The translations under genes were made by a program, and so were the position numbers. This document shows, in pieces, positions 1-37,561 of a DNA stretch of 37,561 nucleotides (positions are counted from its first letter, which is position 1; each line of letters starts with the position of its first letter). The DNA comes from Planctomycetaceae bacterium (GTDB lineage: Bacteria > Planctomycetota > Planctomycetia > Pirellulales > PALSA-1355): NCBI GenBank assembly GCA_003153375.1, contig PLYM01000125.1, positions 78,788 through 116,348 on the forward strand. Reading direction: 5' to 3'. Below the pieces are notes generated by a model. That model did no database searches, was not told where the DNA came from, and saw only the letters and a list, made by a program, of their open reading frames with translations.

Positions 1-866
1 CCCAGCAGGATCACGCGGTCGGGCACGGCTTCCTTGCGCTGTCCCCAAAGCTGCGGGTCGCTGTCGCCTTCGCCCAATGCGCGGGTGTTGATCAAAGCCT
101 CGTAGGTGTGCATGCGGACGTCGGCGTTGACGTCGTCGCCCTTAGTCTCGCCGATCAACGGGTTGAGCGCCGCGCCGGCGTTGTGACCCGCCTTGAGCAA
201 CGTTTCCAGACCATAGACCAACGCGTACTCGTGGGCCCGGTGCAGCGGGTTGCGGGTTTGGAACGCGACGACGCGATTCCAGCCCTTGCTGGCCAGCAGC
301 TTGCGCACTTCACGCGGCGAGAGGACGTACTTACCGAACTTCGGATGCTTGGGCTGCGGCAGGGCGCGAATCGTGCCGCCCAGCAGGTGCGTTTTGTCGG
401 CGTCGCCCTTGAGCACCATGTCGGCGCCGGGGTGATCGGTGCGCTCGGTGAGATAGACGCTTTTGATGTAGCGGGGCTTGTCCCACTCGAAGACGTCGCT
501 GATGGCCAGCGTGGCCACGATGATGCCGGCCGAATTCGTCAGGGCCACGGTTTGGCCCGGCTTGACTTTGCCGGCCAGCTCGGCCGTGACGGGCAGCGAG
601 ATCGGAATCGTCCAGGCATAGAGCTTGCCATTGTGCTCGATGACCGATTCGTCGAGCACGCGGTTATAGGTCGCCCGATCCATCGGTCCGGTCAGCGGGC
701 TGAGCGCGCCGTCGGCAAAGCGGTAAACGGCCGACAAATCGGCGTCGGAAACCGGCACCTTGGTCAGGCCCGCCGCGGCCGCCTTGAAGGCGTCCAACTC
801 GCCAGCCCCCACCGTGCAGCAAACAGGTTCCGAAAGACCACCGTGCGGAGCAATAAGATCGGCCAT
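1..866 (-). CDS. sat: Sulfate adenylyltransferase (ATP sulfurylase), C-terminus cut by window edge
   Basis: ATP sulfurylase makes adenosine 5'-phosphosulfate and pyrophosphate from ATP and sulfate, the first step of sulfate assimilation. Reading the minus strand from the ATG at 866 gives about 288 residues with no stop before the window ends. The N-terminal PUA-like half (about residues 1-165) is followed by the nucleotide-binding signature [10 protein letters not shown] at about residues 203-212, which is diagnostic of the monofunctional bacterial/archaeal Sat family. The rest of the catalytic domain, including the later GRD-type loop, lies outside the window. A GGAAGG Shine-Dalgarno (876-881) sits about 9 bases before the ATG, which fixes the start. 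It lies 153 bases downstream of rsmG on the same strand but has its own candidate promoter, so it is probably transcribed separately. No neighbouring sulfur gene is visible. The family is certain; whether the enzyme acts in assimilation or another sulfur pathway cannot be told here. Confidence 0.95.
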
Positions 867-921
867 TTTCACGTTCCTTCCAGCTTCAAAACGACGACTT
901 TTACGTGTGGGAAAGACGCTG

Positions 922-950
922 AGTATAGGGCGATTTGCGCGAGCCCACAA
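922..950 (-). promoter_or_regulatory. Candidate sigma70-type promoter of sat
   Basis: On the minus strand TTGTGG (950-945) and TATACT (927-922) are separated by exactly 17 bases. Transcription would start near 915, giving a leader of about 50 bases before the sat ATG at 866. The -10 matches the consensus at five of six positions and the -35 at three. Seen by eye only. Confidence 0.45.
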
Positions 951-1019
951 GCGTACTTACTCCGTACCACAGGGGGGCCGGAGGGGGAATCGAAGAGCCG
1001 GCTCAGCGAGCGCCGCGGG

Positions 1020-1685
1020 TCAGACGAACTCGCTCTTCGGGCTGATCGACAGCACCACGCTTTCCGACTCGCTGCCGGGCAGGGGATAGCCGGCAAGCTT
1101 GCGAAGATCGAGGTTGCGCAACAGCCCGGCGGCGCGTGCGTCCTTGCGTTCTTCGAGCCAGGCAGGGCCCTTGATGATGAGCATGCGGTCAAAATGGTCC
1201 CAATGGGGGCCGAACCAGCGCAGGATCTTGGACAGCGGCGCGACGGCGCGCATCACCAACGTGTTGAAGCTCTGTTGCGCCACCAATTCCTGCGCGGGAC
1301 CGTGATGCACCGGCAGCTTCAATCCAATCTCGCCGACGATCGTTTCGACGACCTTGGCCTTCTTGGCCATCGAGTCGCACAGCGACAACTCGAGGTCAGG
1401 ACGCACGACGGCCAGCACAATGCCCGGCACGCCGCCGCCGGTGCCGACGTCGAGCACGCGGTCGCCGGCGTCGATGAACGGTTCGAGCGCGAGGCTATCG
1501 ACAACGTCGCGCGTCACGAATTTTTCATAGTCGGTGTGCCGTGTCAGATTCAGCTTTTCGTTCCAGCTCCACAGCGACCGACAGTAGCGGTCGAGCAATT
1601 CGATTTGATCATCGGGCAAGTCAATCGCGTGCCGGGTCAGTGCGTCTCGCAGGGTATCGGTCTGAGTATCGTTCAACGGTGGCAC
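1020..1685 (-). CDS. rsmG: 16S rRNA (guanine-N7)-methyltransferase RsmG (GidB)
   Basis: RsmG uses S-adenosylmethionine to methylate N7 of G527 (E. coli numbering) in 16S rRNA, the streptomycin-linked 530 loop. The 221-residue protein has the normal family length. It shows the N-terminal helical part with WNEKLNLT (about residues 41-48) and the SAM-binding glycine loop DVGTGGGVPGI (79-89), followed by VMRAVAPL, all typical of RsmG. Translation begins at a GTG (1685); the codon immediately upstream is an in-frame stop, so no longer start is possible. A TTG at 1676 is a weaker alternative. No Shine-Dalgarno is evident. In many bacteria rsmG sits beside mnmG or parA/parB, but here it stands alone, as is common in planctomycetes. 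Confidence 0.95.
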   Translation of the reverse strand: MPPLNDTQTDTLRDALTRHAIDLPDDQIELLDRYCRSLWSWNEKLNLTRHTDYEKFVTRDVVDSLALEPFIDAGDRVLDVGTGGGVPGIVLAVVRPDLELSLCDSMAKKAKVVETIVGEIGLKLPVHHGPAQELVAQQSFNTLVMRAVAPLSKILRWFGPHWDHFDRMLIIKGPAWLEERKDARAAGLLRNLDLRKLAGYPLPGSESESVVLSISPKSEFV

Positions 1686-1721
1686 TCACATTGCATTAGC
1701 GAGGACAGAGGCGTGTGTTCG

Positions 1722-1750
1722 ATTTTTCCGTAACCCACCGCGTATGACAA
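1722..1750 (-). promoter_or_regulatory. Candidate promoter of rsmG
   Basis: Minus strand: TTGTCA (1750-1745), a 17-base spacer, then AAAAAT (1727-1722). The -35 matches the sigma70 consensus at five of six positions and the -10 at four. The leader to the GTG at 1685 would be about 30 bases. Placement is reasonable, but no transcript evidence exists. Confidence 0.35.
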
Positions 1751-2091
1751 GGCCCGGCCGTCGGCGAGGCACAGGCGAAACCAACGAAAAATCGCCGCCG
1801 GTCGGCGAGATCGTGGTCGCCGATTTCAACGAAACGAGCGGTTTTGACTCGCATTTCAGGGGCGGACTCGCTCGCGCCTTTTTGGCTCATCGTGCGAAGG
1901 TGACTGCCAAATTGACATTAGCGAATAACGGGCGTTTCGCGGCGGAAAGCGCAAATTCATCAGCCGTGCGAGGATGCGCTTGACCGCGAGCCGCAGGCCA
2001 TGGTTTGGCACTGCCTTTGCTCCATTCAATAGCTGTCGGCCCAATTGACTGCCAAATCACCTCGGCAGCGTGTTCTTCGTTGGACGGCTGC
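1751..2091. other. Intergenic region between rsmG and hsp20 cluster, with 12-bp direct repeat
   Basis: No convincing gene was found here. One visible structure is the direct repeat TGACTGCCAAAT at 1901-1912 and again at 2046-2057. Each copy overlaps a TTGAC sequence (TTGACA at 1912-1917, TTGACT at 2045-2050) that could serve as a -35, but neither has a good -10 seventeen bases on. The repeat could be a binding site for a regulator of the divergent rsmG and hsp20 units, or chance. No CIRCE element (HrcA operator) was seen. Confidence 0.3.
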
Positions 2092-2107
2092 CGTGAAATA
2101 ATTCACG
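2092..2107 (+). promoter_or_regulatory. Inverted repeat over a possible -10 of the hsp20 cluster
   Basis: CGTGAA-ATAA-TTCACG is a perfect 6-bp inverted repeat with a 4-base centre. It contains AATAAT (2097-2102), which matches a -10 hexamer at five of six positions. The best -35 at the right distance is poor, so the promoter may be activator-dependent or use an alternative sigma factor. The position, 28 bases before the first hsp20 ATG, suits an operator. Confidence 0.4.
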
Positions 2108-2129
2108 AACTCTATCACGAGAGGAGTTT
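2107..2129 (+). promoter_or_regulatory. Leader hairpin that masks the hsp20 Shine-Dalgarno (candidate RNA thermometer)
   Basis: In the RNA, GAACUCU (2107-2113) can pair with GGAGUUU (2123-2129) around a 9-base loop. The GGAG of the Shine-Dalgarno (2123-2126) is then fully paired. Two of the seven pairs are G-U, so the stem is weak, the kind that would melt on warming. Small heat shock genes are the classic targets of such elements (ROSE, fourU). The sequence does not match the ROSE or fourU consensus, so the function is inferred only from pairing and context. Confidence 0.35.
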
Positions 2130-2134
2130 TCACC

Positions 2135-2587
2135 ATGGTCTATCGTAGAAATGGCTTGAATCCTGTCATCCAGCTGCGCGACGAAATGGATCGGCTGGTG
2201 GGCGATTTCTTCGCACCACTTGCTGGCGGTCCGGCGTCGCGTTCGAGCATTTCGGCCCAGGGTTATCCGGCACTCAACGTGTGGGAAGAGGCTGACGTGA
2301 TTCACGTCGAAGCCGAGGTGCCAGAACTGAAAAGCGAGGATCTCGACATCTCGGTCGTCGGCAACGAGGTGGCCATCCGCGGAAAGCGCAGCGCGGGGGT
2401 GCCCGAGGGCGCAGCCTACCATCGTCAGGAACGCGGCGTCGGCGAGTTCAACCGTCTGTTGCGGCTGCCGGTCGAGCTCGATCCCAATCGCGTCGAAGCT
2501 TCACTGAAGGATGGCATCCTGCTGATCAAACTGCCCAAGGCCGAGAGCGCCAAGCCCAAGAAAATCAAGGTCGAGCCCGGCAAATGA
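2135..2587 (+). CDS. Small heat shock protein, Hsp20/alpha-crystallin family (first of three)
   Basis: ATP-independent holdase chaperone that keeps unfolding proteins soluble for later refolding by DnaK/ClpB; cytoplasmic. The 150-residue protein has a short N-terminal arm (about 1-45), then an alpha-crystallin domain starting near PALNVWEEADVIHVEAEVP and running to GILLIKLPKAE near residue 135, and a lysine-rich C-terminal tail. The conserved motif is the variant DGILLIKLPK in place of the usual A-x-x-x-n-G-v-L. The ATG at 2135 has a GAGGAG Shine-Dalgarno at 2121-2126, which may be closed in a hairpin. It starts a run of three hsp20 genes, separated by 68 and 107 bases, that share one terminator. 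Confidence 0.93.
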   Translation: MVYRRNGLNPVIQLRDEMDRLVGDFFAPLAGGPASRSSISAQGYPALNVWEEADVIHVEAEVPELKSEDLDISVVGNEVAIRGKRSAGVPEGAAYHRQERGVGEFNRLLRLPVELDPNRVEASLKDGILLIKLPKAESAKPKKIKVEPGK

Positions 2588-2655
2588 GCGGGAGCGAATC
2601 GTGTGGCGGCTCGCGCCGCGATCCAAACATCCAACAAGCAATGAGGTATCCAATC

Positions 2656-3063
2656 ATGTCCACTGTCAACGTTCATCAAAAGGCACACGGTCAAACCGAG
2701 GAAGCTCGGGCCGAGCGCACCCGCGGCGGCCAGGCTTATCGCCCGCACGTCGACATCTTGGAGTCGAAGGACGAATTGATCCTGGTGGCCGACATGCCAG
2801 GCGTGAAGCACGACAACATCGACATCAACTTCGAGGAACACGTGCTCACGATTCAAGGCCGTGTCGAGCCGCGCTATGGCGAGGGCGTGAATTTCCTCCT
2901 CTATGAATATGGGGTGGGCGATTTTTATCGCACGTTCCGTCTGAGCGAGGAGATCGATTCGACGAAGATCCACGCCGAGCATGCCAACGGCGTGCTGACG
3001 GTGTACCTGCCCAAGTCGGAAAAAACCAAACCCCGCAAGATCGCGGTGACGGCTTCGGCCTGA
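2656..3063 (+). CDS. Small heat shock protein, Hsp20 family (second of three)
   Basis: Hsp20 chaperone of 135 residues from the ATG at 2656. The alpha-crystallin domain begins near YRPHVDILESKDELILVADM and ends with ANGVLTVYLPKSEKTKPRKI, including the signature NGVLTVYLPK. A longer in-frame start exists at 2584, where the ATG overlaps the stop of the first gene. The ATG at 2656 is preferred because GAGGT lies eight bases upstream and the extra 24 residues do not look like an Hsp20 arm. This copy has an unusual mid-domain stretch, GVNFLLYEYGVGDFYRTF, where the family commonly has a short arginine/glutamate-rich loop (seen in its neighbours as YHRQER and YYQERR). That hints at a different oligomer or substrate preference. 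It is the most diverged of the three. Confidence 0.9.
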   Translation: MSTVNVHQKAHGQTEEARAERTRGGQAYRPHVDILESKDELILVADMPGVKHDNIDINFEEHVLTIQGRVEPRYGEGVNFLLYEYGVGDFYRTFRLSEEIDSTKIHAEHANGVLTVYLPKSEKTKPRKIAVTASA

Positions 3064-3170
3064 TCCGAGGCCTGCGCGGAACGAGACGCCTCGGGTGGGC
3101 AGGGCAAAGGCGGTGTGCTGCCCGCTTGAGCGCGATGTTTTAATCGTTTGACCGGAAAGGAGGGTTCATC

Positions 3171-3662
3171 ATGTCCCTGATTCCTTGGAGAAACAAAAAA
3201 GAGGACGGCGGCGCCGGGCAACTGACGCCCCTGGGTGAGTTTCGCGGTGAGATGAATCGTCTGTTCGAATCGTTTCTTCGCGACGGTTTCAACTTTGGCG
3301 AGCGTGCCACGGGCTTGCCCTCGCTGTTGAGCAATTGGGGCCCGGCGGTCGACGTCGAGGAAACCGACAAGCAGATCCGCGTCCGCGCCGAAATACCCGG
3401 CGTCAAAGCCGAAGACCTCGAGATCTCGATCCGAGGCGATGCCTTGGTGATCGCCGGCGAGAAGAAAGGGAGCGAAGAGCGCAGCGAAGGCGGCTACTAT
3501 TATCAGGAGCGCCGCTTCGGCAGTTTTCGTCGCGAGGTCACGCTGCCCACGGCCGTCGATCCGGACGACGTAAGGGCCGAATATGCCAACGGAATTTTGA
3601 CGGTCGAGTTGAAGAAATCGCTCGAAGCGCTGCCCAAGAAGATTGCCGTCAAGGCGACCTGA
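3171..3662 (+). CDS. Small heat shock protein, Hsp20 family (third of three)
   Basis: Hsp20 chaperone of 163 residues. The N-terminal arm includes a conserved planctomycete/proteobacterial style segment (FRGEMNRLFESFLRD, about residues 24-38). The alpha-crystallin domain starts at GPAVDVEETDKQIRVRAEIP, shows SEGGYYYQERRFGSFRREVTLP in its middle, and ends with the signature ANGILTVELKK (about 140-150). AGGAGG at 3157-3162 gives a strong ribosome site eight bases before the ATG. The stop lies 28 bases before the long terminator hairpin, so this gene most likely ends the hsp20 transcript. Confidence 0.93.
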   Translation: MSLIPWRNKKEDGGAGQLTPLGEFRGEMNRLFESFLRDGFNFGERATGLPSLLSNWGPAVDVEETDKQIRVRAEIPGVKAEDLEISIRGDALVIAGEKKGSEERSEGGYYYQERRFGSFRREVTLPTAVDPDDVRAEYANGILTVELKKSLEALPKKIAVKAT

Positions 3663-3690
3663 GTCGGCTGCTTGCCGTCTGAGGTCGTGA

Positions 3691-3737
3691 GTGTCATGGG
3701 TGATCGGTCGCGATCATCCATGGCACGTCGTTTTTTT
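3691..3737 (+). terminator. Strong intrinsic terminator of the hsp20 cluster
   Basis: A 16-bp stem (3691-3706 with 3711-3726, including two G-U pairs) around a GTCG tetraloop is followed four bases later by seven T residues (3731-3737). It begins 28 bases after the third hsp20 stop. This is a textbook Rho-independent terminator in the plus direction. The convergent VOC gene ends at 3792; the same hairpin has no A-run on its left, so it would not terminate the minus strand well. Confidence 0.75.
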
Positions 3738-3791
3738 CGCCGTCGCAAACGTGGCGCCTTTCAGCCGCGCGGCGTAGCGTGGGCATCGCGC

Positions 3792-4205
3792 TTAGATGAA
3801 CGCCGGGGTCGGCGGGTACGTGCCGATCTCGACGTGGTGGCCGTCCGGATCGCGGCAGAAGAGTTGTGTGATGCCGCGGTCGGCGACCACATTCTTGCGA
3901 TAGGGCACGCCGTGCTCTTTAAGCAGTCGCTCCACCAGATCCAAATCGTCGCAGTGCAGAGCCAGATGATCGTGCCGCGTTTGAATCTCGCCCTCCGGAT
4001 CGGGCGCGGCTTCGTTGTAAATCAGGTGGATCATCAGGCCGTAGTTGTAGAGCCACGCGCCGGGAAAATTGAAATCGGGGCGGACCACTTCGCGAAAGCC
4101 AAGCACGTCGCGATAGAAGTCGCGGCTCGCCTCGACCCGTTTGGTCATGCGGCCCACATGGTTGACGCTCTGGACGGGCAGGGGGGTGGTCACGGCGTGG
4201 TTCAC
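3792..4205 (-). CDS. VOC-superfamily (glyoxalase/dioxygenase-like) protein
   Basis: Vicinal-oxygen-chelate fold protein of up to 137 residues, the length of a single-chain, two-module VOC domain. The first module opens with VNHVGRMTKRVEASRDFYRDVLGF; the second has HLALHCDDLD and ends with LFCRDPDGHHVEIGTY. Candidate metal ligands are the histidines of NHVG and DHLAL and the glutamate of HHVEI, as in glyoxalase I and fosfomycin-resistance enzymes. The substrate cannot be read from the sequence. No ATG start is available: translation begins at GTG, either 4205 or 4193. AGGAG sits directly against the first GTG but 11 bases before the second, so 4193 may be the true start. A promoter lies upstream, and the gene converges on the hsp20 cluster. 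Confidence 0.85.
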   Translation of the reverse strand: MNHAVTTPLPVQSVNHVGRMTKRVEASRDFYRDVLGFREVVRPDFNFPGAWLYNYGLMIHLIYNEAAPDPEGEIQTRHDHLALHCDDLDLVERLLKEHGVPYRKNVVADRGITQLFCRDPDGHHVEIGTYPPTPAFI

Positions 4206-4294
4206 TCCTGATATCTCGCAAAGCCCATCTGCTTTGTCAGCGGGATGCGACGGGAACCGGCGAAATGCCGATCCGGCGGCCTGGGCTCTCCGGC

Positions 4295-4324
4295 AATATA
4301 GTCAGCCCAAGGGCAGGGTGGCAA
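4295..4324 (-). promoter_or_regulatory. Candidate promoter of the VOC gene
   Basis: Minus strand: TTGCCA (4324-4319), an 18-base spacer, then TATATT (4300-4295). Both hexamers match the sigma70 consensus at five of six positions. The transcript would start near 4288, leaving a leader of about 85-95 bases before the GTG start. Confidence 0.45.
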
Positions 4325-4599
4325 ACAATTGCCGATCTTTGCACCGACGGCTCTCGGCTCCCATTGGGGCAATTTGGGAGGGTTTGGGACCGCTGTCAGG
4401 GGCTGCCGGATCGGTTGAATTTCTCGATTCTGACGATTCTCCGGCCGATACCACTGGGTAGGAGCGTGCTTCGGCAGCCGCTGGCGGACAGGCGATTGGC
4501 ATCGAGGCCGTCGTGCCAGCGCCGAGTCGACCTGGAATTCTGCACGGCAGGACGCCAGCGGGCACCCGACCAAGACATTTGAGCCCAGGGGGGAGCGTG
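4325..4599. other. Divergent intergenic region, no gene seen
   Basis: This is the rest of the 394-base gap between the VOC gene and the cysteine-rich protein gene. No credible ORF, repeat or RNA structure was found, and no clear plus-strand promoter for the gene at 4600 could be picked out. Confidence 0.3.
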
Positions 4600-5136
4600 A
4601 TGTTGCTGCAGAGAGCCTATCTCGGCGTGTTCGCACTGGTGCTGGCCACGCAGGTCGGCTGCACGACCTGCCATTCGTGCTGGCCGTGCGGCGATACCTG
4701 GTGCGGCTCGCAATGTGGGCAGTGCATTTGGAGCGAGTGGTTCAGCATGCCGCCCAAATGCTGCGATCCCTGCGACTGCTGCGGCAATTTTGTCGCCTCG
4801 CGCAATCCCTGGGTCCGCCGCGGTGGGCCTCCAATGGGACGGCCCTGCAATCAAGGCCAGGGTTACGGTGCGGGAGCTGCCGGCTTTGCCGACGCCGGCA
4901 TGGATTACGGCGACGGCGGCAGCTATAGCGATGGCCAGAACCCGGCCGACTCCACGTACACCGAAGGCTACGATTCGCAAGACCCGGCGCCCGTGGAGGA
5001 ATTGCCGCCGGCCCCGCCCGGCGCCGGCATTTATCAGGATCAATTCGGGCGAACGGCGGGCTACTCGCGGCCGGTTGATTCGCAGCCCGCTTCCCGTAGA
5101 CTTGGGGATCGGCGGCCGCGAGATTTTGACCGATAG
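4600..5136 (+). CDS. Small cysteine-rich exported (possibly lipo-) protein of unknown function
   Basis: 178 residues from the ATG at 4600; GGGGGGAG lies a few bases upstream. Residues 1-20 form a signal sequence (MLLQRAYLGVFALVLATQVG) ending at a cysteine. The lipobox is imperfect (Q-V-G-C), so lipidation is possible but unproven. The next 44 residues hold 12 cysteines in C-x-x-C and C-C patterns (CTTCHSCWPC, CCDPCDCCG). The remainder is a low-complexity Gly/Asp/Tyr/Ser-rich and then proline-rich tail. A longer ORF starts at 4513 but its extra residues precede the signal peptide and are not credible. The cysteine cluster suggests metal binding or a disulfide-bonded envelope protein. The family was not recognised. 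The gene lies 45 bases before the ThDP enzyme, so the two may be co-transcribed, but no functional tie is evident. Confidence 0.75.
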   Translation: MLLQRAYLGVFALVLATQVGCTTCHSCWPCGDTWCGSQCGQCIWSEWFSMPPKCCDPCDCCGNFVASRNPWVRRGGPPMGRPCNQGQGYGAGAAGFADAGMDYGDGGSYSDGQNPADSTYTEGYDSQDPAPVEELPPAPPGAGIYQDQFGRTAGYSRPVDSQPASRRLGDRRPRDFDR

Positions 5137-5181
5137 TCTGGCAAGCGTGTCGGTCGCCGCGTTCTCGGGCGGACTTGCGGC

Positions 5182-6876
5182 ATGGCCATGACCGGCGCAC
5201 ACGCGTTGCTCCAGATGCTCGCCGATGCGGGCGTCGAATATCTGTTCGGCAACCCCGGCACCACCGAACTGCCGATCAGCGACGCCCTGATTGGCCAGTC
5301 GCGCATCTGCTATATCCTCGGCCTGCAAGAAGTGCCCGTCATGAGCATGGCCGACGGCTATGCCATGGCCTCGGGCAAGCTGGGCGTGGTCAACCTGCAC
5401 ATCAGTTGCGGCCTGGGCAATGCGATGGGCATGCTCTACAACGCCTTTCGCGAAGGCACGCCGCTGCTGGTCACCGCCGGGCAGCAGGACCGCCGGCTAA
5501 AGTTTCAGGAACCGATCCTGGGCGGCGACATGGTGGCCGTGGCCCGGCCGTGGACCAAGTGGTCGGTCGAAGTCGAGCGGCTCGAGGATCTGCCCTCGGC
5601 TCTGCGCCGCGCGGTGCAATTGGCGCTCACTCCGCCCACTGGGCCGGTGTTCTTGTCGCTGCCGATGGACCTGCAAATGGCCGATGCCAGCGGGCTCGAC
5701 TTGACGCCGCCGCGCGTCGTGTCGCACCGCGTGCGGCCGCCGCTCGACGCCTTGCGAAGCGCGGCCGACGTGCTAGCGACGGCGAAGAATCCCGCGATCC
5801 TGATCGGCAGCCGCATTCAAGAGGCCGACGCCGTGGCCGAACTGGTTGCGGTGGCCGAGCGGCTGGGCGCGCCAGTCTACTCCGAGCCGGGGCATGCGCA
5901 CGGGCGGCTGGGTTTTCCGCCCGACCATCCGCTCTATGGTCAGACCGTGCCGCTGTGGGCGCCGGATATCGCCAAACGGCTGGCCGAGTTCGATGTGCTG
6001 CTGGTGGGCGGCTTGGATCTGCTGCGCGAATATGTCTATCACGGGCCGCAGCCGGCGATTCCTCGCCACGCGCGGCTGATTCACTTCGATCAGAACCCTT
6101 ATCAGATCGGCAAGAACTACCCGGTCGAAGTCGGCGTGCTCGGCGATCTCAAGACCGGCCTGGCGGAATTGGACACGACGCTGGCCGCGACGATGTCCGC
6201 GGATCAGATTCAGCGCGCTCAGACGCGCGGCGCGGCACGCCGGCAGACGCATCGCGGCGTGCAAGCCAAACTGCGCGACCAGATCGCCACGCAGCGAGGT
6301 GAGAGGCCGATGATGCCGGGCGTGTTGATGGAGAGCTTGTCGCGCGTGCTGCCGGCGAACGTGGCGGTCGTCGAAGAAGCCGTGACCACGACCGGCAGCC
6401 TGTTTCAGCGGTTGGGCGCGCTCAAGAACACCAGCGGCTATTTCGCCCATCGCGGCTGGGCGCTCGGCTGGGGGCTCGGCTGTGCCCTCGGCGTCAAGCT
6501 GGCCTGGCCCGATCGACCGGTGCTGGCTCTGATCGGCGATGGGGCCTCGATGTACGGGATTCAAGCCCTGTGGTCGGCCGCGCATCACAAGCTCAACGCC
6601 ACGATCGTGATCTGCAACAACGCCCAGTATCAAATCCTCAAAGCGGGCGCCGCCGGTCTCGGCCTGCCCGCCGCCCAACGCGGCCAATTCGAGGGCATGG
6701 ACCTCACCGGCCCCGAGATCGACATGGTCCAACTCGCCCAATCCCTCGGCGTCGAAGCCGAACGCGTCCGCGAGCCCGACGAGTTGGCCGAGAAAGTCAG
6801 CACGTCACTCCAGAACCAAGACCGCCCACGGCTGTTCGACGTGCCGATTCAAAGGTCCTTGGCCGGGCCGGGGTGA
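5182..6876 (+). CDS. Thiamine-diphosphate-dependent enzyme, benzoylformate decarboxylase/acetolactate synthase family
   Basis: 564 residues with the three-domain layout of ThDP enzymes. The N-terminal pyrimidine-binding domain (about 1-165) carries GNPGTTELP (23-31), the glutamate of LQE (E50) that activates the cofactor, and NLH with H73. A central domain runs from about 185 to 330. The C-terminal pyrophosphate-binding domain holds the GDGA...NN signature (452-455 and 479-480). Overall it resembles benzoylformate decarboxylase more than biosynthetic acetolactate synthase: FGNPG-x-x-ELP, a histidine like BFDC His70, and no regulatory subunit gene nearby. The serine that follows GNPG in BFDC is threonine here. 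The substrate, probably a 2-oxo acid, cannot be fixed. Start at 5182, with ATG 5188 as a close alternative; the ribosome site is weak (GGCGGA). Confidence 0.9.
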   Translation: MAMTGAHALLQMLADAGVEYLFGNPGTTELPISDALIGQSRICYILGLQEVPVMSMADGYAMASGKLGVVNLHISCGLGNAMGMLYNAFREGTPLLVTAGQQDRRLKFQEPILGGDMVAVARPWTKWSVEVERLEDLPSALRRAVQLALTPPTGPVFLSLPMDLQMADASGLDLTPPRVVSHRVRPPLDALRSAADVLATAKNPAILIGSRIQEADAVAELVAVAERLGAPVYSEPGHAHGRLGFPPDHPLYGQTVPLWAPDIAKRLAEFDVLLVGGLDLLREYVYHGPQPAIPRHARLIHFDQNPYQIGKNYPVEVGVLGDLKTGLAELDTTLAATMSADQIQRAQTRGAARRQTHRGVQAKLRDQIATQRGERPMMPGVLMESLSRVLPANVAVVEEAVTTTGSLFQRLGALKNTSGYFAHRGWALGWGLGCALGVKLAWPDRPVLALIGDGASMYGIQALWSAAHHKLNATIVICNNAQYQILKAGAAGLGLPAAQRGQFEGMDLTGPEIDMVQLAQSLGVEAERVREPDELAEKVSTSLQNQDRPRLFDVPIQRSLAGPG

Positions 6877-6961
6877 CGGCCGACAAGAAGGTGGTCGGGA
6901 GTCCCGACCCCGTTCCGTTCAGTTTTAATCCTGCGTCTGCGTTGTCGGGACTCGTCGGCCG
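6877..6961. repeat. Nested long inverted repeat after the ThDP gene
   Basis: Immediately after the stop codon, CGGCCGAC (6877-6884) and GAGTCCCGAC (6899-6908) are answered by GTCGGGACTC (6944-6953) and GTCGGCCG (6954-6961), giving a two-part inverted repeat around a 35-base centre. The left side also forms its own 7-bp hairpin, GGTCGGG-AGT-CCCGACC (6893-6909). There is no T-run directly after it. It may act as a weak terminator, or be a REP-type element or the remnant of one. Confidence 0.55.
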
Positions 6962-7082
6962 ACGCCTAAACCCAAAACCCGAAGTTGTGTTCCCCTGACT
7001 CGATCTTGCGCAATGCGTCGGGAAATGCATAGATGGTGTTTAGCAGATAGTCTGGATTCCAAAGGTTCCTTGACGGTGCTCG

Positions 7083-7100
7083 CCAATCGTGCACGATTGG
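7083..7100. repeat. Perfect 18-bp palindrome
   Basis: CCAATCGTGCACGATTGG is fully self-complementary with no spacer. It lies between the nested inverted repeat and the first long AAAAAGGGG palindrome. A perfect two-fold site of this size fits a dimeric DNA-binding protein or the end of a mobile repeat. Neither can be chosen from sequence alone. Confidence 0.6.
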
Positions 7101-7113
7101 ACAAAAAAGGGAC

Positions 7114-7172
7114 AAAAAAGGGGTCGGGCGTCAAATCGCGATTTGGTGAATTTGATTCCCGTCCCCTTTTTT
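7114..7172. repeat. Long palindromic repeat, copy A (AAAAAGGGG...CCCCTTTTT type)
   Basis: Left arm 7114-7136 and right arm 7150-7172 are complementary at 20 of about 23 positions. The A-rich left and T-rich right edges make it a possible two-way terminator. It overlaps the hicB stop codon. Its left edge is partly duplicated just upstream (ACAAAAAAGGG at 7101-7111). It aligns with copy B in the same orientation, loop included (shared GCGAT), so the two copies are direct repeats of one element. Confidence 0.75.
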
Positions 7173-7362
7173 ACAGCCGCGGGCGGATTCGCGCGAGCGT
7201 TTCGTCCAGCCCGGCGGCATTGATGAAGGCTCGCAATGCTTGCTTCAAATCGGCAATCGCTTCTTCCTCGGTTTCACCTTCGCCGTAGGCGGGGATGTCC
7301 GGGACGGTGGCTGTGTAGCCCCCCTCCTCGGGATCGGGAATGAGCTCAATGGTTAGTGCCAT
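7171..7362 (-). CDS. hicB: HicB-like antitoxin, without a visible HicA partner
   Basis: 63 residues forming the small RNase-H-like HicB fold: MALTIELIPDPEEGGYTATVPDIPAYGEGETEEEAIADLKQALRAF pattern (beta hairpin, then the conserved P-D-I-P-A-y-G-e-G-x-T-x-E-E-A motif near residues 21-37, then a helix). HicB normally neutralises the HicA mRNA interferase and represses the operon. Here no HicA-like ORF (short, with a catalytic histidine and a double-stranded-RNA-binding fold) lies on either side, and no C-terminal DNA-binding domain is present. It may be a solitary or degraded antitoxin, or a HicB-fold protein with another role. AAGGAAGG upstream of the ATG gives a good ribosome site. Both ends are flanked by the same long palindromic repeat, so the gene sits in a repeat-bounded cassette. 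Confidence 0.85.
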   Translation of the reverse strand: MALTIELIPDPEEGGYTATVPDIPAYGEGETEEEAIADLKQALRAFINAAGLDETLARIRPRL

Positions 7363-7397
7363 CTGTTCTGGGCCTTCCTTTTGTCAACGCGGGAGCT

Positions 7398-7453
7398 AAA
7401 AAGGGGACGGGAGTCAAATTGCGATCGGCAAACTTGACTCCCGTCCCCTTTTT
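7398..7453. repeat. Long palindromic repeat, copy B; perfect 20-bp arms
   Basis: AAAAAGGGGACGGGAGTCAA (7398-7417) is exactly complementary to 7434-7453, with a 16-base centre that itself can form TTGC/GCAA pairs. It begins 36 bases upstream of the hicB start, and its right edge touches the stop codon of the cytochrome gene (7453-7455), which puts it at the right place to terminate that gene's transcript. The terminal A5/T5 tracts favour termination in both directions. It is in direct orientation with copy A. Confidence 0.8.
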
Positions 7454-9279
7454 CACAGCGACTTCAAATACTCGATCAAGTCCGCCCGTTCGGCGTCGGT
7501 CAGGGGGCGGGTGCCGGAGACTTTTTCGGGGCTGTGGAGGTCGGTCAGTAGCTCGTCGAGGGTGTCGGCGCGGCCGTGGTGGAGATAGCGGGCGCGGTTG
7601 GCGATGCCGACCAGGGACGGGGTGTTGTAGCCGTCGTAGACGTCGTACTCCGAGGCCAGGCCGACGTCGTGAATCTGGCCGTCGGTGAAATAATTGCCCC
7701 GGTGGCAGTTCGCGCAGCCGGCCGCGGCGCTCGTGAACACGGCCTGGCCTCGCTGGGCTTGCTCAGTGAGCGTACCATCGGGATTGCGGAATGAATTGGG
7801 CGCCGTGGGCAGTGTGTCCAGAAAGGCGGCCATGGCACGCACGTCGTCATCCGTCGGCGCCGGGCCCTGCATGGTTTCGGCCAGGCTCTTACGCAAGGCG
7901 GCGTCCAAATCTTTCTGCCAACCGTGCCAGAACCAGGGGCCGGTTTGCCGTACGTTGTGCAGGCTGAGCACCATCTTGTAGGTGCCGTTCGAGCCGTCGT
8001 TCTTGGTGTCCATTGTGACGGCGTTGGTGCCCCCCTCGTAATGGCAGCTATGGCAACTGTACCAGCCGTCGGTGCTCCGCTTGGCGTCGTAGAAGATCGT
8101 CTCGCCGCGCCGTGCCAGCGACGGCTCGGCCGCGCCGCCCAAATCGATCGTGCGCTCGACCGTGCGGTCCGCCAGGTTCACCACTTGAATCGAGTTGTTC
8201 AGATAGTTGGCGACGTAGACGTGCTGGCCCGAGCGGTCAAAACAGATGCCCATTGGCCGGCCGCCCAGCGCGACGCGAAAGAAACGATCGCTATCGCGGG
8301 CGATCTCTGGCTTCAAATGGTCGCCCGGGCCATCAGTGCGCAGAGGCAACTCGTCGAGTTGAAACACGACCAACTCGTGCGTGCCGGAGGCCGACATCGC
8401 CAGGGTGTGCTGATCGGGGCTGAGCGCCAGGCCGTGCGGATCGGCCACGGCCCGGCCGCGGGGATCGAGGGCCATCGCCTCGCGCCGCGCGGGCCCGTCG
8501 AGCCGCACTCGGCCCACGCGATTGCCCATCACCCAGCCTTCGCGAATGTTGCCCGGTGTGATCGGCCGGTCGGCATAGACCATCCAGGGAAAGTAGGCGT
8601 ACTGGCCGTCGGCCGAAACCTGCACGTGGCCGATGTTGAGGCCCACGAATTTCGTGTCGTAGAGTTTCTCGCGTTTGACCGTGTCGACCACGGAGACTCC
8701 GCCATCGCCGCTCGCGCCCACCGCCAGCCGGCTGCCGTCGGGCGTCAGCGCCAGGTACCGCGGCCAGCGTCCCACGGCGATCCGCGCCACGCAGGCGAGC
8801 GAATCCAAATCGATCACAGCCACCTCGTTCGTGGCCGTCAGCGCCACATAGGCCAGGCGACCGTCGGGCGCAATGGCCACGCCGCGCGGCTCGCCGTTCA
8901 CTTTCAGCGAACCGCTGACGCGCAGCTTGCCTTCTTCGATTGCCAACAAGTGGATTTCGCTGCTGTGCGTGCCGCTGACCAGGGCCCGTCGGCCGTCGGG
9001 TGCGATCGCGATTGCCGAGGGGTGGCGACCGCAGGCAATTTCGGCAACGACGGCGCCGTCGTCGACGCGAACCAGCGAGACGCTATCCGAGGTTTGATTG
9101 ACCGTGAGCAGCCAGCGACCATCGGGCGTCAACGCCACGTCGACCGGCGAGCAATCGCGCGGGCGGGAAGACGGCGCATCGTCGGCCCGCACCGCGAGTT
9201 CGCCCGTGTGCCAGGCGTGGCGGTGCAAGCCAACCGCCAAAGAAATCAAGAGCAACGTGATTGCCCAGCGACGCAACAT
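7453..9279 (-). CDS. Secreted YVTN-type beta-propeller fused to a di-heme cytochrome c
   Basis: 608 residues. Residues 1-32 form an export signal with a hydrophobic stretch (AITLLLISLAVGL). About residues 45-380 hold repeated beta-propeller blades of the YVTN/40-residue type (ALTPDGRWLLTVNQ, AIAPDGRRALVSG, AIAPDGRLAYVAL, ALTPDGSRLAVGA, CFDRSGQHVYVANYLNNSIQVV). The C-terminal part carries two heme-binding CxxCH motifs, CHSCH (409-413) and CANCH (522-526), in the arrangement of the di-heme cytochrome c peroxidase/MauG superfamily. It is expected in the periplasm and to move electrons; the donor and substrate are unknown. The start at 9279 is supported by AGGAG seven bases upstream, and a good promoter precedes it. 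It lies 129 bases after the Calx-beta gene. Confidence 0.9.
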   Translation of the reverse strand: MLRRWAITLLLISLAVGLHRHAWHTGELAVRADDAPSSRPRDCSPVDVALTPDGRWLLTVNQTSDSVSLVRVDDGAVVAEIACGRHPSAIAIAPDGRRALVSGTHSSEIHLLAIEEGKLRVSGSLKVNGEPRGVAIAPDGRLAYVALTATNEVAVIDLDSLACVARIAVGRWPRYLALTPDGSRLAVGASGDGGVSVVDTVKREKLYDTKFVGLNIGHVQVSADGQYAYFPWMVYADRPITPGNIREGWVMGNRVGRVRLDGPARREAMALDPRGRAVADPHGLALSPDQHTLAMSASGTHELVVFQLDELPLRTDGPGDHLKPEIARDSDRFFRVALGGRPMGICFDRSGQHVYVANYLNNSIQVVNLADRTVERTIDLGGAAEPSLARRGETIFYDAKRSTDGWYSCHSCHYEGGTNAVTMDTKNDGSNGTYKMVLSLHNVRQTGPWFWHGWQKDLDAALRKSLAETMQGPAPTDDDVRAMAAFLDTLPTAPNSFRNPDGTLTEQAQRGQAVFTSAAAGCANCHRGNYFTDGQIHDVGLASEYDVYDGYNTPSLVGIANRARYLHHGRADTLDELLTDLHSPEKVSGTRPLTDAERADLIEYLKSL

Positions 9280-9338
9280 CGGGCTTCTCCTGGCGACAGC
9301 ACTTCAGGCGCGGGCGAAGCAGGCACCGCGCGAAAGTG

Positions 9339-9367
9339 ATTATCGCCCCCGCGACGCCAAGAGGCAA
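9339..9367 (-). promoter_or_regulatory. Candidate promoter of the propeller-cytochrome gene
   Basis: Minus strand: TTGCCT (9367-9362), exactly 17 bases, then GATAAT (9344-9339). The -35 matches at four and the -10 at five of six positions. The start near 9332 gives a leader of about 53 bases. This suggests the cytochrome gene can be expressed independently of the two large upstream genes. Confidence 0.5.
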
Positions 9368-9408
9368 TCGCAGCGCGGCCGAATGCCGCAGTGGCTGAAT
9401 TATCGCGA

Positions 9409-12400
9409 TCAGGCCAGCAGCAGGGCGACCTGCCAATCGTGTTCTTGCGTCAGTGCCGCATCGGTCGCGGCCGACGAGCTGGCTGCAGCGGCCATGGACG
9501 AGGCGACCCCGGCCAGCGCGGGTGCGAAACTTGCCGACGCGGCCGACTGGGCCGCGGGCGTGGCGCTGGCGCCGGTGGTGGAGACCTGCAACGACACGCT
9601 GGGATTCGTGCCCGTGATGTGCAGGAAGTAGGCTCCGGCCGACGTCGCGTTCAAGGAAATCTGCGAACCCGTGCTCGTGGCGACGGACGTGGCCACGAGC
9701 TGCAGGTTGTTGTCGTACAGGCTCATTGTCACGCTGCCCTGGCTCGCCTGGAACAGGGCCTGGATCAGCGTGGCGCCTTGCAGGCCGTTATCGAACGAAA
9801 CCCAAACGTCGCCCTTCTGCAAATTGGTCGAGGCCGGATTCATCTGCGAACCGAGCTCACCGGTAATGATCGACGAAGCGAAGTAGGCGCGACGATTGAG
9901 GAAGGCGGCGGCGAACTGCGCCCGCAGACCTTGCTCTCCAAAGTCAAAGCCCGAGGCGGTCTGATTCGAGGCCACGGTGATGTTGGAGAACTGGTCGTTG
10001 TAGGGGCTGACCACGCCATTCCGCGCGTCGATGCCGTCGACGAAGAAGCCGGGCTGGACCTCGCGAAGGGTGTAGGTGCCGGGTTGCAGGTTGCTGAAGT
10101 TGAACGTGCCGTCGGCATTGGTCAGTAGCGAGGTCGAGACATTGGTGCTGGTGTTGATGGCCGTCACGGTGACATTGGGAATGCCAGCCTCGCCAACGTC
10201 GGGCCGGCCGTTGTTGTTGAGGTCGGCATACACCAGGCCCGAAATCTTGGCCGGCGGAATCACCTTGACCGTGCCGGTGGCCGTGAAGTTCGTGCCCAAA
10301 GCGGCGGAAGCATTTGGATTGCTGAGCACGACCTGGAACGTTTCGTCCACGGCCTGAGAGATGTTGTAGAGCGACTGAACGGTGATCGTCTGGGTCGTGG
10401 TGTTTGGCTGGAAGGTCAGCGTGCCGCTGGTGGGTGTGTAGTTGACGCCGGGTAGTGCGGCCGTGCCGGTCGTGGATTGGGCCGTCGAGAATTGCACCGT
10501 CGCCTGTTGTGTACTGGGTGCGTTGAGCGACACGGTAAACACCAGCGCCGTGCCTTCGCTCTCGCTGTCGCCCGAGATTGAAACCTTGGGGGGGAAGCCG
10601 GACTGAATGGTTCCCACGCCCGCGGCGGTTGAGGCTTGCGAATTGGTGGGATTGGACAAGAGCACCTGGAAGTTCTCATCGGGAAACAGCGTGTTGGTGC
10701 CCGGTACGAATACGGTCACCATCTGCGTCTCCGATTGCCCTGTCCCGTTGAAGGTCAAAGTCTGCGTCAACGGAATGTAGTCACCGTTGGCCGATTTGGC
10801 CGCAACCAAGTTATGGGCCGGGTCGGTGACACCGTCGTGGGTGGTGACAACGACCGTGGCGGTCGTGCCGTTGGGCAGGAAACGCGTCACGGGGAACACG
10901 AAGGGCGTCGGTGGGCTGTCAGCCGCGCCAACAGCCTGCGTCACATTGCCCACCGCGATCACGTTATTGCCGATGTTGATTTGCAGCGGCGTGTCGACCG
11001 TGTTGATGAAGTTGACTTCCGAAGCCGGGATGCCGTTGGTGATGAATTCCTCGATGTCGTGCAACGGTTGCGACGAAGAGCTGACGCTGAAGCTGGCCAA
11101 CCCATAATCTTTGGCTGTCAGCGGGATGCTGAGCAACAATTGCTGCGCGCCCTTGTTGGCCGGCGGCGACAACTGGAACGCGCCGGCATCGATGATCTGG
11201 CCGTTCGTCGACGTGATGTCGCCGGTTTGATTGTTGATAAAGGCCGATCCATAGACAATGTTGCTGGCCGTGTTGACCTGAACCAACTTCGAGTCATACA
11301 GAGCGTTGACATAGGCCTGGAAAATTCCGGTCGGAACCTGCTGCGTGTCTTGCACGTAAACCGCCAGCCGGAAGTTCTCGTCCTTGGTCAGCACCGTGTT
11401 GGGCGGCAGCAGGTTGCCGTTGGTGTCGGTCAACTTGAGCTGCACCGACGCCAACTGGCCCTGTTGATTGACGATCGTGCCAGTGGCCTGTCCCAACAGG
11501 ATCTGCACTCCGCCGGTCGGATTCGAAAGCGCGACCGAAAAGGTCTCGTTGGGCTGGATGGCCGTGCTGGGCAGAATCGCCACGGTGACCAGGGCCGTGG
11601 TTTGATTGGCCAGGAACGTCAAGATGCCGCTCGTGGCTGCATAATCGGTGCCCGCGATCGCGGGGTGCGCGCCGGTGCCGTCGACCGTGTTGTAGGCGAC
11701 GGTCACCGTGTGGTCTTGCACCTGGCTCAGGCTGACGGTGAAGATGGCGTTTTGGCTGGGCTGCGCGCTGGCATCGGCAATCGTCAGGCCCTGTCGCACG
11801 ATCGTGGCAACGCCCGTGCTGTTACCTTCGATCAGACCGTTCGTGGGGAACGGCGGCGTCAGGGTGAGGAAGAAGCTTTCGTTCGACGTGGGCGTGGTCT
11901 GACCGAGGACGGGTACCGTGATGAACTGCGTGAGCGAAGCGTCGGCCGGCGTAAACGTCAACTGGCCCGACTGGGGTTGATAGTCGATGTTCGCGAACGC
12001 GGTGTTGTCCTTCGTGGAGAAAGGGACCGTGACCAATTGCGTCACCGGGAAATTCAGACTCACCGTGAAGACGGCAAGGGCGCCGACCGCGCCGGGATTG
12101 ACAGTCGTGCCACTGAGGGTCAGCGTGGGCGTGCCCTTCTGGCTGATGATCAAGCCCGTGCCGCTGGGCGAGCCCGTCACGTCGGCCGAGATCGGCGACA
12201 GGTTGACGCTGAAATCTTCGTTGGGCACCGAGGCCGCGTTGCCGGGCACCTGCACGGTGATGAATTGCTGCGTCGAACCCGGCGCGAAGGTGACGGTGCC
12301 GCTGGTGGCATTGTAGTCGCCGCTGGCAGCGTGGGCCGGGTGGGCGCTGGTGCCATCGGCCGTGGCAAAGGCGACCAACAGCGGTTCGCTGTTCACGGGG

Positions 12401-14070
12401 TTCGAGAGCGACACGGTGAACACGAAGTTCGTGAGCGGAGCCACGTTCGTCAGCGAAACCAAGGGCGTGATCGATACGGACGGAATGGTGACGGCCGGCG
12501 CGATCGTGACGGTGGCCGTTTCGGTTGATAGGCTGTTGTTCAAGATCGCGTTCGTCGGACTGCTCAGCACGACCTGAAATTGCTCGCTGACGTCGGGGAA
12601 TGCATCGCCGATGATGGGCACGGTGAGCAACTGCGTGGTCACTGTGGGATTGAACGTCAGGGTGCCCAGGGTGCCGCCGGCGGGGGCGCTGTAGTCGTCG
12701 CCCAGCGTGGCCGTGCCGGGCACGAGCAGATATTGAACCGTCACAGGAGCCGTGGGCGCGACCGACAAGCTGACGGTAAATACGGCGTTGGCGCCGGTGA
12801 CCGTATTGTTGACGTTCACGTTGCCAATGGAAATCGAATCGTTGAGGATCGTGCCCGTGGCGGCCGAGGTGGGCGAAAGCAGCGCGTCACCGCTGGCATT
12901 CGACAGCACGACGCCAAACGTTTCCGGTGCTTCAACGGTCGGATCGGCGTTGACCAGCACCGTGACGAGTTGCGTCAAGGGACCAGCGGGCGAGAATGTG
13001 AGCGTGCCGCTCGTGGCGTTGTAGTCGCCGTCGGCCACCGTGGCCCCGTTGACGCCCGATCCGTCGGCCGTGGCATATTGCACCGTGACCGGGGCGAGCG
13101 GAGCTTGCGAAAGGCTGACCGTGAACACGAAGGGGGTCGTGCCGACGTTGGCCTCGTTGATCGACGGGCCAGGGCTGATCGAAAGCACGGGCTCAGTCAC
13201 AACTTGTAGCGAATCGCCGATGAACAAGATGTCGCCACTTGTCAAATCGGCGATTGGGTTAAAGAAGCTCGTGTCGTGATGCGCGAGGGAATCGAAGAAG
13301 GGGGTGAACGTTTCCGTTCCGCTGGCGACGGCCGTGGCCGTAAACGTAAACAACTGCTGGACCACGGGAGTCGATGGTCCGCCACCCACGGCCAACGCGC
13401 CTTCGTCGGTGATTTGATTGGGCACACTCAAATCAAGCGGCTTCGTCCCCACAATGTCGAAACCGGGTCCGGCGACGGGAACCTGGCCGCCCAGCGGATT
13501 GTCGACCGTGGCGACGCTCGAGTCATAAGTGAAATTAAGAGCTGCCGCCCCCACGCCGGGCGTCGAGTTGACCGGATTGCGGGTGTCTTGAACGTCGGTT
13601 TCCACCTTGAATTGGGTGCCCACCGTGATCGGCGAGGTGATGGGGTTGCCGGCCATGTCGGTCGCGAACGTGTGAACGGTCATCACCGTCGTGGCGGGAT
13701 TGGCCAACTGTTGGACCACGGTCAGCGCATCGAGCGCCGAGACCATGTTGTCGCCGTTGACGTCAAGGTACAGGACGCTGGATGAACTCGAGCTGGTAGT
13801 GGCGGCGAGCGGCGACGCGCCCTGCGCGGAGTGCGGGCCGTGCAGCCTCAGGTCATTGATCAACAACAGCGCGTCGAGCGGCGAAACAACACCGTCATGG
13901 TTCACATCATCAGCCAGCGCCGGATTGTGCAACGGTGTGAGCGCGGGGTTGGCGGTCAGCATTGCCCGGCCCTCGAGCATCTCGAGCTTGCTGATGTGCC
14001 GTCGCGCCTTGCCGTTTTGGTACGCCCGTTGCCGAATCTTCGCGGCTTGACGCCGTTCAATGAATCTCAT
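9409..14070 (-). CDS. Large exported protein: N-terminal dockerin, seven Calx-beta repeats, two cohesin-like segments, SdrD-B-like domain
   Basis: 1553 residues from the ATG at 14070. An upstream in-frame start at 14154 adds 28 residues that would precede the export motif, so it was not chosen. Order: a basic start (RFIERRQAAKIRQR); the planctomycete export motif LEMLEGRAMLT; two dockerin-type EF-hand-like repeats (DVNHDGVVSPLDALLLINDL and DVNGDNMVSALDALTVVQQL, DNA about 13700-13925); a cohesin-like beta segment (about 13230-13670); five Calx-beta repeats (about 11470-13195); a second cohesin-like segment (about 10970-11460); two more Calx-beta repeats (about 10270-10965); an SdrD-B/CNA-B-like domain beginning ISGLVYADLNNNGRPDVGEAG (about 9930-10255); and a C-terminal beta segment. 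Calx-beta and dockerin repeats bind calcium, so the protein is probably a long calcium-stiffened extracellular or wall protein. No catalytic domain was recognised. Confidence 0.88.
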   Translation of the reverse strand: MRFIERRQAAKIRQRAYQNGKARRHISKLEMLEGRAMLTANPALTPLHNPALADDVNHDGVVSPLDALLLINDLRLHGPHSAQGASPLAATTSSSSSSVLYLDVNGDNMVSALDALTVVQQLANPATTVMTVHTFATDMAGNPITSPITVGTQFKVETDVQDTRNPVNSTPGVGAAALNFTYDSSVATVDNPLGGQVPVAGPGFDIVGTKPLDLSVPNQITDEGALAVGGGPSTPVVQQLFTFTATAVASGTETFTPFFDSLAHHDTSFFNPIADLTSGDILFIGDSLQVVTEPVLSISPGPSINEANVGTTPFVFTVSLSQAPLAPVTVQYATADGSGVNGATVADGDYNATSGTLTFSPAGPLTQLVTVLVNADPTVEAPETFGVVLSNASGDALLSPTSAATGTILNDSISIGNVNVNNTVTGANAVFTVSLSVAPTAPVTVQYLLVPGTATLGDDYSAPAGGTLGTLTFNPTVTTQLLTVPIIGDAFPDVSEQFQVVLSSPTNAILNNSLSTETATVTIAPAVTIPSVSITPLVSLTNVAPLTNFVFTVSLSNPVNSEPLLVAFATADGTSAHPAHAASGDYNATSGTVTFAPGSTQQFITVQVPGNAASVPNEDFSVNLSPISADVTGSPSGTGLIISQKGTPTLTLSGTTVNPGAVGALAVFTVSLNFPVTQLVTVPFSTKDNTAFANIDYQPQSGQLTFTPADASLTQFITVPVLGQTTPTSNESFFLTLTPPFPTNGLIEGNSTGVATIVRQGLTIADASAQPSQNAIFTVSLSQVQDHTVTVAYNTVDGTGAHPAIAGTDYAATSGILTFLANQTTALVTVAILPSTAIQPNETFSVALSNPTGGVQILLGQATGTIVNQQGQLASVQLKLTDTNGNLLPPNTVLTKDENFRLAVYVQDTQQVPTGIFQAYVNALYDSKLVQVNTASNIVYGSAFINNQTGDITSTNGQIIDAGAFQLSPPANKGAQQLLLSIPLTAKDYGLASFSVSSSSQPLHDIEEFITNGIPASEVNFINTVDTPLQINIGNNVIAVGNVTQAVGAADSPPTPFVFPVTRFLPNGTTATVVVTTHDGVTDPAHNLVAAKSANGDYIPLTQTLTFNGTGQSETQMVTVFVPGTNTLFPDENFQVLLSNPTNSQASTAAGVGTIQSGFPPKVSISGDSESEGTALVFTVSLNAPSTQQATVQFSTAQSTTGTAALPGVNYTPTSGTLTFQPNTTTQTITVQSLYNISQAVDETFQVVLSNPNASAALGTNFTATGTVKVIPPAKISGLVYADLNNNGRPDVGEAGIPNVTVTAINTSTNVSTSLLTNADGTFNFSNLQPGTYTLREVQPGFFVDGIDARNGVVSPYNDQFSNITVASNQTASGFDFGEQGLRAQFAAAFLNRRAYFASSIITGELGSQMNPASTNLQKGDVWVSFDNGLQGATLIQALFQASQGSVTMSLYDNNLQLVATSVATSTGSQISLNATSAGAYFLHITGTNPSVSLQVSTTGASATPAAQSAASASFAPALAGVASSMAAAASSSAATDAALTQEHDWQVALLLA
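10270..13195 (-). repeat. Seven Calx-beta repeats within the 1553-residue protein
   Basis: Protein-level repeats of about 105-125 residues, each with VFTVSLS, then a D/N-Y-x-x-x-S-G-T-L-T-F strand, and E-x-F-x-V-x-L-S-N-P near the end. Approximate DNA limits: 12843-13195, 12500-12842, 12150-12490, 11800-12140, 11470-11795, then after the cohesin-like interruption 10595-10965 and 10270-10590. The copies have diverged at the DNA level, so recent tandem duplication is unlikely. Limits are by eye. Confidence 0.8.
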
Positions 14071-14201
14071 GGTCGCTTTCTCTAGGTCTGATCGAGGAGC
14101 GAGGCCGCTCCGCTGGTTCCGAGTTTCCTGGTGCGAAGGATGGCCTGAAGTCAAAGCTCGCCGGGTTGATCGTTTTCATCTGCCGGTTCATCAGCCGCGA
14201 C

Positions 14202-17200
14202 TCACGTCGCGATGGAGTTGGTGAGTCTCGGATCTTCTGAGCTGGCCGTTAAGTCGGTCAAAATGCTCTCCAGATCATTTTGCGAATCGTTCCAGTCGTC
14301 GCTGGAGAGCGTCGAAGCGATGGCCGCCGTGGCGCTGCTGGGATTCGAGGTACTCGTCGAGGCTGCCGACACCGTTCCGACACTGGCTGCGTTGACCGTC
14401 ACCACCGGCGTAGTGGCCGGCGAACTGCTGGCCGCCAGGCTCAAAGCTACGGCCGCGCCGCTGCCCGAGACAGCCGAGGCCATGGGCGATGTCGCCGGCG
14501 TGGCCAGATTGGACGCCGTCGCGACCTGAGGAGTTGCCGCCACCACCTGCGGAGTTGCAATCGTCGCCTGAGACGTTGTCGCCGCCGCGCCGGCGACGTG
14601 TCCAGCCGGCGTAACCCCAAAGGTGTTCAGGTACTGGGTTATGGTCAGCAAATCTAGCGGGCTCAAAAAGCCGTCGCCATTCACGTCGTAATAGAAGTCC
14701 GGCGGCACCGTGGGCGTTCCCGGCAGCGGCCTCGGACCTTGCGTGATCAACGAGTCGATGATCAATAGGGCGTCGATACCCGAGATGAAACCGTCGTTGT
14801 TGACGTCGAACTTGTTGACCGGGTTCTGCCACGAGGCGGCCGCAACTGCGGTTTGCTGGATTACGAACTGGGTGACGCCCGTCGCATCGTTGGGAGCCAG
14901 ACCGTTGCCGGCCAGATCCTTGATCGGGTTTGTCGAATTCGTGTTATTCAGCGTGATCACGTACGTTCCGTCAGCCCACACGCCTTGTGGCGGAATCAAC
15001 TGCGCGATGTTGTTGGTTGGGTCATAGGACAGCGAATAGTCGGTGCCTCCGACCAGGAGAACGCCGTTGCGCGTGATCGAGAACTTGCCGATGTCGACCG
15101 TCGAGTCGTCGACGCCCACGCCGGTATCGCTCAATTGAATCGAGAAATTGGTCAGTTGCTTGCCGACGATCAGCACCTGGTTAACGCTGGAATTGCGATC
15201 GACTCCGGCCGCGTCATTGTCTTGCGGATTGACCAGCAAGGCGGTCGGACCGGCGAAGTCAGCCCGTTCGATGGCGCCACGGTCCTTGAAGACGTTGCTG
15301 CCCAAGCCCGGGGGGCTGGAGACATTGGGATCGTCGACGCGCAGTTGACCGAGGAGGTCGAAGTTCGGGGCCTGAATCGCCGAGGCCGGAATGCCCAACG
15401 GCGTGTCGACGGCCACCATTTGCGGCCGATCGGGCAGGGTGTTGAGCGAGCTGTCGATGGCCGGGGTGCCTTCGGCCAGATAGAAGTTGCCGGCCGCGGC
15501 GTTGACGAACAATGGCAGGTTCTTGTCCTTCGACAAATTAATGGCGTTCGATTCGGCGACACCCACCAGGTTCGTGGCGTTGTTTTCATAGACGCTCTCA
15601 CCCACGACCGTCGTGCTCGACGTGCTGTCGACGTTGATGCCGATGGCCGTCGCCAGCAAGCTGATCGGCAGGAACTGGGCGATAATGTTGTTCAACACCG
15701 TCGGGCTGGCGTTGTTGATCACGTTGATGCCAATGGGCGCGCCGACAATCGTGTTGTTAAAAATACGACCAAACGGGACGGCGTGAGTCACGTCCGTCGT
15801 GGGACTGCCGCTGAACAGAATTCCGTTCTGTCCTGAGTTGACGATCAGGTTATTGGAGAACGAGATGCCGGGCACGAGCTGAGACGTATTGAGCGTTGGC
15901 AGGTTGGACACGGCGCCGGTGTGACCCGGAACGCCCACGCCGATTGGATTGCCGTTAGCATCTGTGACCAGCTGCGGCGTGGAGGATAACCCCGATTTCA
16001 GCGAATTGCTGATGCGGTTGTTCTGGATGATCGTGTAGCCCTGCGGAGCCGGTGTCGGCACGGTGTCGCCTACGCCGCCCAATGCCCCCGTCAAGCCTCC
16101 GATCGGGGTGTCGCCCAGCGCACCGGCGCCATAGACAATCAAGCCCAATTGGCCCGGGATCACCTGATCGACGTCGCCGAACAAGTCAATGCGTTTGCTC
16201 GTGGGTTGAACCCCGGCCTTCACTTTGAAGTTCTTGGCCACCGGCAGGGTATTGATCGCAGTCTGAATTGCCAGCGCCACGGCCGCGTCACTGTCGCCCG
16301 TGTGGATTAGCACGGGGATGTTACCCGACGCCGAGCTCGTGTTGGCTTCGGTCGCGTTGGTAACGAATTGGAACGTAACGGTCACGTGTTGCGTGTCGAT
16401 CGTAAAGGTCGACAGGTCCACGATCTTCTCGGCGCTGATGCTGGTCAGCGTGAACGCCTGCGTGAACCGGTCGTTGATGTTGTACGTCTGGAACAGGCCG
16501 ATATAGGGGAAACCGCTGTTCAGGCTGGCCCCATACTGCGTGGCCGGGCGAATGTCTAATTGGAACACGCCCACCGAGATGTGCTTGGCCACCGTCGGAT
16601 CGGGATTGATCGGAACCGGCGTAAAGGTAGTCAGACCCGTGATCGGGATCGGCGCGTTGGGATTCGATTGCTGGGCGATCAGGTCGGCCGTGGGGTTGTA
16701 CGTCCCGGTAACCATTTCGCCGCGCCCCGCGAAGCCCACTTGAATGTCATCGATATACACGCCTTCGTGCGTGTTATTCTGTCCGCGCATTTCGCCGATG
16801 GTCGGTCCCTGCCAGACATTGTTGACGATGGGCGTATAGAAGTTTCCAAAGCTGTCGCCCGTCAGCGTGCTCGACGTGTCCAGTGGGCCAGCGCTCACGA
16901 CGCTGTGGCCGATCAGTTGCAACACGCCGCTCGGCACCTGCGAGGTGCCGCTGGGCGACGCCATGTAAACGATCTTCGATGACGTGAAGATGTTGGGGTT
17001 GTCGAGGTTATCGGCGGGCAATTGATTCGCGGAGCTCCCGACGACCGCGGCGAATTTTGCATCCATGGCCTTTGCAACCAGCACCGACATGTCGCCGGCC
17101 GACATGTTGATGTTGTAAGGGATGTCGGCGTTCTGGCTCGTGGCCGCCGGCGGTGCTTGCAACGCGCTGCCCGTTTTGATCAGGGCGTGGACGGCGCTTT

Positions 17201-20200
17201 GCGACAGCGACGTGGCGCCATTGAGTTGCACGCTCGCGCCCGAAACGATGGGCGTTACTCCTGGCGCCGCACCGAGCAACTGCAACGAGTGTCCGGCGCT
17301 TTGGGCGATCGACGTCACGCCATTCAACGTGATGTTCGTGCCAGCGACTACCACCGGCGTGACACCGGACAGGACCACGTGGTCCGTCAGTCCGTGAGCC
17401 GCGCTTTGTGACAGCGAAGTCGCGCCGGCGAAGATCACGTTGACTCCGTCCAACACGGGAGTCACCCCGGCGGGTGGACTGGCCAAAACCGCGGTTTGGA
17501 TGGCCTGGGCGACTTGCGCTGCGCTCATGCTGCTGAAGACGTCGATCTCGACGTTTCCTGGAGCGGCGTTGAAACTCTTACTGAGCTGATAGGTCTTGCC
17601 ATTGACGGTAAACGTCTCGCCATCGATCACGTTGGTCCCCGTTGGCGCGGTGACGCTCATCGTATTGGTGGTCATCACGTGACCGGCACTTTGAGTCAGC
17701 GACGTGGCGCCGACGAACTGCACGTTCGTTCCGTTGAGTACGGCCTGCACGCCCGACACCGTCGAGCCAACCGCCGCGACAATCTTGGCGGCAATCTGAT
17801 TGTTCGAGTCGCTGGTGAAAAAATTGATGGGGTGAGCGCCGGCCCCGACGTGGGTCATCGTGAAGGTGGTGCCGTTGACCGTGAAGGTTTCCCCTTCCTG
17901 AATCAAAATGCCGCCGCCGCCTGGCACGGTCAGACTCAACGACTGGTTCTGGATCGCCGTGTTGATCAAGGACGTGACCTGGGCGGCCGTCGCCGTGCCG
18001 TTGTAGGTGATGCCGACGTTGCCGGGCACGATGGGGGTTGGAGTCGGGGCCGACTTCTGCATCTGGAACGTGATGCCGTTGGCCGTGAACGTTTCGGCAT
18101 CCTGAAGGGTGCTTCCGCCGCCCGTCGGGATCTGCAACTGGTAGGGCAACTGCGTGAGCTGCGCCGCGATGGCCTTGGCGACGTCGTCGGCCGTCATCGA
18201 ATTCGTAATGTTGATCAAACCGGCCCCCGTGGCGCCGGTTTTCGTGAAGGTGAAGGTCGTGCCGTTGACCGTGAAGGTTTCGCCCTCATTAATCAGTTGG
18301 GCGCCGCCAGCAGGCACGGTGAGAACCAACCCCGAGCGGAACGTGAACTGATAGTTCAGCGTTTGGATGACCGGCGAGCCGTCGGGATTGAAACTCGTGG
18401 TCATCGAATTATTCACGCTAAACGACTGCCCGTCCAACGAGGGTGTCGCGGCCGGGGCGCCCAGGTATACGCCACTTTGCAGCGTGGCGCCGATGCCCAG
18501 CGCGCCTGCCGTGCTAAAGTCGAAACGCAGCATGACGTTCGACTTGCCGGCAAAATCGCCCAAATCGACGCGGGCTTGCCGCCAGCCAACCGCCGTCGTG
18601 TTCGGGTCCGTGTTCACGTTGACCGGAGGGTTGCCGGTCGGATCGAAGGCCTCTTGCACCTGCTGGTTCGAGGCGTCGCCCTCGTAAGCGCCGCCCTGGG
18701 CGGAAATGTACGATGGCAACTCGGAGTTCGTCGTACGCGGGGACGACAGGGTTGAGTTGTTGGTCACCAACTCCTCCCAATGCACGCCGCCATCGCTTGA
18801 GCCATAGACGCGAAAGCTGTCTTGCATGGAGGCGCCGTTGGCATCCTGCGTGTCGAGCGCGTAATTGAAATACAACGTCGGCTCGTCGGCCGCGGCGTAG
18901 CCTTGCAGGCTGAACGGCTGGGCTTGCAAACTGCCATAGGCTCCGCCCGGCAAATTGTAGCTGTTGAACAGCGCCATATTGCTGCTCGCCGCGATGTTCG
19001 AAGCGTTGGGCAGATAGCCGATCGATCCCGGCTGGGGCGTCAGCGCCGTCGTCGGATTCTCGAGACCGAAATAGAAGCTGTTGCCGCCACTCGTCGACGC
19101 GCCAGGACCGGTTGTTGCCGAGTTGAAGTCGAAGCTGGGCGTCGAACCGTGGCCCGCGTTGGCGGCAAACTGAGCCGCCGCCGGAGTGCCCGGGGCACCG
19201 CCGGGGCCAGGATCGCCGCCGCGATTTGCCGTGACGTGCCAGAGGTTGTAGTCGAGCGTCGAGAAGGTCACGCCTTGCAAGTCGAACAGTCCGGTGTCGA
19301 CGTGCGTGGCCCCATTCAGGAAGACGTGCCCGAGCTGGCCGCCGGCGGCCGTCGTCAGTCCCGTGGTGGGATCGGCCGGAACGTCGAAGGACCAGAGATT
19401 GCCTTGTTCGTCGGTGGCAAACAGCGAGTACTTGTATGCGCCGTTCTCGACGTCTGGCGGACCGGCCGTCAGTCCCGTGAAGTTCACCAGGCCATTGAGC
19501 CCGTTGGGCTTGCTGGCAATTCCGCCCGACAGGTCGGAAACGACGTTCAGCAGCGTGAGCGTAGCTCCGTTGTTGCTCGCGTTGGGAAGCGAATTGAAGT
19601 TCTTCACTTCGTACAGGGCGCCCGTGTCGCTGACGGCAAACAATCGATCGGGCAGCGTGGTGCCGTTTGGTAAGGGTGGCGTTGGCACGAAGGCAACGCC
19701 CGTGATGTCGCCCGTCTGGCCAAAGAAAAAGCCGTTGGTACCGAAAAGGTTCTCGCCATAGACGGTTTGCCCGGCGGTGTCCGTAAAGCCGAAGATGTTG
19801 TTTTCCGGAGCATCGGTGGTCAGCGGGTCGTAAACCGTGGTCGAACCGGAACCGAACGATCCTGCCAACTGGGTTGGCGTCAGCGTGGGGTTCAAGTTCA
19901 CATCGCTGCCCATCACGTTCGTCAGTTTGATGAACACGGAATTGAGATTGTCGGTCTGCTCGCCTTGCACGGCGCCTTGGCTGACGGTGGCGCTCACGCG
20001 GTAGTTGGAACTCGCGCCATCGGGCACGGGAGTGGTCGCGGGCTGCGCGGGATTGTTGGTGGGATTGTTGATCTTGGCGGCGATGGCGGCTGCCAAGGTG
20101 GCGGCCGAATCGCTGGCCTTGAAGTGAATGGCGATCGGCGCCGGTGAAATCGCCTGCACAAATCCGCTGGGAGTAGGCGGCGAGCCTGGCAGCGGAGCGG

Positions 20201-23200
20201 TCAATGCGGAGAAGTTCGCCGTGGCTCCTCCGTGGATGACGATGGCGCCGCCGGTGAATGAGGCCACTCCGGACAGGCCCACGGTGCTATTGATCGCGAT
20301 GACCATCTCGAGTGCCACGGTCGTGCTCGAATCGGTCGCCGTATAGGCCACCTTTGTGTTCGTGCCCGTGGCGCTGCCCGAGGAACGAAACTCGAACGTG
20401 GTCGTGACACCCGTCGGGGAGGTGATGAAGAACGTTTCGCCGTCGGAAAGGCTCGATCCAGGACCGGTTTGCAAATACGTCGTTTTGCCCGTGGTGCCCC
20501 GGGCGCCCGTAATCGTGAATCCGTCGTTCGTAAGCGTGGTGGTGTTGGAAAGGTCGCCGGTTCCCAAGCCTCCGGTCGAGGTGTTGATCGTGATCCGATG
20601 GACGCTGAAGTCGGCAATGCCGGCGAACGCGGGCCCGGCGCCGTTGATCGCGGTCGTGATCTCGGCGCCCAACGTGGCGGCGCTATCGGTCGCTAGGAAA
20701 GGGATCGTGATGTTCGAGCCGCCGGCCAGTGTACCGTCGTTCTTGAACACGAACACGGTATTGCCGATCTTGAACGAGTCGTTGTTGTGCAATCCCGCCG
20801 CCGGCGTCGCGGTGTTGGGGAAGTTCAGGATCGGACCGCTATCGAACTCGAACGTGACGCCGGTCGGGAGGACGGCTGCAACGTTGCCGCTAGAGTCGAG
20901 CTTGAGCGTGCCATCGGCATTCAGGGGCACCGGATTGTTGCCAATGCGGAATTGCTGCCCATCCTGAATGTCGTTCGTCGGGTCGGTGGCGCTGGTGGCG
21001 GGCACCGAGATGATCGACACGCCCGTGGTCAATTGACCCTGCGGTATGGCCGACGTGCCAGACGCATCGCCCAGCGGAGAGTTGTCGGGAACTGGGTTGA
21101 ACGTTTGGAATTTTCCGTTGCTCGCTTTGGCCTCGGTGTTGAGCGGCGCGCCGGTGTTGGCGTCCAGCGCGAACAACAGATTCTGCGACCACTGGATCGA
21201 GGGGTCACTGTTGCGATTGCCAACGGCAAACAGCGCTCGGCCGGGCACTTCGAATTGGCCATACGCACTGTTGAAGTTCGAGGGAAAGTTGACCGTGTTG
21301 GAGAATACGTTCGGATCGTAACCGAATGTCATACCGTTATAAAACACGCCGGCATCGGTGCCAGTCGGGGATTTGAAGTTGTAGGATGGAGGGATCAGAT
21401 TGATCGGCGTGGTGGGATCGAGGACCTGCGTCGCAATCGGACTGCTCTGGTCGCCCAAGCCGTTCTTGTCGGTCGTGGCGATCGCGCCGTCCGTCGTGTC
21501 TAACTGCCGATAAGTGCCGTTGGTTTGGGATGTGTCGTTGGTACCCAAGCCCTGGGGGAAGGTGAACAAACGACCGTCGCTGCGCATCGCGATGTCGAAA
21601 TACTCGTCGACGAAGTCACCGGGACTCGAGTGCGGCAAACCGTTCTGGCTCTGGCCGCTGGGCGAGCCATAAGGCGTGGGCTGCACCGTGTTCGACGGGT
21701 TCGTGATCCAGGTTTGCGGCTGACCCGTAAATGGATTGACCGTATACAGCTGGCTTGGGCCGTTCACATACATCACGACGTCGCCCAGCGAGAAGGGCGT
21801 GGCGCTGAGGTTGAGTTGTTGCGGGGTGCTGCCAGGGAAAGCCTGTTGCGCCGGCGGCGTGGCCGTGGCCTGGGCGTTCGACGCACCAATCGTGTCATTG
21901 ATGATGCTGGCCATCGAGTCGACCGGCTGCAATCGCACCAGGGGATTGGTCGCCGTCATATTGAACGTGGCGTCGAGAACCGTGGGCAGATTGTAGCTCG
22001 ACGAGACCGCCACGTAGTACGTTCGCAATCCCGACGTGGCGCCTTGTGGGTCTGGTCCGCCGGCGGGCAATTGCACGCTGCCGATCGTGGGATCCAGGGT
22101 GCCGAACTGGCCGTGCGAAGCATTCGCGGTGTCAGAGCCCTGACCGGGCGTGGGCTGCGCATCGACGACGTCCGAACCGCGTCCGATCAAGACCAGATTG
22201 CCAGCCTGGTCGAAAATCGACATGGTCGTGTCGGGCCGCGTCAGGCCGTCGGCGTAGTCGATGGCAAACATGGCCGCGAACGTCTTGAGGCCGTCGCTGC
22301 TCTTGGCGATGGCTTGGACCAGGTCGTAATTCAAGTTGAATTTGAACCAGTCGACCTGCAATGGATTGCTAAGCTGGCCGGCGACGCTGATCGAACTGTT
22401 GGCTGAATCGAGCAGGTTGCCGAGGTTTTGCGCCGTGTCGAACGTGCCGTTAGGCTCCGCTTCGATCAGCGAGTGCGTCGTGCTCTGCGTGAGGTTCGTG
22501 GCGCCGGCGAACGTCACGGTGGAACCGGCTGCGGTCGCGGTGACTCCCGTAACGGTCTTGCCCACCACCGCCGCGATTGCGGCGGCCACGTCGGTGCTGC
22601 TCATCGTGTCGGTGATCTGAATGAAGCCGGTCCCCGACTGGGTCGTATCCTTGGTGAGCGTGAAGGTGGTTCCCGTCGCGACGGCGTTGACGATCGTGCT
22701 CGAGTTGAGCGTGAACGTCTCGCCGCTGATCACGGCCGTGCCGCCGCCAGGCGCGGCGGTGAGCGAAGGGTTCGAGACGATGGTCTGCGACGTGGTTCCC
22801 TCCAACGGCGAATGCTCGGGCTTGCCGACGACCTGCACGCCGTTCACCGCATAGCGAATGTCGGCGTTTCGCACCACGTTGCCCGGATACTGATACTCTT
22901 CCTGCAAGCGAACCTGCAGCTGATATTCGCCCTTGGTGAGTCCTGCCCCGAGGTCGGACATGTTCGCGCTTTTGTTGCTGGCCCGCACGCGAATGTAATA
23001 CGTGTTGATCGTACCGGTCGTGCCAGGCAACTCGACCCGCATCGCGGGATCGAGCGGATTGGTGCTGAAAAAGTGTGGCGCGCTGAAGGTGCCGACACTG
23101 CCGGGTAAGCCAGTTTGGAACGGCTTGGCGATGCCCACCAGCAAGGTGGGATTGATTTGCTCGGCGATGGCATTGTCGGAGCGGGCCAGCACGCCACCGT

Positions 23201-26200
23201 TGGCGTCGACCAACTCGACGACGGCATCGAGCGCCGAGGCCGTCTGATTCATGTCGATCCAGACGGGCGTTCCGGCCGTGCCTTGGAAGCTGTAAACGTC
23301 AACGTCGCCCCGACCGGGGCTGGAGAACGTCTGGCTGATCGAACCATGAATCGTAAAACCAAGCCGTGCGTTGTCGTCGCCGCTCAGAGAGTCCTTGGCC
23401 AGAATGCCCAGGTACTGCGCGGTCGACGGCGTGCTGTTGGTATCGGCGCCGGAAACGAAGCCTTGTTCGGCTTCATTCACGACGTCGACGTTCGTGTCGT
23501 TGCTGTACGTGTCGAGCGTGACTCCGACCCAGTTGCCGGGGGTCGGAGCGGGGGTGGTGGCGCCCTTGCGGTTAGCCGTATCGTTCTGCGGCTGGCCCGA
23601 CGGCGTGAAACCTGCGCCGGCCGTGGTGTCGTAGATCGAAGTCAGCACCACCGGGTGACTGGGCGTGCCAATGATCTGCACCGCGCCGCCGTAACGATTG
23701 GTGATGTCCAACGGCTCGCCCGAGGCCGTAAAGCCGGCCGTGGTACCCAACAGCTTGACCACCAGGCTCTCGGTCGGCGAACTTTGCAGCCGGATCGTGC
23801 CGGTGAGCGAGAACTGATTCGACGTGGTAATGAGATCTTCGAGCACGTGGACGATGTCGGTATCGTCCCACACGACGTCGGTCGTGATGATGCCGCCGCG
23901 GACCAGCATGCCGTTGATCGGGTTGTTGTCCAGCTTATTGCCGCGCACCAAGGGACCGTCGTTGGTCAGCGAAACGACTTGCAGATTGATCGCGCCGATG
24001 GAATCGCCCCAATCGGTGACCAATTGCGAGTTCAGCGAATTGACGTTGATGCTGATGGCGGCCGTGTTGGCATTGGCGCCTGCGAGGTCGTTGTTCTGGA
24101 TCGTGTTATTGACGATCACCGGCTGTGCGCCGCGGACGAAAATCACGGCCGAAGTGGCCGAACTGCGTCCGGATCGATCGGTGCTGTCGCCGCCGGCGGC
24201 GTTGTTCTCCAGGGTGCTGTTGGCGATGCGGACCTTGGCTTGGTGGATCTCCACGGCGTCGAAGGTGCCGAAGCCGCCCTCGACCGTGGTGGTGCCGCCG
24301 CCAAACGTGATCAGCGCATGATCGACGCTGCCGGTCGAGAGGGGGCCGAAGAACAATCCACCCCAGTTGCCGGCCGTAGGCGTAGTCGTGGAGCCGTCGT
24401 TCGTCGTATCGAACGAGCCGGCCGCGCCATACCGATCATCGAAGACCGAGGTGAAGACGATCGGATTGCTGGCCGTGCCCTCGGCGATCAATTGCGAGCC
24501 AATTTCGGTTTCGATGCGCGCGCCACCCAGCTTGATCACGACCCCCGGATCGATCGACAACCGTGCGTTGGGCCGCGCGGTCAGCACGGCGTTGGGGTCC
24601 GACGGATCGGTAACTTGCCCTGTCAAGCTGCTGACGTAGTCGAAGCCGCCCGGCTGCCCTTGAATTTCCAGATTCTCCTCGACGACGTATACCATGTCGG
24701 TCGTCGAGAACCGCGCGGAGACGGTCAGCGGATCGAGCACCGAACCGGTGCTCAGGTCGGTGCGGATGCGCACGAACAACCCGTTGATGCTGTTTTGCTG
24801 GATCGAGTTGACGGCCACGATTCCGTGGCTGGCGCTTTGCGAGAACGTGTTCAGGCCGAACAGCAGCACGCTCGATCCGGCAGACGTCGAGAGCACCCCG
24901 GCGATCGGATTGGCGACCAGCGAGGCCTGGGCGGCCGCCGCCACTTGCGCGGCAGTCATGGAGTTGGTGATGTTGATCACCCGAGTTCCGGCGGTGCCGG
25001 TCTTGGTGAACTTGAATGTCACGCCGTTGACCACGAAGGTCTCACCCTCGATAACGGCCGATCCACCGGCGGACGGCACCGTGAAGGTCGTAGAATTGAC
25101 GCCCAGCGTGTTGCCGCGAATCTGCGGCCCGACGCGCGAATAGTCGGCTTGGAACGCACTGCCCGGGACTTCGCTTTGGAATTCGGATTCCTGGAAGCTG
25201 TTGGGATCGGCCGATACCGCGGCGTCGGCACTGTTGGTGATCGTGTTGTAGGTGATCGTGGGCCGCGAGGAAATCAAGTGAATGGGATCGTAGACACTCA
25301 ACAGTGAGTTGACATTGACCTGGCCGCCGCCAAAGCTGATCGAGGCGTGGTTGACATAGTCAAGGAAGATGCCCTGCGACTCGTTGTCGGCGTCGCCATG
25401 AAAGACGATGCCGCCCCAGTCGCCCGCCTTCAGCGGGCCCTTGGCCGTGCCCGGATCGGTACCAAAGGCACTGTTGTAGTACGACGTCAGAAAGACCGAG
25501 CCAGTCGGCGGGGTAGGGGTAGACGAATTCGCCGGCAGAACCGGCGTGCCCAACAACTGCAGAGCGCCACCGGCGGCGGTGCCGGGCGTGACCGACCCAA
25601 CGTCGATATTCGCCCCGTGCAGCTTGATGATTGCTCCGGCGTCGACCATCACCGTGACGCCTGCCGGGATCTGAAAGGTGGAACCGTCGGAAAGCGGATT
25701 GCCCAAGCTGTCGAAGCCGATGTTATAGCTTTGCCAATTGGCGATCGATGTGGCCGGGTTATTCGTGGGGCCGTAATTGCCTTCAATGCGCACGATGCTG
25801 CCGGGAGCCGCGTGGGCCAGGGCAAAGGCGATGGTCTTGAAGGGCGCATTAATCGAGCCAGCCCCGTTGCCCGTGGGCGCCAGATCGACGCCCGTCACCT
25901 TGTCGACGAAAAACGTTTGGCTGGCCGAGGCCACGTTGAACCAGAAGTTATAGTTTCCGCCGGGCGAGCCGTCCGAGTCGCCGTCGAGCAGGGTCCCGGT
26001 CGTGTCCTTGATGCCGTTGGTCGTGGCGGGCGTGAACGTCATCCGCAACTGGTAGCTGCCTTGCGTCGTGCCGCCAAATCCGGTGTTCGGAATGGCTGGG
26101 TTATAGTTCGTGTTGCCCGTGCTGGTCACCGCGACATAGTAGGTGCCGGTGCCGAGTTGCATCGAGACCAGCGAATCGGTGCCGTAATAGTCGTCGTTAC

Positions 26201-27923
26201 GCGCGATGATGTTGCCGTTACTGTCGAACAGCGTGATCACGGTGTTCAGCTGGCTGGGGGCTTGGCCGGCCAGCGTGCCGAGCCGCTGCGCGATCGTCTC
26301 CAGATTCAACAAGCCCGACTGATTGAGCGCGAACTGGTAGATGTTGATGTCGTTGCCGACCGGCGGGTGCAAATATTGCCCCAGCAGGATGTCGGCGTCG
26401 CCGGGAAACACGGGCTCGGCTGACGAGACGTTGGGACCCGTCTCGGAGCTGCCTTGAATTGTCAGCGGGGGCAGTTCGTAGGTATGGCCCAAACCCAGCA
26501 GATGCCCGATTTCGTGCATCGCGGTGGTAAAAAACGCCCCGCCGGCGGCACTGTCGCCCCAGTCGACGGCCGAGTTCATGACGGCCTCGTTGCCACCGGC
26601 GATGCCGCCGATGCCCAGTGGATTGACGTTCGGATCGACCACCAGCGGATTGCCGCGCGCAATCGTGAAACCGGAAGTAGCCGTTTCGACGAATTCGACA
26701 CCCAAATAATTCGCGTAGTATTGCAGCACTTCGCGCACGCGCTGCTTCTGGACGTCCGTGATGAAGTTCGTTTGCGCCAGGCCGTTGACCGAGCCGATGT
26801 TCGATTGGAAATTGTAGAAGTAGACCGGGATCTGGCCGCTGAGATCGGGGCTGCCGTCGAGATGGTCTTCGACGTTGATGGCGCGCGTGCCCGGCTCATT
26901 GTCGCCGCCCGGATAGAGCACGGTCACCGGACTGCCGCCGATGTTCGCGCCCGGGCCGGAGAGCGTGAGGCTTTGCGTTCCGGAGGTGGCGGTGAACAAG
27001 GTTTGCAGATTGTCCGCCGTGCCAAAGCTCGACCCCGCGGCCCCGCTGGCCACGTTGGTTGTCGTGGTGGGCAAGGAAATGGGGTCGGCATTGCCGATCC
27101 GCAGCCGGTAGGTACCGGGCACGGCCAAAGCGCTCGAGGCGAACATCAAGACCGCTTTGCCCGTGGTCTGGTTGTAATTGACCGAGACGGGGTTGATGAT
27201 GGCGCCGTCGTCGAGCGTGGAGGCGGTGTCGTTGGAGCGGATCAGTTCGTAATAGGTCTTGGTTTGCGCGCTCGTCATGTCCAACGGATCGTTGGCGTTG
27301 AAATAGACGTCGATTTCACTCTGCGCGCTGGCCGATTGCGTGATCCGGCCCGAGGCGTCGCGCGAAACAGGCTGCGGCACGACCGCCACCACCTGGGCGC
27401 CCAGGTCGAGCGAAAATTGCTGGGTGACCGACTGCCCGGCATTGAATACCGTTCCATTCGTGCCTTTGAGCGTGCCAGCGATCGAAAATTGATAGAGATC
27501 GTTCGGTAGATCGTTGGCAAATCGCACGACGACTTCGTTATTGCTGGCGCCGATGCCCACGAAGCCGGCTGCGACGCTGACATCGTCGCTGGTCCCCAGA
27601 ACATGATCAGCGCCGGCCCGAGTAACTTGAATGGCCTGCACGCCGCCCGCGGTGAGCGTGGTCGGATCGATGTTGCTATCGAAGCGGAAAATCAACTGCG
27701 TGGGCGCCACGTGCAAGACCTGGTTCGCCGCCAGGCCCGAGGTTTCCGAGGAGTCGGGAAACACCGCCACGAGTTTCGGCCCGATCGCCAGCATCACCCG
27801 TTCTTCGAACGGTTCCAGGCGCATCACGCGCGGGCTCAGCCCTGCCGCCTTGCGCGACCGTCGTTTGCGCTCGAGGGAAAAGGGGTTGCCGAGTCGATCG
27901 GAAAGGTTTCGCCATTTCGTCAT
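14202..27923 (-). CDS. Giant exported multidomain protein (4573 residues): metzincin-like protease site, beta-helix, PPC and C-terminal dockerin
   Basis: Start at ATG 27923, favoured over 28025 because the export motif RLEPFEERVMLA then falls at residues 35-46 and a promoter lies just upstream. Order: two SbsA/Ig-like segments (about residues 47-285); a zinc-protease region with HEIGHLLGLGH (470-480; DNA about 26484-26516); a PPC-like domain (DNA about 26030-26350); parallel beta-helix stretches with solitary outlier motifs such as AGNWGG and VNHASISFGGG (about 23700-25900); two further PPC-like parts (about 23140-23390 and 22140-22460); a propeller-like region (about 19250-21770); a block of ETFTVNG modules (17150-18330); more beta-helix (about 15500-16050); a Big-type Ig domain (14880-15250); and two dockerin repeats, DVNNDGFISGIDALLII and DVNGDGFLSPLDLLTI (14640-14826). 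The last 150 residues are Ala/Ser/Thr-rich. Probably surface-bound or secreted. Whether the protease site is active is unclear. Confidence 0.88.
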   Translation of the reverse strand: MTKWRNLSDRLGNPFSLERKRRSRKAAGLSPRVMRLEPFEERVMLAIGPKLVAVFPDSSETSGLAANQVLHVAPTQLIFRFDSNIDPTTLTAGGVQAIQVTRAGADHVLGTSDDVSVAAGFVGIGASNNEVVVRFANDLPNDLYQFSIAGTLKGTNGTVFNAGQSVTQQFSLDLGAQVVAVVPQPVSRDASGRITQSASAQSEIDVYFNANDPLDMTSAQTKTYYELIRSNDTASTLDDGAIINPVSVNYNQTTGKAVLMFASSALAVPGTYRLRIGNADPISLPTTTTNVASGAAGSSFGTADNLQTLFTATSGTQSLTLSGPGANIGGSPVTVLYPGGDNEPGTRAINVEDHLDGSPDLSGQIPVYFYNFQSNIGSVNGLAQTNFITDVQKQRVREVLQYYANYLGVEFVETATSGFTIARGNPLVVDPNVNPLGIGGIAGGNEAVMNSAVDWGDSAAGGAFFTTAMHEIGHLLGLGHTYELPPLTIQGSSETGPNVSSAEPVFPGDADILLGQYLHPPVGNDINIYQFALNQSGLLNLETIAQRLGTLAGQAPSQLNTVITLFDSNGNIIARNDDYYGTDSLVSMQLGTGTYYVAVTSTGNTNYNPAIPNTGFGGTTQGSYQLRMTFTPATTNGIKDTTGTLLDGDSDGSPGGNYNFWFNVASASQTFFVDKVTGVDLAPTGNGAGSINAPFKTIAFALAHAAPGSIVRIEGNYGPTNNPATSIANWQSYNIGFDSLGNPLSDGSTFQIPAGVTVMVDAGAIIKLHGANIDVGSVTPGTAAGGALQLLGTPVLPANSSTPTPPTGSVFLTSYYNSAFGTDPGTAKGPLKAGDWGGIVFHGDADNESQGIFLDYVNHASISFGGGQVNVNSLLSVYDPIHLISSRPTITYNTITNSADAAVSADPNSFQESEFQSEVPGSAFQADYSRVGPQIRGNTLGVNSTTFTVPSAGGSAVIEGETFVVNGVTFKFTKTGTAGTRVINITNSMTAAQVAAAAQASLVANPIAGVLSTSAGSSVLLFGLNTFSQSASHGIVAVNSIQQNSINGLFVRIRTDLSTGSVLDPLTVSARFSTTDMVYVVEENLEIQGQPGGFDYVSSLTGQVTDPSDPNAVLTARPNARLSIDPGVVIKLGGARIETEIGSQLIAEGTASNPIVFTSVFDDRYGAAGSFDTTNDGSTTTPTAGNWGGLFFGPLSTGSVDHALITFGGGTTTVEGGFGTFDAVEIHQAKVRIANSTLENNAAGGDSTDRSGRSSATSAVIFVRGAQPVIVNNTIQNNDLAGANANTAAISINVNSLNSQLVTDWGDSIGAINLQVVSLTNDGPLVRGNKLDNNPINGMLVRGGIITTDVVWDDTDIVHVLEDLITTSNQFSLTGTIRLQSSPTESLVVKLLGTTAGFTASGEPLDITNRYGGAVQIIGTPSHPVVLTSIYDTTAGAGFTPSGQPQNDTANRKGATTPAPTPGNWVGVTLDTYSNDTNVDVVNEAEQGFVSGADTNSTPSTAQYLGILAKDSLSGDDNARLGFTIHGSISQTFSSPGRGDVDVYSFQGTAGTPVWIDMNQTASALDAVVELVDANGGVLARSDNAIAEQINPTLLVGIAKPFQTGLPGSVGTFSAPHFFSTNPLDPAMRVELPGTTGTINTYYIRVRASNKSANMSDLGAGLTKGEYQLQVRLQEEYQYPGNVVRNADIRYAVNGVQVVGKPEHSPLEGTTSQTIVSNPSLTAAPGGGTAVISGETFTLNSSTIVNAVATGTTFTLTKDTTQSGTGFIQITDTMSSTDVAAAIAAVVGKTVTGVTATAAGSTVTFAGATNLTQSTTHSLIEAEPNGTFDTAQNLGNLLDSANSSISVAGQLSNPLQVDWFKFNLNYDLVQAIAKSSDGLKTFAAMFAIDYADGLTRPDTTMSIFDQAGNLVLIGRGSDVVDAQPTPGQGSDTANASHGQFGTLDPTIGSVQLPAGGPDPQGATSGLRTYYVAVSSSYNLPTVLDATFNMTATNPLVRLQPVDSMASIINDTIGASNAQATATPPAQQAFPGSTPQQLNLSATPFSLGDVVMYVNGPSQLYTVNPFTGQPQTWITNPSNTVQPTPYGSPSGQSQNGLPHSSPGDFVDEYFDIAMRSDGRLFTFPQGLGTNDTSQTNGTYRQLDTTDGAIATTDKNGLGDQSSPIATQVLDPTTPINLIPPSYNFKSPTGTDAGVFYNGMTFGYDPNVFSNTVNFPSNFNSAYGQFEVPGRALFAVGNRNSDPSIQWSQNLLFALDANTGAPLNTEAKASNGKFQTFNPVPDNSPLGDASGTSAIPQGQLTTGVSIISVPATSATDPTNDIQDGQQFRIGNNPVPLNADGTLKLDSSGNVAAVLPTGVTFEFDSGPILNFPNTATPAAGLHNNDSFKIGNTVFVFKNDGTLAGGSNITIPFLATDSAATLGAEITTAINGAGPAFAGIADFSVHRITINTSTGGLGTGDLSNTTTLTNDGFTITGARGTTGKTTYLQTGPGSSLSDGETFFITSPTGVTTTFEFRSSGSATGTNTKVAYTATDSSTTVALEMVIAINSTVGLSGVASFTGGAIVIHGGATANFSALTAPLPGSPPTPSGFVQAISPAPIAIHFKASDSAATLAAAIAAKINNPTNNPAQPATTPVPDGASSNYRVSATVSQGAVQGEQTDNLNSVFIKLTNVMGSDVNLNPTLTPTQLAGSFGSGSTTVYDPLTTDAPENNIFGFTDTAGQTVYGENLFGTNGFFFGQTGDITGVAFVPTPPLPNGTTLPDRLFAVSDTGALYEVKNFNSLPNASNNGATLTLLNVVSDLSGGIASKPNGLNGLVNFTGLTAGPPDVENGAYKYSLFATDEQGNLWSFDVPADPTTGLTTAAGGQLGHVFLNGATHVDTGLFDLQGVTFSTLDYNLWHVTANRGGDPGPGGAPGTPAAAQFAANAGHGSTPSFDFNSATTGPGASTSGGNSFYFGLENPTTALTPQPGSIGYLPNASNIAASSNMALFNSYNLPGGAYGSLQAQPFSLQGYAAADEPTLYFNYALDTQDANGASMQDSFRVYGSSDGGVHWEELVTNNSTLSSPRTTNSELPSYISAQGGAYEGDASNQQVQEAFDPTGNPPVNVNTDPNTTAVGWRQARVDLGDFAGKSNVMLRFDFSTAGALGIGATLQSGVYLGAPAATPSLDGQSFSVNNSMTTSFNPDGSPVIQTLNYQFTFRSGLVLTVPAGGAQLINEGETFTVNGTTFTFTKTGATGAGLINITNSMTADDVAKAIAAQLTQLPYQLQIPTGGGSTLQDAETFTANGITFQMQKSAPTPTPIVPGNVGITYNGTATAAQVTSLINTAIQNQSLSLTVPGGGGILIQEGETFTVNGTTFTMTHVGAGAHPINFFTSDSNNQIAAKIVAAVGSTVSGVQAVLNGTNVQFVGATSLTQSAGHVMTTNTMSVTAPTGTNVIDGETFTVNGKTYQLSKSFNAAPGNVEIDVFSSMSAAQVAQAIQTAVLASPPAGVTPVLDGVNVIFAGATSLSQSAAHGLTDHVVLSGVTPVVVAGTNITLNGVTSIAQSAGHSLQLLGAAPGVTPIVSGASVQLNGATSLSQSAVHALIKTGSALQAPPAATSQNADIPYNINMSAGDMSVLVAKAMDAKFAAVVGSSANQLPADNLDNPNIFTSSKIVYMASPSGTSQVPSGVLQLIGHSVVSAGPLDTSSTLTGDSFGNFYTPIVNNVWQGPTIGEMRGQNNTHEGVYIDDIQVGFAGRGEMVTGTYNPTADLIAQQSNPNAPIPITGLTTFTPVPINPDPTVAKHISVGVFQLDIRPATQYGASLNSGFPYIGLFQTYNINDRFTQAFTLTSISAEKIVDLSTFTIDTQHVTVTFQFVTNATEANTSSASGNIPVLIHTGDSDAAVALAIQTAINTLPVAKNFKVKAGVQPTSKRIDLFGDVDQVIPGQLGLIVYGAGALGDTPIGGLTGALGGVGDTVPTPAPQGYTIIQNNRISNSLKSGLSSTPQLVTDANGNPIGVGVPGHTGAVSNLPTLNTSQLVPGISFSNNLIVNSGQNGILFSGSPTTDVTHAVPFGRIFNNTIVGAPIGINVINNASPTVLNNIIAQFLPISLLATAIGINVDSTSSTTVVGESVYENNATNLVGVAESNAINLSKDKNLPLFVNAAAGNFYLAEGTPAIDSSLNTLPDRPQMVAVDTPLGIPASAIQAPNFDLLGQLRVDDPNVSSPPGLGSNVFKDRGAIERADFAGPTALLVNPQDNDAAGVDRNSSVNQVLIVGKQLTNFSIQLSDTGVGVDDSTVDIGKFSITRNGVLLVGGTDYSLSYDPTNNIAQLIPPQGVWADGTYVITLNNTNSTNPIKDLAGNGLAPNDATGVTQFVIQQTAVAAASWQNPVNKFDVNNDGFISGIDALLIIDSLITQGPRPLPGTPTVPPDFYYDVNGDGFLSPLDLLTITQYLNTFGVTPAGHVAGAAATTSQATIATPQVVAATPQVATASNLATPATSPMASAVSGSGAAVALSLAASSSPATTPVVTVNAASVGTVSAASTSTSNPSSATAAIASTLSSDDWNDSQNDLESILTDLTASSEDPRLTNSIAT
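17150..18330 (-). repeat. Block of repeated 'ETFTVNG-TF' modules in the giant protein
   Basis: Four consecutive modules share the pattern D/E-G-E-T-F-T-V-N-G-x-T-F-x-(F/M)-x-K followed by I-x-(I/V)-x-x-S-M-(T/S)-A-x-x-V-A-x-A-I. DNA anchors are near 18261-18296, 18075-18107, 17871-17907 and 17600-17633. After them, NGATSLSQSAxH-type half repeats continue at least four times to about 17150. Related single copies occur at about 24800-25083 and 22455-22763, and more distant ones at 20100-20900. They probably form small beta-rich units. The anchors stay similar at the DNA level, suggesting duplication within the gene. Confidence 0.75.
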
Positions 27924-27950
27924 AGCGGACGCCCTGTCTCTGGTTGTCAG

Positions 27951-27965
27951 TCGAGAGGCTCTCGA
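27951..27965. promoter_or_regulatory. Palindrome in the leader of the giant gene
   Basis: TCGAGAG-G-CTCTCGA has 7-bp perfect arms with a single central base and sits 28 bases before the ATG of the giant gene, just downstream of the predicted transcription start. An operator that blocks early elongation, or a short leader hairpin, would both fit. Confidence 0.4.
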
Positions 27966-27984
27966 ACGCGCAAAGGAGATTTGA

Positions 27985-28014
27985 ATTATGATTGCGGCCC
28001 CATGCGAACTCCAA
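27985..28014 (-). promoter_or_regulatory. Candidate promoter of the giant gene
   Basis: Minus strand: TTGGAG (28014-28009), 18 bases, then CATAAT (27990-27985). The -10 matches at five of six positions and the -35 at three. Predicted start about 27978, leaving a leader of about 55 bases. If correct, the in-frame ATG at 28025 would be upstream of the transcript, which supports the start at 27923. Confidence 0.4.
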
Positions 28015-28025
28015 TTCGCCGGCAA

Positions 28026-28604
28026 ACCCCACCCAAATTTCCTAATCTCGCGCGCGGGCCGTAGGCTGCGCGCGACGCTAGCCTCTGAGGCAACGAATTA
28101 GAGTTTGAGTGGAATGAGAAGCTGTGCCGGTTCCTGGCGACGCAGCCGATAGGCCGATCATTCCATATGCGCAGAACAAAACCCTTGATTCAAGTCCCGG
28201 TTCCGAAAAATAAAGTAAAACGCCGGCAAAATCGCCAAAAAATAACGGCGCTAAACGGTGTGTGGTGAGACCAGGTTGGGTATGTGCGGGAGGGAATTCA
28301 AGCCTGTTCGCGCCCCTTCCACAGGGCGTTGCCTCTTCATCACGTCACCTGCCGATCGCCACGGTGAGCGACCGTCGGCACCCCTCTCTGTTTCCGTTTT
28401 TGCGACACCCGAGATCCCTGGGGCGATATCGCGCACTCTCTTCGCCCAACCCGTTAAGAGTTATTCCCAGAAAATTCGTCAGAACCAAAATAAACGGAAG
28501 GCGTGCGCGGGACGCGGGCGGGGGCGCGGCGTTGCAATCGTGGGGGGCGGCGAGCCCCCGATTCGACGCGGGGCGGGCGGGACAGCGCAAGGAGGGGCCG
28601 AACA
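28026..28604. other. Intergenic region between DUF2063 gene and giant gene
   Basis: No believable gene. An A-rich stretch at about 28205-28260 stands out against the GC-rich surroundings. GGGGGC-GGCGA-GCCCCC (28543-28559) is a stable 6-bp hairpin about 45 bases after the DUF2063 stop on the minus strand; it lacks a T-run but could aid termination. Otherwise nothing was recognised. Confidence 0.35.
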
Positions 28605-29492
28605 CTAGACTTGCCAGCCCGTCAGGAAACGCGCCGCGGCCCAGCGCGCAAACCATTGGCCCAGGTCGCGTTCGAGCGACGCCAAGCGAGCTCCTGGAAG
28701 TTCCGCGGCGGTCCGCAGCGCATCATTCAGCGTATCGCCGGCCGCCAAACGCTCGAGTAGCGAAAACTCGCTGGGCTCGAGCGCATGGCGTTCGATCTGA
28801 TACTCGCGCCGATTGATCGCCAGGCAGCTCGCACTGGGTTGCGGCGCGACGGGCTGCTCCCCGTTTTTAAGCGCGGTCCAATAGACGTGCACCGGGTGAT
28901 CAAAGCGGTGCAATCGCAGGCAGGGGGCCGCGACAAATCGCAACTGGCCCAGTCGATCGCCGGGAACCTTCGCCAGTGCGGCGAGGTCCAACCTCACCAG
29001 GCCTTCGCTGCCAGGTCCGTCGAACACGTCGCGTTGCGATCGCTCGAAAGCGGCCAGCTCGATCACGAAATCCGCCCAGCGGGCTGGCGTTCCAGCAGGC
29101 GCGGCTCGCTCGTGCAACCGCGACTCGGCGAGATAACGGGGAAAGCTCGCGCCCAGCTTGCCCAGCGTATAACTGTGCGAGGGGTAATGCTGCAAATAGC
29201 CGAATGCCACCGCTTCGAACAGCTCCCCCCCCAGCGCGGCACGCGTGGCGGTGAATTCCTCGCGCAAGCATTCCAACAGCCGCTCGTGATAGGCGTCGAC
29301 GTAAATCTCGAGCCGCTGGGTGCTATCCAATCGGGCCGAGGGCGCGATCACGCTGGCCAGGTCCCTAGCCGGGATGTCCAGATGGGCCCGCGTGGCTGGC
29401 GCGTCGAGACCTTCCTCCACGCCGCCGGGATGCGTGATCACGCTCTGCATCCAGCGCTGGATCTGTTCGAGACTCGCCGGCCGGCCGCTCAT
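28605..29492 (-). CDS. DUF2063 / BufC-like partner of the DUF692 enzyme
   Basis: 295 residues from the ATG at 29492. The N-terminal domain, often labelled putative DNA-binding (DUF2063), runs from [12 protein letters not shown] through [29 protein letters not shown] to about residue 110. A second beta-rich domain follows ([10 protein letters not shown] to the end). In methanobactin and bufferin pathways this family (MbnC/BufC/HvfC) is the partner of the iron enzyme and helps present the precursor peptide; DNA binding is not established. The ATG overlaps the last bases of the upstream DUF692 gene (29489-29492, ATGA), so the two are almost surely translationally coupled. The in-frame ORF runs further upstream, but only as an antisense-frame shadow of DUF692. 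Confidence 0.88.
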
Positions 29493-30418
29493 GTGATTTC
29501 GCCCATGATATAGGCGATCGGATTCGAGACGCCGTGCGCCCCCGGTGCCGGATCGGCCGACGTTGTAGCCGCGGGGCGGGCCGTGGTCGGCAGATCGTTC
29601 ATATACTGGCGTGCCTTCAGCACTTCGCCGTGTACCACCGGAAACTCGGGAATGCGAGCGTCCCATTCGAGCAACGTCGACATGCCGCCGGTCAACCGGT
29701 GGGCCAACCGATACAGCTCCCACACCGGATCGATCACGTGATCGTCGTGCGTGTCGATCAGGTGCGTGCGGCAGTTGGTGTGGCCCGCCAGGTGGCACTG
29801 CACGATCCGCTCGTGCGGCACGTTTTCGATGTACTCTCGCGGATCGAAATCGTGATTGACGCTCGACACATACACGTTGTTGACGTCGAGCAGCAGGCCG
29901 CAATCGGCCTCGGTGGCCATCCGCGTCAGGAATTCCCATTCGCTCATCGTGGACTGGGCAAACGTGACATACGTGCTGGGGTTTTCCAACACCAGTGGCC
30001 GCTCCAGAAAGTTCTGCACCATGCGAATGCGGGCCACAACGTGCGCCAGCGTCTCCTCGTTCAGCGGGATCGGCAGCAAATCGTGTGCATTGATGCCCAA
30101 GACTCCGGTCCAGCAGAGGTGGTCTGAAATCCAGCGCGGGCCGATGGCTTGCTCGAGTCGTTTCAACCGGCCCAGGTACTCGAAGTTCAAGGGGTCGGTG
30201 CTGCCGATCGACAGCGAGACGCCGTGCATGACCGTCGGATACCGCTCGGCAATTTGGTCGAGCACCCAGCGCGGCCGGCCCGCCGAGTCCATGAAGTTTT
30301 CGGAGATCACCTCAAACCAATCGACCTGCGGCCAATGCTCGAGAATGTAGGGGAAATGAACCGTTCGCAGGCCGATGCCCAGTCCGAGATTCGGATGTCC
30401 CAGGCGCAGGGCTGCCAT
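29489..30418 (-). CDS. DUF692 multinuclear non-heme iron enzyme (MNIO), BufB/MbnB-like
   Basis: 309 residues from the ATG at 30418; a GTG at 30481 would add 21 residues but lies upstream of the predicted transcription start. TIM-barrel enzyme of the MbnB/BufB/HvfB family, which use two or three iron ions and oxygen to convert cysteines of peptide precursors into oxazolone- or thiooxazole-type groups that bind copper. Visible conserved ligand-bearing stretches: GLGIGLR at the start, [60 protein letters not shown] and LLEWD. The DUF2063 gene follows with a 4-base overlap. The usual short, cysteine-bearing precursor gene (DUF2282 or DUF333 type) is not present beside it. Confidence 0.92.
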
Positions 30419-30869
30419 GGCAGGTGTCTCGGAAGGTGAGGAATCGGAGGGGCTTACCGCGATTGTAGCGGTAGCCAGCACCGCGGACTATCGGCCAAGC
30501 CGTCGCTCCACGCTGACGGTGGCGTACTGGCCCAGGGTGGAATTCGTTGGTCCGGCGCCGAACAGTCGACCGATGTTGGAAGAATGGTGACCATGATGAT
30601 TTGTTTTGTGGTCATTTGAAAGTGGGTTGCCCAGTCGTTAACCTTTACCGCATTGGGGCAAATTTCCAAATGTCCGAGTTGGCTCCCTCCGGACGGCGAA
30701 GAGTCGGGGGGCGGCGTCCGAAACGTTGGAAAACTCCGCGCCGTCCGTCGACGAATAGGACAGTCAGCGCGGTGCCGCCGGTTGTCCCGGGGGACTCGGC
30801 CCCACGCCCTCGTGGAACGTGTGTTTGAATGTCGCCTGAGCAGAATTACCCCGGACCCACTAAACCGCC
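30419..30869. other. Divergent intergenic region between DUF692 and E2-like genes
   Basis: About 450 bases. A minus-strand TACAAT at 30467-30462 (five of six matches to a -10) is the best candidate for starting the DUF692 transcript near 30455, but its -35 (TAGTCC) is weak. Reading both strands for a small cysteine-rich RiPP precursor found none with a plausible start, ribosome site and signal peptide. No other structure was recognised. Confidence 0.35.
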
Positions 30870-31685
30870 ATGGCACTCATTCCGATCCCGGGCCTCGATA
30901 AGAGCATCAAAGGCAAGTTCATTGCGCTGTCGCCCCAGCGGAAATTTGTCTGCGACTTGATGCGCTACTCGAGGAAGGTGCCGAGCGTCCCGTCACAGCG
31001 GCGGATGCACCTGGCCGACGTCGTTTCGGCCCGCCGCAGCCAGCCCAGGCACGTCAGCTGGTGCGCGATTTTTCTCAAGGCCTACGCGATCGTTTCGGCC
31101 GCCAATCCGCAGTTACGGCGTTGCTACTTGCCCTTTTTGTGGCCGCACATCTACGAACATCCGATCAACGTGGCAAGCTTCAGCCTCGAGCGAACGTACC
31201 GGGGCGAGGAAGGGGTGTTTTTCGCCCACGTGCCGCGGCCCGAGTTGCTATCGCTTGAGGAACTCGACGCCTTGGTGCGGCACCACAAAACGGCCGACGT
31301 CGATAGCATCCCCCACTTTCGGCAGGCGATGCTGTTGAGCCGGATGCCCCTGCCGCTGCGGCGGCTGCTTTGGTGGATGGCCTTATATACCGACGGGGCC
31401 GCCCGAGCGCATTTTTTTGGCACCTACGCGGTCAGTGTCGTGGCCGCCTTTGGCGCGGGCGCCCTGCACATCCTCTCGCCCCTGACCACGACGCTCCACT
31501 ACGGCACGTTCGATGACCAGGGCGCGATCGACGTGCGGCTGACCTACGACCATCGCGTGATGGACGGTGCCACGATCGCCCGCGCGCTCACCGCACTTGA
31601 GGAAGTGCTGCAGAACGAGATTTGCGCGGAGCTGCGGGCTCTGGCCTCGCCCGCGCCTGCCCGACAGGCGGCTCACGCCTCGTAG
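30870..31685 (+). CDS. Stand-alone acyltransferase domain of the 2-oxoacid dehydrogenase E2 type
   Basis: 271 residues. The C-terminal half matches the catalytic domain of dihydrolipoamide acyltransferases (chloramphenicol acetyltransferase fold): GTYAVSVVAAFGAGALHILSP, then LTYDHRVMDGATIARAL, with the HxxxDG catalytic motif at H228 and D232. The lipoyl and E1/E3-binding domains that normally precede it are missing, and no E1 or E3 gene is adjacent. A hydrophobic stretch around residues 155-172 (MPLPLRRLLWWMALY) is unusual for this fold. It may be an acyltransferase with a free acyl donor rather than part of a dehydrogenase complex. Start at ATG 30870; no clear Shine-Dalgarno. Confidence 0.8.
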   Translation: MALIPIPGLDKSIKGKFIALSPQRKFVCDLMRYSRKVPSVPSQRRMHLADVVSARRSQPRHVSWCAIFLKAYAIVSAANPQLRRCYLPFLWPHIYEHPINVASFSLERTYRGEEGVFFAHVPRPELLSLEELDALVRHHKTADVDSIPHFRQAMLLSRMPLPLRRLLWWMALYTDGAARAHFFGTYAVSVVAAFGAGALHILSPLTTTLHYGTFDDQGAIDVRLTYDHRVMDGATIARALTALEEVLQNEICAELRALASPAPARQAAHAS

Positions 31686-31728
31686 CCGGTTTGGGCCTGC
31701 CCTCGGCAAGCTTCCGCCAACCGCCGCT

Positions 31729-31759
31729 CGCGCCCAATAATCCGTTATTGCCGGGCGCG
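31729..31759. promoter_or_regulatory. Bulged long hairpin overlapping the -35 of the protease gene
   Basis: CGCGCCC-AATAA (31729-31740) pairs with TTATT-(GCC)-GGGCGCG (31745-31759) around a TCCG loop: 12 bp with a 3-base bulge. It lies 44 bases after the E2-like stop and covers the putative -35 (31748-31753) of the S41 protease gene. No T-run follows. It could end the E2 transcript, or act as an operator over the promoter. Confidence 0.45.
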
Positions 31760-31776
31760 CAAGGGCTACCTATACT
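31748..31776 (+). promoter_or_regulatory. Candidate promoter of the S41 protease gene
   Basis: TTGCCG (31748-31753), exactly 17 bases, then TATACT (31771-31776). The -35 matches the sigma70 consensus at four and the -10 at five of six positions. The predicted leader is about 145 bases, longer than the others in the window. Confidence 0.5.
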
Positions 31777-31927
31777 AGAACTTGAGTAGCGTGGGCTTGC
31801 CTGGTAGCCAGGGAGCCGTCCGCTGCCCCTGCCGCCCCGCCCGAGGGCACCGATCGACGGAACGCCCGGGCCGTGCGACCGCGTCATGCCGCACACTTTC
31901 GGAACCCTTTGAACGGAGGAGGCGCCG

Positions 31928-33334
31928 ATGGATTCTTGCCGCGGACATGGTTTGTCGTGGGTCTCCGCCGTGGCATTGGCCGGCCTGCTGGTGTTCTCGA
32001 GCGCCCTGGCCCGCGCCGCCGAAAAGGAAGGCGAGAAGAAGCTTCCGGAAGACGACTACGAGCTCTATCAGATCTTTGCCGACACGCTCGACCAGGTCGA
32101 GCGTAACTACGTCAAGGACGTCAGCCGCCGCGAATTGATGGAGGCGGCCATTCACGGCGTGCTGAGCAAGCTCGATCCCTACTCGAACTACATCAGTCCC
32201 GACGACATCAATCGCTTCAAAACCAGCGTCGAGAGCCAATTCGGCGGCATCGGCATTCGCATCGACCACCAGGGCGATCAACTGCGGATCATTAGCCCCC
32301 TGGTCGGCACCCCGGCCTATCGTGCCGGGCTGGAGTCGGGCGACACCATCCTGGAAATCAACGGCAAGAGCACCGAGGGCATTGGTCCCGACGAAGCGAT
32401 CAAGCGACTCAAGGGGGACGCCGGCACGCAGGTGACGTTGACCATTCAACACGCCGACGCGCGTCCCAAGGAAACCGTCACGATCACGCGCGAGTGGGTA
32501 CACGTCGAGACGATCCAGGGCGATCACCGCAAGCCGGACGACAGTTGGGACTTCTTTCTCGATCACGACAAGCACCTTGGCTACATCCGCCTGTCGGCCT
32601 TCAGCCGCGACACGGCCCTGGAATTGAAGAAAGCCCTGGTCGACTTGCAGGGGCAGGGCCTCAAGGGGCTGGTCGTCGACCTGCGATTCAATCCCGGCGG
32701 GCTGCTGACCTCGGCCATCGAAGTCAGCGACATGTTCGTCGCCAGCGGCCGCATCGTGAGCACCAAGGGGCGCAACACGCCCGAGCGCGTCTGGGAAGCC
32801 GAGAAGGAGGGGACCTTCGAGGGCTTTCCGATGGCGGTCCTGGTCAACCACTATAGCGCCAGCGCCAGCGAGATACTTTCGGCCTGCTTGCAAGACAATC
32901 ATCGCGCGATCGTCGTTGGCGAAAGAACGTGGGGCAAAGGAAGCGTGCAGAACGTGATCGAGCTGGAAGGGGGCAAGAGCGCCCTGAAGCTGACCACGGC
33001 CAGCTACCACCGGCCCAACGGCAAGAACATTCACCGCTTTCCCGACGCCAAGGAGAGCGACGAATGGGGTGTGATGCCCGACGAGGGCTATTCGGTGAAG
33101 CTCACCCCAACCGAAACCGAGCGGTTGATTCGCGAACGTCGCGATCGCGACATCCTGGTCAGCAAGCACGGTAAGGCGCGCGTCGACGGCTACCCCGCGA
33201 AGCCGCCCGAACCGGGTGACGCCAAGCCGCCAGAAGCCGCGGCCAAGGATTCGCCCGCCAAGGAGCCGTTCGTCGATCCGCAATTGCAAAAGGCGGTCGA
33301 CTATCTGACGCAGCAACTCGCCCGAGCCCAATAG
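31928..33334 (+). CDS. Secreted S41-family C-terminal processing protease (CtpA/Prc type)
   Basis: 468 residues. An N-terminal signal sequence (SWVSAVALAGLLVFSSALARA) ends near residue 30. The prologue helices include YELYQIFADTLDQVERNYV and HGVLSKLDPYSNYI. A PDZ domain covers about 98-180 (GGIGIRI, GLESGDTILEINGKS). The S41 core has the nucleophile Ser312 in HYSASASEIL, with Lys337 in TWGKGSVQ and Gln341, spaced exactly as in the Ser-Lys-Gln set of CtpB. A proline/lysine-rich tail and short helix end the protein. It should cleave unfolded or tail-specific substrates in the periplasm. GGAGGAGG lies six bases before the ATG and fixes the start. It converges on the TPR gene. The substrate is unknown. 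Confidence 0.95.
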   Translation: MDSCRGHGLSWVSAVALAGLLVFSSALARAAEKEGEKKLPEDDYELYQIFADTLDQVERNYVKDVSRRELMEAAIHGVLSKLDPYSNYISPDDINRFKTSVESQFGGIGIRIDHQGDQLRIISPLVGTPAYRAGLESGDTILEINGKSTEGIGPDEAIKRLKGDAGTQVTLTIQHADARPKETVTITREWVHVETIQGDHRKPDDSWDFFLDHDKHLGYIRLSAFSRDTALELKKALVDLQGQGLKGLVVDLRFNPGGLLTSAIEVSDMFVASGRIVSTKGRNTPERVWEAEKEGTFEGFPMAVLVNHYSASASEILSACLQDNHRAIVVGERTWGKGSVQNVIELEGGKSALKLTTASYHRPNGKNIHRFPDAKESDEWGVMPDEGYSVKLTPTETERLIRERRDRDILVSKHGKARVDGYPAKPPEPGDAKPPEAAAKDSPAKEPFVDPQLQKAVDYLTQQLARAQ

Positions 33335-33423
33335 GACGGCGGATTTTCCGGCGCGCTTGCGGTTTCTTGTAATGCTAGGCGTCACGGCGCCATGGCGCGG
33401 GATGCTCGCGAAATGGCAAGAGA

Positions 33424-34338
33424 CTAACGCTCCAATGCGTCATCCATCGCCTTGGATTGCGGCAAAAAGGCGTCCAGGAGATGGTCCTGGTTGCCTCCCA
33501 GGAACTCGGCACGCACGAAATAGAGTTGCGCGCGATCGCGTTGGCCGGTAAAGAACAGCTGCATCGCCAACAGAAAAGCCAGGTCGGCGTCGAGAGGTTC
33601 GGCCTCCGCCGACTTGGTGAGCAGTTTGGTGATGCGTCGCGAGCGTTCCTCACCATGGAGTTCGTCGAGTCGGACGACCGACCGGCTCCAGTCGGCCGCC
33701 AACTCGAGGCTGCGATGATAGAGTCTGACGGCCGGGACGTATTTTTTCTGCGCGACGAGCGTGAAACCTTGACGGAGGTAAGCATCCGCCAGGTTCGGTG
33801 CTAGTTGCGCGGCGACCCGATAGCGCTCCAATGCCGCGGAAAGTTGTTGTTTGCCGAATCGTTCGTCGCCATCGGCCAGCAGCTTGTCGGCCTTCGCCCG
33901 GTCATCGGTGGTATTAATCCGAAGGCTGGGCTTGATCATCGCGAGTCGTTGCGGCGCAGGCTGCGGTTTGAGCCAGCTAGGCGTCGGCGCGCGGGCGGGA
34001 TACTGCGATTCGGAATTCTCGGTCGGATAGTAGGGCATCGGTTGCGGATAGAAACCGAACATGCCGATGGGATAGAGGGGCTGGTACGGAAAGCTCATGC
34101 CCGAGCCGCCATCGCCGCTCGACCCCCTCCACGCCTGCATCCAGTCTCCGTGCCCCATGTAGGTAAAGCCCTGCTTGCGCAAGTCGGGCTCCCCGTACTT
34201 GGCCCAATCGTTCACGGGATAGGGAGTGAGATGCACGCGGTGCATCGGGATGGTGACGGTGATCTGCGCGGAAGCCGAACGGACCGCGCCGAGAATCGCC
34301 GTGAGCACCAGCACGCCATGGACGGTTTTTGCGCGCAT
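33424..34338 (-). CDS. Secreted TPR-repeat protein of unknown function
   Basis: 304 residues from the ATG at 34338; GAGAGGG seven bases upstream favours it over the TTG at 34356. Residues 1-24 are a signal peptide with a likely A-S-A cleavage site before QITV. A proline/tyrosine-rich, low-complexity part follows (about residues 75-125). From about residue 145 there are TPR-like helix pairs: KADKLLADGDERFGKQQLSAALERYRVAAQLAPN, ADAYLRQGFTLVAQKKYVPAVRLYHRSLELA, and ADLAFLLAMQLFFTGQRDRAQLYFVRAEFL. Such repeats bind proteins. No enzymatic motif was recognised. Confidence 0.85.
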   Translation of the reverse strand: MRAKTVHGVLVLTAILGAVRSASAQITVTIPMHRVHLTPYPVNDWAKYGEPDLRKQGFTYMGHGDWMQAWRGSSGDGGSGMSFPYQPLYPIGMFGFYPQPMPYYPTENSESQYPARAPTPSWLKPQPAPQRLAMIKPSLRINTTDDRAKADKLLADGDERFGKQQLSAALERYRVAAQLAPNLADAYLRQGFTLVAQKKYVPAVRLYHRSLELAADWSRSVVRLDELHGEERSRRITKLLTKSAEAEPLDADLAFLLAMQLFFTGQRDRAQLYFVRAEFLGGNQDHLLDAFLPQSKAMDDALER

Positions 34339-34374
34339 CACCAATCCCTCTCGCAAGCCTCGTCGCCCCTACTC

Positions 34375-34403
34375 ATTGTGGGCCTTGCGAGCCAGGCTTG
34401 CAA
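34375..34403 (-). promoter_or_regulatory. Candidate promoter of the TPR gene
   Basis: Minus strand: TTGCAA (34403-34398), 17 bases, then CACAAT (34380-34375), each matching the consensus at four of six positions. Predicted leader about 30 bases. Moderate to weak. Confidence 0.3.
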
Positions 34404-34532
34404 CGAAATTTGACGCGAGTCTTCCGCGGGGCACTACCAAATCGCCGGTTGCTCGAGCGCTCACGCGGGCGCGCAGCCGCCGATGCGGCCATGGCCTGCT
34501 CGCCGCAAGTCCGCTAAAATCGGCGGCTCGCG

Positions 34533-35552
34533 ATGAAAACCCTACTGATCCTGGAAAGCACCTGCGACGAGACGGCCGCGGCGCTGGTGACCGAACAACT
34601 GGAAGTGCGGGCGGCGGTCGTGGCCTCGCAGGAGAAACTCCACGAGCGCTATGGCGGCGTGGTGCCCGAGATTGCCGCGCGCGCCCACGTCGAGCGAATT
34701 CTGCCGGTGATCGACGAGACCTTGCGCCGGGCAAACATGAAGCTGGGCGACGTCGCGGGGATTGCCGTGGCCAACACGCCCGGTCTGGCGGGCTCGCTGC
34801 TGGTGGGGCTAGCAGCGGCCAAGGCCCTGTGCCTGGCGTTGGGGGTGCCGCTGGTGGCCGTGAACCATCTGCACGCCCACATCTATGCCTGCCGCCTGGC
34901 CGCGGGAAAGGAAGTCTTCCCCTGCCTGGGTCTGATCGTCAGCGGCGGTCACACCAGTCTCTATCGTTGTGCCTCGGCGCTGGAGTTCGAGTTGCTGGGG
35001 GGCACGATTGACGATGCGGCCGGCGAGGCCTTCGACAAGATCGGGAGCTTGCTGGGTCTACCTTTTCCGGGCGGGCCAGCCATTCAGCGCGCGGCCGAAA
35101 GAGGAAACGCAGCGGCCTATGCACTGCCGCGACCCATGATCGACAGCGAGGGGTTCGAATTCAGCTTCAGCGGCCTGAAGACGGCCGTGCGCTATAAGAT
35201 TGCCCCGCCGGGCACGACCGTCGACGCCCCGCTGGATGCGCAAGTCGTGGCCGATTTGGCGGCCAGCTTTCAAGAGGCGGTCGTCGACTGCCTGGTGGCC
35301 AAATCGCTGCTGGCCGTGCGGCGCACCGGCCTGAAAGTGCTCTGTGTTGGCGGCGGCGTGGCCGCCAACGCGCGTCTGCGTCAGCGGCTGGGCGAAGAGT
35401 CGACCAAGCGTGGCATCGAGTTGCACATTCCGCCGCTGCAACTCTGCACCGATAACGCCGTGATGGGCGCGATTGCCTGGGAACGGCTGGCCGCCGGGCT
35501 GACCGAGACCCTGGACCTGGACGTTTATCCGGGGCTGGTGCGCGGAAAATGA
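34533..35552 (+). CDS. tsaD: tRNA N6-adenosine threonylcarbamoyltransferase TsaD
   Basis: TsaD transfers the threonylcarbamoyl group from threonylcarbamoyl-AMP to A37 of ANN-decoding tRNAs (t6A), working with TsaB, TsaE and TsaC; cytoplasmic and normally essential. 339 residues, the normal length. Signatures: LESTCDETAAAL (usually ESSCDET) at about 8-18; the metal-binding NHLHAH at 111-116 (H112 and H116); GLIVSGGHTSL at 133-143; FSFSGLKTAVR at 210-220; and the third metal ligand D307 in LCTDNAVMGA. The ATG is fixed by the N-terminal MKTLLILE; no Shine-Dalgarno is obvious, although TAAAAT (34515-34520) just upstream may be part of a promoter. The partner genes are not in this window. It converges on the gene ending at 35618. 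Confidence 0.97.
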   Translation: MKTLLILESTCDETAAALVTEQLEVRAAVVASQEKLHERYGGVVPEIAARAHVERILPVIDETLRRANMKLGDVAGIAVANTPGLAGSLLVGLAAAKALCLALGVPLVAVNHLHAHIYACRLAAGKEVFPCLGLIVSGGHTSLYRCASALEFELLGGTIDDAAGEAFDKIGSLLGLPFPGGPAIQRAAERGNAAAYALPRPMIDSEGFEFSFSGLKTAVRYKIAPPGTTVDAPLDAQVVADLAASFQEAVVDCLVAKSLLAVRRTGLKVLCVGGGVAANARLRQRLGEESTKRGIELHIPPLQLCTDNAVMGAIAWERLAAGLTETLDLDVYPGLVRGK

Positions 35553-35617
35553 CCGCGCGGCGCCGCGAAGCACGCGGCCGTGCGCAAAATGGGGCTGCTG
35601 GACCGCATTGGGGCCGG

Positions 35618-37561
35618 CTAAAACTGTCCCCCGCCCGCAGCGCCACCGCCACCGCCACCGCCGACAGCGCCTCCGCCGCCACCCTGAGGATTGCCGCCGC
35701 CAACGCCACCGCCGCCTTGCTGGCCCTGGCTGGTGCCCGTGACACCCTGTTGCAGGTTGAACGTCGTGACCTGGCCGATCTGCATGAACTGCGGCTGCGG
35801 CGAAACACGCACGTAGCGGCGATCGGCCGAGATGACACCCGAGGTGAACAACCGAGCACCCGAGGGGATGTTCTGGATGATCGGTTGATAGCCGACGGCT
35901 TGTTGGATGAACGGAATGCCGAGCAGGCCCTGTCGCGAGGCGCCGAAGTTACCGCCCGCGCCAGCTTGCGCGCCAAGCGTGCCAATCTGCTGGGCCAGAA
36001 TCGCCTGGTTGATCGCGATCTGTCCAACGGCCGCGTTGGCCAATTGTTGCTCGGCCAACGGTTCCTGGCGACGGCCCCCCTGCATGTCGAAAACGACTTG
36101 CGAATCGGTGTCGCCCAGCGCGATCTGATCGCGGAGGTGCTTTTCGTTCTTGCTGCCGTAGTGCGAATAAACGTCGACCGTCACTTTTCCGGCCGTGACT
36201 TTGCCCCACACGCGACGGATGGTCACGCGATAGGTGCCGTCGAACGCCTCGGGACAGACGTACGTCTCACTCGTGCCTTGGGCAACGTTGGTCTTTTCGG
36301 TCGACGACGAATCACCCAGCAGCACGCCGCCGCCGTTGGTGCGCGGGTTGCGGAACGAGCAGACCGTGCCCGAGGGTTCCTCGACCAGCACGTCGACGTC
36401 GGCGTCGCCGGTCCAAGTGACCTTGACCTTGCAATCGCGAACGTTGGCCGTATTGAGCTGAGCCTGGAATTCGGCCGCCTCTTCGGCTCGCTTCTCCGCC
36501 TTCAATTGGGCCAAGACCGCGGCGGCGGCACGCGAGGCGGTTTGCACCACTCCCTGCTTGTCGCGAGGCCACTCTTGCTTGAGGATGCCGACGCTCGACC
36601 AGCGGATGCCGTCCAGATCGTCGAGTCGCTGGGCCAGTTGCAGCCCATACAGATACGGCTCGGGCCGCAACGGTTCAAGAATCGTGACCTGATGGAAGAT
36701 CTTCAAAGCCCGCGATTCCAGCCCGCTACGGGCCATGTATTGGGCGACATACATGAAGTCTTCGGTGTTGTCGCTAAAATCGACGGCCGACATCAGAGCG
36801 CGTTCGATATCGGGCTTCGGGCTGCCGTTGGCCTGCATGGCCAAACCCATGGCTTCATACATCCAGGGTTGAGGCTGGCCGGTGCCCAAGGCCGCGCGGA
36901 TCATGCCAATCAGGTTCGCGTACTGGTGCTCGTGCATCAGTTGGCGCGCCGTGGCCCGCAGCACGGTCGGCTTGACATCCGCATGTTCGGCGAAATAACC
37001 GCGCCAAGCCGTTTCCGGATCGACACCTTCGGCAATCGTCAACTGAATCGGCGGAATTCGCTTGGCAGGCTTTTCGCCGGCGACAGGCGCCGTCGAATCC
37101 TTGCCCACGTTGGCCGGCACAGCACCTTTCGTCGCCGGTGCCTTGGCGGCCGCTTTGGCCGCATCGCTCTTGCCAGTCGGCGGCACGCTGTTGGCGCTTT
37201 TGGATTTCGCGCCGTCGGTCTTGGCCGCGGGCTTCTTGGGACCGAGCTGCAGATCGTCCTGCACGGCAAAAGCGCGGAACGGGATCGGGGGCTCGAGGGC
37301 GTCGGGCACGCTGAACATGCCGCCACCCATGCCGCCCATGCCACCGCTCACGATGGGGACGACCAGATCGCCGACCGGATAGACTTTGCGGACCAGATTG
37401 TCTTCCGACTCGGCGACATCCTTGCTGGTGATCAGCAGCATGTCGTCCTGAATCAAGTAATACAGTCCGTACTTCTTGCGGAGCAGGCCGAGTACCGAGC
37501 GGAAGGAGATGCCTTTGATGCGGGGCAAGGTGATTGGCGTGTCGCGCGGGACGCCGGCATC
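35618..37561 (-). CDS. Exported protein with secretin-N-like segment, helical repeats, DUF2135-like domain and Gly-rich tail (5' end missing)
   Basis: The frame is open to the window edge, so the N-terminus lies beyond 37561; the TTG at 37528 is not the start. About 647 residues are visible. The first 60 resemble the short STN/secretin-N type fold (ISFRSVLGLLRKKYGLYYLIQDDMLLITSKD). A Gly/Met and then Ala/Lys-rich linker follows. An alpha-helical repeat region (about 37040-36430) includes DFMYVAQYMARSGLESRALKIF. A beta domain resembling DUF2135/YfaP follows (VTWTGDADVDVLVEEPSG, then EAFDGTYRVTIRRVW; about 36430-36080). SADRRYVRVSPQPQF recalls the end of secretin-type beta domains. The last 35 residues are almost all glycine (about 35620-35730). 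Probably an envelope protein. Function unknown; the combination was not recognised as a named family. Confidence 0.8.
   Translation of the reverse strand, partial: DAGVPRDTPITLPRIKGISFRSVLGLLRKKYGLYYLIQDDMLLITSKDVAESEDNLVRKVYPVGDLVVPIVSGGMGGMGGGMFSVPDALEPPIPFRAFAVQDDLQLGPKKPAAKTDGAKSKSANSVPPTGKSDAAKAAAKAPATKGAVPANVGKDSTAPVAGEKPAKRIPPIQLTIAEGVDPETAWRGYFAEHADVKPTVLRATARQLMHEHQYANLIGMIRAALGTGQPQPWMYEAMGLAMQANGSPKPDIERALMSAVDFSDNTEDFMYVAQYMARSGLESRALKIFHQVTILEPLRPEPYLYGLQLAQRLDDLDGIRWSSVGILKQEWPRDKQGVVQTASRAAAAVLAQLKAEKRAEEAAEFQAQLNTANVRDCKVKVTWTGDADVDVLVEEPSGTVCSFRNPRTNGGGVLLGDSSSTEKTNVAQGTSETYVCPEAFDGTYRVTIRRVWGKVTAGKVTVDVYSHYGSKNEKHLRDQIALGDTDSQVVFDMQGGRRQEPLAEQQLANAAVGQIAINQAILAQQIGTLGAQAGAGGNFGASRQGLLGIPFIQQAVGYQPIIQNIPSGARLFTSGVISADRRYVRVSPQPQFMQIGQVTTFNLQQGVTGTSQGQQGGGGVGGGNPQGGGGGAVGGGGGGGAAGGGQF

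Follow-up and report, generated by a model that had tools for sequence, protein, structure and literature searches.

The window analyzed here, a 37,561-nucleotide stretch of DNA from a Planctomycetaceae genome, carries an ordinary MNIO–PME1 maturase pair whose precursor gene is unlinked, lying on contig C81 of the same genome. Our reading, to which we assign a probability of roughly four in five, is that the pair modifies this distant precursor by oxidizing its cysteines, that the product is exported by the twin-arginine (Tat) route and binds a soft metal, and that an inversion split the ancestral operon. The novel elements are the precursor branch, its probable export by Tat, an alanine signature in the enzyme, and the apparent operon-splitting inversion.

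The MNIO and DUF2063 genes of the window

The pair and its largest neighbor are arranged as follows:

29489..30418, minus strand: MNIO (DUF692, BufB-type) maturase, 309 aa (P0001), with ATG at 30418 and stop at 29489
28605..29492, minus strand: DUF2063 and RRE partner (PME-type 1, BufC/HvfC-like), 295 aa (P0002), with ATG at 29492 and stop ending at 28605
14202..27923, minus strand: giant surface-type protein lacking Cys, about 4,570 aa if read from its likely ATG, downstream of the DUF2063 gene

The initial annotation described a coupled DUF692–DUF2063 pair with a four-base overlap and intact signature motifs, and profile searches bear this out. P0001 is, judged by its sequence, a BufB-type member of the MNIO superfamily: it matches PF05114 (DUF692, now MbnB_TglH_ChrH) in Pfam at E = 1e-106, passes the NCBIfam model NF050167 (MNIO_BufB) with 352.1 bits against a cut-off of 310, and aligns with PDB 3bww at E = 4e-46. 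Its metal-ligand motifs are complete (H65, H100, E145, D178, N181, H209, D222, H224, E251), and the ligand residues are kept in every aligned relative that covers those positions. In the alignment with 3bww, N181, D222 and H224 are the equivalents of HvfB N175, D242 and H244, residues indispensable to HvfBC (PMC13419390). The iron ligands, whose possible loss had been raised at the outset as grounds for doubt, are thus present. P0002 matches PF09836 (DUF2063) over the cut-off (E = 6.7e-16), and the two genes overlap in the four bases ATGA at 29489–29492. The AlphaFold2 model of P0002 (mean pLDDT 88.5) has as its top matches 3dee (NGO1945) and TglI of 8hi7 and 8hci, all at E ≤ 1.1e-5, followed at weak E-values by leader-binding RRE proteins such as TbiB1; this series of matches identifies P0002 as an MNIO partner of PME-type 1, a term of PMC12452194. 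Orthologues of P0001 with 63–79% identity occur in 20 related genomes, and in 19 of these a DUF2063 partner adjoins or lies near the MNIO gene (in the twentieth, the contig stretch ended or gave no match), so chance is not an issue for the pair. A natural MNIO–DUF2063 fusion, with both parts in one open frame that is preceded by a precursor gene, is found at L108:5593-7566 (JAHWKJ010000153.1), with a layout like that of the engineered HvfBC fusion.

No precursor gene accompanies the pair, as had been reported from the initial reading. Searching the translated window with the precursor described below returned only chance matches, with neither a homologue nor a remnant, and within about 2 kb of the pair neither strand showed a small ORF combining three or more cysteines with a hydrophobic N-terminus. 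A promoter scan upstream of the MNIO gene gave no signal above chance. It is hardly credible that the substrate of the pair is instead the giant surface protein next door or the product of some other gene nearby. Members of the same family (L040, L043 and L059) do keep the giant gene downstream of the operon, but its product contains no cysteine at all and is thereby contradicted as a substrate of cysteine chemistry; moreover, the gene lies 580 bp away and, outside the family, is not found downstream of the operon. This Cys-free ORF was rejected as a candidate substrate, a role that is not likely, and is instead a conserved flank of the operon within the family. After it comes, at 9409–14154, the gene for another large protein devoid of cysteine, which carries Calx-beta and dockerin domains. 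Further along, at 7453–9279 on the minus strand, the encoded protein joins a beta-propeller to a part resembling di-haem cytochrome c peroxidases, and it weakly matches models of hydrazine synthase beta/gamma and of MbnH/MauG.

The precursor family and its member on a separate contig

The precursor family was found by clustering all ORFs around the 21 orthologous MNIO loci. Of the 21, 17 have a gene for a protein of about 150 residues beside the MNIO gene and, with a single exception, immediately upstream of it. Members of this family have in common a twin-arginine N-terminus, followed by a variable linker, a cysteine domain built of CxxxxxC repeats (CRGLNxC, CAGQGxC, NxCKGQGGCG, NxCKGKGxC) and, at the C-terminus, an AWxxAR..FE segment. 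Nine cysteines are present in 76 of 79 relatives, and a twin-arginine pattern, written as xRRx[FL] or [NSDT]RRxF, occurs at the N-terminus of 83 of 85 precursors; of the two exceptions, one has RRxM and the other is a fragment. The twin arginine is followed in many precursors by a lipobox-like xGC and in others by an AxA site. The closest NCBIfam model is BufA2 (NF050166), to which 27 of 28 sampled precursors give weak profile matches. At three loci (L125, L140 and L152), a second precursor copy sits between the MNIO and DUF2063 genes.

The family profile has a single match in the own genome, a gene at C81:187-630 (E = 1.4e-60). Its product of about 147 aa carries a twin-arginine signal, and its nine cysteines are arranged in CxxxxxC pairs (MENSPLNRRDFQRLSAAAIGGLMAGATLSSSAYAADAPKKD...CRGINMC...CAGQGTC...NECRGQGGCG...CKAMGEC...). 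Against BufA2 NF050166 it scores 22.3 bits, which, with a cut-off of 60, leaves it outside BufA2; the best own-genome matches of the BufA2 model, all weak, fall on this same gene. The AlphaFold2 model of the precursor reaches a pLDDT of only 54, and no fold is therefore claimed. A profile search of the own genome likewise finds exactly one PF05114 gene: there is no second MNIO or BufB, and so no bufferin operon elsewhere with an enzyme of its own, the other finding that would have weighed against the initial annotation. Its suggestion that the precursor might be encoded elsewhere is supported, given the single homologue on C81, the single MNIO, and the gene order considered below, which points to an inversion. 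Two of its suggestions fell away: the proposed DUF2282 precursor, since a profile search of the genome finds none, and a substrate hitherto unlinked to MNIO chemistry, which is not needed now that the C81 precursor exists.

While precursor, MNIO and DUF2063 genes are linked in most relatives, their separation is not peculiar to this genome. A pattern-based scan of contigs yielded 394 stretches encoding precursor relatives, of which the best 80 belong to Planctomycetota and Verrucomicrobiota; among these 80 loci, 56 include an MNIO and 50 a partner. Of 21 genomes without an MNIO near the precursor, 19 carry a BufB-type MNIO on another contig, and 18 of those 19 show no linked precursor–MNIO pair at all. 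Enzyme and precursor thus lie on separate contigs in at least 18 genomes besides the own. In one MNIO-less genome, a weak, stop-containing precursor match (G005:C6:21458-21613, E = 4e-6) is possibly a relic.

Gene order, co-occurrence and the probable split of the operon

The right-hand side of the pair is occupied by the following features:

30419..30869, no strand: inferred inversion junction, a precursor-free spacer; relatives have the precursor at that place
30870..31685, plus strand: acyltransferase-like short protein at the junction, in which a 2-oxoacid dehydrogenase acyltransferase domain is represented by its end alone
31928..33334, plus strand: S41 C-terminal processing peptidase (TIGR00225, E = 4e-90), flanking the second breakpoint and outside the pathway
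34533..35552, plus strand: TsaD, tRNA threonylcarbamoyltransferase (TIGR03723, E = 2.7e-116), a syntenic marker for the second breakpoint

In the window, the giant, DUF2063 and MNIO genes point leftward, and across the junction the acyltransferase-like, S41 and TsaD genes point rightward. On C81, the rightward precursor gene meets a leftward methyltransferase gene, tail to tail and 28 bp apart, beyond which lie rightward hydrolase and glcD genes. Relatives have a different order: a leftward hydrolase followed by rightward methyltransferase, S41 and TsaD genes, and a rightward precursor followed by a rightward MNIO. The homologue of the C81 methyltransferase adjoins the S41 homologue in G001, G002, G003 and G004 and lies near it in G039, with TsaD next; the hydrolase is on the other side of the methyltransferase in five relatives, together with glcDEF in G001, G004 and G039. 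If the ancestral order is cut between precursor and MNIO and between methyltransferase and S41, and the piece is inverted, the arrangements of C81 and the window both result, with every gene orientation right. A single inversion with these two breakpoints apparently separated the precursor from the MNIO, as judged from gene order in a draft assembly. The acyltransferase-like gene has no counterpart in the five relatives and would be an extra piece at the junction.

It is improbable that the separation is an artefact of assembly or binning, such that the precursor really lies beside the MNIO or that C81 comes from a contaminating relative. The own genome is a draft metagenome-assembled genome of 291 contigs with 4.18% estimated contamination, and C81 begins only 186 bp before the precursor, whose upstream side is unseen; both facts leave room for such an error. 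However, one inversion would account for the reciprocal junctions on both contigs, where an artefact requires two matching chimeras, and some 7 kb of contig continue beyond the MNIO junction. The composition of C81 fits the same lineage (its tetranucleotide usage correlates with that of the window at r = 0.93, against 0.76–0.91 for twelve loci from other genomes), as does gene similarity: the glcD-like gene of C81 is most similar to genes of the same genus (88%) and family (83–85%), and for own MNIO and own precursor alike, the intact relative listed as closest is L040, of the same family. The genome has just one MNIO and one precursor, and the unlinked arrangement recurs in other genomes.

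A further possibility is that, after the split, the pair ceased to work on the C81 precursor, its genes surviving as relics or having been recruited to another substrate. The window MNIO lost the promoter region it formerly had in common with the precursor. In G001, of the same genus, the precursor at the corresponding locus L059 (G001:C103, 9184–10645) is intact, but the MNIO after it is cut down to about 107 aa and no DUF2063 gene is present, although this genome also has an intact operon (L044) on a different contig. We nonetheless consider this outcome unlikely, since signs of decay are missing from all three proteins: nearly invariant columns are broken at 2 positions in the MNIO and at 1 each in partner and precursor, no more than in the intact operons of linked relatives, and the own MNIO evolves no faster than its relatives. 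Many genomes retain single unlinked copies of both MNIO and precursor, and other MNIO-linked precursor types were not found here, with DUF2282 absent and BufA2 matching only the C81 gene.

Patterns of co-occurrence likewise tie the enzyme to the precursor. At the order level, the precursor is present in 21 of 21 genomes with a BufB-type MNIO and in 1 of 37 without (Fisher p = 7e-15); in a phylum sample, the figures are 26 of 33 with BufB and 0 of 115 without (Fisher p = 7e-23), both p-values being inflated by shared ancestry. The distance matrices of MNIO and precursor correlate (r = 0.56, 0 of 5000 permutations), as vertical descent alone would also have them do. The association is strong, not absolute: precursor genes are present, with no MNIO detected, in G018 (C86, C79) and G074 (C95), and 7 of the 33 phylum genomes with BufB have no precursor.

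Proposed chemistry and comparison with known systems

Under the preferred reading, that of a working pair with a distant precursor, the MNIO and its DUF2063/RRE partner would act on one dedicated substrate, the C81 product. The RRE of the partner would bind the N-terminal leader (the signal region), and the diiron center of the MNIO would oxidize the cysteines. By analogy with captophorins, the modification is most likely to 5-thiooxazole and would serve copper handling. The near-invariant twin arginine suggests that the modified precursor leaves by Tat; in the periplasm, the product may then bind copper or another soft metal. In the ancestor, enzymes and precursor would have formed one operon, within which the inversion breakpoint fell between precursor and MNIO.

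One residue of the enzyme differs from that of described groups. In FonB, Phe250 tunes substrate choice, and Asp replaces this Phe in "Cys-Lys" enzymes (PMC13097082). The aligned residue is Ala254 in P0001, and across the family it is Ala in 72 of 74 sequences and Ser in two. The adjacent catalytic base, Asp249 in FonB, has its conserved counterpart in Asp253; at the site of FonB Arg16, the family has Thr, Ser, Ala or Asn (Thr19 in P0001). Export may be another distinguishing trait. Published surveys give MNIO precursors Sec signals and leave Tat unmentioned (PMC12452194), and a search of open-access text found no relevant paper linking MNIO, DUF692 or bufferins with the twin-arginine or Tat route.

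The nearest known systems are the BufA2 bufferins or "Cys-Lys" captophorins (BufA2-B2-C2; PMC12452194, PMC13097082), which likewise combine a BufB-family MNIO and a PME-type 1 partner with an exported Cys-rich precursor bearing C-K/R-G motifs. They differ in having a Sec rather than a twin-arginine N-terminus, 6 or 12 conserved cysteines rather than nine, and Asp rather than Ala at the substrate-tuning residue; the precursor here adds a C-terminal AW..AR..FE segment and scores below the BufA2 cut-off, and a DoxX neighbor was not noted. The oxazolin, gonophorin and fontiphorin systems (HvfABC, FonABC; EGKCG captophorins) share the MNIO fold, the ligand set, the DUF2063–RRE partner and a predicted metal-binding product, but EGKCG repeats are absent from the precursor here, and the MNIO differs from fontiphorin FonB at the Phe250 and Arg16 sites. 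Bufferin-1 (DUF2282) has the same precursor–MNIO–DUF2063 operon logic that is seen in relatives, whereas the own genome lacks its precursor type and sigma/anti-sigma genes do not flank the locus. Methanobactin MbnABC and TglHI belong to the same enzyme superfamily, and the P0002 model resembles TglI, but the precursor type differs and sequence similarity is low. It is possible, though we hold this tentatively and at somewhat less than even odds, that Planctomycetota and Verrucomicrobiota harbor a captophorin branch of their own, with a nine-Cys precursor, an EWDA-pocket MNIO, modification in the cytoplasm, Tat export of a folded and perhaps metal-loaded product, and genes that often lie apart.

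Surveys of MNIO enzymes seek precursors in the genes adjoining the enzyme; in the largest MNIO cluster, about 4,000 members have been left without any named precursor family (PMC12452194). In the present case, the unlinked precursor of an apparent orphan pair was located with a profile derived from relatives that have the genes linked, and the same split arrangement recurs in many PVC genomes. The inversion offers a clean case of a RiPP operon that was broken while its parts were retained. If Tat export proves true, the MNIO product could be exported after folding, which would bear on where the metal is loaded.
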